From NCBI RefSeq assembly GCF_016097555.1, contig NC_054702.1, positions 111,920,171-111,984,170 on the forward strand: a stretch of DNA of 64,000 nt, read 5' to 3'. The stretch is from Gigantopelta aegis (taxonomy: Eukaryota; Mollusca; Gastropoda; Neomphalida; Peltospiridae). Positions within the stretch are counted from its first letter, which is position 1. Each line of letters opens with the position of its first letter. The notes below the pieces were generated by a model. The model saw nothing but the letters and a program-made list of their open reading frames with translations, was not told the origin of the DNA and did not search any database. Both the position numbers and the translations under genes were made by a program. Below, in pieces: positions 1 to 64,000 of the stretch.

Positions 1-1405
1 TAAGATTTCCCTACTTGAAGTGGTAAATAAATGCTTTGATCTGTTACTGAGTAAGCCAGTATAAGATTTCCCTACTTCAAGTGGTAAATACATGCTTTGA
101 TCTGTTACAGAGTAAGCCAGTATAAGATTTCCCTACTTCAAGTGGTAAATACCTGCTTTGATCTGTTACCGAGTAAGCCAGTATAAGATTTCCCTACTTC
201 AACTGGTAAATACCTGCTTTGATCTGTTAGTCAGTAAGCCAGTAAACAATTTCCCTACTTCATGTGGTAAATACTTGTTCTGGTCTGTTACTGAGTAAGC
301 CAGTAAAATATTTCCCTACTTAAAATGGATCTGTTACCGAGTAAGCCAGTAAAATATTTCCCTACTTAAAGTGGATCTGTTACTGAGTAAGCCAGTATAA
401 GATTTCCCTACTTGAAGTGGTAAATAAATGCTTTGATCTGTTACTGAGTAAGCCAGTATAAGATTTCCCTACTTCAAGTGGTAAATACATGCTTTGATCT
501 GTTACAGAGTAAGCCAGTATAAGATTTCCCTACTTCAACTGGTAAATACCTGCTTTGATCTGTTAGTCAGTAAGCCAGTAAACAATTTCCCTACTTCAAG
601 TGGTAAATACTTGTTCTGGTCTGTTACTGAGTAAGCCAGTAAAATATTTCCCTACTTAAAGTGGATCTGTTACCGAGTAAGCCAGTAAAATATTTCCCTA
701 CTTAAAGTGAATCTGTTACCGAGTAAGCCAATAAAATATTTCCCTACTTAAAATGGATATGTTACCGAGTAAGCCAGTAAAATATTTCCCTACTTAAAGT
801 GGATCTGTTACCGAGTAAGCCAGTAAAATATTTCCCTACTTAAAGTGAATCTGTTACCGAGTAAGCCAGTAAAATATTTCCCTGCTTAAAACTTAAAGTG
901 GATCTGTTACCGAGTCAGTCAGTAAAATATTTCCCTGCTTAAAATGGATCTGTTACCGAGTCAGCCAGTAAAATATTTCCCTACTTAAAGTGGATCTGTT
1001 ACCGAGTAAGCCAGTATAAGATTTCCCTACTTAAAGTGGATCTGTTACCGAGTAAGCCAGTAAAATATTTCCCTACTTAAAGTGGATCGGTTACCGAGTA
1101 AGCCAGTAAAATATTTCCCTACTTAAAGTGGATCTGTTACTGAGTAGCCAGTAAAATATTTCCGTGCTTAAAATGGATCTGTTACCGAGTAAGCCAGTAA
1201 AATATTTCCCTACTTAAAGTGGATCTGTTACCGAGTAAGCCAGTATAAGATTTCCCTACTTAAAGTGGATCTGTTACAGAGTAAGCCAGTATAAGATTTC
1301 CCTACTTGAAGTGGTAAATACTTGCTTTGATCCATTACTGAGTAAGCCAGTATAAGATTTCCCTACTTCAAGTAGTAAATACCTGCTTTGATCTGTTACC
1401 GAGTA
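1..1405. repeat. Minisatellite (61-bp and 46-bp units) built on the R-Ras exon 3 / intron junction
   Basis: About 25 head-to-tail copies run from the left edge to the R-Ras exon at 1383-1485. Long units are 61 bp; short units are 46 bp and lack an internal block of about 15 bp. Read on the minus strand, a long unit contains the exon's last codons (L-A-Y-S-V-T-D-Q-S) followed by CAG/gtattt, the splice donor, and about 35 bp of intron. The short units have lost the CAG/gtattt donor. The array is therefore made from the exon end plus the start of intron 3 and lies downstream of the exon in the direction of transcription. It continues beyond the window. Confidence 0.9.
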
Positions 1406-1485
1406 AGCCAGTAGAAAACCTTCTCCTGATCTCATGTATTGTTCTCTCATAGCACTGAATTCTTCCTGACCAGCTGTGTCCAAAA
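1383..1485 (-). CDS. RRAS2: R-Ras-type small GTPase, coding exon 3 (switch II region)
   Basis: On the minus strand a pyrimidine-rich tract ending in ttttcag precedes the exon, and CAG/gtattt ends it. The 103-bp exon starts with two bases completing the isoleucine of [11 protein letters not shown] and reads through the G3 box DTAGQE, the switch II helix and [14 protein letters not shown]. Its phase joins exon 2 exactly (exon 2 leaves one base). The glutamine of DTAGQ, needed for GTP hydrolysis in Ras proteins, is present. The residues match R-Ras more closely than M-Ras or classical Ras. The exon's last 30 or so bases are the seed of the adjacent minisatellite. The following exons (NKxD and SAK boxes, CAAX end) are outside the window. 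Confidence 0.92.
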
Positions 1486-1619
1486 CTGAAAATAGAAAAA
1501 TATCTTAGAACTGGGCTCGAATTGATGACTATGTTGTCACAAATACGACCATCTTTTGTTTCTATTTTTCTTAATTTATGTGCACTGTGTCTATGGTATG
1601 TGCTGTCCAATCTATGGAA

Positions 1620-1745
1620 AAGTATATAACTGATCTCTTGCTGCTAATGGAAACATGGTAGCAGGTTTCCTCGGAAGACTACATGTCAAAAACTACCAAT
1701 TAACTGACATCAATTAGCTCCCGCTGTATCAATAAATCAATAAAC
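1620..1745 (+). mobile_element. SINE 3' fragment in R-Ras intron 2
   Basis: The stretch resembles the 3' half of the SINE seen in full at 60960-61260: TATA-like start, CTTGCTGCTAATGGAAA, a GTTTCCTC block, then a tail with repeated aataaatcaa. No A or B box remains, so this is a truncated, diverged copy. Confidence 0.6.
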
Positions 1746-1867
1746 TAAAAAACTTTCAACTTTGGAAGCACAAATAAGACGAGATGTGTGGTCAGAACAG
1801 CATGTATAAACCACAACTAAACATAAGATTGAAATCTAGTAAAAACATCAACAACAAAAGCACTTTA

Positions 1868-1993
<126 letters not shown>

Positions 1994-2030
1994 TCATTTC
2001 AGCTTAAAGTATTATTACTATTCATTTTCT

Positions 2031-2655
2031 GAATGGCTTAAATTTTCAGTTCAGTTTGATATTTTGAACTGTCCCCTAATGGCAACTGGTGTAGGAAGCA
2101 CGAGGGGGGCATGTGCCCCACACTTTATAGCAGCACACACAAACATAAACAAACACACACACACAGACATTGTGTAGTTTCAAACCATAAATTTAAGTTA
2201 TATTTGTCATTCAAGCTGTCCCCTAAGAGTCACTTTGGAATGTGTAAGTGATGTGGATCCATGATATCAAGTTGACTACAGTACTACTCACAGCACAAGG
2301 CTTGTCCAATATTAATAAATTAGGGCCATATCCTAGAGGTGTGCAGTATTACTGGTATACTGAAAAAAGGTTCTGTCGTGGTATTTACCGGTACGTTTTG
2401 TACTGTGTCGGAATACTTCGGGACTTTCCGTGCAAGATAACTTCACAGAAATTCCCGAGAAATAAATTATCAGTGTCGTGAAACAAAATACATAATTTCG
2501 AAAAATTATTTAAAAAGCAAAATACATGTAGTAAATGTCAAATGTTAATGATTATTCGTGTTCCATTAACAAATCTTTGAAAAAGATAACAGAATTTCCC
2601 AAAGTATTTAGAATCTCAAAACATTGCCACATGTTTACAAAAACATGATAGATAA
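2031..2655. other. R-Ras intron 1, proximal part, no gene seen
   Basis: AT-rich intronic DNA with a short (AC)n run near 2150. I see no conserved coding segment or RNA gene. Confidence 0.5.
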
Positions 2656-2905
2656 TGAGGTTGTTATTAGAGAGGAAACCCGCTACATTTTTCAATTAGT
2701 AGCAAGGGATCTTTTGTAAGCACCATCCCACAGACAGGATGCATGAAACATAATAAGGCCTTTGATATGCCAGTTGTGGTGCACTGGCTGGAACAAAATA
2801 TAGCTAAACGGGCCCACCGACAGGGATCAATCCCAAACTGACCATGCATCAAGCGAGTGATTACCCACTGGGCTACATCTCGGCCCCAGTTGTGAAAGTG
2901 CACAT
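2655..2905 (-). mobile_element. tRNA-derived SINE, minus orientation
   Basis: Read on the minus strand it begins with a tRNA-like head (gccgagatgtagcccagtgg, the A-box region) and a B-box-like gggattgatccc, then the characteristic body 'ccagtgcaccacaactgg', 'ccatcccacagaca' in reverse, and GTTTCCTCTC. It is one of at least eight copies of the same family here; it lacks the usual TTAAATAAAA tail. Confidence 0.75.
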
Positions 2906-2984
2906 GCCAGTGTCTTGACAACAATAACATATAAACACATGTTCCCGGTCTTTATTTCGGCTCACTGGCTATAATCTTGATAGA

Positions 2985-3665
2985 TAGATAGATAACAATT
3001 TAACGTGTCCATATACCACTAGGGTTTCGGACACGCCCATCCAGAGTCCGACCTCCGATAAGATCGGTGGCCTGACTCGGGATGAGGGGAGGATAGAGTT
3101 GAAAATGGGCAGAATTTTGAAAATAGCTATTAATAAAAAAGTTAATAGAATTAAAAAAATAAATAATTAAATAAAAAGTTACAAGCCAAAAATAAAAAGA
3201 ATTGACTGCTCAGCCGAATATTTATATAATTTGGAGCATTTTAGATGGACAGTCTAAAAATAAATAAGAGAAAGAAGAGAGGATTGGACTATTTAATAAT
3301 ATTAAAAAAAGAATAATTTTGACATATAATTTTGAATGGAGGTCTAAAAGTTTAAAGTCCGAACTGTATGGTCCGGGTGGGGGGGGGGGGGGGGGGGGGG
3401 GGGGTGAGTTTAAGGTGGGCGGAATTTGGAATACGAATTTAGTAGTTAGGTCAAAGACCTAAAGCCAAAATGAGCTCATTCATAGAACTCATGTCTGGAC
3501 AAAAATTTAAGTCCAAAGAACAAAATTAGAGTGCTCGACCAAAAGGGTTTTAAGGTGATTTAAGCAATTTAGACGGGCTGCCAAAATAAACTGTGTCGGA
3601 CTGTTTACAAAAAAAAATTAAACAAATAATAATAATAAATTAAGGTCCAACTAAGCCCTTGGAAC
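2985..3665. other. Low-complexity intronic DNA with poly-G tract
   Basis: Holds a short (GATA)n, a head reading cgtgtccatataccactag, and an uninterrupted run of about 27 G at 3377-3403. It lies directly 3' of the 184-codon minus-strand ORF and may be the untranslated end of the same repeat-borne unit, but no terminal repeats or target duplications were found. Confidence 0.35.
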
Positions 3666-3674
3666 AGTTGGCGA

Positions 3675-4229
3675 CTACGTGGACAAGATGAAGTGCTTGG
3701 CGTTGAACTGTGGCACCAGTTTCCTCCAACGGTGGGCTAGCAAGGTCTTAGCTAGCTCGACATAATGGGTGCCGGCGATGATCTTCAGTACTCTGTGAAT
3801 GGTGTAGTTATCCATGTCTTCGAAGAGTATTCCCTGTCTGTAGAGATCATCTCGGCGCGACGTCACCACAAGTCCAAACTTCCCGTCTCGTAGTTCCATG
3901 GCGTAGATGGCACACTCAACTCCGTCAGGAAACTTCTTAAAATTGCCCTCAAGAATGCCTCCCGGCAGTGAGCTGGTGTCCGAGGTGTCCCCGACCAAGT
4001 ATCGAGCGTACTGGCCCTTGATCTTGGAGATGGCTAGGCTCCAGGCAGCGTCCCTGCCCCGGGCGGTCGCGGAAGGCCGGGCCTTGGCTGGCTGGTCACT
4101 ACTCGGTGGGGTGACGGCCTTCGGCTTCACAGCAGCACCATCCATAGGGGTCTTGGCGGGCCCCCCCCCGGGGGTGGAGGACTCAACGCCGACCACCTCG
4201 AAGGGGTTGGAACGGGAGACACACGCCAT
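3675..4229 (-). CDS. Unidentified 184-residue ORF, possibly mobile-element encoded
   Basis: This ATG-initiated minus-strand ORF is not recognised. Residues 1 to about 60 are rich in Pro, Ala, Ser and Lys, like a disordered linker. Residues 65-184 look like a compact domain: it includes GQYARYLVGDT, a segment LRDGKFGLVVTSRRDDLY, and a C-terminal helix-like LAKTLLAHRWRKLVPQF. The ORF is markedly GC-richer than its surroundings, which fits a coding history or recent arrival. An in-frame TGA lies about 20 codons upstream of the ATG. It sits in R-Ras intron 1, antisense to nothing known. It could be a gag-like or accessory protein of a retroelement, a retrocopy exon, or a chance ORF; mobile-element origin is the favoured inference. 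Confidence 0.4.
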   Translation of the reverse strand: MACVSRSNPFEVVGVESSTPGGGPAKTPMDGAAVKPKAVTPPSSDQPAKARPSATARGRDAAWSLAISKIKGQYARYLVGDTSDTSSLPGGILEGNFKKFPDGVECAIYAMELRDGKFGLVVTSRRDDLYRQGILFEDMDNYTIHRVLKIIAGTHYVELAKTLLAHRWRKLVPQFNAKHFILST

Positions 4230-4385
4230 GGAGTCTCGCAGATCGCTGTGTCCAACTGTGGCATTGACTGGTCCACTGGCTCAGTCTATTCAGAGATATC
4301 TGCATCAGCTGGCACTGGTTGGTCGGGTCCCGGGGGTGGGGGCGGCGACACAGACAGGACCGCCGCTGGCGGTTGAGCCGCCAGT

Positions 4386-4620
4386 TTAGGTCACCCCTGA
4401 GCCATCCCTGGTGCAGGTTTCCTCTTCCTCCTTCCTCTTCCCTTCCTCTTCGTCGTGTTCGTTACCATGTCGCCATACATCAAAGTCACGGTTGCCCATG
4501 AGCCAATGTAAGCGACGCGGTACTCCAACAAAGAGCCGTAGCTTGCAATAAGTCCCCCCAGGTATAATCTTGATTTGGACACCAAACACATTATGAACAG
4601 TATTCAGTATAGACAAACAT
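4386..4620 (-). pseudogene. Short acidic minus-strand ORF upstream of the 184-residue ORF
   Basis: A 76-codon frame ends in an Asp/Glu/Lys-rich tail. Its first 20 or so codons overlap the dispersed repeat at 4600-4880, so the ATG is probably not genuine. It may be the upstream portion of the same broken element as the 184-residue ORF; no family is recognised. Confidence 0.2.
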
Positions 4621-4885
4621 TCAGAGCATACTGCTAAAACAATACATGTCCCCTACCGGACCTATATTAGTTTTCTTATCTTCTAAATTCAAAGGCCATA
4701 CCTCTGTGAAAAGTGGGTAATTCGCCATGAAAATTAAACTTGATCAATAACAGTTTATGATAAAAATAATAAAATATACATAAAATTTCAATATATCAAG
4801 GCATTCTAAAACAAAAACCACAGGAAAACTATATGTAGGACAGACAGACAGACAGACAGACAGAAGGATGGAGATGAAACTTATA
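4600..4885 (-). repeat. Dispersed repeat 'TATTGAGCTGAAATTTTGT' family, with (GACA)n
   Basis: On the minus strand it reads (GTCT)n, catatagttttc, tattgaaattttatgtat, a stretch like gatcaagtttaattttcatgg, and ends in ggtccggtaggggacatg. The same order recurs on the plus strand at 28577-28630 plus 29528-29830, at 32435-32800 and at 50530-50910. No coding capacity is visible. Confidence 0.7.
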
Positions 4886-5094
4886 ATGCCCTCCGGTTGG
4901 ACTGGTAGGGAACTAATAATACATATAAAAAACGATGTTATGGGGCAGGGAGGGGTTATTATCGTTTAAACTTTGCCATTTTTAAAATTATTATTCTTCA
5001 AGTTCAACTGAAGTGATAATTAAAATAAAATATATCCAATTCATTCATCTGTTATGTTTATTAATTTACACTTATACAGCCTTAAAAGACAACA

Positions 5095-5175
5095 CAACTC
5101 TGTTCTACCTATAGACGCCATATAACCGTAAATAAAATGTGTTGAGTGTGTCGTTAAATAAAACATTTCCTTACT
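5095..5175 (+). mobile_element. SINE 3' tail fragment
   Basis: Contains the family tail: gacgccatataaccgtaaat, then gtgttgagtgtgtcgttaaa and taaaacatttcctt. Only the last 80 bp are present. Confidence 0.75.
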
Positions 5176-6540
5176 GTTCTACCTAAATCACATTTTTAGT
5201 CCTGCTTAATGCTTACTCAACTGTAGATGAAAATAGAATGATTGTAATGTGTAAACTGAATCAGTCAGTATTTCTACTGGTATTTCATTGTAGCATGTCA
5301 TACATGTTTGGCCTCTAAGTTCAAAGGCACATAAATAACATTGTATGTCAAGACATTATTAGATCACTGAATCACAGTGATTAGTATGATGTCAATACTA
5401 AAGTGGTGTAGCGTGGTACATACCGCAGTATTTTCTTAAAAACTGTGGAATACTGTGGTACGTTTTGGTTTGGTCTTTTGTGGTACCAAACCATACCATA
5501 TTGTCGCGTGAGAGCTAAAAGGTCATAAGTGGCAGATACGACCTAAAACGTCTTTTTTGCATATTCGGAATAGCATTCCCGATTACATATTGTCACAAAA
5601 AATCATAGCTGTGTCCCTAATAGAATCGCTTATACAGAAGGATTTAAATGGTCGTAAGTGAATCACAGATACCAATTTGCAGAAAATAGACGTAACTGAC
5701 ACATACAACTTTCCTCCTATTTGCTTGCTGTCCATTATGTGAACATGACTGGTCATATGGGGTAGATAAACCCTTTTTAAATACAGTTCATTATATAATT
5801 ATGTCTGACATAGGTCATATGTGCCAAATATGACCCATATGTATTCTTTGTTATCGGTCTGTGATAGAAATTACAAATGCGAAGTACAATAGAGCATACA
5901 TTATATCAATATTTTTATGTGCTTGAATCCTAAAAATAATATGACTTTTGTGAATCTTGTGAGAGCCCGGTCTATTAAGGAAATAAATTTTCTACTGCAT
6001 ACAACGAACCATTTGGTAACAGACAAGAAACGTGTCTGTATATATAAATAGGAATTGCAGTAACATTAATGTTTGTATGGTTTGCTATTTTATATGCACC
6101 ATAATTATAATAATAAACATGTTTTGGTGAATTTTCTTGAAAAATAAATATCTATTTTGAAGTGTTTTTAATTGAAGCAAAGTTTCCAACATGTAATTTG
6201 TATTTGTATATACAATTTTAATTCATAATAGTTGTATGTGGCATAATTACACTGATATTGGATGTATTTAATTATATGTTACAGAAATCAAGTTCCGTCT
6301 TTCAGCTGCCTTTGAAGATCTACAGGATTGCCCTACCTGTAGGCATTATGGATTAACAACATTGCACAAACAAACACAATTGTAAGTTATCCAGGACAAA
6401 GTCCAGTAACAAAAGACAGTGTCATCAGATGAAAGGTTAAACGGCAAATAAAGTGAATGTGGCCTTAACATAAACGATAGCAAGATCTATGAATTTTTAT
6501 TAACTTTACAGTTAACAAATATTTGCAAAAGAATGTTGAA
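5176..6540. other. R-Ras intron 1, unassigned
   Basis: AT-rich, with no exon or RNA gene that I can support. A segment near 5400-5500 reads like a diverged inverted pair (gtggtacataccgcagtatt and gtggtaccaaaccatacc), possibly an old MITE. Confidence 0.3.
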
Positions 6541-7310
6541 TGTGAACATGACAAAACACACATGCACCAAAACATTAGCACAAGATAGCACGCACAACAG
6601 AAGCTGAACATGACATAGCACACACAACATAAGCTGAACATGACACAGCACACACAAAAGGACATGAACATAACATAGCTCACACAACAGGACCTGAACA
6701 TGATATATAGCATACACAACAGAACTTGGCACATCAATGACAACAAGACCTGAACATAACATAGCACAAAAGCTGATCATGAGAAAATAATCACATTTTT
6801 CCTAATGCAGCAAGGTATCCTTTATATGCACTTCCCCACAGACAAAACAGCACATACCACGGCCTTTATCCAAGTACTTGCGACAGAACCTGAACATGAC
6901 ATAGTACTGACAACAGAACCTGAACATAACAGAGAACTCACAACAAAACCTAAACATGACGTGGCACACACAACAGAACCTGAACATGACATAGTACACA
7001 ACAGAACCTGAAGAAGAACATGACAGAACACACATACAACATACCATGATCATGACATAGCACACACAAGAGAACTTGAACATGACAAATCACTCACAAC
7101 AGACGCAGAAAATAATTTGGCACACACAACAGAACCCAGAGAGATCACTGAACACACATCATAACCTGGAAAGATCACTGAACACACAATATAACCTGGA
7201 GAGATCACTGGACACACAACAGAACCCGGAGAGATCATCAAATACACAACAAAACCAGGAGTATGCACTGAACACACAACAGAACCCAGAGAGTATACCC
7301 AACAGAACGT
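6540..7310. repeat. 30-bp minisatellite block A
   Basis: Imperfect tandem copies of about 30 bp built on 'acacaacagaacctgaacat' and, from 7100 on, 'acacaacagaacccggagag'. Because 30 is a multiple of three, long spurious ORFs appear in several frames on both strands; they are repeat artefacts, not genes. The second subtype recurs at 9275-9560. Confidence 0.85.
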
Positions 7311-8770
7311 GGTAACTTCAGACTTTGGTAACTTCGGCCTGGTAACTTCGTACCCGAGTAATCTCGGCCCCAGGTAATCTCGACCCCAGGTAATTTTGGA
7401 CCGGTAATCTCGGCCTCTGTATTAATGAAAGCAACTTATATCTGGGTTAGACGCAAACAAAGTTTGTTGTTAAACAACCTGATATTATTATTTCAAGATG
7501 AGTTTGTTATTTAATTAAACATTATTATATATTCTTTGTACAGTTTGTTGTGTATATTTTGTTTATTAACTTTTAAACATTTATTCTGCTCATACCCCGT
7601 CCCCTTTTTACTATGGTTTGATTTGGTAGGTGTTCCTGATTTTAATCAGATGCTATGTCCACATTAAGCATGTTTGAATCCTCGGCATATAAGCATTTTA
7701 ATACCTATCAACCAATCTGAATTTAGCCATTGGTGAATAATGCATTGAGATGCCATTTACTGTATGTGAACTGTAATCTGGACGTTCATTGTTACTAATT
7801 ACCAATCAAATGACCCCACTATTAGAATAATGTTCATAAGGAGAGGCCATATTCCTAATGCAGTTCAAAGCACTCTCAGCCGACGGAGCAGCACCAACAT
7901 CAATGTAATAATAGCTGATTAATCAATTCTCAAAACAAGTCCCGCAAAAACACAGATCTACTCAATGAAATCTTCTCAATTAAACATGGCCTAGCGTCAA
8001 TGATATATTATATACCTTAACTGTTTATGTTTATGGATATTGGTATATGCACCTGTATATATATATATATACACACACACACATATATATATATAGTTGG
8101 TTAGTATATATTTTATATTCACGACGCGAAAAGTATGATGATAATTGTCCCTCAGATATATCTAGAGTATGTACTATTAAACTGGATTTTAAACACAACT
8201 GGTAAAAACTGTCTTAACAAAAACAATTTAAATGTTTAGAAAATAAAGATATATATGAAATTGAAACTTCTTGTTTTATTTACTAAAAATAAAATATATG
8301 TACAACTGGGTATATGTCCCATACTTTTGGAGAAATATGCGTATTGAAATGAACGTTTGAACTGCATATGCCATAAAATGAAAAAACCTATTTCATTTCA
8401 ACTATTTTCGTGCTTATATTCAATTAAGGTTCAAGCACACTTGTTATGGCACACACCTCAGTGGTTAATTGTTAGTAGATATATGTTATTGAGAGTGTTA
8501 ATGAGAAAAAAGGAGGGTGTAGTGGCCTTACATCTACCCGTTGTGCCCTTAAGAACTCACTCTGGGCTGGAGCCGGTATCGGGATGCGAACCCTGTACCT
8601 GTCATCCTTGTAAGACAGATGTTTGCTTGGGCACTGTGCCGTCGAGACCAGTAGAAAAATGTCATCGGAATTCCTCTTAACTAAGTCGATGGGGTCCGAG
8701 ATTACTTGGGGCCGAGATTACTCGGGTCCGAAGTTACCAGGTCGAAGTTACTAAAGTCCGAAGTTACCCC
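7311..8770. mobile_element. Element with long inverted ends made of iterated GGTAACTTCGG-like motifs
   Basis: The left arm (7311 to about 7416) repeats GGTAACTTCRG and GGTAATCTCGGCCCC at about 15-18 bp spacing. The right arm (about 8692-8770) is its reverse complement with the same order of submotifs. About 1.28 kb lies between, including a SINE. It interrupts the 30-bp minisatellite, whose relatives occur on both sides. No transposase is visible, so it is non-autonomous. The superfamily is not recognised and no clear target duplication could be set. Confidence 0.65.
8450..8690 (-). mobile_element. Second tRNA-derived SINE type, minus orientation
   Basis: On the minus strand it contains GGTACAGGGTTCGCATCCC, a good pol III B-box (GGTTCGCATCC-like), preceded by a tRNA-like head. 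It differs from the common SINE family in the window. It lies inside the 7311-8770 element, near its right arm. Confidence 0.55.
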
Positions 8771-9274
8771 TATTCTACCCAACACCAGGGCATACAATTT
8801 GAGACAATTTCGTAGCTTTTCTCCATCAAATGTCCTATCATAAATACTTTCTTTCTTTTTTAAATATATGCTAGAACCAACTTGAAAGCTGCCTGTTTAT
8901 ATTACAACACACAACCCCATCAGTTCTTTTACAGGGGAGTACTTATTGGTGCCAAACAATAATCTGAATGAAATGATAATAGACAGGGATTTCCTGGAAG
9001 CATTGAGTTTAATGCTTCCGGATCTGAATGGAAAGTACCGAAATTATGCGAATCCTATATCGGCCAAAATAACCAGCAATTGGCAATGTAAACCCGTTAT
9101 CTTATTATTTTCTTCCAAAAACAGTGGAAAAAAAAAAATAGCCACCACGTCTTTTTAAAGTTCTGACGAACGATTACAGCTTTTGCACAAACGATCGGTC
9201 GTTTATTTTGATATTGGTTTTGCATAACCTACAGACGAATGACAAAATCATGCGTGCCAAATTTTATGTCCTGC

Positions 9275-9560
9275 AACACATAACAGAAACTGAAAAGATT
9301 ACTGGACACACAACAGAACCTGGAGAGATCACTGAACACACAATAGAACCTGGAGAGACCACTGGACACACAACAGAACCTGCAGAGATCACTGAACACA
9401 CATTATAACTTGGAGAGATCACTGAACACACAACAGAACCCGGAGAGATCACCAAATACACAACAAAACCAGGAGTGTGCACTGAACACACAACAGAACC
9501 CGGTGAGTACACCCAACGCACAGCAGAAGCTGTAGGGGTTACTGTTCACTCAATATAACC
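9275..9560. repeat. 30-bp minisatellite block B
   Basis: About nine copies of 'cacacaacagaacctggaga' plus 'tcactgaa', the same unit as block A's second subtype. The plus strand reads as ten-residue repeats of the type TTEPGEITEH, a by-product of the 30-bp period. Confidence 0.85.
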
Positions 9561-11012
9561 TGGAGAGAATCCTGCATACTTAACAGGTGGACATGGTATG
9601 GAGTTCACTACTTCTGGATTTGATATTTAGTATACACCCTCATTGGAAATGTAAACCCTATATCATTTGAATGAGCTTCACTTGAACCCGCAGTATCCCA
9701 AACCAATAAGCTGCTAAACATAGTTTCTTCATTAAAGGATACCAGTTTCAGTTTGCTTAACTATTCTGGTTTGTCTGTTGCACTAGCTGATAAACCAGGT
9801 ATTCTTGAAACTAGTGAAGTACACCCTGAAGCAGCAGAACCAGGAACTATCTGCGCAAAGAACACAGAAAGAACACTGCACACAACATAACATCAGCTTT
9901 TCTGATGACTCATCAGGAATGAATACTTGCCAAGAAAAAGAGGTTTTGTAAGGACAAGTCGTCTGATTCTGATGCACCATCATTAAACATTGAACATGGA
10001 GCACTACCAACGGTGACCAGATACAGTCACACAAAATCAAGGGTGGGTAAAAGAAAACAAGGATTTCACGAGTCAGAGTAAGGTTTTTTTTACATTATTA
10101 TTTTGTTCAATTGGTAATTTTATTTATCGTATTATTATTAACACAAGTAAAATAACTTTTTTCACGTAATATTTTGTTTAAGTAATGATTTTATTAATAC
10201 GTACTTCTACTTGTATTCCTTTTTGAATGTTTGCTTCTAAATATTTTCTATTTACAAGCTTTCTCCTTTTTAAAAATAAATATGTGATTTGCAAAACTGA
10301 AATGTTTTAGAAGTGATGGTTCTTTCAGAATAAATATAAAAATTTACTTGATATACTATTGGTCGTAAATGACGCATTTAATTTAATCATGAATAATTGT
10401 CGTAACTACAACTATTTAAGCAAATAACTAAAACACCTAATATGATATAAATACCGCAAATATACAAAGAAATCGTAAATATATTCAGTTTTCATTGTCA
10501 TTAAAACAAATTCGACATCTTAACTACTGATCAAGAAAAAAAATTCTTCATTATCTCGGCTTTTTAAAAATGAATTTTGATGCACTTACGTCCTTCTGGC
10601 TCTCACGCAACAATATCCATACCTGTCCTGTACTACTATAGGCAATTTATCACATAAAAATATTTAGCATCAATTGTTGCTCTAAACTTCTTTGAGAATT
10701 CAATTGTTAAGACATGCAATATATATACCTTGAATCACATACATTTTGTACAACAAAGTATAACAAAAATAGAACATATAGTTACTTTGTAACAAAAACA
10801 GTTTACAACTTATAACATGGCTTGTTTAGTCAAATAATTGGTGGTAGGGTGTATGGGTGTAAAATAAATATATTAAAAAAACCCATCTGGGTCACCACTA
10901 CCACATACCCTGCAAGGTACAACCCTAAATAACATGCTGCTAGCAATAACATAAAATAACATGGACAATAGTACTTAACATTAATAACAAACCAGATGAT
11001 TGGTGAGGAGTT
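9561..11012. other. R-Ras intron 1, 5' part, no gene seen
   Basis: AT-rich intronic DNA. I find no conserved coding segment, RNA gene or bounded mobile element. Confidence 0.45.
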
Positions 11013-11014
11013 AC

Positions 11015-11119
11015 CTGAATAAACTGGATAGTTAAGGCACTTTTTCCGACACCACCGCCCCCTACAACCACCAATTTGTAGCTCTGGCTGTGACCCCCAG
11101 AATCTTGATTCCGGGACAT
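11015..11119 (-). CDS. RRAS2: R-Ras-type small GTPase, coding exon 1 (start codon and P-loop)
   Basis: The minus-strand ATG at 11119-11117 opens a 35-codon exon ending CAG/gtaact at 11015. After a short polar N-terminus (MSRNQDSGGHSQS) it encodes YKLVVVGGGGVGKSALTIQF-IQ. The G1/P-loop GxxxxGKS binds the GTP phosphates. The GGGGVGKSALTIQFIQ run, with phase 0 at the exon end, is typical of R-Ras, RRAS2 and M-Ras. With exons 2 and 3 the visible protein is 98 residues long, collinear with the family. The N-terminal extension is shorter than in mammalian RRAS. The protein should act at the plasma membrane, but its lipidation signal is outside the window. Confidence 0.93.
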
Positions 11120-11290
11120 TCTGCACCCTCCCTTCCCTGAAAGAGCCGACCCCCCTCAATGTTTGGGGTTGCCAAAATCGATGTTTTTCTCCACTACTTT
11201 CTACCAAATCAAAGCAGATTAATCATCGCGACCAATTAACCCGGAAGTAATCACTCTAGCCTAGGCACAGAAAACTCCAGAGAACCACTC
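11120..11290 (-). promoter_or_regulatory. Probable R-Ras 5' UTR / promoter-proximal region
   Basis: The 170 bp upstream of the R-Ras ATG are locally GC-richer than the surroundings (CpGs near 11280-11300, gcgcgagc). No TATA box is obvious. Assignment is by position only. Confidence 0.35.
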
Positions 11291-12273
11291 TTGCGCGAGC
11301 AAATGCATAAATTGTTATTTAATTTAATTTTTTTTAAATGTTATATGCCAAGCTTGTATAAAATATGACTATTTTTCAGTTCTATAGTTCAGTACTATTT
11401 TTCTTAAATAATAAGTTAGGAGTGCCGCTGGTAAGAATTCCACTATGGCGACAATTCCGGTGTCACGTATTCTGGTGTAAATCTATACGACAAATTAAAG
11501 ATGCAGTCTCGAGAATATTTATATTATTCAGTCATTTAAAACAAACTATCAACATTAATTTTCAATCAGGTTTCGGTTGAATCGGCCTTTGTAAAGACAT
11601 TGGATCCCGATGGTTGTAACATCTAGTATCATAAAAAGAAGTCTGGCACAGAAAACAAAAAGAACAGATGTTAGCGTAAACTCAAAGCAGACATTTTTTG
11701 AGAACTGGTGTGTGTGTTCACAAGTTCAAAAATCACGTGAGCTGGCAGCATTGGGTAAAAAAAAACCTGCTCAAAGAATTATTTCATTAAATTTCTAGGG
11801 GAGCATGTTTCAGCACTTCTATAAACACCGCTCATCAGGTTAGATCCCTCCTGCATAAATTTCTGCACATGTGCTTGAACCTTTTTTAAAATATTTAACA
11901 CTGGGTACAAAATGTGCACTAGACTTATCTTCACAAATATGTAACCGTTCTTACCCTTTAGTAATCACATATTTTTACTTTTGGAATTTGTGACAGTATA
12001 TTTGTGATTTTATTGTCTCAAATTGAAGTAAACGATATAAGCATGAATGGCAAAAGGTTCCATTAAGACATTTCAGAGATGAAAACTAGGTACAAGGCCG
12101 ATTCAACACAAACTTGATGGGCGATTACTGCCAGAGGCTTCGAAGACATGCTCCCTTAGAAATTTTTTAAATATACATTGTCTAAGACGCAATTTTCTTG
12201 CATTTGAAAAACAATAGGACGTATTGCTATTTTTAATTTGTGGTTTTAGACTACTTCCTCCGGAGGGGGGGAT

Positions 12274-12319
<46 letters not shown>

Positions 12320-12367
12320 CACCTTTTTTTAATATTCAAAATTTTATAAACTGTTATTCTTTTTATT
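11291..12367. other. Divergent intergenic region, unassigned, with (GT)n
   Basis: Between the R-Ras 5' end and the solo LTR. It holds a (GT)n tract at about 12275-12313. A 62-codon plus-strand frame near 11610 has no recognisable features. Confidence 0.4.
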
Positions 12368-12372
12368 CTTAG

Positions 12373-13518
12373 TGTGACGGAACATGCTCTTAATTTTGTT
12401 TTCGCCTGTGGCGATATTAATTGTTTTAGAGGGCCGTGTGCAGTTCCAATATGCACTTAAGCCCAGGTGGGCACTTTGTTACGTAATACCTCCGCGCGAC
12501 CGTGGTCGAGCTGTGCATAATACACACCCAGCCCAGGTGCGGAGGCCATGTGGCCAGTAGTTACGTAATACCTCCGCGAGTGCGGTTTTTACGACCGTGA
12601 TTTTGGCGACTAGGCGTCAGCAAGTCTGGCCATCTAAGGAAAATTGTCGTCTTGGTCGATGTGGAAATATCACTTGTAGGTATTCGGTGCCGCGATGTAC
12701 CCCCAGGCGATACTGGGATTTTATAATAAATAGCTAGGGTTTTAGAGATATCGGGGAGAAACATATTGGAAGGCTTCCAGGGAATGCGTCCGTTTGGACT
12801 TGGTAAATATTATTTCTGCTCTGTTGTATAACCTTGATGTGATTGATGTGACTTTAAATATTTTAATACTGTATTATACCAATATTATTTAGACGGTGCT
12901 GCCGGTAATCTGACGCAGTAAACTGTAGGCTCACTGTTCTAATATATATAAAGCTTAACCAGTCATCCTAGAGGACCTAGGTAAACTGTAGGTTATTGTC
13001 TTTATTGTGATAGGTACCAGTATTAATTCTGTATTACAAGGTTACTGAATGAGTAGATAAGGGTTAATTAAAAATTAACCAGTTAGGAATAGAGTTGTAA
13101 TTCCTTTATTAATTAAGTTCCCCTGGAAGCGTTTCTCAATTATCACACGTGTGGGTGTTGTGTCACGGTGAAATGATTAGAATATTGTATAAACTAGACA
13201 CCTAGTGATTAACTAATTAAGTGATCAGTTCTGGGTTGTTACTATTTGTTGTTGTTAATTAACTACTGCGGCAGTACATTTGTCAGCGTAGATTAATACA
13301 GATTCCAAAGTGTATTGTGTTTTTGTTGTGTTTTCTAGTGAACTAAACGTGCTATATTACACATACTTTATATAAGATCTTATCTCTGATCATACCTAGA
13401 GACGAGCCACGCGGGTATAACTGCCCGTTACAGAGAGATCTAATAAATATACAGTTAGGAGAGATATTTGGATAATCGTGTTTCATTCAGTTACGGGTAT
13501 TATAGGATCCCCGTGACA
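12373..13518. mobile_element. Solo LTR of an LTR retrotransposon
   Basis: It begins TGTGACGGAAC and ends CCCCGTGACA, so both ends show the TG...CA rule with imperfect inverted ends (TGTGACGG against TGTCACGG). Flanking 5-bp sequences are CTTAG on the left and CTCAG on the right, a target duplication with one mismatch. The length of 1146 bp, an AATAAA-like taataaatat near 13443, and the lack of internal gag-pol support a solo LTR left by recombination. Gypsy-type ends are the likeliest match, by inference. Confidence 0.65.
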
Positions 13519-13869
13519 CTCAGTTAAGACAAATAACATCTAAAATAAAAACCTTTTTTGTTTTTAGATTAATGTTCATTTGTTTTCCTTGAAATAACTA
13601 TACATGTGGGGTGGGGATGTCGGTATATGCTATTTCGAATTGTTTTAAATATAGATATTCGACTGAATGAATGTGTGACACATCGTGGCGGTATCTTTTA
13701 TTACTGATTAAAAAAAAAACGTCAACAATTTCACTTCTGACCCCAATCGTCCTTCAAGATCTTTGTTGGTCATAAACCCTACTGAACTAACGGTGGTAAT
13801 GTTTGCCCAATTAATTCACTATTATCATATAACCATTCCCCACAGCTAATATACCTTACAATTTTGGCA

Positions 13870-14169
<300 letters not shown>

Positions 14170-14199
14170 CTTACATCCGTGCAGGTTGCAACCAATTGG

Positions 14200-17100
14200 T
14201 AGTTTTTACAGGACAGTTTGCGTAATACACAACGGCATATCAAAATGAAATCACGAGTCATATGCCGGTGGTCCATCGTCGGCAATTGACCACATCTTAG
14301 TTCCTAATTCCATTAATTATATATGCTACTGTAGATAATGAATGTTCTCTCTCATTGTTAGACCATAAACCAGTTATATGTTCAATATCAGCCAGTACGT
14401 TACCATGCAGTCAATCCAACCAAAAAGGAAAACCATCGTGGGAAAAGGCCAAGAGACTAAACATTATAAGTGGCTATACTTTCGCCGTCTCTCATATGTT
14501 ATGGCCATTAAATATTCCAAAACAGAACGCTACCAAAGCTGAAATTATTATTTTTTATGAAACAATTATTAATATTTTAAAAAGTGCAGCTTTAGAAACC
14601 ATACCTACTGTCAAATTTAATAAACACACCAAGCCCTACTGGACTAAGACAGTTAAAGAATGCCATGCTGAAATGTCTTTTCGTAGGAGGCTGTGGCTAG
14701 CTGAAGGCAGACCTCGTGGGATGCAGTTCTCCACCTTTCAGATGTACAAGCAAGCAAAAGACATATTTCGATCAAATCTAAACACGGCGTACTTGAGCCA
14801 CGAGACAGAAGCATATGCTACCTTAGATGAGGAGTGTAATCTCAATTATAAGTCGCTTTGGGCTAAACTGAGGAACAAAAAGAAAAGTAGTTTTATCATG
14901 TCTCTCAATATTGCCGACAAAACAATTACTCACCCCGAAGATATTTGCAATGCCATGGCAGATCACTTTAGCAATGTATTTAGTGATACGACAGAAAACC
15001 ATTTTGATGACAACTTCAAATCGTACTTAGAAGAAAAGGTATCCAATTTTAAACGGCACGCATTAACCTCAGATGAAGAATTCTGTATATCTGCCTCTCT
15101 AGTTAAGAAAATATGCTCTAACCTGCCAAACAATAAAGCCTGTGGTTCCGACGGAATACTCTATGAACACATCAAACACGGAGGCTCTTATCTCTTCTTT
15201 TGCCTGGCACGACTTTTCTCACTTATTATTAACAACAATTGTATTCCTGATGAATGGCACCTTGGTGTCCTTGTCTGCATATTCAAGGGGCATAACAAGT
15301 CCCGATTAAACTGTGACTCTTATAGGGGTATTACACTTCTTTCTGTGATCTTCAAGATATTCGAAAGTGTTCTGGACTCCTTAATGCCGCAGTTAAAAGC
15401 AACTAGAGTGTATCCCAATAATCATCAATGCGGATTCCAACGCGGTCTTTCAAGTCTGGACACGTCGTTCGTGCTTCAAGAAACCATTAATCACTACAGA
15501 GAGCGCAGTGACTGTACTAGTGTTGCATTTTTGGATAGCTCGAAAGCTTTTGACACTTTGTGGCATACAGGCTTAATGTTTAAATGGTCAGAAATTGGAC
15601 TCTCTCCTAAAATCTGGATAATATTGGACAGTATATACAGTAACGCCAAATCCTCTGTCCTGGTAAACAATATTTATTCAAGAAAATTCAGACAATCTAG
15701 GGGACTGTGTCCGGGTAGCATGCTTGCTCCAAAATTGTATGTGCTATATATAAATGATTTACTAAACAAATTAAGTAAGTCAAAGAAAGGATCAATGATT
15801 ATGGATGTTCATATAACGTGTCCAACACAAACAGAAGATATTGCCCTCGTTTCTCCTTCCCCTCGTAACATGCAAGACATGCTTCTGATGTATGAACAGT
15901 ATAGTTCCAAATGGCGATTTACATTCTCATCTCAGAAAAGTCAAGTCATCAACTTTGCCAAAGAACCTGATCCAGTGTTTTTTCTTTATAATAAACAACT
16001 TCCAAATACAACTTCTATTAAAAATGTTGGTATAACAGTCCAAAAACACTTTGATCACTGGGAAAGGACAATGGAATCATGTAAAACAATAAAATCTACA
16101 AGCATGGCCCTCCTGCAATCCGGCTGTCATCCATCTGGTCTCAGCCCAATCACAAGTGTAAAACTCGTAAAGGTACTATGTCTGGGAACATCTCTATATG
16201 GATGCGAATTATGGAACGATATTTCAAGGAATGAATTGTTAGCATTAGAACGTGCATTTAGGTTCTCTATTAAGTATATTCAGGGTTTGCCCAAACGAAC
16301 TCGAACAGACATCTGCCTGGGATTGATTGGTATCACTTCTATTGAAGCAATAATAGACATGCACAAGTTATATTTTCTGGGTCACCTCCTACGGACCCCA
16401 ACTTGGACCTTGGTACATAAAGTTATAACCAGTAGGCTGCTATGTTTTAAAAACAAATGTGTTACAACTCCTGTAGGTTTTATAACAGATATACACAAGA
16501 TTATGTGTAAATACAAACTTTTAAATCATCTAATTGATTTCTATAATACGTCAATATTTCCATCGAAACATATATGGAAACGACTAGTTAAGAAAAGCGT
16601 GTTTGATTTTGAAGAATTAAAATGGCAAACACAAATCTCGTCTTCGCCAGACATCAGCCATTTTCTGCAACTTCATCCCAATTTAAATATCCACAAAGCA
16701 TGGCAAATTTCTCGTGTGAAGCCATTGTTAAAAGAACACGCACATCATGTAATTAATGTATGCGCTTCGTGGCGACCTATGTCATGTGAAGGAGTGTGTC
16801 CCCTCTGTCACTTAATCTATTCTGATTTGCTGATACATGTTATATGTCATTGTCAATTTATATCTGAAATTAGAGACGAATTCTGGATATCTCTTCTGGA
16901 CATCGGACCAGTAGAACTCAGTGTCGTTCTTCACAATCTTCCCGATTCTGTTTTTATTACTAAGATATTATCTTGTGAACCTCCAATTAATGTTGATGAC
17001 TCGATAGAAAGTACTTACTGTGAAACCGTTATCTATTACATTCATCTACTAAGCAAACAATACTTTGAAGCTACCATAGCAAGTGATATTGTATTACCCC

Positions 17101-17274
17101 ATAAACTTTATGTGCTCGTATTTGAATCACTGTGTACTCATGGTTCGATGCATGCTCTACTTATCCACATTTATCATAGTTTTATTTATTAACTTATTGT
17201 ATTCTTGTATGTTTGTATGTATGTAATGAAATGTATTTATATGTTACAACTCTCTGTTTAGAGGAATAAAGACT

Positions 17275-17309
<35 letters not shown>

Positions 17310-17310
17310 T
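14200..17310 (+). mobile_element. Non-LTR retrotransposon (LINE), 5'-truncated
   Basis: The unit covers the remains of an endonuclease end ([13 protein letters not shown] in one frame near 14260-14310, then LLDHKPV at about 14370 after a frameshift), the large reverse-transcriptase ORF, and a 3' end with AATAAA near 17262 running into (TA)n at 17277-17306. The 5' part abuts the microsatellite at 13870-14168, so the true start is lost. No target duplication could be identified. Confidence 0.8.
14355..17192 (+). CDS. LINE ORF2: reverse transcriptase with C-terminal zinc-finger-like motif (partial)
   Basis: The 945-codon uninterrupted frame begins inside the end of an exonuclease-endonuclease-phosphatase domain (DHKPV, the SDHxPV position). 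A thumb/linker region follows, then a reverse transcriptase: SYRGITLLSVIFKIFE near residue 325, FLDSSKAFDTLWH near 390, a YINDLL motif near 465, and TEDIALVSP near 490. The last corresponds to the catalytic xADD box, but the first Asp is Glu (Q-T-E-D), so activity is doubtful. CPLCH followed by HVICHC near residue 815 is a CCHC-like finger common in this kind of ORF2. The listed ATG is internal, not the element's real start. Clade assignment (I/Jockey-like) is tentative. Confidence 0.8.
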   Translation: MLDHKPVICSISASTLPCSQSNQKGKPSWEKAKRLNIISGYTFAVSHMLWPLNIPKQNATKAEIIIFYETIINILKSAALETIPTVKFNKHTKPYWTKTVKECHAEMSFRRRLWLAEGRPRGMQFSTFQMYKQAKDIFRSNLNTAYLSHETEAYATLDEECNLNYKSLWAKLRNKKKSSFIMSLNIADKTITHPEDICNAMADHFSNVFSDTTENHFDDNFKSYLEEKVSNFKRHALTSDEEFCISASLVKKICSNLPNNKACGSDGILYEHIKHGGSYLFFCLARLFSLIINNNCIPDEWHLGVLVCIFKGHNKSRLNCDSYRGITLLSVIFKIFESVLDSLMPQLKATRVYPNNHQCGFQRGLSSLDTSFVLQETINHYRERSDCTSVAFLDSSKAFDTLWHTGLMFKWSEIGLSPKIWIILDSIYSNAKSSVLVNNIYSRKFRQSRGLCPGSMLAPKLYVLYINDLLNKLSKSKKGSMIMDVHITCPTQTEDIALVSPSPRNMQDMLLMYEQYSSKWRFTFSSQKSQVINFAKEPDPVFFLYNKQLPNTTSIKNVGITVQKHFDHWERTMESCKTIKSTSMALLQSGCHPSGLSPITSVKLVKVLCLGTSLYGCELWNDISRNELLALERAFRFSIKYIQGLPKRTRTDICLGLIGITSIEAIIDMHKLYFLGHLLRTPTWTLVHKVITSRLLCFKNKCVTTPVGFITDIHKIMCKYKLLNHLIDFYNTSIFPSKHIWKRLVKKSVFDFEELKWQTQISSSPDISHFLQLHPNLNIHKAWQISRVKPLLKEHAHHVINVCASWRPMSCEGVCPLCHLIYSDLLIHVICHCQFISEIRDEFWISLLDIGPVELSVVLHNLPDSVFITKILSCEPPINVDDSIESTYCETVIYYIHLLSKQYFEATIASDIVLPHKLYVLVFESLCTHGSMHALLIHIYHSFIY

Positions 17311-19145
17311 AAACTAGGATGTCTGTTCAGGACAACGGTTAATAATTTGTTATTAGCGCATAGTGAACAAAACAGTTTAGTTTTGCTAAAACGCATAATT
17401 GGTGGAAGCGTGCGAACCCAGCACCGACTGCTCAACCGAGGCAGGTGCTTTGAATTCTCTGGTGCTACAATACGTATTATTATTATATTTTAACGCATTT
17501 AAAAACCAGTCGATAAAACAATGCAAGCGGAATACAAATATAAAACATGGTCTTATAGATAAAAGCATTTGATTGGTTGATTCACGACTGGCGCAGAATT
17601 CGTTTGAAAAATCTTGGGGAAATATACGAAAGGTATGTGCGAATAAAACATTATATTATGTTTGTATAAAGATGCGCACACAGTTTTATAGAATATTACA
17701 TAGCATCGCGGATACGTCTGACTTAAAATAAGATATACTAAACATCAGTAACCTGTTTTTAACAATTTCTTTGAACGATGTCCGATGTCGGCAGCAGAAA
17801 GTTGCAAAGCTGGTCATCGTAGACAATGGTTTTATATATAGTACTTGGTAGTTCTGCATGATATACCTCAACTGTATGGTCATGATTTATCCCTAGAACA
17901 CCAGATCCTATATAGCCGAAGTTAATTTTCCATTGTGAACAGGCTTCTGAAAAATTGTGAGAACGATTGTTTCGTTCGCGCGTGACACCCGCAAATCAAT
18001 TTATTTGAAAACTGTTTTTTATTGTGTGTGCAATAAAATTTGAGACATCATTTATATGGTCTTAATGTATTATGACAAAAGGAATTGGGTTACTTGATTT
18101 AATTTTAAAAAAAATTGCGTAAACCAAAAAAGTTTTTTGATTGTAAATATGCCAAAAATCGGGTTTTTGGCATATTTTGGATGACCCGTTCTACCCATAT
18201 CCCTTTATATCAATGGTTCTAAAGATTAACCCTAACTAGCGCATCAAGATTTACATAAAATGCAAGCGTTGAAAGAGGACTTGTATGGGTAGAACTCATG
18301 CCAAATAAATATTTACTTAACAAGTTAATAGTCCAACTGCTGCTGAATCCACATATTATACTGAAGCCATATTTCCTATATTGATTTTGTTAAGATCTCC
18401 TAGGACAAAACATGTACTTTTTCACTGTCTGCCATTTTGCTTTTTTTGTGGAATACTCTTGAAGAGGTGTGGAAGCCTCCTAAATATGTGACGTAATTAA
18501 TCTGACAGGTATAATATCCGCCCGGTCCCCTCCATTATTATTTTTAGTTAGTGTTAGGGGAGGGGGGGACCGGGCGGATATTTTTCCGCACCATTCTTAT
18601 GTGAAACCAGAATAAAAACTAAAAGAGAGTGCTACTATTTAAACTTGTAAATATAGGAGAAGCCATGTGTTTAGGGAAGTGACGTCACGTATCAGCATGC
18701 GCGCGCATCTGGTAGGCAGAAGTCTATCATAATGGCCATTAGTAACAAAGCGAAGTAGCGTAGCGTGAAAAGCAAAGAATGGCCAACACGTGCTTAAATT
18801 ACCGCTTGTAGCACGGGAACGCTATTCTACATAGCTCCTGTATGGAGGAGATACATGTACTCTTTCCACCCATAAAATTTGACGATTGACCGAGTTCAAA
18901 ACTATAGCAAACTTCCTTTTTTTTTTCATTTTTTTTTTTCACCTGAATAAATATTTTTAGTCCATGTATTTTTAAAGCGTCTGGTCCATATTTCAAGTAA
19001 AGCATTACAAACGAGCGCGCGCACACACAAATAAAAATAATAAAATAAAACGAGTAGGCCTATATTTTTTATTTAAAACTGTTTAAAAGAAATAATTGGC
19101 CTACACTTTGTTAAAGGAAATTATTTCTTTAAACAATTTTAAATA
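17311..19145. other. Intergenic DNA with two hairpins
   Basis: AT-rich intergenic DNA. It contains a small perfect hairpin at 18148-18176 (ATATGCCAAAAA and its complement) and a GC-rich one at 18513-18582. A CpG-containing patch near 18680-18710 (gtgacgtcacgt, gcgcgcgc) has a related patch in reverse orientation at 22005-22060. No gene is recognised. Confidence 0.45.
18513..18582. repeat. GC-rich inverted repeat
   Basis: Arms AATATCCGCCCGGTCCCC and its reverse complement GGGGACCGGGCGGATATT are separated by about 34 bp. The arms stand out in an AT-rich setting. Confidence 0.8.
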
Positions 19146-19147
19146 AC

Positions 19148-19500
<353 letters not shown>

Positions 19501-19979
19501 CATTTGTTACAAATGAACAACCAGTAGACAATATATAGACAGTAGTTATATATATATATAACACATCAGACTTGTCTACTGGTTCATTTGTAAGGCTTTT
19601 CATCAACAATAAATTTAAGCAAGTATCTTATTAGAAAACTTTACAAAAACTTTAAAACTATTAATTTTATCAAGTCCTTTTTTATTCCTTAAACTTGCTG
19701 ATATCGGATACATATTAACACATTGTATTAAAATGGAGGAACCTAAATTTAGTTTCCATACATGTTCCATGACCACACATACATTGCTCCCTCTAGCTAC
19801 AGCGTCCCTTTTTAAATATTAGTACAGAACTTAGCCTTTTAAACCGGATACATCTCAAATTTACTTGGTCCCTCACCTTTGTGGTTCCATCTTCAGAACA
19901 TTTTGTAGCATTATTTTTTATATATATATATATATACATAAAAATTGCCATTAATATTTTAATCGCCTAATCCCCTGCA
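19501..19979. other. Intergenic, unassigned
   Basis: Contains a loose inverted pair around the (TA)n block near 19500-19600 (gaacatttgttacaaatgaa and ttcatttgtaag). No gene seen. Confidence 0.35.
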
Positions 19980-20285
19980 GGCCAGGACATAGTTTAATAC
20001 GCAGTCGATCTAGGATTGATTCCTGTTGGTGGTCCTATAGGGCTGTTTCTCATTCCAGCCAGTGCTCTACAACTGGTGTAACAAAGGCTACACTATTTAT
20101 TATCCTGTCTGTGGGCTGATGCATATAAAAGGTCCCTTATTGTTAATTGGAAAGAGTAATCCATTGTGTGACAGCAGCAGGTTTCCTCCCTAATATTATC
20201 TGTGTGATCCCTAAACATGTCCGACTCTATATATCCGTAATTAAAATGACTTGAGTGCATTGTTAAATAAAAGATTCCTTCCTTT
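19980..20285 (+). mobile_element. tRNA-derived SINE, full-length, plus orientation
   Basis: The order is a tRNA-like head, a B-box-like gtcgatctaggattgattcc, a body with ccagccagtgctctacaact, cctgtctgtgggctgatgca, tataaaaggtccc, gtttcctccc, and a tail gttaaataaaagattccttc. Divergence from other copies suggests an old insertion. Confidence 0.85.
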
Positions 20286-23200
20286 CAAATCTAAAACAGT
20301 GTCAGTTACCTTTGACAAGAGGCACAGTTTCAAAGGCTATCACTTTCAACCTGATTAATAAACCAGTTAAAACAACAAATTACTGTAAATGGTAACAATA
20401 CAATGTTTTAATGTAAGACACACATTAACACAATGCAAATATCATTTGATCATTGGTTTATAATGATAATAGAAAAAGAAAATAATAAATATGTGTTGTC
20501 TATTGTTTCTCGATATAATTTTATTGATTTTGTAAAGTTTGTTTTTATTAGAAAATAGAGATCCTGGTAAAAAAAGATTAAATCCAAGTGTTTTCAATGT
20601 CATCATCACATATTGAATAGCCCCAATAATATTGCACATGGTAGTTTGGAAAGTCAGTGAAAAAGGTTCTGGTATCCTTCTTATGCACAGAAACATGAGA
20701 TACTGTAGAAAAGAATCGCTGAATCTAATACCAGTGTTCTCCTTAGCATCCCTTAATTCACCCTAAAACTTAAATGCCCTTAATTCATCGTGAAAGGCCC
20801 ATTTTTCATCCAAGAGTTGCCGGTTCTCTTTTTGTCCATAAACAGGAATCACTGATACCTAGAAAAAAATAAGAAAATTGGTAAATTTCTATGATATATA
20901 AGTATGAAAATTTTATATTGTGTATATTGAATATTATTGAAATATTTGAATACACATAAATGTATTTGTGAAGACATATTGACATCTGTCACTGATGACA
21001 ATAATATTTATAAATACAATCAGCTCCCCTTTTCTTTCTTTATTTGCTGCAAACAAATTCAGATAACTTATATAATAAATGCATGTAACATAATTTATGT
21101 TTTTAATAAAATATGGTGGCTATCACCAACTTGTGGATCAATATCCAGTTTTATTATTAGTATTTATTTATTTTAATCCCAAACAAATGATTTAATACAT
21201 CTGATATCCCACCCTGAAATGTTTATACCTTTTATTTTATTATTAAAAAATCAACTTACACATTACAAATACACCTGTGGATCACTTCTTCAATACAAAA
21301 AAGTAAAACATTATAATTAACATATAATATAATTAATAAATGGAAATATTTCAGAACCATTTTCATATGAAACAATATATATATGCTTGATTGCACGCAC
21401 GCATGCACACACACACACACACACAGCTCCCTGTTATTTAATTAAAAATATAAATACTCCAGCCACCTACATATTTTATGGTATAATACAATATAAAATA
21501 TATTCAGATTTTTGTTTTACCCACTATAATGGATCTGTCAATACAAACAAAAAGTTACATAAAACGTTGTTTGTCGATTGACTGGGTAGGCCTACTGTTC
21601 ACAGAGTATCTTTGTTTCCATGTCAGTTTGGTGGGGGCTTTTATTATTATTTTTGTTTATTTTATTATCTTTTCAATTTTCATTTCAATAAATACTGACG
21701 TGTATTAGTATTACGAATGAATAACATACAACAAACCTTGTATAAAATGACGATCTCCGTTGTGGGATGGGCAAAGTTGATTGTTGTCAGCTTTAACTGT
21801 TCAACGTTTCGCTTCCACTGTATTTGATGAAACTAATTTCATAATCCTTACTACAGTGACTTGTGCATCTAACAACAACGTATGAAATTACCATGACAAA
21901 ATACCATTCATCAAAACTAGTCTACACTGATTTAATTGATGGAAAAACATTCGATTGTTCATTACTACTAATGCCAGTATTGTCAACTGGTTTCTTGCCT
22001 ACCAGCGCTCACGCGGTACCACGTGATCAAAACATGTGACGTCACCGTGGCTTCTCCTATTATAGTTATAATAAAAATCGGTTTTCACCTTTTATGAGAC
22101 TACGCATGCACATGATTGTTACTTCACTGACAGAAATAAATTTTTTAAGTTTTCATGCTCGGTGTTATCCAGAGGAAGGACTTTCCTTTGGTGCTGTGCC
22201 AAAGTGAGATTTTAATTTTTTTAATTTTTTAATTACACTTTGTGTCTGCTGGGATTCAAACTCCCATGATTTCTGCTTGTGCGTTCCATGCACTACACTA
22301 CAGATAATTAATCAACTGAACTGAGCAATTTTGTAGATCTATGGGTATCCGTGCATTTTGACAGTGTTGAGCAGGGGTGCAGACAGTACACGCCCGCTCT
22401 CCAAATGTGATTAAAAATTCTGACGTATGAATTAAAAAATGCAACTACCAGTCCTACGAGTGGTCTATCTGACTGTATTATAATTTTATTTTTTTATTGT
22501 TTATTTTTTTATATTTGCATTGAATCAGTCATGCAAGGATTACAAACTATTCAAACACGTTTTAGAATGATGTCGAAACACACAATAATACACTTGCCGC
22601 ATTGCCAATAAATGACTTAAGAGTTCCGAACTGAGCAAGCACAACATTCCCAAAACAGGTTATAGCAAAAATGGAACCACGCAAAAGGAAAATGGAACCA
22701 AACTGGACAAAATGGAACTTAGAGTTGATTGAAATGGCACCCCACAATCTATATACCTACAAGATATTATTTTTTGCCATTACATTGAAGTGCAGTTATA
22801 GCCAAATTAGTTCTGTTTTCGCCAACAAAACTGATTCCGTTTTGATAGAGGTTCCGATTTAGCCTAATTCCCAGGAAACAGAACCCATCAAAGGTTAGTA
22901 GTTTCTAAAAAATAATGATTTGTTTACATTGAAAGTATGTTGCCGGTGTGTTTTGAATAGATTCTTCTATTAAATACTTGCCGGATGTCACTTGAATTTT
23001 GTAAATCTGTATGAAAGAAATCTGAATAGCATAGTCTTGATCAGAATATTTCAACATTAATTGATTTGTCAAGTTACAGCCATAGCTTCTTAACAAAAAT
23101 ACAACATCCACATAGCATGGAGTCAAGAGCAGGGTTGAAAATTAGCAGTCAAATGGTCACCTGTGGTGACCATCGATTTTAGTGTCTGGCGAGTATGGTA

Positions 23201-23366
23201 CTAGTTAAAAAAGAAATACACTAATACTGAATCGAATGTGACAAAACACACTGCGTTTATGTGGGCACAAACTACAGATCTGGCAGCAGAAGACAGAACA
23301 TGTTCTATATTTTGACAGTGCCAACATGATGAATAAAGATAAAATTTGTATAAAAACAGTAATTTA
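20286..23366. other. Intergenic upstream of INCENP, no gene assigned
   Basis: AT-rich DNA with an (AC)n at 21408-21425. A CpG/CRE-like patch (cacgtg, gtgacgtcac) at about 22010-22050 could belong to the INCENP promoter or to a mobile element, since a related patch lies at 18680. A non-coding first INCENP exon is expected somewhere upstream of 25476, but I could not identify it. Confidence 0.35.
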
Positions 23367-24179
23367 TTAAAGCCGCACACCCTAGTTCCATCCAGCGAAA
23401 ATAAATTATAATTTGGTTAATCTACAAACCAGTAACACACTTAGATCACGTTTTTATCAAATGGAGTGAAAAAGCAGGTTTTATATCGATAAATACCATG
23501 GGAATCCCCATGTCCCAATTGCTTGAAATAATTTTGAAATTTAGTATTCTGATGTCACCGGTAGATGTCGCTCGAAGCACAACAATGCCTACATCACGAC
23601 AAAGTTCACAGAGTGCGCACAGACTTGGGGTGCGTTCTTTTCACCTCTCCTGGACATGTTCCAACTGTTCTGTCCTGGTTCTCTCCAGATATCATAAGAC
23701 TTAGCAAAATTATTGGTTTTAAGGGTTTGTAACGTTTTGTGTTGAGACACTTACTTGTCTGAACTTTATTGTTACTGAAAATGTTCATGAACTGTGAAGA
23801 AAAATCTCACAATTGAACAACAACAAATCGGATGTTGATTGCGCGAACCGTGCACGAGAAAACAAACCGAATCAAAATGATAACGGTCACGTGGTATACC
23901 AACATCTGTGACGTTTACACAGGAAGATTCCCTCTAAAAATAGATTGGACCTCGCTTGCTTAACGTTTTTTTCTCTACAGCACGTCTTGTGAAAAAATGC
24001 ATTTCGTGGTTTTACAAACATCAGGATTAACAAAAAGCACTTCAGGTGAATGGAAATGTGTATTCTAAATAATAAAATGTAAGTAAAGTGCAATTTTATT
24101 TGTGAAAAATGGGGTTTAATAGCGAAAAACAACGCCGTAATGGTTAACAAATAGCCGTAACTAGGGTGTATCCCTTTAA
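23367..24179. mobile_element. piggyBac-like non-autonomous element, copy 1
   Basis: Flanked by TTAA at 23367-23370 and 24176-24179. The inverted ends read AGCCGCACACCCTAGTT on the left and, complemented from the right, AGGGATACACCCTAGTT. About 810 bp long with no transposase. Copy 2 at 49686-50494 is very similar throughout and has the same TTAA flanks and ends, so the boundaries are well supported. Confidence 0.85.
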
Positions 24180-25476
24180 GTTTTAAACCCATACCATGTC
24201 AAATAACATTTTATTGGGGTAAAAGTGCAGTGTAAATTAAAACAAAAATTTCTTTACAAATTACCATCAAACTGCATAGGTTAACTCTTTTTTTTTGTGA
24301 TACAAATTTTAAGGCAATTGTTGGAACATCCAAGGTAATCTGAATGACACAGCCGTAATACATGATCAGGGCCATATCTGCACAAAGCAGAGTCAAATGA
24401 GCATTTGGCAAAACAGTGGATGAGTCCATGGATCTCTATCTAGGATTCTAACAGCCACTCCCAAGGAAATAATTTGCTGGGAATTTCACCCCTCTTGCAT
24501 CATCACAAAGTTTATTCCATCCCTCTTGTATTGCCACAAAAAGGACTGCCACTCCCAGACTAGTTCACCAACTTTTGCACAGTTCTACATTTAGCCTGTT
24601 TCTTCTGCATTATCTTGTACTCTGTATTGAAAATGAGATTTAATATATGTTTAATTTAATGGTACTATGTAAAGAAACATGTTTATTTATACTGGATTTC
24701 TTTCTTCTTTTTTTAAGTCAGTATGAGTTTAAAACTTAATAACAAATTTTTATTTTATTCATTATAAAGTTAAACATCAATTCATCGTTTTTCTTTAACA
24801 CAAGCGGTTATTATTCAACAAAAAACCACTCTAGTTTTAATTTGAGCTTTGCAGTTTAAATTCCAATGCGATAATTGAAGGGCTAGCTGAATTTGAGATG
24901 GGCCAGTAAGATTTTCCTTCAACAGGCCCTGCTGGTGACCGTGGTTTTCAAATTAATTTTTAACCTTGCAAGAGGCTTGTACTTGTTATTTTTTATAGTT
25001 ATAAAATTAATTAAAACAACTTTTTTGTATTCTTGCATTTGTTTTATTAATATTTTATCAGAAACAGCAAACAAAGTTATGATTATAGTCCGTATCATTC
25101 TATAAAAATTATTTGTTTTTGAAAATAATTTTAATTTGGTTTCACGTAAGAAGAAAAGTAAAAGTATTTTGGAAACAACACCAAAAAAAACCCAAATATT
25201 TTTTTGTGCAATTTATAAATCAGTCGGCTTAGAAATAAATAACTTGTAGTAAATTTCATAGTATGAAAAAAGGTGTTACCTGTTGGATGGACTATAAGTA
25301 TGAGTTTAAAACTCCTGCCAAAAATGTGCCATTATATATCTAAATACATCTGAAAATATAGGTATAATACTATAAATGTGGTCAAGTATATATTTTGCAT
25401 TTGTCAGATCACTGTTAATTTTGAAAAAGCAAATTGTAACATTGTTTTTATGTGTATATATTTTTATTCCTTTAAG
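24180..25476. other. Region immediately upstream of the first INCENP coding exon
   Basis: AT-rich, ending in the acceptor tttattcctttaag. It is probably the intron between a non-coding exon 1 and the start-codon exon. Confidence 0.4.
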
Positions 25477-25640
25477 GTTGACTGCATGTGACACAAAATG
25501 ACAGCCAAGATTACCCATCATGCAGGGCTTCCTTATGTGCAGATTATAGAAGAGGAGTTACAGTTGTCTCTATCTACCATTGAGGATTGCTTTGAGTGGC
25601 TAAATCAGTCACTGGAGGCTTGCAGAAAATCTTTTGCAAG
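25477..25640 (+). CDS. INCENP: INCENP start-codon exon (survivin/borealin-binding helix)
   Basis: The acceptor tttaag at 25471-25476 opens the exon; 21 bp of 5' UTR with an in-frame TGA precede the ATG at 25498. Residues 16-47 form an amphipathic acidic helix (IIEEELQLSLSTIEDCFEWL and following), the place of the INCENP helix that bundles with survivin and borealin. Donor AAG/gtatat; phase 2. Confidence 0.85.
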
Positions 25641-28600
25641 GTATATAGTTATCACAGCCCTCAAAATTCAGATCATTTTGATACAGCAATTAAGTTCAAA
25701 TAATAACAAAATAAATACCTTGTTATCACAGCTGTTGCAGATTGATTTTTCTATTGAATATTGTTGTGAATTTTGAGGGCTGTATAAATTTATGTTAACA
25801 TTTGGTAAACTCACCACAGAGATTTGAGAAAAGTGACTTGGAGTTACCTAGAGTTTATTGTACTTACGTTTACCTATTTGTATTGTGTGTATAAATTAAT
25901 AATATAATTATCTAATGTCTTGCAGACCTGATATTGAATTACTTCCACAAACACCTCATGCAAAGAGATGTAGACGAAAAAGGGTTTTGACTAACAGAGA
26001 CAGTGAAAAACTTGGGACAGGATCAAGGTATTTTGACTTGGTTCTATGTGTATTTAACTGCAACCATTATAAACATTACATATATTAATATAGCAAAGTC
26101 TTTTCCCAAATTATTACAAAAGAAAATTAGATACTGTGATTTACAGGTTATCATAGAAAACAGACAATTCTCTTTTTCTTTCTTTTTTTGAAATAAATCT
26201 ATAGATCCAATACATGAATGTAATATCAATTAGTAAATCATAGATGGACATGAAATTTAGTGAACTACAACATTTCGCACCTTTTTTTTTTCAAATTCCG
26301 TTTACATTTCACACCCAACCCCACTTTATTCAGATTCCTGTATCGTCCATAGAGTATTTTCATATTTTGTTGGTGTCGTACTGTCGAACTATATCGTTTC
26401 ATTCTTCGGTTGGTAGAGGGCATGTTGTATCCTGGTACTTGGGGCAGACAAAAGGTCGAATGATTTTATACAGGTGGTGTTGTTTCTGTTGAGACAAGTG
26501 TTTTCGCTGCTCCATTTAAGCGGGGCATACGGCCCGCTATTGCATTTTACCGCCCTGTTTTCGTGTTGTGCAGTCCCATTTTCGTGTTGTGCCGTCCCCT
26601 TTATTTTTTCTCCACCCTCTTTATTTTCCCACATCCTAATATATTTTACAGCACCCAGCTCTGCCATTTCAAATGGCACACTTTTTTCACACACTGAAGA
26701 AAAAAAATTGATCAATCTGCACACTGGGCATCAAAGAAAACAAGCTGCGGTGTGTACGAAAGTGCAACTCAGCAAAAACTTCAGTAGCTAACGATATTTA
26801 CCGTAACATAATTTAAATCTATTTTAACAGTGTCTGTGGTGTCCCATACCAGTATTCATTTATATATTTGATACAAACAATTAAAGTTATATTTTATTTG
26901 AGCAATAAAACCACTTTATTTTTATCGTTTTGGCAATCTCCGACTGAGAACAGCATATCAACTTTTACTTCCACGTCAAACTTTGAGCCACTTTTACTCA
27001 GTTTCTGATGTCATGCTAAGTTGAAGATTTTCGCGTGTGACAGCTCATATATACATACATATATGCATGCATGCACAAATATATACACATATATATATAC
27101 ACAGAACTTCATTACTAGGTCACTGTAACCTACTTTTCACGGTCTACTGCACATAAACAGTAAATACTTGTCCGGACCATATCTTGCATACAGATGCATA
27201 CAGGACCATGAAACCTCACATGTAGGAACAACTTGGGATGGTGGTGTGTCACATACAATTACTAGGTCTCTGTGATACAAATAAATCAAATCATTTATCT
27301 ATATTCTGAACATCATATGGTTTTCCATCAAACTCCTCACGGGCGTAGCATGTATGTCACCGGTACTCTTGTTACAAAAAGAAATATTACAAATATTACA
27401 ATTAATGTTTGAAAGGCTAATTTCTATTATATTTTCTTACTCTAAATTGAAATACTATTTCAGTACTGTTGAAAGTGAAAAAGACAGCAGCACTCCTTGT
27501 AAGACAACTCGACAAACAAGGACACGGCATGTGAAACAGACGAGTCCTGCTGCAACACGCGTAACGAGGAGCACCAGGTCACGATTAAACTTCACTAATT
27601 CGAGCTGTCCTTCCTCGTCCCAATCGAGCAGCCCAGATGGTGATGTCAAGACATCCGCTACCAAGCCCGTGTACCATGTTGTGTTTAGTCCTCCCCCAGC
27701 TTCTCCGGGCAGCATTGTTCGGCAGAGAACGTCTGCATACGAAGCTATGTTGGAGAAGAAGCACAGTCCAAGCCCATTAAAACAAGCAAGAAAAGTTGCA
27801 ACAAATGATACACCAGAACACCATTCCATGCCAAATACACCAGAAACTTTGAAACCCCTCAAGGTGATAGGTAAAGTGACGTCGCCGAGTCTACGGAATA
27901 GTGCAAGCAAGGTCGCTTCCCAAAGTCTGAGGGAAACATTTGAAATTACTTCTAATGAAAATACACCTAGGAATTCAACGCCTGATGATCATTTCAATAA
28001 CTCACGGGTGCTTAAGAGTGTGGAAAATAAAAGACGTTCTTCTAGAAAATCTCTGAAAGCTATGACGAAGCAGCTAAGAAAATTGTCTGGAAGACCCAGT
28101 AAAAGGTTAAGTCGAAACCCGCTCATGGAGTCATTCATAGACCAGGTAAACCATGGTTTGTAACATTAATCAGAAAGAATACTGTTAATTAGCAGACCTG
28201 TCAAAACAACTGTGGCACAGTAACCTTTGTGTAGTTATTCGGTATCTCTGACCTGTATTTGAATCCTAAAGTTTTTGTACATAAGTATTAACATAGATCC
28301 GACTTTGTTAAAATAGCAACAGATTCATAATTGGAAGAAAAAAATGTGACGTTAAAAGCTAAGTGAAATTTTATCTACAGTAATTTTGTTCACAGCAATG
28401 GATAGAAATCAGAAAATCTACCAGCAAGACAGTGGCAAATATCCATATGGTAATAAGTGTAAAATATTAAAATTACAATCCCCATACTTTTTAGACAATT
28501 CCATATTCAGTAGATTTATTGTTTTTATTGGGCCACTTGGCTTTTGGCATCAGATTGTTTTTCCGGACTTCTTTTTTTAGAAGGCCTTGAGATATTGAAC

Positions 28601-31600
28601 TGAAATTTTGTATATAGTTTTATCATATCCCAGGGCTAGCTATGGGTCAACAGAAAATTTCACCAAATTATCTATAAAACTTCAAAAACTGCAGAAACCT
28701 AGTTTAGAGGCACTGATTTTCTGTTTCAGATTTTTCTCTTTTCCGTTTCATAATGTTACAAATTCTGTTTTTTCCCGTTTCAGTATTAAACAAATTCTGT
28801 TTTTGTTTCACTCAAACACACACCGCAGTTAATTGCTGGTATAAAATAAATAAATATGCAATGAGGCAAAACATGTCAGTAGTTTGTATTTATTTTCGGT
28901 TTTGTTTACGATATATCGGGAAAATAATTACAAACGATCACACTATAAACCACTTCCCTTGTATAATTTATTTTGAACAAAGCCTGGCATACAATATGCA
29001 ATTACTACATTCCTTTGTGAGATCGGAAATATGGCAATGCCGCAAATGTTAAAAATTAATAAGCAAACATAACATAATATATCTTTCACTTGAGTAAATA
29101 TCAGACAATTTTAGCTCACAATGTTCGGTTTTTCCCGTTAAATCGCCGGGAATAAGCGAAGAAAACACGACTGGTAAAACGTCTAGATACTCTACGTTAA
29201 ACATTTGGCGTAACATACAAAGGTACTAGTGTCGTAGCGTAGCACAGGCAGATGTCGGTGTCCATAGTTTCTAGTTCGAAAAATAAATGTTAATTAATCA
29301 AATGCGCTATTTAAAGTTAACTAATGTTTTGGGAAAAAATCGGAAATTCCGTTTCAGATAGGTATTTCCGCGATTCCGCAATCGCAGAAAATCAGTGCCT
29401 CTACAAGTTAAATTTTCTGACAAAATATCAATTATTTCATGAAATTATTTCGCCAAATGAAAATAAAGTTTGCCAGTTTTTAAAATTCGCAATTGGCGAA
29501 TTTGGCGAGTGCCAGAGCTAGCCCTGTATCCTGTTACAGATGAAGTTTATTTTCATGGCAATTTACCCATTTCTGACAGAGTTATGGCCCTTGAACTTAG
29601 CAGATATGAAATGTTTTTTTGCAGATTTCTGTTTTGCAATACCTGAAAATATTGAGGTGAAATTTTTTATATAGCTTTATCATATACTTTCATTGATCAA
29701 GTTTAACTTGCATGGTGATTTACCCACTTTTCACAGATGTTTGGCCCTTGAATTTAGGAGATAAGAAAAATTGTTGGATCAGGTAGGGGACGTGGTTTGC
29801 TTTAGCAATACTCTCAAAATGCTTGTTTTATTAGAAAATAACTGGGGTTTTGCAAGTTTTTAAGTTTAAAGTGATGATTTGGCTCAATTTTCTGATCACC
29901 CAGAGCCATCCCTGGTAATGGGTGTGAAATATCAAAGTTACATTCCCCTTAGTTTTAAACTAATTCTATATTAAGTAAGGTTTTAATATTGTATTTCGGG
30001 TCCACCCTGATATATGCATATATATATTAAAACATTTTATTTTTTTATGAATATTTTACAGGTAGAACCTATGCAGTGTGAAGAGGCTACCAAAAGACCA
30101 CGTACTAGATTACGCCTGAAAAAGACAACTCTGAATAATGTACATATTTAATAATTTCAACTAAATATATTTGATTAAATAAACAAATCAGGGATGGCAA
30201 TCTTTTGTAGAATCCCACAGATTTAGTCATTCTTAGGGTTGATGTCATAAGTCTAAATGGGATAACAAATTTGTTTAAGTGGTGTGGTGTATATCTTTAA
30301 TTCTAACAGTCATCAGCACAATCCTAACCATTGCTGTAGCATTTATTTCTGTGTTATTTATTTATTGTTTACCATTGATGGGTTTCTTAAAAGTACTAAA
30401 TATTAGTATTAATATTTGAAGATAACACAACTGAAACTGAAACTTCCATAGCCTGGTTTTTGTGCCCAGTGTGAAACCTCTAGATGTCACTTTTAGACTA
30501 ATACCAGCAAGAACCGTCTAAGAGAATGCCATGCACAAAAATATGTAGGTTCTTTCTGGTTACCAAACTTAAAAGAATTTGAAGTGTTAGCTGTCAACAA
30601 AATGAAACTCTTATGCCATAGTTTGTAATTTACATTGTTTCAGAGAACAGTAGAGAAAGCACTTTGCAAATTGTTTATTCATGGCTAAATCCAATCTAAA
30701 TGTTTAAAGTTCTCCAGAATACATCATTAATCTTTGATGAGGTTCCCATTTCATGTGTGGTATCTTAATTGCATTTTCTTCACATTCAGCTTGAACACCA
30801 GTGTTTTTGGTGTTTATTTACATTTTGATGCAGGATGATGTAATATGTTACATTTTAATAGTTTTCCGTCTATCTCTGAGTGCTATCCATCTGATATCAT
30901 CTTATTTAGGGTAATCATATTAGGGTTTTTTAATTATTATTAGTAGTAGTTTTTAAATGCTTAAACATTTTTCAGAAGACTGTTTCAGACGTTTCTGGTA
31001 GAGAAGAAAGTGTCCCAACCAGTTCTGAATCCAACACAGAACGAGATCATGGTGTTCATTTAAGTGCTGATGATAAAGAAAATAAGGAAACTAATTTCAA
31101 GGTTCATGTGCAATCCTCCACTGAACAGCGAAAAACATCCATGCGACCTGAAGTATCAGATATGTCTGATAGTGAACATGAAACGTTTAGAGTGCCCAGA
31201 ACAAAAACAAGGGTTAAGAAGGTGAAACGACTTAAAGTTCAAGGTTCTGAGAGTGATTTGCCCAGAACGTCTTGTAGTGACTCAGACACTAGTACTGAAA
31301 GACCGGTGAGACAGAGCACACGTACAAAGACGAGAAAGAATAAGGCCATTGAAAGTGAAACTGAGAAACATTCTGGATCTGTGAGTTCTGAAGACGCCGT
31401 CAGTGTCTTCCAGAACTGTGGTTCTATACCTACCGAATTTCAGATGCCCGACAACAACAGAGAAAAGTCGGCACAAAGAGATAGTGTGGACTCTGGGATT
31501 GTCAGTACTCACTGTAGTGCCAGCAATCTGGACCTTTCATCTAAAGGCATTGGTGCAGTTAATGTTGACAATACAATTGAAGAAGAGAATGTGTCTACAT

Positions 31601-34600
31601 CGGCAACAAGTTCTGGGAGGAGGGCAAGCAACAAGTCTGACAACAGGAACATTAATTCAGAGCCAGAGAATGAAATACGTACAAGGTTTGTACATAAACA
31701 AATATTTGTATTAAAGGGATGTCCTGAGTTTTCCACTGTTACGTTTCTGAATAACAGTCCAACAATCCTTTTTTAACAACTAAAATGACATTAAACACAT
31801 TTTCTTGTATAAATGATCAGTGCCTATACATGTACATGCAGTGTGTTTCTGACCATAATAATGTCTGTAGTAGCTGTCTTCATTTTATTATGTATCAAAT
31901 ATTATTTCGTATGTACAAAATTCTTTTGGGGTTAAATTTGGTTTGTTAAGTCACAGATATGCTAAACAAGAAAATTCATTTATAATATAAATTTAATAGT
32001 TGAAAGAGCATTGTTAGTGGAGAACATGTTACAATGGCAGCAAACTCGGGACAGTCTCTTTAATTATGAACTTATACATTGTTTTGATTTGCATGAGAAA
32101 TGAAAGCTTACAAAAGATAAATAATGTATGCACAAGTGGGCATACCAATTGATGTCATTAATGGTACAATAATTTAAAAAAACAAAAAAACAAGCAGTCC
32201 CTTTTCGCTTACAAGTTTTAGAAGTCTGGACTCAAGGCTAACAAAATGTTGAAACTTTAATGTCGTGTGGATGTCACTAAAGATTTGGGTCTACTTCTAT
32301 AAGCACATTTCAAGGTCTAATATTCTAAAAATGGAAAAACTATGATTTATAATCTTTCTCTTATTTTATGACCAGTCTTCTCACTATTTCTGTACACTAA
32401 AAAACCCTAAAATATAGGTTATCTCCTTTCTTCTGTCTGTCTGTCCGTCCATCTGTCCCACATAGTTTTCTGGATTTTTTTTACACAATGTCTTGAAATA
32501 TTAAGCTGAAATTTTGTGTATAGCTTTATTATGTACTGTTATGGATGAAGTTCGACTTTCACAGCGATTTACCCATATTTGACAGAATTATGGTACTTAG
32601 GATATATGGAAATTTGTTTTCCGGACCTTTGAGATGACATTTTATATATTGCTTTATCTTGTACTGTTACAGATCAAGTTTAACTTTCTTGATGATTGAC
32701 AGTTATGGATAGCCCTTGAATTTAGGAGATATGAAAATTTGTTAGGTCTGGTAGGGGACATATTGCTTTAGCAGTACTCAGAATGCTTGTTTCAAACTGG
32801 ATCATCAATTTTTATGAGGGGGGGTTTTGTGAGGTTTTTCAGAACAAAAACTAGGAAACGACAAGCAGAAGAAGAGATGAAAAATGCAACTCCCAAACGG
32901 TCATGTACAGGATCTATGACCAGCTTTGCTAAAAATGTGAGTATAACCTGGTTTATTCAGTTAAAATCCAACCACCACTTCTACAGTTAAAACCTATATG
33001 TGCCAGCTATAGAGATCTGTTCTACTTTCATAATTTTGTTATTAATGCTACAGTGTATATGATACATAACCTATGTACTATGTATGTTTGGCTTGTATGG
33101 AAAGAAGAAATAATGTTTCAAAAACATTGTTGATTTTTATCAAGCTTAAATGGAGAACATTTCATGTCAATTTTAAGGGGACTTGTTTATTTTAATGTCT
33201 GATACAAATTTTATTATTTTGAATGATTAATAGCATACCAATATAGCTACTTCTGGTGAATATGTTCATGCATGTTATCTACTTGTATTTGTATTTTAGG
33301 AACAGAATGATCACAAACAAAGTTTAGAGCACAAGTCGTCAGAATCAGCTGGGTGAGTTGTAACATATAGTTAACAATTTTTATATTCCCTGTTTTGTAG
33401 GGAAATGACAAATAAAGAAGTTTTTAGGGTTTTTTTAAAGTATGTGGTTTGAGTAGTGCATGTAAATTGGTATATCTAAATTTATTTTTTGATTGATGCT
33501 GTTTATGACTGAATAGTTATTTTTGTTGCAGCGACAGTGGAAACAGTGATGGTGATTCTATGAATAACACACCTTCCCCAGAGTGTCCAAGAGACAAGGT
33601 ATGTCTTTAAATATACTTGTTGTTTAACCGACACAGATAACTCCAGCATCTGTAATCCAGTGGTTTTTAGTATGTAGACCATCAGTCTGTTCGACTTATG
33701 TCTTTTTATTTTCAATAAATGTTATTTCAATTTTATAAAAATTATTGAAAATCATGCATTAAAATTACTTTTTGGCTAAAAGGAAAAAATGACATTTTTC
33801 ATGTGATTTGTTTTTCCTGCCTGTAATTGTAATGAAGTATTAAAAATGATCAAGTATGATCAAGTATGGATAATGATGTCATCCTTGTTTTCAAATATAG
33901 TTAAGAACGTTTAATGTAGGTATTTTTGTCAGATGCTTTGCATCACTTAAGTGAAACAAAAAGTAGGAAGGAAGGAAGGAAATGGTTTATTTAACGACGC
34001 ACTCAACACCTTTTATTTACGGTTATATGGCGTCGGACATATGGTTAAGGACCACACAGATACTGAGAGAGGAAACACACTGTCGCCACTTCATGGGCTA
34101 CTCTTTTCAATTAGCAGCAAGGGATCTTTTATATGCACCATCCCATAGACAGGATAGCACATACCACAGCCTTTGATGTACCAGTCGTGGTGCACTGGCT
34201 GGAGCGAGAAATAGCCCAATGGGCCCACCGACGGGGATCGTTCCCAGACTGAACGCGCATAAAACAAGTGCTGTACCAAAAGGTAGGAATCCAAAGTATT
34301 CAGTGAAATAGATATAACATTATGGCCCATAGTTATTAATTTAAACAGAGTGTATCAAGCAGCATTATGTTCGGTCTGTCTCTAAAAAAAGAAAGAGATT
34401 GGATTTGTCACTTAGTTTAATGATGTTGCTTGGATGAAACTTTAAGAAATAAAAAGTATTCAATTATATATATATATATTTTTACATTATGATCCTAATA
34501 TTTTTCAGGTTGTTCACCCTCGTTCTTACTCATTTATGAGTAGTATGAAGTATAACACTCCAAAACCATCAAATATTTTATCTGGCATGATAACATCATT

Positions 34601-37600
34601 TATTAAGAAGACCACAAGTACTCCAACACAAGTATCGCAACAGGTAAGCCTTTGGTATAATCGATTTTAGTGCATTACCTTGTTGTCCAGTACATTAGTA
34701 TTGGGCTGTTAGACCCAGTGATTTTCCACGATCGTGGAAAACGGGCGGAATTCCCATTGTGAAACGAAATATACATTTGGAAACGGAATTACGATTTTCA
34801 GCGAAGTTTATAAAAAAAACTGTTTTCATTTTACTATTGTCACATGCTGTAAAACTGACGATTAGTCGTTATACATTACTATTGGCACACGCGTAATGTC
34901 TTTTGCCTGGAGTGAGTTCAGCAGGCGAGATATCTGGCCCGACGTCACACCAGTGGACATACTGTACACTGTATTCCCTTATTCCATATATCCCGCTAAT
35001 TTGCATACGACACTCTCCGAAAAAAAGAAGAAATTATTAACAGGAAACTGAAGACAACTTGTATCTTTAAATTTAGTTTTCGGCTAGTATTTTCACTTGA
35101 CAGCAATGGTGGCACATCGTGGTCATTCTCAGGGATCGATTGCAGATTGTGTCGGATAATTTGGTAATAAATTTGATCGTTTTACCAACAACGAAAATCA
35201 CCAAATATTGGGATATGAATTGTAGTTCATTTTTTTAATAAAAATTCTGGTCAGAAAACCACTGTTATTGGGAATAATGAACATATGGACAACAAATGCT
35301 CGTAAGTAAACAACATTTTCAATCCTCTTTTTTTTAAAATAATTTTAATCAACATTAACTACAATATAAAAATTAGAAAAATAGTACTTACTGATTCAAA
35401 CATGAACTTTATTTTTTGTATTTATAAAACATTTAAGTGAATTTATTTGAGTAAAAATTGTAAACTCAACATGGTTTTTGTCAAAAATTAATCCAGTAGT
35501 CTAAAGGTTAAGAGACTGATTTTTATGCTACACATTAAACTGAATGAAGACTTTGGGAACCAGTCAAAATAGTTTGCAAACGTTTCATGAAAAACGATTG
35601 GCTGAACGTAGCAATGTTACTTTATTTCCGCTGTGGTATGCGGATACTTCAGACTGTCAAAGCATTGTTAATGTATTGATTTCTATGAAGTTGTTTGGTT
35701 ATTCAGGTCATTACAATTATAATATGTACCAGAAGAATCATGAATAAATAAAATTTTCTCCTTTAATTTGTCACAACTTGTGTTATTTAACTTGTTAATT
35801 ACATATTATATTCTGAAACAGAAATGAAACAGAATTTACAAAAACATGAAATGAAAAATAGCTTCTTTTTTTTAACGGAAAACCACTGGGTCTAGGTTGT
35901 TTTGATTAGTTTATGTATAGTGTCTATTGGTTATTACTGTTCAGTAGGTGTTGGGCTTTTTTTATTAGTTTATGTATAGTGTCTATTGGTTATTACTGTT
36001 CAGTATGTTATGTGCTGTTTTGATTAGTTTATGTATAGTGTATTGGTTATTACTGTTCAGTATGTGATGTGCTGTTTTCATTAGTTTATGTATAGTGTCT
36101 GTTGGTTATTACTGTTCAGTATGTGATGTGCTGTTTTCATTAATTTATGTATAGTGTATTGGTTATTACTGTTCAGTATGTGATGTGCTGTTTTCATTAG
36201 TTTATGTATAGTGTATTGGTTATTACTGTTCAGTATGTGATGTGCTGTTTTCATTAGTTTATGTATAGTGTCTATTGGTTATTACTGTTCAGTAGGTGTT
36301 GGGCTTTTTTTATGTTTATGTATAGTGTCTATTGGTTATTACTGTTCAGTATGTGATGTGCTGTTTTCATTAGTTGATGTATAGTGTCTATTGGTTATTA
36401 CTGTTCAGTATGTGTTGGGCTTTTTTAAAAATTAGTTTATGTATAGTGTCTATTGGTTATTACTGTTCAGTATGTGTTGGGCTTTTTTAAAAATTAGTTT
36501 ATGTATAGTGTCTATTGGTTATTACTGTTCAGTAGGTGTTGGGCTTTTTTATTAGTTTATGTATAGTGTCTATTGGTTATTACTGTTCAGTATGTGTTGG
36601 GCTTTTTTTTATTAGTTTATGTGTAGTGTCTATTGGTTATTACTGTTCAGTATGTGATGTGCTGTTTTGATTAGTTTATGTATAGTGTCTGTTGGTTATT
36701 ACTGTTCAGTATGTGATGTGCTGTTTTGATTAGTTTATGTATAGTGTCTGTTGGTTATTACTGTTCAGTATGTGATGTGCTGTTTTGATTAGTTTATGTG
36801 TAGTGTCTATTGGTTATTACTGTTCAGTATGTGATGTGCTGTTTTGATTAGTTTATGTATAGTGTATTGGTTATTACTGTTCAGTATGTGATGTGCTGTT
36901 TTGATTAGTTTATGTATAGTGTATTGGTTATTACTGCTCAGTATGTGATGTGCTGTTTTGATTAGTTTATGTATAGTGTCTATTGGTTATTACTGTTCAG
37001 TACGTGTTGGGCTTTTTTTTATTAGTTTATGTATAGTGTCTATTGGTTATTACTGTTCAGTATGTGTTGGGCTTTTTTTTTTAATTAGTTTATGTATAAT
37101 GTCTATTGGTTATTACTGTTCAGTAGGTGTTGGGCTTTTTTTATTAGTTTATGTATAGTGTCTATTGGTTATTACTGTTCAGTATGTGATGTGCTGTTTT
37201 GATTAGTTTATGTATAGTGTCTGTTGGTTATTACTGTTCAGTATGTGATGTGCTGTTTTGATTAGTTTATGTGTAGTGTCTGTTGGTTATTACTGTTCAG
37301 TATGTGATGGGCTGTTTTGATTAGTTTATGTGTAGTGTCTATTGGTTATTACTGTTCAGTATGTGATGGGCTGTTTTGATTAGTTTATGTATAGTGTCTG
37401 TTGTCAGGGGTGCACAAATGTGAAATTGTGATAGTTGCCCGGTGGGCAACCAGTAGCTGAAGTTTGGTTGCCCAACATCATCTCTTGGTTGCCCACATAT
37501 TTCATAAAACGTTTTATGAATATAATTTTGAACTGTCTTTAAAATGAAACTGAAATTTAAAATGTTTTTATTATTATCATTAACATTATTTATCTACAGC

Positions 37601-40600
37601 TCATCATCGCTTAGGCTGAAAAAAAGTTTGTTTTGTTAACGACACCACTGGAGCACACTAATTAATTAATTAATCATCGGCTATTGGATGTCAAACATTT
37701 AGTAATTCTGACTCGTCATCAGAGGAAACCCCTCTACATTTTTCCTAATGCAGAAAAGGACCGGCCTCGGTGGCGTCGTGGCAGGCCATCGGTCTACAGG
37801 CTGGTAGGTACTGGGTTCGGATCCCAGTCGAGGCATGGGATTTTTAATCCAGATACCGACTCCAAACCCTGAGTGAGTGCTCCGCAAGGCTCAATGGGTA
37901 GGTGTAAACCACTTGCACCGACCAGTGATCCATAACTGGTTCAACAAAGGCCATGGTTTGTGCTATCCTGCCTGTGGGAAGCGCAAATAAAAGATCCCTT
38001 GCTGCCTGTCGTAAAAAAGAGTAGCCTATGTGGCGACAGCGGGTTTCCTCTAAAAACAGTGTCAGAATGACCATATGTTTGACGTCCAATAGCCGATGAT
38101 AAGATTAAAAATCAATGTGCTCTAGTGGCGTCGTTAAATAAAACAAACTTTACTTTTTTTTAATGCAGCAAGGGATCTTTTATATGCACTTTCCCACAGA
38201 CAGGAAGGCACATACCACAGCCTTTGTCCGGTTGTTGTACACTGGTTGAAACGAGATAAAAAAAAACCAATCAGCTGAATGGATCCAAGAGGTGGTTCGA
38301 TCTCGCTTGGGCTGTCACAGTCATAATACTTTGATGAACTCCGGGCTCATCCAGGATTAAAAATACCTGTTGCCAAAAAAATTGCCAAATGGGATTTTTA
38401 TTTGCCCTAATGAAAATGTTTTAGCCAAAATTGTTTTGTGTAGTACTGTATAGAGTATTTATATATGAATATGAAAATGTATCTTTTTTAGCTAATTATG
38501 TACAAACTGGAATACATCTGAATAACAAAATTATCCCCGATCAAAATCAAAGACAGCAATGGGGGTAGGGGCAGTTAATATATTACTTTGATTTTTCAGT
38601 GGGTGAGGGGAGATATGCAGAGTTGGAAGCCAATGCCCTCTGCAAACACACCCAAAATTCTAAGGCCTATGGCATTAATAAAAATCTGAGAGCCAATACT
38701 CTTCTTTTTTTAAACAGTAAAATAGCAATCTTTATTTTGGTTTGAACTGCTTTTAATTGTATTTTAAAATAACCCCATCTATTCCACACCCCAACAATTT
38801 CGTAATTTGCGCCATTTTGTTGATTTCCGCATCGTGTTAAATGCTTGTTGTTGATTTCAGCTTGTAAAATACGTAGCCTAAGAATGCTGACTTCATGTTA
38901 TGACAACTATCCATTTACATCAAACGGTTTTGATTAAAAAGATAATGAATTAAAATTTAACGGTCTTTTTAAAATCTAGCAAATTTTGAGATGTCACCTC
39001 ACAGTCAACAAATGTATATAATATTTTATCTAACAAATATCATGATTATTTTTAACTAATTGTATACATATACATCAGTGTACGTTTAACCGCAATTTGT
39101 ATAAATACTGCATGTTCCTTTCCCGCTATCGGGAAATGCATGAGTGCGAAATTAACAAAGACAACGGAAATAAACAAACAAAACAGCAATTAAGTATTCA
39201 TTGATGCGAACAACTATTTGGTGGTGGGTTTTTTTCTCACAAATTTACATCAAGATTTACTTGCGTGTAATCGTATTGTTTAATGTCTGCAACACACTTG
39301 GCAACTCGTGCAGTTAATTTAGAAAATCGGGTAACTTCAAATATCAATATCACAACAAAGGTAATTTTCTGATTGATGTGAAAGGATATATTGTTGTAAT
39401 AAATATTGTTTACTGCAGATATAATTATCCGCAATATGTGCTAACGACATGCTGGGTATATGTGTGCGTTCGCGCGTATGTATGTGTATCGACACTTGGT
39501 TATTGTTTGACTGGTTGGTGAAGTCCTACCGTTTTGACGATTCGTGCACGTGGGTGTGCGAGCACGTGGAAATGTGTATATACATGTTTACAACTACACA
39601 TGTTCATTGCTTGTATGTATTGAAAATACCCTTGCGTTACACCAAAGGATTTGTGTGAGCGAGTTTACGTGCATTTATGATTATAGTCGGACATTTATAT
39701 ATAATTTTTGTTTTTATTAGTAATGTTATTATTGTTTAAAATTAAATGCTACGAACCACACCATTTCATAATTGTGGTTATACGTACTGTTTTACCCTTT
39801 TTATTATCTGCTTTTTTATTCTGTCGTATCTTCTACTCTAAATTCCCCTTTCTTTTTGAATGGTTACAGATAAAAAACACATATGAAGTTGTCTATGATA
39901 AGATTGCTTTATTGACAGGTGGGTTTTGCGTCGCTGCTGATTATAAGAAATGCACATAGTATTTGATACGTTTAATGTACCAGAATTTTGTCAAGCTTGC
40001 TGCTATGTATATCTATTAGTATTATTTTGCTTCATATTAGGTGAACCCCTTGCCTTGCCCATTCACAGTTTATTTTTAATATTGTTACTTGATGTCGGTT
40101 GATATAGTTGTGTACCGGGCAAGAGTATGGTTGCACCATAGTTTTGGATGCGGCAAACTGATTACCGATCTGATGAGTTTGTATTTTTATTTATGTTGTA
40201 GTTTGTTAGGAAAACGAGGTATAACTTTAGTTCTTTTACAATTGTTTTTATCTGGTGATGTCCATTTGAATCCAGGTCCACCCATTACGGTGTCATCTAG
40301 TATATCTGTTGCCCACCTGAACGTGAATGGACTTCTGCCCAAAGTAGATCTCATTGAAACGGAAATGTGCGATTTTGATGTAATTGCGATCACTGAAACC
40401 CATCTGAACCCTAACATCTCCAATCAAGATATTATTATTAAAGGATTTCATGAACCATATCGCAAGGATAGGACATATAATAATTGGGGCGGAGTAGCGG
40501 TTTATGTAAAAGACAATATAATATCTAAACATAGAGAAGATATGGATGTCCCCGGTCTGGAGGCTCTCTGGGTGGAATTGAACCGTAATAAATGTGAAAT

Positions 40601-43600
40601 CCTATTAGGTACTTTTTATCGCGCACCATCTAGTACTACCGAATCGTGGATTTTAATTGAAGAATCGTTTAGTAGTGGTATTGATGATCGTATTAACAAA
40701 GTCATTATGATTGGTGATTTTAATGCAAACGTTTTCGAACGTGTCCATCCTAAAGTTGATCATTTGTGTGCCCGATTTCAATTGTCCCAATTAGTTAAAG
40801 AACCCACACGAATTACAGAAAATAGTAAAAGTACGCTCGACCTGATATTCGTTTCTTGTCCATTATACATAGTATCTTCCAATGTTCTTACTCCTTTCTG
40901 TAGTGATCATTCTCCAGTTGTGCTTCATATTGGTCCTAGACCTCACGAGAACAAAATACATGCATTTCAAAGAACTATCTGGGATTACCCTTCTGCCGAT
41001 ATTTGTGGTCTTAAAACATTTATTTAAAGTTTTAACTGGGATAACATTTTCCAATCGGAGTCCATTGATACAATAACGACAAATATAACTAACGTTTTAT
41101 TAAATTCAGCGAAAACATTTATTCCTTATAAAATAGTTACTGTCCGACCTAGAGATAAACCTTTTATGAATGGCAACATTCGAAGATTAATGCGACAAAG
41201 ACATAAACTTCACAATAAAGCTAAAAACAATAATACTCCTAATGACTGGGCCAACTTTAGGAAAACACGTAACTTGGTAATATCGGAGGTACGCAAAGCC
41301 AAATCAGAATATTTTAAGAAAATAGACAATAAAATTAACAGTTCAACCGATATTGGTACAAAATATTGGTGGAAACTTGTTAATTCTCACTTTAAAAATC
41401 GTGGGAGTATTAGTTTAACTATAACACCGCTGCTTGTCGATGGTAACGTCATTGATAATCCTAAGGAGATAGCCAATGTATTTAATGAATTCTTTATTAA
41501 ACAATCTACTTTACACTGCCCGCAAGGAGAGCTTCCGACAGTAGACCTTACAGTTGATCCACTTATAGAAATAGAGCTAGTACAATCCGAAGTAGAAGAT
41601 ATCTTAAACACCCTTAATACATCCAAATCATCCGGCCCCGACTTTATTAGCAATAGATTACTTAAGTTACTAGCTAAAGAACTTTCATACCCTCTAACAC
41701 GCTTGTTTAATCTATCATTACACCATTCCATTTTCCCCTCAGATTGGAAACTTGCTAACGTAAATCCTATTCATAAAAAGGGTAGTATCCATGAACCAAG
41801 TAATTATAGACCCATTTCACTTACAAGTAATCTCTCCAAACTTTTCGAAAAATGCATTTTTAAGCACATTTTCAATTTCTTTAGAATAAATAACACCATA
41901 ACAAAATTCCAGTCTGGCTTTATTCCTGGCGATTCAACTGTTAACCAACTAATTGATTTTTATCATTTTATTTGTCATTCTATGGATGAAGGGAAAGAAG
42001 TTAGAGCAGTATTTTGCGATATAAGCAAAGCATTTGATCGAGTTTGGCATAAGGGTCTGATCTATAAATTAGAAACTGTTGGGATTTCGGGAAAACTCTT
42101 ATTATGGTTTGAAAGCTATTTATCTGATCGAAGACAATGTGTAGTACTACAAAACCATTTCTCTCATACTAAACCCATTTCCGCAGGTGTCCCTCAAGGT
42201 TCTGTTCTTGGTCCTATTTTGTTTTTGGTATATATAAATGATATTGTTAATGGGATTACTTCAAATATTAGATTGTTCGCTGATGATACCTCATTATTTA
42301 TTACTGTTGAAAATCCTGAACTATGTTGTAATATTTTAAACTCTGACTTAGAGCATATTAACAAGTGGGCTAAACGGTGGCTTGTTAAGTTCAGTCCCGA
42401 AAAAACCGAAACCTTGTTGTTTAGCCGAAAAATTAAAACCCCCAGCAATTCTAAGTTATTTTTAGACAACGTACAAGTATCAGAGGTTGATGTCCATAAA
42501 CACTTGGGCCTTACATTCCAGAAATCTGCGGAATGGGATTTCCATATACAAAATATTGTAAGTAAGGCCAGTAAAATGGTAAATTGTCTTCGATCCTTTA
42601 AATATAGATTATCTAGAAAATCATTAGTAAAAATCTATAGATCATTTATTCTTCCCATTTTTGATTATGCCGATATTCTTTGGGATAATTGTAGTCTCCA
42701 ACAGGCATACAATCTTGAAAATATACACTTGGACGCTTTGCGTACAATTTGTGGTTCTGTTCGGGGAACATCTCACGAGTTACTATATAGCGAAACTGGT
42801 TTTATATCTTTATCAGAATAATAACTTGCTCCCCACATTCTTGACATTACAATTACCACGCCCCATTTCTGCAAAAAAACCATATTACACTCGTAATGTA
42901 GATCGCCTCCTTACATACTTTTGTCGAACTAAACTTTTCGCGAATTCCTTTTTTCCTTCCACAGTTAAATTATGGAATAATATAACGTCCGATATTAGGA
43001 ATTCTTCATCGTTAAATAGATTTAAATCAGAATTAAATACATCAGACCCAATTGTACCGTGCTACTTTTACGATGGTGATAGAAGGCAACAGATATTACA
43101 TAGTTGACTCCGCTTGGGAACTAGTGATCTAAATGGTCATAAATTTGTAAGACACGTAAATGACAGTCCATTTTGTACTTATTGAAGATGCAGAATTTTT
43201 TTTATGTTATTGTCCACTATATAATGTAATTCGTAATACTCACCTGTCAAAATATCACAATCTTAATTGCAAGACTTTATTATTTGGTGACCCAAATTTT
43301 AGTACCCACGAAAATAGTGTTATATTTAAATCTGTTCAAGACTTTATAATTAATAGCAAACGTTTTGATAACTAACCATTCATTATTCCTCCTCCCTTCC
43401 CAACTGTGACTAAATAATATCATATCAACTATCTATTTTTATTTTTCCTTTCTTCTCTCTCTCTTCCATTCTTCTCATCTTAGCTAATTTGAATTTATTT
43501 AAATTATTATACTATTTCTGTCATCTTGATGTATCAAACTTGTATTTATAAATGTAGGGAGAGGCCTTAATATAGGCTCTTGCCTGTTGGCCAATCCCAA

Positions 43601-46600
43601 ACCGCATTTTGACGGCAATAAATATTGTTTAAACTATAATGTCTGCAACAATGTCTTTTGACAGGTGCAGCAGTCTCGGCTGACTGTCAAGCGTGATCTG
43701 TTTGCACACTGAGAACAGTCAACAAACGTTTTCCTAATGTTCGCGAACTATGCGATTGGTTCCCGACGTGGACATTGGGTTTAACGTGAAGCACATAAAC
43801 CAGTTTAGCGAACGTTTTTGTTTTGCTCGGTCTAGCTGAACTCAGTCTTAGCCTACTTGTCTTTGGCCCTGAACTAGCATGTGTATTAAAACTGACACGT
43901 AATTTAGGTCCGTTTTTATTACTTTGGCTCAAAGACTTTACAGAGTTAAAATAACACGGTACAGATTTTTTAGACTTTTCTTGCATACATGTTGCCGTTA
44001 AAATTAATAACTCATTATTAAAATAAGCAAACATTGTTATGCTGAATTCTTGATGACACCGCTTCTCGATACCATTTGCGAGATCCCTGTTAATATTTGG
44101 TATTATTATTTTATGTTAGGTGTCGGATAGATTATGTAACCGATTGTTCACATTTTTAGCTCAGAACTGGATGGTTGTTGGTGTAGTTTGTGGCCTTTCA
44201 CATGTCTTGTGCCCTTTGCTAATAGCCACCATTCTGAAACGTACCTGTCTGCATTGAACTCGTCAAAATCATGCACAGTGGATGCTGAGTGGATGGCAGC
44301 GTTAGGGTGGATATTTATATGGCCTGTCAGTCAAGTTATCAGTTTCGATACTTTTGAATTGACTGTGACTGTCGAGAAGTTTTGTTTTTCATTTTACTTG
44401 TTTTATGATTTTCTTGGTTTCCCATTGGGCAACTGTTTGACAAAGAATGGTTGCCCGCAACATATTTTGGTTGTCCCTGGTGCGCGGACAACCGATTTGT
44501 GCACCCCTGTTGGTTATGTGATGGGTTGTTTTGATTAGTGTATGTATAGTGTCTATTGGTTATTACTGTTTAGTATGTGATGGGCTGTTTTGATAGTGTC
44601 TATTGGTTATTACTGTTCAGTATATGATGGGCTGTTTTGATTAGGTTATGTATAGTGTCTATTGGTTATTACTGTTCAGGATGTCTGCACAGGGTGTTGA
44701 AAGTATAAAATAGGTTTCTCAGCTTGTAGTGTCCCACTACATTTGTTTTGCACTAAACTTTATGGAAAACAAAGATGCCCGCTTATGTATGTATATCCAC
44801 ACAAATGTAAAATTGAGGGGTAACGTTATTTGTTGTTTTCTTTGTTATTTCTAGAAATATTAATTTCGATTCTAACTTTCTTTGGCATTGAATATTTGTT
44901 TTTAGATGCAAATGGAAATGAGAAGGAAAGAGTTCAAAGAGAAACAACAAAGAGAACAAGATCGCATTAAGAAACGTGAGGAACTTCTCAAGATGAAAAT
45001 GGAAGAACGTAAAAGGTACATTTCTCAATTTCAATACACGAGCTGTATAGCTTCTTTCTAAAAAATATAATGTCACAGTATATTATGTCATGGAAAACAA
45101 TATTAGGCAAAATAAGATTATGCATATGCTATTTACAGAATAAGGTACAGATTGGTACTAATGGGACATTTAAATGTCCACCAAGCCCTAATCTAGAATT
45201 GAAAAAGTAGAAGTGACTTCTTCTTTCCCAGAAGAAAGGGAAGAAATGTGATACAAAAATAGGCGATGTGAACATTTATGGGTCCATTTCTAAATGTATT
45301 CTGCATTCATTTCAAAAGGCTCCGAATTAGACACTCGCAGGGCATACAATTTGGCACAAATGATTTTGTCTTTCATTTGTCAGTTATGCAAAACCTATAT
45401 CAACAAATGATTTATCGTTCGTGTAAAGCTGTGATCGTTCATCAGAAAATGTTTAAAAAAAAATAATACTGTTTTTGGAAGACAATAAGCCAACACTGCA
45501 AGTGTGAGAAAAATACAATGTATCCATTTCGAATCAGCATCGCAGTTGATACAAAGTCGGCACTGCAGTGATACAAAATTGGCACTGTGTTTAGAAGTCT
45601 AGAAAAGGTTTAGTAACATAGTTGCACCAACAAAATAAACATTTATCCTGCTTTTTCTTTATTTTTTAAACAATATCTTACTTCAAACATGTTTTAAATT
45701 TAAAACACTAAACAGATAAAAACATCGGGATTTCCTGTGACTTATTATTTCAAATTTCGTTTAGCGGGTGAAAGAAAAATAAATTGCAGTACATAAAATT
45801 TAACACGAACAATTTATTTTGTTGGTCAGTAGATTATACAAAACCAATTGAATATCAACATAAACAGATCGTTTGTTCAAAAGCTGTAATCACTCTTCAG
45901 AAACTCCAAATGTGTGTTGGCTAATGTCATCAATGTTTTGGAAAACTGCGTGCAATGGGAAATCCCTGACCTAGATGTATGGTAATTTTCTAACCAGCTT
46001 TTTCTCCATCATTCAATTTAACCAGCTTTTTCTCCATCGTTCAATTTGACCAGCTATTTCCTTCACGACCACCGTCTACTTTTGTTATAAAATACTACCT
46101 GCGTTAGCACGCCATCGATATATCTGCAATTTATGAAAGTTTGCTAAAATTCTGTCGTGAAGTCACGATATTCGGCATTTGAAGCACGTAACAGAACCTT
46201 TATGGGTAGTTTCTTATATTATTATATTCTATTCTACTATATTATATACCGATGCAATTTAATGACACTGATGAAAACAAAATACTGTATATTGCTGTGT
46301 ATTAGCCAACTTTTTAAGTCTAGAAATGCTTTCCAAAAGAAGAAAGTTGGCTTATACGTGGAGGTATATTGGTTCATAAAGTTCTGATCGAAAACACTCC
46401 CAACTGCGACTTACAAATTTTGATCAGACCCGTACAGCCTTATGTAACAATAAGTTGTGCACAGTATAAATAAAACACCCCATAATACAATATTATGTAG
46501 TTTTGTGTTCTTGAATGCATTAATAGTTTGATGAATAGTAATAAAAATTACTTGTTCTATATCATTTTGTAAGCTCTTATTTGATTGGATCACACGATTT

Positions 46601-49600
46601 TGCCACCTGCACCAATGTAAACAACAGCCAAGGACCACAGAATCGTTTGTTTCTGTGTGGGGAGAAAACAAGGATTAAACATGCCTTAATGAGTTTTATT
46701 ATTTGCTGTCCAATGAATAATGTAATTACTTATATGCAGTGATATTTTGTTACAGCTTGAATTGTTTATTTTCTTGTTTGGATTTATTGGTGCTATATTA
46801 TTTTTGCAAGGCATGGAAGACGTTAACAAATTTACGATAATAATGACTGTGTCTGTAATAATCAAAGGGGAAAAAATATAATGAAAGTCTATTTGTTGAC
46901 AGTATTATTGAAATCAACTGGACAAAAGATGACTTTGGCTTATACACAAGGCCAATGATTTTGATATTTAGTGACAAACTAAGAGGTCAACTTATACAAT
47001 GAGTTGGCTAATAGACAGCAATATACAGCATGTTAAATTTTTTTTATAGATGGCTGTCATGACAGTCTCTCTCACCACTATTCCATGCCACTTGGAATAA
47101 GTCGGCCGATTGCAGTCAGGGCTTCTTTCGGACTGAATCTGGTATATTAATAGCAAACACAATGGCATTCTAGCGACTGCCTTGTGTCAGACAAAATGAC
47201 CACTAATATTAATTTTGTGACTGTCAAAGCATGCCAATATATAGCCTCATCTGGCTCACACGAAGGTACCTGTGCAGCTACCGTTAGATTGATTTAGTTT
47301 AAAACCCATTTTGCCTGTCATAAGAGCAGGTACCATTTATTACGAACATGCACCACAGTGCGCCAGATCTCGTGCCACTATTGCGGGAAAATATTGTTCT
47401 TGTTACTATGAATAGCATTTCTAATTTCCAATTAATCCAAAATGACATTAATAATAATACATTTTTGTTAAATTATATCGGTGGCTAGTAAATGTTTTAA
47501 ATCACTCATCCTATGGCTAGTGGATTTTATAAAAAAAATTCTAGAAGCCCTGGCTGTAAACAAATGACCCATTGACAGCAAAACATTTTGAACCAAGTTA
47601 ATGGTAAATATCAAATGGGTTTATTACATGGATATTATTATTAAGGGTAAATTATAGGATAAATTAATTTATGGAATACACAAATAAATCGTTGGGGATC
47701 CGTAAGTTTGCAGCTTTTAATTTTAGAACGTAAAGATTAATCCAATTTTCATGTGAATTATTGTGCCCTGTTGTATGGGTTTTTATGCAAATGTTGCTAA
47801 ACATAATATAGCTCATTTTAAAAATAATATTCTGTTCATTTAAGAATTGACCGCAATTATTTTTTGGTTCATGCAAGTATGAACCTAAAAAACAATGTGC
47901 ACACTGTATGACTCCGCGTAGAGGGCCATACAAAAGTGTGCACATTGTGTTTTCAGTTCATACTTGCATGAACCAAAAAATAATTGCAGTCAAATCTTAT
48001 AATTAAATGTATATGCATACTTTAACAATAAATAACTGAATTTATTTTGTTTAGCTTTAAATACGCCTTTAGCATTGTTTGTTTAAACTTCATTGATACT
48101 TATGTCATGTAAGAATGCAAACGTTCATTCACTATTATTTGAATCAGGTGCTTTTTTCTAATTTTGATATGCGACACCATTTTATCTAACTGCTGTGCAT
48201 TTTTATGGATCATATTGTTATATTGGAAGGAATTGTCCTATTCATGTTTAGTTTATATTTTATGAAAGTGAATGAAGGGAATGTGTCTAACATTTATGCT
48301 GTCGGTGGAACCATTTAATTTTACAGCTGTAGAACATCGCTTACAAGTAAGTTACAGGCGTGAAGTTTCCTACATGATTTCTTTGGCCACAAAGGTCAAT
48401 GGTAAAAATAAGGTGATCGATAAGATTGATTAATTTTAAAAATCATTAACTTCAGTTATTTTTACAGAAAAAGAGAAGAACGAATGAGAAAGGTTGCAGA
48501 ACATCGTGAAATGAAAGAAAAGCTAGAAAAGGAAATGAAGGAACAAAATGCAAAAAAAATGGTGGAAAGATTGCAAACAACAGATAAACTGAAAGAAGAA
48601 AAACTGAAAGAAGAAAAAGAACTAAAAGCTAGAATACGGTATTACTGTATATATCGGTGCATTTGTTTGACACTGATGTTTTGTTTAAGATCCACAACTT
48701 GTAAGAAGTATTATTAACTTTTCATTGTCAGTTCTCAGGTTATAACCTCTTATGATTTAAGATCCACAACTTGTAAGAAGTATTATTAACTTTTCATTGT
48801 CAGTTCTCACTTTATAACCTCTTATGATTTAAAACTACATTCCCTGGAATATTTTTTATTATTTAAGCATATAGAACAGAAAATCCAATTACGTTTGGTG
48901 CATATATGACGCCGCACTCCACATTGGTTTCACTACGCTGGCTTATCCAGGTCAAAAACAAAGCCATGATTTTGAAAGTGGCGACGAATCAAGCGTATAC
49001 GTTTGACTATATCCATTCATAGCGAACACACACAACTTTTTTAAAAGTGCATTTGAGCTTGTATTTCACATTTGTACATGATGTTATAATATGGTAACAT
49101 GATAATGTAACTTTAAGATCCACAACTTGTAAGAAGTATTATTAACTTTTCGTTGTCAGTTCTCACTTTATAACCTCTTATGATTTAAGATTTTCTGTCA
49201 TACAGTGAAACCTCTCTAAACTGGAATTCCCTCAAAATGACATTTTTCATGGCCCATTTTTAAATATCTGTACAGACGAAAACCTCTCTAAACTGGATAC
49301 CTTTTAAAACCTGACTTTTCACTTGGTCCCGAGGTTGTCTGGTTTAGAGGAGTTTCACTGTATATAAGCACACTCTTCTTGGGTTTTTTAAAGAATATGC
49401 ATAACATATTTTATAAAAATGTGCATAATACATTGAGAAAAATACAGATAATATGTCAGTGTTATATTTGTTTTAATAGGTTAGGTTAACCTACTAACTT
49501 GTACCAAATGGACAAACTAAAGCTTCAGAATTTTTTCAATTTTTAAAGGCTAAAGAAACAGCAGGAAGCTGAAATTCGTCGTAAACTGGACGCAGAAGAA

Positions 49601-52600
49601 AGATTGCGAAAACAACTAGAAATGGTAATGTTAATCAAGCTGTGATTTTTTTTAAATTATTATTATTTTTATTAGTAATATTGACTTAAAGCCGCACACC
49701 CTAATTCCATCCAGCGAAAATAAATTATAATTTGGCTAATCTACAAACCTGTAACACACTTAGATCACGTTTTTATCAAATGGAGTGAAAAAGCAGGTTT
49801 TATATCGATAAATACCATGGGAATCCCCATGTCCCAATTGCTTGAAATAATTTTGAAAGTTTGTATTCTGATGTCACCGGTAGATGTCGCTCGAAGCACA
49901 ACAATGCCTACGTCACGACAAATTTCACAGACTTGGGGTGCATTCTTTTCACCTCTCCTGGACATGTTCCAACTGTTCTGTCCTGGTTGTATCCCCTCTC
50001 CAGATATCGTAAGACTTAGCAAAATTATTGGTTTTACGGGTTTGTAACGTTTTGTATTGAGACACTTACTTGTCTGAACTTTATTGTTACTGAAAATGTT
50101 CATGAACTGTGAAGAAAAATCTCACAAATGAACAACAACAAATCGGATGTTGATTGCGCGAACCGTGCACGAGAAAACAAACTGAACCAAAATGATAATG
50201 GTCACGTGATATACCAACGTCTGTGACACTGAAATGGAAATATCCCCTCTAAAAATAGATTGGACCTCGCCTGCTTAACGTTTTTTTCTCGACAGAACGT
50301 CTTGTGAAAAAATGCATTTTGTGGTTTTACAAACATCAGGATTCCCAAAAAGCACTTCAGGTGAATGGAAATGTGTATTCTAAATAATAAAATGTAAGTA
50401 AAGTGCAATTTTATTTGTGAAAAATGGGGTTTAATAGCGAAAAACAACGCCGTAATGGTTAACAAATAGCCGTAACTAGGGTGTGTCCCTTTAATAGTCC
50501 AGTCAAATCTGCTTACTTATTATTATTTAGTCCCCTACCGGTCCGTCTGTCTGTTCCACATATAGTTTTCAGAATGCCTCAGGATATTGAGCTGAAATTT
50601 TGTATAGAACTTTATCATGTCCTGTTACAGATCAAGTTTGACTTTTGTGGTAATTTACTAATTTTTGACAGTTATGGACCTTGAATTTAGGAGATATGAA
50701 GATTAGTTTTCTGGACTTTTTTTTATTTTATTCACAGTATACCTCAAGATATTGAGCTAAAATTTTGTGTATAGCTTTATCATGTACTGTTACAGATCAG
50801 GTTTAATGTTAATTTACCCATTTGTCGCAGAGTATGGCTCTTGGACTTGGGAGATTGGTAGGAGTCATGTATTTCTTTAGTAGTACTCTCAAAATACTTT
50901 TTGTATTTAACATGGTTTCCAATAATTCTGTTCAGTTAACATTGATACCTCTGCCTATAAATGTGACCCACCCTGGCGAATTCAGTCACATGTCGCAAAA
51001 AATTAAATTTGACTTTTATGCATATTCTTAACCTGTAGAGAGTCAGCTTCAGTATGGTGCAAAAATTATTAAAATATATTGATTTTTGACAGAGCTTGAG
51101 CAAAACATGTTCGGTGATACGTAAGATCATTATTTTGAGATACCGTATAACCGGAAATTTTCGAGGATTTTTATTTGCGTGAGTTTCGAGGGTAAATAGC
51201 ATCAAATATAAATCCTTGAAAATATTTGAAAAAATCAACAAATTCTAACTAAAATATTTATTGTGAAAACCATAACACACTGACAATTTACCGGAACATT
51301 TTATTTCCTGTCATGCACTGTCCACCGGATACGACAAGAGAATAGTATAGTCAAAACAACAAGTTAGAATTTTAAGTTAGAGTTATTGCGTGAATCTCAC
51401 TGTTTGTAGAATATAATGAAATATTTTTTAATTTCGTATATTGTTTTTGTCAATGTCCGCCCGCACTGCATTAGAGATTCTGGGGTGGATGAATGCAGAT
51501 TTCAACATTTCCTGGCATATTTTTAATTCTGCCATAACTTTCATAATCCACCTTGCATGAATTGGTTTTATCGCCGAAGTACGCATTTCAATCTTGATGT
51601 CCGTTACAACTTCGCCATGTTTCATAGCCAGGGAAACCCACTTGGAATACCATGTGGTAAAATTAGACTTCATGGCGTCCTTAAGTGCTTTGTTCACACA
51701 TATGTCGTAATTGGCTTTACACAAAATCAAAGACTGTGATCAGTTGTCTGTCGAATAGCATACCGGGTATCACAGTGGTAGTATCGAACAACTGGCAGCC
51801 GAAGTGAAACTTTAATCAACAATAGCAAGTATTCTCGCAACTAGACTTGCTAAAACTCGAAAATAAAATCACTTTCAATTTAGATTTGGCAAACAACGAA
51901 AATAAGAAACCTTGAAATGTTTTTATACCCCAAACCACGAAAAATTAAGACCACGAAAATTTCCGGTTATACGGTAATGTGTGCCAAAGATAAGGTCCTG
52001 GATTTTGGTCACTGGTATAAAAACACCATAGCAACAATAGACTTAACATAAAGGTACAGCTCTCAAATTTTGCACACATTAACTTTAAATCATAAACTAT
52101 ATGAATAAAAAGGTTTTGTAGGTTAAGGATGGTTCAATACTATAAAATTAAATAATTTAATACATAGTAATTTTTTTTTTTTTTTTTTTTTTGTGAAAAT
52201 CATTTTGCATATTTATGAGCTATATAAGCTCCAAATTATAAATTAAGCAGTAAAATCCAGTAGCTAGTAAATTTCTAAAATAATAAGTCAAACACAATAT
52301 ACAGAGTGAGATTATTATTATAACTTTTAGATGGTTTTAACATTCTGATTCCAGAGATAATCCATGGAAGGTTGCGTGTTTTTGGTGGGGTTTTTAAATT
52401 GTTTTTTTCTTGGTTTTTTGTTTTGTTCTTTATTTCTTTTTTTTTTACATGAAATAACTAACGTCATTTTCCTAAAGTCACATCCTGGGTCACTCGGGAA
52501 CAAATTTGTTTCAAATTCCGTCCCCGTCATCATGATCGTCCACATCCCAGGAATAATAGGAAATTGCATTTGTCCACTCATTAACCGAATTGGATCCACT

Positions 52601-55600
52601 TAAATATAGATTGTTCAGCTTAGTAAAAGCTCTAGCAAGAAGAGCGTCTTTTTTACTCACTTTAAAATAATCAAAAAGTAAAGTAACTGATTGGAATGGT
52701 ACATAAATTCGCATTTAAAAATATGTCTTCGAAGAAAAAACGTAGCGCAGCCATCTTTTTTTTCTTCCTTTGTGTTTTTCTTTGACTAACCACTGTAAGC
52801 TTGAATGCTACGATTACCCAGAAAGCTGCAGTGACCTTGTCAGTGACCAATCAAAAGGTGTATATCACTTAGCTAAGATGTCTGCCTAGTAACAAACTGG
52901 TTTGTGTATGGTCAGTTTTCGATTCCTATTGGCTTACAGCTAAGTCATACCCACACGTCACTGAAAGGATGGTGAAGAGGAATTATTTTGGCGCAATTTG
53001 ATACCAAATATGAAGCTATTCTCCAAACGGCTACCACAATTCAAAGTGGTGAAAATTAACAAAGAACAGCCTAACTCGGACCATTGTTTCGACTCTGAAT
53101 AATAACCCAACTAAAAATCGTAATAAAAAGTATTTAGACGTTATTAAATGAAACGAGGTTAGTTTGAAATGATAACTTAAATATGTAGGTACTGTTTTCT
53201 GGCAAAATCGTAATTTTCACCAGGTAGTGCAAAATCGGCAGCTGCGACATGCGACTGATTTCGCTAGAGCGGGTCACAAATGATTTACCTTGTTGTATAG
53301 TCAACAAATTTCATATTGTAATAATGACTAATTATTAATAATACATCATTACTGTAAAGATAATAATATTGTGTATGCATTCTTTGGTGAGACTTTATAT
53401 TTTGTGTGTGGTACTTTTTTTTTAAATGGTCAATTCTTTTTTTAATTTAGGAGGAGGAATTGAAACGACATGAGGATCAGTTACAAAGAAAAAGGGAATA
53501 TGAGGATCAAGAACGTCAGAAAAAAATGGCTGAGGATCGTAAAAAATATGACAGGGTTGCCGACCTTGAAAGAGAAAGATTAGCTGAACTGGAAAAACAG
53601 AGGGAAATTAGAGAAAGACAAAAGCTGAAGGAAGAACGGTATGTTTCTTTCCTCAAAATCACTTTTTCAACTAATAAATTATTGTGAGTCTTTGTGTTTT
53701 GGACTAACAAATCATACTAATTAGGGAACATTATGTTTTAGCGAAATCTCTTTTGAAAATTGATTAGCAACTACTGTTTAATGTTTTAAAACTGTAGAGA
53801 TCTCTAAAACTTAAGTAGCGATGCTGAACAAAATGTTGCCTGCTAATGCCTGGCTGGACATATTTTAAGGTTGTTATATGGCTCCTTAAATTAGGATAAT
53901 TCGAAAGTTTAGAATTAGTGTTAAAATTTGATCTGATACGGAGGCAGACACATAGGTTACTGACGAATTTTCATTCAAATCAAAAGACATGCCTGTATTT
54001 ATAATAAAGTGTAACAGAATTTTGTGTGTGTGTATTCAGTTTAGTAAAGCATGATTATTAATTAATGTTTGTCAAATTGTGTTATTGTAGAGAAAGAGCT
54101 CACGCACGTGAACGAGCGGAGAAGGAAAGACAAGAACTGGAAAGGCGGCGGGAACGAGAAATAGCTCTCAAGAAAGAGATGGATAAATTGAAGGAAATGG
54201 TTTGTTGCAGTTTTATTATGTATCATTGTGTCATTAATACTATGGTAATCACAGCTATTGAGCCTTTTGAAGAAATCTCTTTGTAATAAATAAACTTACT
54301 TTTAACAAGTGGGCTACTTGACATCCCTGCTGTATAAAAATACCTCCTATTATTATTTCAATTTTCATTTGAACTAAAGCAGACATTTTTCTTAAACAGG
54401 CAGGAAATGTTACAGACATAGAAAAAAATGTCATCAATTACTGTGGGCTTACAGAAGTTACTCATTTCATCAAGTTCTTATGCACAAACATGTAATAAAT
54501 GATCATTTATTTAAATGTTACTTGTAAAGCTAAAACTAGCAAAAAGTTCTAAAATTATTACTACAGATGCATACGGAAAATATGCAGTATCTAAAGCACT
54601 TGTATAGCCTTGGATGACAAGAGTTTGCTTACAAATTGAAAAATAATTAGAGAACTATTATCAAAATAATTTTGTTGTGAGTCATGTTAGCCACCAGTCC
54701 TTGCTCTTTGGGACTATGTGTTACAAGGATCGTTTGCTTGTAGAACTGTTGGTTTTTATTACTTTTTTTACCACTTATTGACGTCATCTGTTATGCATTT
54801 ATGTCGTGCATTTGTTTACCACAGTATGACCCATGAGATCTCATGACAATATGATACTGCTAAAGTTACACAAATAATTTACCCATAAATAATCGGCCAT
54901 TATATATAAATCAGAATGACCTGCATTTCTTTATGTTTCAGTTTGATATGATTTGTTTAACACGGAGAGAAGATGATTAGTAAGAGAATTAAAGAATATT
55001 TGGAAATTAATATTTATTTTTCACCAGGAAAAACGAAGACTACAGCTACAGCAGCAGGAGGAGATGAAGAAAGAAGAGCAGAAAAAGCAACATCTCAAGT
55101 TGAAACAGATGATAGAGAAACATAACAATGATGTCCTCAACAAAGGCGCGATGCCCTCGGCCCTCATTAACATTAACAGTGTCACGAACCTCAATGCCAC
55201 CGTCACGCTCGACTCGTCCTCCACATCAGGCAACAAAACAGACTTGTACGTTTTAGTCACTCAGCAGGGTTTAGTAATATTTTTATTAGAATTGACACCA
55301 GCATTTTAGATTTTTTATATATTTGTAACTTATAACATATCTGGATATTTGTTGATGTCATTATTGCATCCAAATCTCTTTAATTTGTGGACGGTTTGTG
55401 GAATTATTGTGACCTGGTCCCTTGTCAGGTGATGAAGGTTGGCAGAAGATTGTTAGACGCTACGGATTAAAATCCATCTTTTCCCCATACATTAATGTTA
55501 GTGGATGGTTCCTGTTAATGCATAATTGTTAGTAATGTCCACTGTGATACTCGTACTTATATAATCAGACATTCTAATTGAACACATTTGTAAGATGTGA

Positions 55601-58412
55601 TTGGATCTGTACTGAAACTTAGTAGTAGTTATCCTTGCAACTGTTGGAATTAACCTGCATGATTATTGTTTTGTGATGTACCATATATCTTCGCCTATAA
55701 GTCAAATTTTTTTTACCCAAAAATTATTTTATAACTTGGGGGGTCGACTTATAAAAGGGTAAAAAAAATTCACCCAAAAAAATTACCGTTTTGGGGATTA
55801 TTTTACAAGTTTTATTGTTGAAGTTTGCCCTGTATTTATACTCAAATATGTTAATTTGACACATTTGTTTTTTATAACCTTTTTTTTTTGACATTAGAAC
55901 GGTTTTGGTTATGCAAAAAGCCGTGCGATCTCACTCGCATGCCAAGAGAACAGTCCACTTAGTTAAAATAACAGTCATCACTAATAGCAAAAATGTCAAC
56001 AATACTAACTACCTGTTGCCTGAGTTTATTTTGAAATCTGGTCACTGGCATTAATGGTTGTTCAAACAATGTTTTGTTGGTGATTAACTTCAGCTTAGAC
56101 TGATATCTGCAGTTCACTGGGGACATACATAAAAACCAGTGTACTTTCCAGAGTTATCCTCCTTACATGTATTAATATGGCGGCAAAACGTGATCAACTG
56201 ATACTTTCAGTTTTATTGTACTGATCTGTTGTCAGTGTTTATAAATAAAGTTGTTGTCTGTGCACAAAACCATGCTGTACAGTGCCATACGGTAACAGCC
56301 AAACAGCTTTCACTATCTACTAAGGGAATATTTCGTTTTGATGCTATGTTACTTGTTTGCGATGTAAAAAACGTTAAAACCGAAGTTTTTAAAATAATTT
56401 TCATTTGTTCAAATATTGTACATTATTGTTCTCATGTGCTGAAAATAAGAAATACTTCAATATTTATAAGTTGTTTTTCATGGGTCGACTTATAAACGGG
56501 TCAATAAAAAAAATATGTTTTCAGGGCTTGAAATTAGGGACTCGACTTATAGGCGAACATATACGGTAGTGAATATCACAAGAAAACAACAGTGTAAACT
56601 GTTGAATGAAACATAAGAATAGTGATAGTTCTTGTTTGAAAAGTATAGCAAATGTATATTCTTTTTTCCTGTCAATAATACTTTTCTGATATTGTGTCGG
56701 ATCTCTTATGGTAGAGTATTCATATTTTAGTGGGGGTGGGGTGGGGGTCAGGTTTTTTTTCTAAATCCTGTATTTGTGTTCCATTGGTTCAGATCCGAAA
56801 AAGTGACATGCTAATATTTGTTTGTTTTTTCACTTAATTGCCTGAAATCCTTGTATTTTTGTTCTGCTATTTCAGATCTGTTATGGCGATGAGTGTGAAG
56901 TCGAAACATTCTCACGAAGAGAACTATAATATCACTGAGCTCCACAGCGACGACTCCACCGACGATGATGAAGCACCCAGGAAGAAAATTCCAGCCTGGG
57001 CACAAGGTAACATAGCTAACTGGCAGCGTGTCTAATGCTTGCATAATTATATAATTAAATTTCTGTTGCATTCATTACAACACAACATCATCCCATTTGT
57101 CCAGACAGCAACGGAAGTTTGTTCATTTCTCGATGAACGTAAAAATTACGTCATCAGGGAACATCATATCTGATGATGTCATTTTTTATGGGTAAATTGT
57201 CTTACTGAGTTGTTATTGTTTATGGTCCAAAAAATATTTATAATAAAGTATGCACTTTTAGTGTTGTTCTTAGCATTTATGATTCAAATTTAATTATAAG
57301 TATTGTCTGTTATTTCTTTTACATTCATCTGGGTATGGAATTTTTTTTTTTATCAGCAAACTTATGTTAGAAAAGCTTCGCCAAATCACACAATTTGAGG
57401 ATGATTTTTTTTTTTTTTTTTTCATACCCCGATGAACGTAAAAGAAATAACCAGACAACCCTTAAATACAGATGCATATTTTAAAATTTGATTAAATGAC
57501 ACTGTTGATTGTAGTTTTAAATATATTATAACATATTGAGGACCAAGAATACCAAGACATTACGTTTGTGGTATCTGGGTTAGCTGGAGATGGTGAGATA
57601 GCCATCTTTGGTGTGCTTTGGTTTTGTGAAGAAACATAGTTAAAGAGGAAATAACTTAAAATGTTTGTATTTAATTAAAAAAGAAAGAAAGAAGTATTTT
57701 GACCTTAAAATGATATTAAAGAGATTATAATAAAGATTATGTAAGATACCTGGGTTTTATCACCTATGTATTTAAACTCCGATAATTGGCACCATTCCCC
57801 GAAGACTGTCATATTTATATTTCCAATTTGGAGTAAAAATGTCCTACTGAATGTAAATAATATCCCTCCTATAATGTTTCATAATGTAAAATAGATATAT
57901 TATTTTGAATAAATACAATTACATGTATACATGTAGTATTACTCTTTTAAATTCTAACTTAGCTTAATGAGGTATTTTTGAAATGAAACTGAAAATTATA
58001 TATTGGTAAAACGACGCTAATTTTCCCAAAATTAAAGCCATGGGTGTCGTCAAATTTGAGAAATAAAACCCTGGATACTGTTTCCCTCTGAAAACTGATT
58101 AGAAATTGTACAAACTAAATGAAGAACCATACATTACTAAATGAAGAACCATACAATCTGGAGTCCAACTGGGTTTTTTTAATGAAATAAGTGTCTCGGT
58201 GACATGGTTACTTATGTTACTGTTTCTTCTTTTTAGGTCAAACACTGAAAGCTGCTTTGATCCAGCAACACTATTTCCCTCCTGACCTGGATGCCCTGTT
58301 TCCCAAAATTGTGCCACCAGACTTGAAAGATATGTTTGCAAAGCAAAAGCCACGATTCAACAAACGAGGCAGCTCAGCCATTTGGGATTCACCACTTTTT
58401 AAGCAATATTGA
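25498..58412 (+). CDS. INCENP: INCENP, inner centromere protein (17 coding exons, complete)
   Basis: INCENP is the scaffold of the chromosomal passenger complex: its N-terminus binds survivin and borealin for centromere targeting, and its C-terminus binds and activates Aurora B. Coding exons: 25498-25640, 25926-26027, 27464-28145, 30062-30139, 30976-31685, 32843-32936, 33300-33352, 33532-33598, 34509-34643, 44906-45015, 48468-48638, 49549-49624, 53451-53638, 54091-54199, 55028-55245, 56876-57006, 58237-58412. All have GT/AG boundaries and compatible phases; together they make 3243 bp, 1080 residues plus stop. Layout: CEN-box region 16-67, Ser/Thr-rich disordered region 82-640, SFIKK segment near 674, charged coiled coil about 689-935, IN-box 1013-1080. 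An in-frame TGA precedes the ATG. Human INCENP is 918 residues; the excess is in the disordered part. A missed or alternative microexon cannot be excluded. Confidence 0.93.
25926..26027 (+). CDS. INCENP: INCENP coding exon 2 (CEN-box basic end)
   Basis: Acceptor cttgcag, donor AAG/gtattt. Encodes PDIELLPQTPHAKRCRRKRV, matching the family pattern P-x-L-x-P-x-T-P followed by a basic cluster. Thr57-Pro58 corresponds in position to the CDK1-type TP site of vertebrate INCENP (established for the family; inferred here). Confidence 0.88.
26028..27463 (+). other. INCENP intron 2, unassigned
   Basis: AT-rich, with a short TA/CA microsatellite near 27050-27105. No bounded element or nested gene seen. 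Confidence 0.4.
27464..28145 (+). CDS. INCENP: INCENP coding exon 3 (basic, Ser/Thr-rich)
   Basis: A 682-bp exon from tatttcag to GACCAG/gtaaac. Encodes residues 82-309: many S/T-P sites and basic clusters, with no folded domain. The segment before 27464 in the same frame is intron. This region is poorly conserved in the family. Confidence 0.88.
28577..29830 (+). repeat. Dispersed 'TATTGAGCTGAAATTTTGT' repeat, split by a DNA transposon
   Basis: Left part 28577-28630 and right part 29528-29830 rejoin to match the copies at 32435-32800 and 50530-50910. The break is the insertion at 28631-29527. The repeat occurs in INCENP introns 3, 5 and 12. Confidence 0.75.
28631..29527. mobile_element. Non-autonomous DNA transposon with CAGGGCTAGCT ends
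   Basis: The left end CAGGGCTAGCTATGG and the right end, complemented, CAGGGCTAGCTCTGG are inverted. A subterminal block (tagaggcactgattttctg) is also shared in inverted order. TATCC precedes and follows the element, a 5-bp target duplication confirmed by the uninterrupted copies of the host repeat. It is 897 bp with no transposase. The CAGGGC end is hAT-like, but hAT duplications are normally 8 bp. Confidence 0.8.
29831..30975 (+). other. INCENP intronic DNA around exon 4
   Basis: Apart from exon 4 (30062-30139), AT-rich intron with no other feature seen. Confidence 0.4.
30062..30139 (+). CDS. INCENP: INCENP coding exon 4
   Basis: A 26-codon basic exon (VEPMQCEEATKRPRTRLRLK and following) after attttacag. 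The donor AAT/gtacat is weak but is the only GT before an in-frame stop 9 bp on, and phase 0 agrees with both neighbours. Confidence 0.7.
30976..31685 (+). CDS. INCENP: INCENP coding exon 5 (acidic/Ser-rich)
   Basis: A 710-bp exon between tttttcag and ACAAG/gtttgt. Residues 336-571 are rich in Ser, Glu, Asp and Thr with basic patches (RTKTRVKKVKRLK, RTKTRKNK) that may bind chromatin or microtubules. The start could be 3 bp later, because a second AG follows the first. Confidence 0.85.
32435..32800 (+). repeat. Dispersed 'TATTGAGCTGAAATTTTGT' repeat, copy in INCENP intron 5
   Basis: Starts in tctgtctgtccgtccatctg, continues through attaagctgaaattttgtgt and atagctttattatgtact, and ends near ggtaggggacatattgcttt. 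It stops about 40 bp before the exon 6 acceptor. Confidence 0.75.
32843..34643 (+). CDS. INCENP: INCENP coding exons 6-9 (linker to the conserved SFIKK segment)
   Basis: Four small exons: 32843-32936, 33300-33352, 33532-33598 and 34509-34643. The last encodes YSFMSSMKYNTPKPSNIL and ITSFIKKTTSTPTQ, equivalent to the conserved S-F-I-K-R-N-T-P segment that precedes the coiled coil in vertebrate INCENP. Phases 2/0, 0/2, 2/0 and 0/0 fit. Confidence 0.85.
33960..34290 (-). mobile_element. tRNA-derived SINE, full-length, minus orientation
   Basis: In INCENP intron 8. On the minus strand: head with gcgttcagtctgggaacgat, B-box region, gtgcaccacgactggtacat, ggatggtgcatataaaagat, gacagtgtgtttcctctctc, then a tail with gttaaataaaccatttcctt. 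It is among the least diverged copies of the family. Confidence 0.88.
34711..35893. mobile_element. hAT-like non-autonomous element at the left edge of the 59-bp satellite
   Basis: The left end AGACCCAGTGATTTTCC and the complemented right end AGACCCAGTGGTTTTCC are inverted, with one mismatch in 17. Flanks GGGCTGTT and AGGTTGTT fit an 8-bp duplication with two mismatches. The flanks join to give a satellite-unit sequence, so it inserted into the first unit. No transposase ORF. Confidence 0.7.
35894..37404. repeat. 59-bp satellite array in INCENP intron 9
   Basis: About 25 copies of a roughly 59-bp unit (attagtttatgtatagtgtc, tattggttattactgttcag, tatgtgatgtgctgttttg). Two tail variants alternate: gtgatgtgctgttttgatt and gtgttgggctttttttatt. 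The array resumes at 44510-44680 after the 7.1-kb insertion. Confidence 0.92.
37625..38305 (-). mobile_element. SINE (minus) interrupted by another SINE
   Basis: Pieces at 37625-37754 and 38161-38305 rejoin into one minus-strand SINE of the common family (tail: gtttgttttgttaacgacac; body: caagggatcttttatatgca). The interruption is the plus SINE at about 37755-38152. Confidence 0.75.
37755..38152 (+). mobile_element. tRNA-derived SINE nested in another SINE
   Basis: Starts ggaccggcctcggtggcgtc (A-box region) with B-box gggttcggatccc, then the common body and tail gtcgttaaataaaacaaact and poly(T/A). TAATGCAG before (37746-37753) and after (38161-38168) is a target duplication of about 8 bp. 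The head differs from the common family, a distinct tRNA-headed subfamily on a shared body. Confidence 0.8.
38306..39280. other. Internal DNA of the 7.1-kb insertion, left part
   Basis: AT-rich with no recognisable transposase or gene. Confidence 0.4.
40089..41027 (+). pseudogene. LINE ORF, N-terminal part: 2A-like motif and APE-type endonuclease
   Basis: Residues 1-60 are hydrophobic and end in LFLSGDVHLNPGPP, which resembles a viral-type 2A ribosome-skipping sequence (D-V/I-E-x-N-P-G-P) with His in place of Glu. The endonuclease follows: SVAHLNVNGL near 73, ITETHLNP near 100, GDFNANV near 207, TLDLIFVS near 250, SDHSPVVLHI near 273. Those residues include the catalytic E, D, N and H of the APE fold. 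The frame ends at a premature stop; a +1/-1 shift would rejoin the RT part. It is in a transposon, not a host gene. Confidence 0.85.
41166..42821 (+). pseudogene. LINE reverse transcriptase part
   Basis: An open frame of 551 codons; the true frame extends upstream to about 41030. Motifs: KSSGPDFISNRLLK near 158, NYRPISLTSNLSKLFEKCI near 215, FCDISKAFDRVWHKGL near 283, GVPQGSVLGPILFLVYIND near 341, FADDTSLF near 371. The catalytic aspartates are intact. The frame breaks after TGFISLSE and continues in another frame. Confidence 0.88.
42822..43375 (+). pseudogene. LINE C-terminal fragments after frameshifts
   Basis: The frame ending at 43107 carries the C-terminal segment (KPYYTRNVDRLLTYFCRTKL, FPSTVKLWNNI), typical of CR1/Jockey-like ORF2 tails. 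A further fragment at 43160-43375 contains CYCPLYNVIR, a likely remnant of a Cys-rich end. Confidence 0.7.
43651..44509. other. Internal DNA of the 7.1-kb insertion, right part
   Basis: No recognised gene. Near the right end, gcccaatggg-type and gggcaacc motifs mirror those of the left terminus. Confidence 0.4.
44510..44680. repeat. 59-bp satellite, right remnant
   Basis: Three to four units continuing the array at 35894-37404, ending about 225 bp before INCENP exon 10. Confidence 0.88.
44906..55245 (+). CDS. INCENP: INCENP coding exons 10-15 (single long charged helix / coiled coil)
   Basis: Exons 44906-45015, 48468-48638, 49549-49624, 53451-53638, 54091-54199 and 55028-55245 encode residues 689-978. 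To about residue 935 they are almost entirely Glu, Lys, Arg, Gln, Leu and Met (REYEDQERQKKMAED, ERAEKERQELERRRERE), like the single-alpha-helix domain of INCENP. Exon 15 leaves the helix and becomes Asn/Ser/Thr-rich. Confidence 0.9.
45016..46284 (+). other. INCENP intron 10, left part
   Basis: AT-rich with a local direct repeat near 46000-46050 (accagctttttctccatc twice). No gene or bounded element seen. Confidence 0.4.
46285..47028. mobile_element. MITE-like element with CTGTATATTGCTGT ends
   Basis: The left CTGTATATTGCTGTGTATTA and the complement of the right CTGTATATTGCTGTCTATTA differ by one base in 20. Internally agttggcttatac and ttggcttatacac occur. A TA on the left suggests Tc1/mariner-type insertion, but the right flank (CA) does not match. 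Confidence 0.55.
47117..47552. mobile_element. Possible hAT-like MITE with CAGGGCTTCT ends
   Basis: CAGGGCTTCT on the left and AGAAGCCCTG on the right are inverted over 10 bp. Flanks do not give a convincing 8-bp duplication. Confidence 0.4.
47846..47993. repeat. Fold-back element with about 65-bp arms
   Basis: The left arm begins agaattgaccgcaattattt and the right arm is its near-perfect complement (aataattgcagtcaaatctt end). Central motif cctacgcgg-like, loop about 15-20 bp. The arms include ttcatgcaagtatgaac, itself palindromic. Confidence 0.85.
48689..49190. repeat. Three copies of a 68-bp unit, two tandem and one 300 bp away
   Basis: The unit (agatccacaacttgtaagaa, gtattattaacttttcattg, tcagttctcactttataacc, tcttatgattta) occurs at about 48689-48756, 48757-48825 and 49116-49190, in INCENP intron 11. 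The first copy overlaps sequence just 3' of exon 11. Confidence 0.85.
49201..49362. mobile_element. pogo/Tigger-like MITE
   Basis: TA-flanked, 162 bp, with ends CAGTGAAACCTCTCTAAAC on the left and CAGTGAAACTCCTCTAAACC (complement) on the right. CAGT...AACCTC ends with a TA duplication are typical of the pogo/Tigger group. Confidence 0.8.
49686..50494. mobile_element. piggyBac-like non-autonomous element, copy 2
   Basis: Same orientation, ends and TTAA flanks (49686-49689, 50491-50494) as copy 1 at 23367-24179; similarity is high over the full length, with small indels. In INCENP intron 12. Confidence 0.85.
50530..50910 (+). repeat. Dispersed 'TATTGAGCTGAAATTTTGT' repeat with internal duplication
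   Basis: Begins cccctaccggtccgtctgtc. The block 'ctcaggatattgagctgaaa' recurs at about 50740 ('ctcaagatattgagctaaaa'), so this copy contains a partial internal duplication. Confidence 0.75.
51141..51976. mobile_element. pogo-like element with TACCGTATAACCGG ends
   Basis: The left TACCGTATAACCGGAAATTT and its exact complement on the right bound an 836-bp unit including TA on both sides. It contains a transposase remnant on the minus strand. It lies within the 50963-53277 transposon and is thus the younger insertion. Confidence 0.85.
51428..51730 (-). pseudogene. Remnant of a pogo/Tigger-type transposase C-terminus
   Basis: The 100-codon frame contains CVNKALKDAMKSNFTTWYSK, then IKIEMRTSAIKPIHARWIMK and FIHPRISNAVRADI. 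This order (V-N-K-x-x-K-D, a Trp-rich helix, I-K-P-x-H-A-x-W) resembles the region after the DDE core in pogo-group transposases. The DNA-binding and catalytic parts are absent. By recognition only; no search could be run. Confidence 0.55.
52130..52720. other. Interior of the 2.3-kb transposon, right part
   Basis: Contains a poly(T) tract at about 52169-52191 and unrecognised minus-strand frames up to 90 codons. No transposase motif seen. Confidence 0.35.
55679..56568. mobile_element. TA-flanked non-autonomous element with TACCGTATATGTTCGCC ends
   Basis: The left TACCATATATCTTCGCCTAT and complemented right TACCGTATATGTTCGCCTAT are inverted with two mismatches. A second inner pair, gggtcgacttataaa-like, lies about 60-90 bp from each end. 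Length about 890 bp, with no transposase. In INCENP intron 15. Confidence 0.8.
56876..57006 (+). CDS. INCENP: INCENP coding exon 16 (acidic SDDSTDD and start of the IN-box)
   Basis: From tatttcag to CACAAG/gtaaca. Encodes the family-typical SDDSTDDDE (1003-1011), then RKKIPAWAQG (1014-1023), the first strand of the Aurora-binding IN-box. Confidence 0.93.
57066..57470 (+). mobile_element. Hairpin-ended dispersed element, copy 1 (INCENP intron 16)
   Basis: Shares order and sequence with 63050-63425 in opposite orientation: ttcattacaa, tcatcccatttgtccagaca, tttgttcatttct(c/t)gatgaa, a gtcat-rich middle, then a terminal inverted repeat (ttatttcttttacattcatc and gatgaacgtaaaagaaataa) around an A/T-rich loop. 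Confidence 0.7.
57471..58236 (+). other. INCENP intron 16, right part
   Basis: AT-rich, no feature recognised apart from the exon 17 acceptor at its end. Confidence 0.4.
58237..58412 (+). CDS. INCENP: INCENP last coding exon (IN-box and stop)
   Basis: From tctttttag to TGA at 58410-58412. Encodes residues 1023-1080: LKAALIQQHYFPPDLDALFP, VPPDLKDMF, KPRFNKRGSSAIWDSPLF. The IN-box tryptophan and both serines of the TSS activation motif are present, but the threonine is Gly1067. Confidence 0.95.
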
Positions 58413-59476
58413 CTTTGTAAATAAGAGCAAGAATGAGGTTTATTGTGAATAAAATTCTGTATTAATTTATGTGAAGGGAACCAATGTCAGGGTACTCGAG
58501 CCTCATGGAAAATCCTGGAAAGTGCTTTGAAAAAGTCTTTAAATCGCCTGGAAAAATAATTTACAACCTTAAAAAGTCCTGGAATTTTTATTTATTGTCC
58601 CCAAACCAGGCACCGAAACAAGTCGAGACCCATCATTTAGGTTACCAGAAGATTACCACATTAGCAAATTAGAACAGTCCACATTTCACCTCTGCACTGA
58701 AGATCAATGTCACTGTTACCAAAATTTTTATATCATTGCTCTAGCGACTTTATTACTCTTTTGTGATTTTCATGAAACTTCAAACATAAAAATAGGATGA
58801 ATTAATCATAGGGGGATTTGCAATGCCTTTTTAATATTGATCTATCTACTGGTGTAATTTTATTGAAACCTTAACTTAAGTTGAAAAGAAAACAGGTACA
58901 TCTATATTTGTGTGTGTGCGTGCCAAATTGTGATGATGTCATATTTAGTACAGACAGTAATTGGTTATATAAGTGCCAAATCATCAATTAATATTGTGCA
59001 TTACACCAGTGCATGATACTTTTTCAGTAAAAAATTTAGATTTTTATTTCCCTGGTTATGAGTGCATGCTGCAATAATAAATACTTGTAATTATTAAATG
59101 TTTTCATATTTGTTGTCATTCGTGAAGGAATACTAACATAATATGCAGTAATTTCTTCTCTTTTTTTTAAGAAGCATATATTTTTAGTACCATTATTTTA
59201 ACACTCCTATTTGGTATGTATTGTTTGTGTTGAATTTTAACACTTGTATATCCAAGAGACCTCGAACTTCCCAATGACAACCAGCAGTGCTGCTGTAAAT
59301 TGCTTTTGCAAACTTTATTTTTTGTATAAAATTGCTAGCTTTCAAGGGATGTTATTCCATGTAATTATTAAAACATATTTTGGGTTTTGTAAACCAATCA
59401 CCAGGACTTAGTTTTGTAAACTGAATTCTGCTTGAAATACTGGAGTTTGAGTGATAATATATTTTCACTGAAGATT
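58413..59476 (+). other. INCENP 3' UTR / 3' flank with poly(A) signals
   Basis: AATAAA occurs 36 bp after the stop (58448-58453) and again at 59076-59081; the first is close enough to be functional. No other gene seen. Confidence 0.5.
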
Positions 59477-59484
59477 ACGACATA

Positions 59485-59720
59485 TACTGATGGAAAGAAA
59501 TAAGGATACACAGCAAAAAGTGACTGCAACCTAAACCCTTGTCCATACTGTCCAGAAATCTTGTGACTGGCATTCAATCCAACATTACTGACATTCAATC
59601 CAACATTACTGACATTCAGTCCCACATTACATTTTAAAAGTTTTATAGACTATACAAGGCTGGCAGTGAATTAAATTTGGTCTACAATACAAAATGTTCC
59701 CGTATTTCTTTCTGTCGGTA
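59485..59720. mobile_element. TA-flanked MITE with internal 21-bp repeats
   Basis: Left TACTGATGGAAAGAAATAAG and complemented right TACCGACAGAAAGAAATACG are inverted. Inside, 'ctgacattcaatccaacatta' is repeated three times (59570-59632). A related half-copy begins at 62164 (tacagatggaaagacataag) with the same internal motif near 62357-62395. Confidence 0.75.
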
Positions 59721-60955
59721 TATTATGTAACTTCACAATGCAATGAAAGTAAAACCATATGTTGTCTGCTACTAATTATAAAATAATATAATTTTGTGGT
59801 TTTAAATTTTGTTATTTCAATTAATATTTTATATAGCCAAAGCATAAAATATATATACGTTGACAATTTTGATAATTCAATGATGTGCTCATTACAATAT
59901 TCTTAGTACTGTGAAATAACGATTTTTAAAAAAAAATGCTGTCCATTTATGTCACAATGTATACTTTTTGTTTTGACAGCATTATATATTGTAAAATGCT
60001 GCTGCTGTTCATATCAGTATATTTGTAGATGCTGCTAGGTTTCTTGCTTTGAATGACTAATATTGTGTTATACAGTTTTAACCATCATTTCTTACCTATT
60101 GTACAGCATGTGATAAAACAAAATCCACCTTTTCCAGGATATCTAAATAGTGAGTGAAAAGGTGAGGTCCATGTGATATATTTTTTATGTACCATCAGAC
60201 ACCTTTCCATACTAGCAGAGAAAGAAACTGATGCAAGTGGTCATGGAATTAGGAAATTCCACTTATTTTTAGATTTCATTTCTTAACTATAAATATTTTT
60301 AAATAATGTCTGTACATATCAGTATTTTATCATACACAATGTTGTAATTTAGTTTTTATAAATATTTCACTGCTGCACTTTCTGATGCCTACTTCATTAT
60401 TGCATTGCTTTTCAGTTTTGGGTTTGAATTTAAATTCATTATCAAGCAATTGAGAACGTAGAGCTATAACAATAATACATTTATGTTTTAATGAATATTA
60501 TATACTGGCAGGTGAGTATAAAATGTTAGAAAGTCAGCGACATAAATTAAGTTTCAATATGTTTGATTCTGTTATAAATTACTGACCTTTAGTCGAGACA
60601 AGTGCTATCTCAATATCAATTTCTCAACTGTATAGCTGTAGCTGAACATGGTTTTGTGGAATAAATCTGTACATGAACATGTATTCATCGACTTGTTTTG
60701 CTTTGTAGCTGAAATTATATTTATGCCAGTATACCTGAATTTGCCATAATTATTCAATTTTTTTTGGCATAAATGATTTAATCTTATATTATTACATATA
60801 ATACACCATTGTGCGAGATTCTGGTTGGAGTTAATGTTAAAATATTGTGTAGGTAATGTGATGGAAGGCGACTTGTTTACTGTCGGCATGGTGGATCAAA
60901 TATGTACTTGCTGTAGTTGCCCCTAACAGTGCAATGCATACATGCAGTGTTGTCA
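59721..60955. other. INCENP 3' flank, unassigned
   Basis: AT-rich. AATAAA at about 60659 could serve a long 3' UTR isoform. No gene seen. Confidence 0.4.
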
Positions 60956-60957
60956 GT

Positions 60958-61260
60958 TATAGGGTGTGCGATGTAGCCTAGTGGTCAAATGCTCGCCTGC
61001 TGCATGGTCGGTCTAGGATTGATCCCTGGAAGTGGTCCATTGGACTTTTCATTCCTGAAAGTGGATCATGACTAGAATATCAAAGGCTGTGGCATGTGCT
61101 GTCCTGCATGGGATGGTGCATATAAAATATCCCTTGCTACTAATGGAAAAATGTGGGTTTCCTCTAAGACCATATGTCAAAATTACCAAATGTTTGACAT
61201 CCAACAGCCGATGATTAATAAATCAATGTGCTCTTGTGTCAAAAACAAATTTCATTATCA
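60958..61260 (+). mobile_element. tRNA-derived SINE, plus orientation
   Basis: Head gatgtagcctagtggtcaaa (A box) and ggtcggtctaggattgatcc (B box), body cctgcatgggatggtgcata, tail with attaataaatcaatgtgctc. A useful reference copy for the tail variant seen at 1620-1745. Confidence 0.85.
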
Positions 61261-61324
61261 AATATAGCTGTACTACTTTTACAAGTGAGGTATTACAAAG
61301 GGTACTGATTTCTAAAGTTAAGTT

Positions 61325-62085
61325 TGTTTTGTTTAACAACACTACTAGAGCACATTGATTATTAATCATCGGCCATTGGATGTCAAACATATGGTCATTT
61401 TGACATATAATCTTATAGGGCTGAAACAGGTACCCGGGTACTCAAGTATGGGTCAGATACATGTACTACTAAAGTAGTAAATTGATACTCGAGAGTGATC
61501 TCTCCTTTGTAATGAACAATGGCGGACAACAGTCGATCGACCGTTTGAACCCATTTCGAATTGTCGGAAGATAAGTATTTCTGTATCATTGTCGTCTCTC
61601 TTTTTGTCATAAATTTAGTTACAAGATAATTGTATATCCACACATCCAAGTTTTAAATATTTTTATTGAAAAAAATAGTTTACTTTTCTGAAGTTATAGG
61701 TGCTAAATACGACCGAAAAAGGCAGGAAATTGCTTATTTGGCCATCCGAGTTTTAAAAATAAAAATGAGGGGGGGGGCATAACCCCTGGACCCCCCCTAG
61801 TTTACTTGGTTTGCTTTGCAACCTCGGGCAAGGTACTCGTTGAGTAATTCAACGAGTACTCGAGTACCCAATTTCTTACCTGTTTCAGCCCTATAGTCTT
61901 AGAGGAAACATTTTTCCATTAGTAGCAAGGGATCTTTTATATGCACCATCCCACAGACAGGATAGCACATACCACAGCCTTTGATATACCAGTCGTGGTG
62001 TACTGGCTGGAACAAGAAATAGCCCAATGGGCAAACCGACAGCACATCAAGCGAGTGCTTTACACTGGGCCATGTCCTGCCTCAA
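61325..62085 (-). mobile_element. tRNA-derived SINE, minus orientation, split by a hAT MITE
   Basis: Pieces 61325-61415 and 61894-62085 rejoin across the 61416-61893 insertion. The reversed tail (gtttgttttgtttaacaaca) is on the left and the head (gcactcgcttgatgtgctgt in complement) on the right. Confidence 0.85.
61416..61893. mobile_element. hAT MITE with perfect 17-bp ends
   Basis: TAGGGCTGAAACAGGTA on the left and its exact complement on the right. The flanks TAATCTTA (61408-61415) and TAGTCTTA (61894-61901) are an 8-bp duplication with one mismatch, and other SINE copies show the uninterrupted site. 478 bp, no transposase. Confidence 0.88.
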
Positions 62086-62163
62086 ACAAGGAAAAATTAC
62101 AAAATATTTTGACAATTTTTATATTTTAAAAAGCCAGTGCTCATAATAAATAGTATGATGCCA

Positions 62164-62405
62164 ACATATACAGATGGAAAGACATAAGGGAACAGACAGC
62201 AAATGGTGAGTTACCAAAACTTAACACTAGAGCACATTGATTTATTAATCATTGGACATAGTCTTAGAGAGGAAACCCACTACATTTTTCCATCTTTTAT
62301 ATGCACCATCCCAGACGGGACTCGCCGATAATGTCAGCAAGTTAAAACCATGTTATTGACATTCAATCCCACATGACTGATTCAGTCCCACATTACGTTA
62401 TTTTA
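62164..62405. mobile_element. Diverged relative of the 59485-59720 MITE, with SINE fragment
   Basis: The left end matches the MITE at 59485; a minus-strand SINE fragment (about 62225-62320, agagcacattgatttattaa to tgcaccatcccaga) interrupts it. Confidence 0.5.
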
Positions 62406-62427
62406 TAGTGGTTCACCACCAGTAGTG

Positions 62428-62484
62428 GTACATAATGTGTTGTCTGGGACGAGGCTTGGGAGTCCCTGACAACACATTATGTAC
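62428..62484. repeat. Perfect hairpin
   Basis: Arms GTACATAATGTGTTGTCTGG-type and complement (about 21 bp, essentially perfect) around a 13-bp loop. It lies 270 bp downstream of the ATP5PB stop, in its 3' direction. Confidence 0.8.
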
Positions 62485-62644
62485 CCGAGGGTGGAATAGC
62501 TCTGTCCCACATGGATACATAATGGAGGATTATTTTTCTCCCATCCAGTAGATGAAAAACAAGTATTATGGTCACATGATGATCATTAGAAAATCTGCAA
62601 AATGTGTAATTAATAACAAAAAAAACAATCGCTGAAAGGACATA

Positions 62645-62650
62645 TTTATT
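62645..62650 (-). terminator. Probable ATP5PB poly(A) signal
   Basis: AATAAA on the minus strand about 107 bp after the stop codon. Confidence 0.5.
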
Positions 62651-62756
62651 TATCTTAATGTTGTCAGTAAAATGTCTATGATGACAATAATCTATTGTGC
62701 TCGCAGCACACTAGAGTTGTCGGTATATCTGTACAAATCACATCACACTGTCAAGT

Positions 62757-62813
62757 TCAAGCACTAGCCATCTGCTTCAAATTTCCTATACACTTGCTAA
62801 TACTCTCCTTCTC
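62757..62813 (-). CDS. ATP5PB: ATP synthase b subunit, last coding exon
   Basis: After the minus-strand acceptor ttaacag, the 57-bp exon encodes EKESISKCIGNLKQMASA and a TGA. It starts in phase 0, as the previous exon ends. The pattern E-K-E-x-I-x-K-C-I-x-x-L-K matches the C-terminal end of mitochondrial ATP synthase subunit b, part of the peripheral stalk that holds F1 still against the rotor. The protein stops a few residues earlier than mammalian homologues. Confidence 0.88.
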   Translation of the reverse strand, partial: EKESISKCIGNLKQMASA

Positions 62814-63049
62814 CTGTTAAATGAAAAACAAGAATAAAAATAAATCTGGAGATTCAACTACATATTACACTATAATAAAAAAAAAAAAAAAAAATAATAT
62901 AAAAAAAAAAAAAAATCATTTTGAAACTGGCTAATAAATGGGTTTTATGTAGCTTTTCACCAAATAAATTTATCAATTTTTGTTTTGAAATGATTTTACC
63001 TTGGACTACATGCCCATAAAAATTATACAACCAAATAACTTCATTTATT

Positions 63050-63425
63050 TAAAGATTGTCTTATTTCTTTTACGTTCATCAGGGTATAAGCAAAAAAAAA
63101 GCCATGCTCGCATAAGTTTGCGAATATATATATATATATATATATTTTTTCATACCCAGATGAACCTAAAAGACATAACAGACAATACTTATAAATAAAT
63201 TTGAATAATACTTGCTAATAATAACATTAAAAGTTCATACTTTATTTTGAATTATTATTGGTCCAAAACAATAATACTCAAAACAAATTTCCAATATAAA
63301 ATGACGTCATTAGATATGACGATGTTATTTTTACATTCATCAAGAAATGAACAAACTCCAATTGCTATGTCTGGACCAATGGGATGACCTTACATTGTAA
63401 TGAATGTAACGGACATTTAATTATT
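63050..63425 (-). mobile_element. Hairpin-ended dispersed element, copy 2 (ATP5PB last intron)
   Basis: Reverse orientation to the copy at 57066-57470. Its hairpin arms are ttatttcttttacgttcatc and gatgaacctaaaagacataa, with a (TA)n at 63125-63146 in the loop. Confidence 0.7.
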
Positions 63426-63786
63426 TGTAAAACCCCAAACCCAATATAATCCTATACAAATATCTATACAGGATGACCAACAAATTAAATGTGTTTAGTG
63501 TGTTCTAGTTAAACAATAAGGAATTGGCTGCCATTTTCATGAATGCATGACATATTTCTGTTTATTTTTATCACAGATTCCTGTGGTGGAACAGTTTTAA
63601 TGTTTTCAAGTGAATTATACAAATATCATGTGTGAAATGGATTAATTGGTAGTAATTTATCACAAATAAAAGGGAAAAAAGAGGATCAAAATATGGCACT
63701 TGCAACTGATAATGCACCTTTAACTACCATAATTTACTTTATAAATGTTGTCCGATAATTGCAGACTATGAGCAGATGCTATACAT
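63426..63786 (-). other. ATP5PB last intron, remainder
   Basis: AT-rich intron between the hairpin element and the penultimate exon; nothing else seen. Confidence 0.4.
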
Positions 63787-63788
63787 AC

Positions 63789-63890
63789 TTGTTGTGGCGT
63801 TATTCCCTTGATGACGTTGTTGACGATCCAGCGTACCATGTGATCCTGTTCAAACGATCTCTTCACCGACTGCAGCTCCAACTGGTAATC
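63789..63890 (-). CDS. ATP5PB: ATP synthase b subunit, penultimate visible exon
   Basis: Minus-strand acceptor gtttgtaccag and donor CAACAA/gtatgt bound a 102-bp phase-0 exon of 34 codons: DYQLELQSVKRSFEQDHMVR then WIVNNVIKGITPQQ. The run EQxHMxxWVxxxVxxxIxxQQ is characteristic of metazoan mitochondrial subunit b near its C-terminus. The N-terminal membrane hairpin and presequence would be encoded beyond the right edge. INCENP is the neighbouring, convergent gene. Confidence 0.9.
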
Positions 63891-63899
63891 CTGGTACAA

Positions 63900-64000
63900 A
63901 CAAAACACCTTCAGTATCTATCGGCCAACATCTATGTATCAAAACACCTTCAGTATCTATCGGCCAACATCTATGTACCAAAACACCTTCAGTATCTATC
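63900..64000. repeat. 39-bp minisatellite next to the ATP5PB acceptor
   Basis: Two and a half copies of caaaacaccttcagtatcta plus tcggccaacatctatgta start immediately upstream (in gene direction) of the penultimate exon and run off the window. Confidence 0.9.

Follow-up and report, generated by a model that had tools for sequence, protein, structure and literature searches.

An intronic minisatellite that appears to have grown from the end of exon 3 and its splice donor in an R-Ras2-type gene of Gigantopelta aegis

A tandem array that starts inside coding exon 3 of a Ras-family gene was analysed in a 64,000-nucleotide stretch of Gigantopelta aegis DNA (the window), where it spans position 1413 to the left edge on the minus strand. 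The array is best read as an exon-boundary minisatellite that is still changing. We consider it likely that it is an intronic minisatellite derived from a 61-bp duplication across the end of exon 3 and its donor, and that it is largely neutral, with mis-splicing, if any, at a low level.

Gene structure

Judged by sequence, the host gene is of the R-Ras2 type and lies on the minus strand. The coding part of exon 1 (M1 to Q35; 11015–11119, minus strand), delimited by translation and splice-site reading, reads MSRNQDSGG...IQFIQ and has the donor CAG/GTAACT; exon 2 (88 nt; 1882–1969, minus strand) reads SYFVTDYDP...ARLD and has the donor ATA/GTGAGT. Exon 3 (103 nt; 1383–1485, minus strand) ends with the first two bases of codon 99, and the codon for I is divided between exons 2 and 3. 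The joined 98 residues of exons 1–3 matched a 199-residue G. aegis R-Ras2-like protein (P0001) at 100%, and the next protein reached 94% identity (best 120 listed, of 7817 matches). With the same query, the nearest solved structures were those of R-Ras2 (E 2.1e-47), followed by R-Ras (1e-42) and M-Ras (8.1e-38). An initial reading made from the sequence alone had placed the array at exon 3 of an R-Ras gene; the Ras gene and the repeated exon end stand, and the gene is more exactly of the R-Ras2 type, on the minus strand, with exon 3 at 1485–1383.

The authentic donor of exon 3, CAG/GTATTT, lies at 1377–1385 on the minus strand (+1 at 1382). In the annotated protein TDQS is followed by SFDEI, as expected if exon 3 stops at the AG of codon 99, at donor 1382.

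Array composition and alignment

Units were delimited at the recurring TACTGGC within 1413–1, which gave 27 units: eleven of 61 bp (the exon's own included), fourteen of 46 bp, one of 45 bp and one of 53 bp. This count is a lower bound, with at least 26 intronic copies, since the array continues past the left window edge, before exon 4. The 61-bp unit consists of 31 exonic bases, which start at the second base of codon 89 and end at the second base of codon 99, and 30 intronic bases; the sequence-only reading had the make-up right (exon end, donor and intron) and the intronic part too long, at about 35 bp. Across the units, identity to unit 0 over aligned bases ranged from 83.6 to 98.4%. Eleven of the 27 units, again counting the exon's own, align across the exon/donor boundary, and the remaining 16 align with a 15-bp gap there. 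In a proper alignment, one of the tests named in the sequence-only reading, the copies thus lie in register with the boundary.

Two probes, one of 24 bases from the exonic part and one of 24 bases across the donor, were searched against the 64-kb window. At up to 3 mismatches the exonic probe gave 26 minus-strand matches, every one of them within 38–1413, against a mean of 0.00 in 100 shuffles; unit 5 escapes it through a one-base deletion. The donor probe gave 9 matches, every one in the array and the exon's own among them (0.00 expected in shuffles). Together with the alignment, both probes uphold the earlier proposal that the minisatellite originated from the exon end and its donor. Neither probe matched outside the array at the same stringency in the 64-kb window, which within this stretch gives no sign of a dispersed-repeat or transposon origin.

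Read from the exon outwards, the units fall into a distinct order. Unit 0 (1353–1413, minus strand), the presumed parent, comprises the 31 exonic bases, the authentic donor and the first 30 intronic bases. It is followed by unit 1 (61 bp; 1292–1352, minus strand), whose donor is altered in the alignment to CAA/GTATTT, and then by units 2–15 (642–1291, minus strand), which align as fourteen consecutive units without a donor (twelve of 46 bp, one of 45 bp and one of 53 bp). Beyond these lies a 336-bp block (306–641, minus strand) formed by the 61-bp units 16–19 and the 46-bp units 20 and 21, with an intact donor at 549. The last stretch (1–305, minus strand), cut by the window edge, holds a second copy of the block's 61-bp part and an extra 61-bp unit, unit 24, with intact donors at 213 and 152.

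Array history

Over their 61 bases, unit 0 and unit 24 have a single mismatch; it is intronic, and all 26 units other than unit 0 have the base of unit 24 there. This near-identity, together with the single odd base in unit 0, is consistent with the exon as the source. Taking unit 24 as the ancestral form is a judgement, as most of the eleven 61-bp units do not share its base at unit position 14, where 7/11 have A. Across 20 aligned proteins of the R-Ras2 family, the residues encoded by the exonic part are for the most part conserved, which argues that the exon is old and the copies are derived.

All 16 donorless units share the same 15-bp deletion around the donor and a T at unit position 45 that is absent from all 11 other units. 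Because the 16 units have both the deletion and the linked base in common, the deletion most simply arose once and was then amplified. Units 16/17 match units 22/23 at 121 of 122 bases, and units 18/19 match units 25/26 at 122 of 122, giving 1 difference in 244 compared bases across the block duplication. At this divergence growth of the array looks recent, and the near-identical duplication suggests that the array is unstable. The likely course of events would then be as follows. Tandem duplication of a 61-bp piece astride the 3′ end of exon 3 and its donor would have seeded the array, which would have grown by replication slippage or unequal exchange. Presumably a 15-bp stretch with the donor at its centre was then deleted from one copy, and this shortened form multiplied to 16 copies or more; a block of ~300 bp would have been duplicated recently. 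The few intact far donors would be largely neutral, and any transcripts made from them, frameshifted or ended early by a stop, would be rare.

Near-identical blocks of ~300 bp are open to miscounting, and the published G. aegis assembly, from which the window probably stems, was built with wtdbg2 and polished after Canu correction of PacBio reads over 4 kb (PMC7895826). It is nevertheless extremely unlikely that an assembly artefact has created the array or distorted its copy number: the units diverge from unit 0 at many places, as their range of identities indicates, and the visible 1.4 kb of the array is shorter than the 4-kb-plus reads, although the array extends past the window edge.

Donors within the array

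Donor strength was scored as pairing to the 5′ end of U1, a crude measure that carries no calibration for snails. Among the 66 GT sites scored in exon 3 and the array, the top score of −7.2 was shared by four, at 1382, 549, 213 and 152. These are the four sites at which the intact donor CAG/GTATTT occurs, three of them intronic and lying 833, 1169 and 1230 nt downstream of the true donor. Among the 26 intronic units, three have CAG/GTATTT, three CAA/GTATTT and two CAT/GTATTT; GT has been lost by substitution in 2/26 and by the 15-bp deletion in 16/26. The donor of unit 1 pairs more weakly with U1 than the authentic one (−3.4 versus −7.2). The exact donor survives in just three of the 26 intronic units and does not recur until 833 nt from the true one, so the sequence-only description of the array as a series of near-identical donors was overstated. 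Two other classes of GT, TCGGTAACA and TAAGTAGGG, were considered as rival donors and dismissed on their U1 pairing (−5.2 and −4.7, against −7.2 for the authentic site).

Splicing from unit 1 would lengthen the transcript by 61 nt and put it out of frame. The first stop codon starts 106 nt beyond the true donor, bearing out the earlier expectation that read-through would soon meet a stop, and any further 61-bp-unit donor would bring in this stop codon at +106 nt. Splicing at any alternative 61-bp-unit donor would therefore be unproductive in each case, through a frameshift or a stop. The first donor (1382) is most likely the one in use, since this site pairs with U1 no worse than any other GT and gives an exon of normal size; usage of the first donor rests on the annotated G. 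aegis gene model.

The presence of three exact decoy donors, together with the frameshift or stop that would follow from every alternative 61-bp-unit donor, could also be read to mean that the array tunes R-Ras2 output, with far donors yielding unproductive transcripts at a rate set by array length. Such a role would resemble that of the human ABCA7 repeat, for which retention of one unit and an effect of repeat length on splicing are described in PMC5954066. We regard tuning as quite unlikely, as the strong decoys lie so far past the true donor that an exon spliced from them would exceed 0.9 kb, and among the best 120 listed, of 7817 protein matches, there was no second 100% match of the kind a read-through isoform might give. 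The preferred reading, a largely neutral array, allows for such transcripts as rare events.

Folding of three array stretches gave z-scores of −2.29 (first 214 nt), −0.56 and −1.32, with 100 shuffles each. RNA structure as the purpose of the array was rejected on these unconvincing values, of which −2.29 is a weak hint. In units 17 and 23 (520–580 and 184–244, minus strand), TGACTAACAG resembles a branch point with an acceptor AG downstream of it.

Selection on the donor

Loss of exactly the donor from the 46-bp units had been attributed, in the sequence-only reading, to possible selection against competing sites. This is unsupported by the present analysis, in which the loss most simply traces to one shared deletion event and changes are not significantly concentrated in the 9-base donor (5/23 among the five derived 61-bp types, P = 0.24; 3/17 with recurrent changes entered a single time, P = 0.47). 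Among the 61-bp units, the only sites with three states are donor position −1 (G in 4, A in 3, T in 4) and unit position 14, which belongs to a CpG. When the 31 exon-like bases were compared with the 30 intron-like bases, 16 of the 23 changes fell in the exon-like part (P = 0.055), and there was no sign that the copies are held to the exon's sequence.

The lack of an intact decoy for 833 nt and the three states at −1 would also fit mild selection. In its stronger form, this alternative holds that selection against competing donors favoured the spread of the donorless 46-bp unit beside the exon. The arrangement of the units is in keeping with it, in that the altered unit 1 and the fourteen consecutive donorless units lie between the exon and the nearest intact decoy, and donor position −1 is altered in 4 of the 5 derived 61-bp types. 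However, the deletion most simply had a single origin, so that its spread amounts to one draw; besides the lack of significance for the donor 9-mer, intact donors survive farther out, and one has been re-duplicated. We therefore think it unlikely that selection of this kind shaped the array, and the layout of the near units cannot decide the matter because it reflects too few independent events.

Exchange between the array and the coding exon

Comparison of the protein with its homologues raised a further alternative, that the intronic copies rewrite residues 89–98 by gene conversion of the coding exon. Within exons 1–3, A91 and Q97 are the sole residues absent from the 119 listed homologues (best 120 of 7817); both lie in repeated codons, and the same codons are present in the array. 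In addition, the exonic half of unit 0 is identical to that of unit 24 at 31/31 bases. Over the whole protein there are six private residues relative to the 119 listed homologues, two of which fall in the repeated codons, and first estimates of the probability of such a placement by chance were P = 0.009 (exons 1–3) and P = 0.03 (whole protein). Of the 14 distinct changes in the exon-like part of the units, 7 are synonymous, where 26 to 32% would be expected (P = 0.05 to 0.13, varying with transition weight). Passage of variants through the coding exon would predict a synonymous excess, which these counts do not clearly show.

A control with the other 119 listed proteins weakened the case, however, as 8 of their 56 private residues in exons 1–3 fell in these codons, or 8 of 27 when counted from residue 13 on. 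The stretch is thus variable anyway, and the control raises the odds of a chance placement for exons 1–3 to about 0.02 to 0.09. One further listed protein (P0112) has the same pattern of private residues, and substitutions that came first, with the array formed later, are a simpler account of the shared codons. On this evidence gene conversion of the coding exon appears very unlikely. We rate slightly lower again the broader proposal that the exon end and the intronic copies form one exchanging family, which would both set splice-site competition and rewrite ten Ras residues. Were it true, A91 and Q97 would be traces of exchange between array and exon.

Comparison with known systems

Exon-boundary minisatellites are a genuine but rare kind, known already from a few human genes, and by its sequence the snail array belongs with the kind represented by IFI6 and ABCA7. 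Among the papers listed from the open-licence part of PubMed Central, no published report of an R-Ras2 array or of a Gigantopelta minisatellite was found. In the account given in PMC4526556, two downstream repeat units of the human IFI6 (6-16) minisatellite act as donors, giving three mRNAs; by its title in that source, the original paper is that of Turri, Cuin and Porter (1995). The alternative donors of IFI6, as described there, make isoforms, whereas those of the snail's 61-bp units would break the frame or add a stop, and most snail units are without an intact donor. The human ABCA7 intron 18 VNTR, with a 25-bp C-rich unit and a length that varied between 298 and 10678 bp among the individuals examined, is similar in that the array flanks an exon and contains its donor, and in that use of the next unit's donor retains one unit and shifts the frame (PMC5954066). 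The ABCA7 unit differs in that it begins at GT and, as that article describes it, has no coding sequence, whereas the full snail unit has 31 coding bases.

Other systems share fewer features. A human CBS VNTR, reported with reduced enzyme activity, likewise lies at an exon-intron boundary (exon 13–intron 13), although its 31-bp unit is shorter than the snail's (PMC1395315). CBS 844ins68 is described as a duplication across an intron-exon junction that yields two competing splice sites; the text of PMC2630376 speaks of donor sites, while the title of one of its references has a 3′ splice site. Unlike the snail array, which is tandemly repeated and lies at an exon end, 844ins68 is one duplication only and affects the beginning of exon 8. 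In the intron gain by tandem genomic duplication discussed in PMC3443670, the copied segment holds the splice-site sequence AGGT. Some snail copies also contain AGGT, so that both cases involve tandem copying together with splice-site sequence, but the snail copies are intronic and no new intron was seen. The protein is uninterrupted across the junction among 20 aligned proteins. Intron repeats of earthworm metallothionein, minisatellite-like and, in the description available, without a stated tie to an exon end, were discarded as a parallel.

Here a conserved signalling gene of a mollusc offers a clear natural example of a minisatellite that probably arose from an exon-donor boundary. The order of the units with intact, altered and deleted donors is known, and the locus could provide a natural test of distance versus strength in donor choice; if array length varies among animals, there would also be a graded allele series.

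Other features of the window

Between R-Ras2 exons 1 and 2 lie several further arrays with units of roughly 30 bp (ACACACAACAGAACC type; 6585–7293 and 9275–9568) and a 184-residue ORF (3675–4229, minus strand) that gave no Pfam match at E 0.001. A run of ~30 G at 3375–3404 is possibly a place of uncertain assembly. Two serine-rich ORFs (27354–28163 and 31108–31776, both plus strand), also with no Pfam match at E 0.001, are possibly exons of a plus-strand gene. LINE-like ORFs occur at 14355–17192 (plus strand; reverse transcriptase) and at 40089–42821 (plus strand; endonuclease and reverse transcriptase in two frames). At 35898–37403 a 59-bp unit is repeated in tandem 25.5 times, and about 7 kb away, at 44515–44684, there is a short array whose unit looks closely similar. 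A 39-bp tandem repeat at 63901–64000 touches the right window edge.
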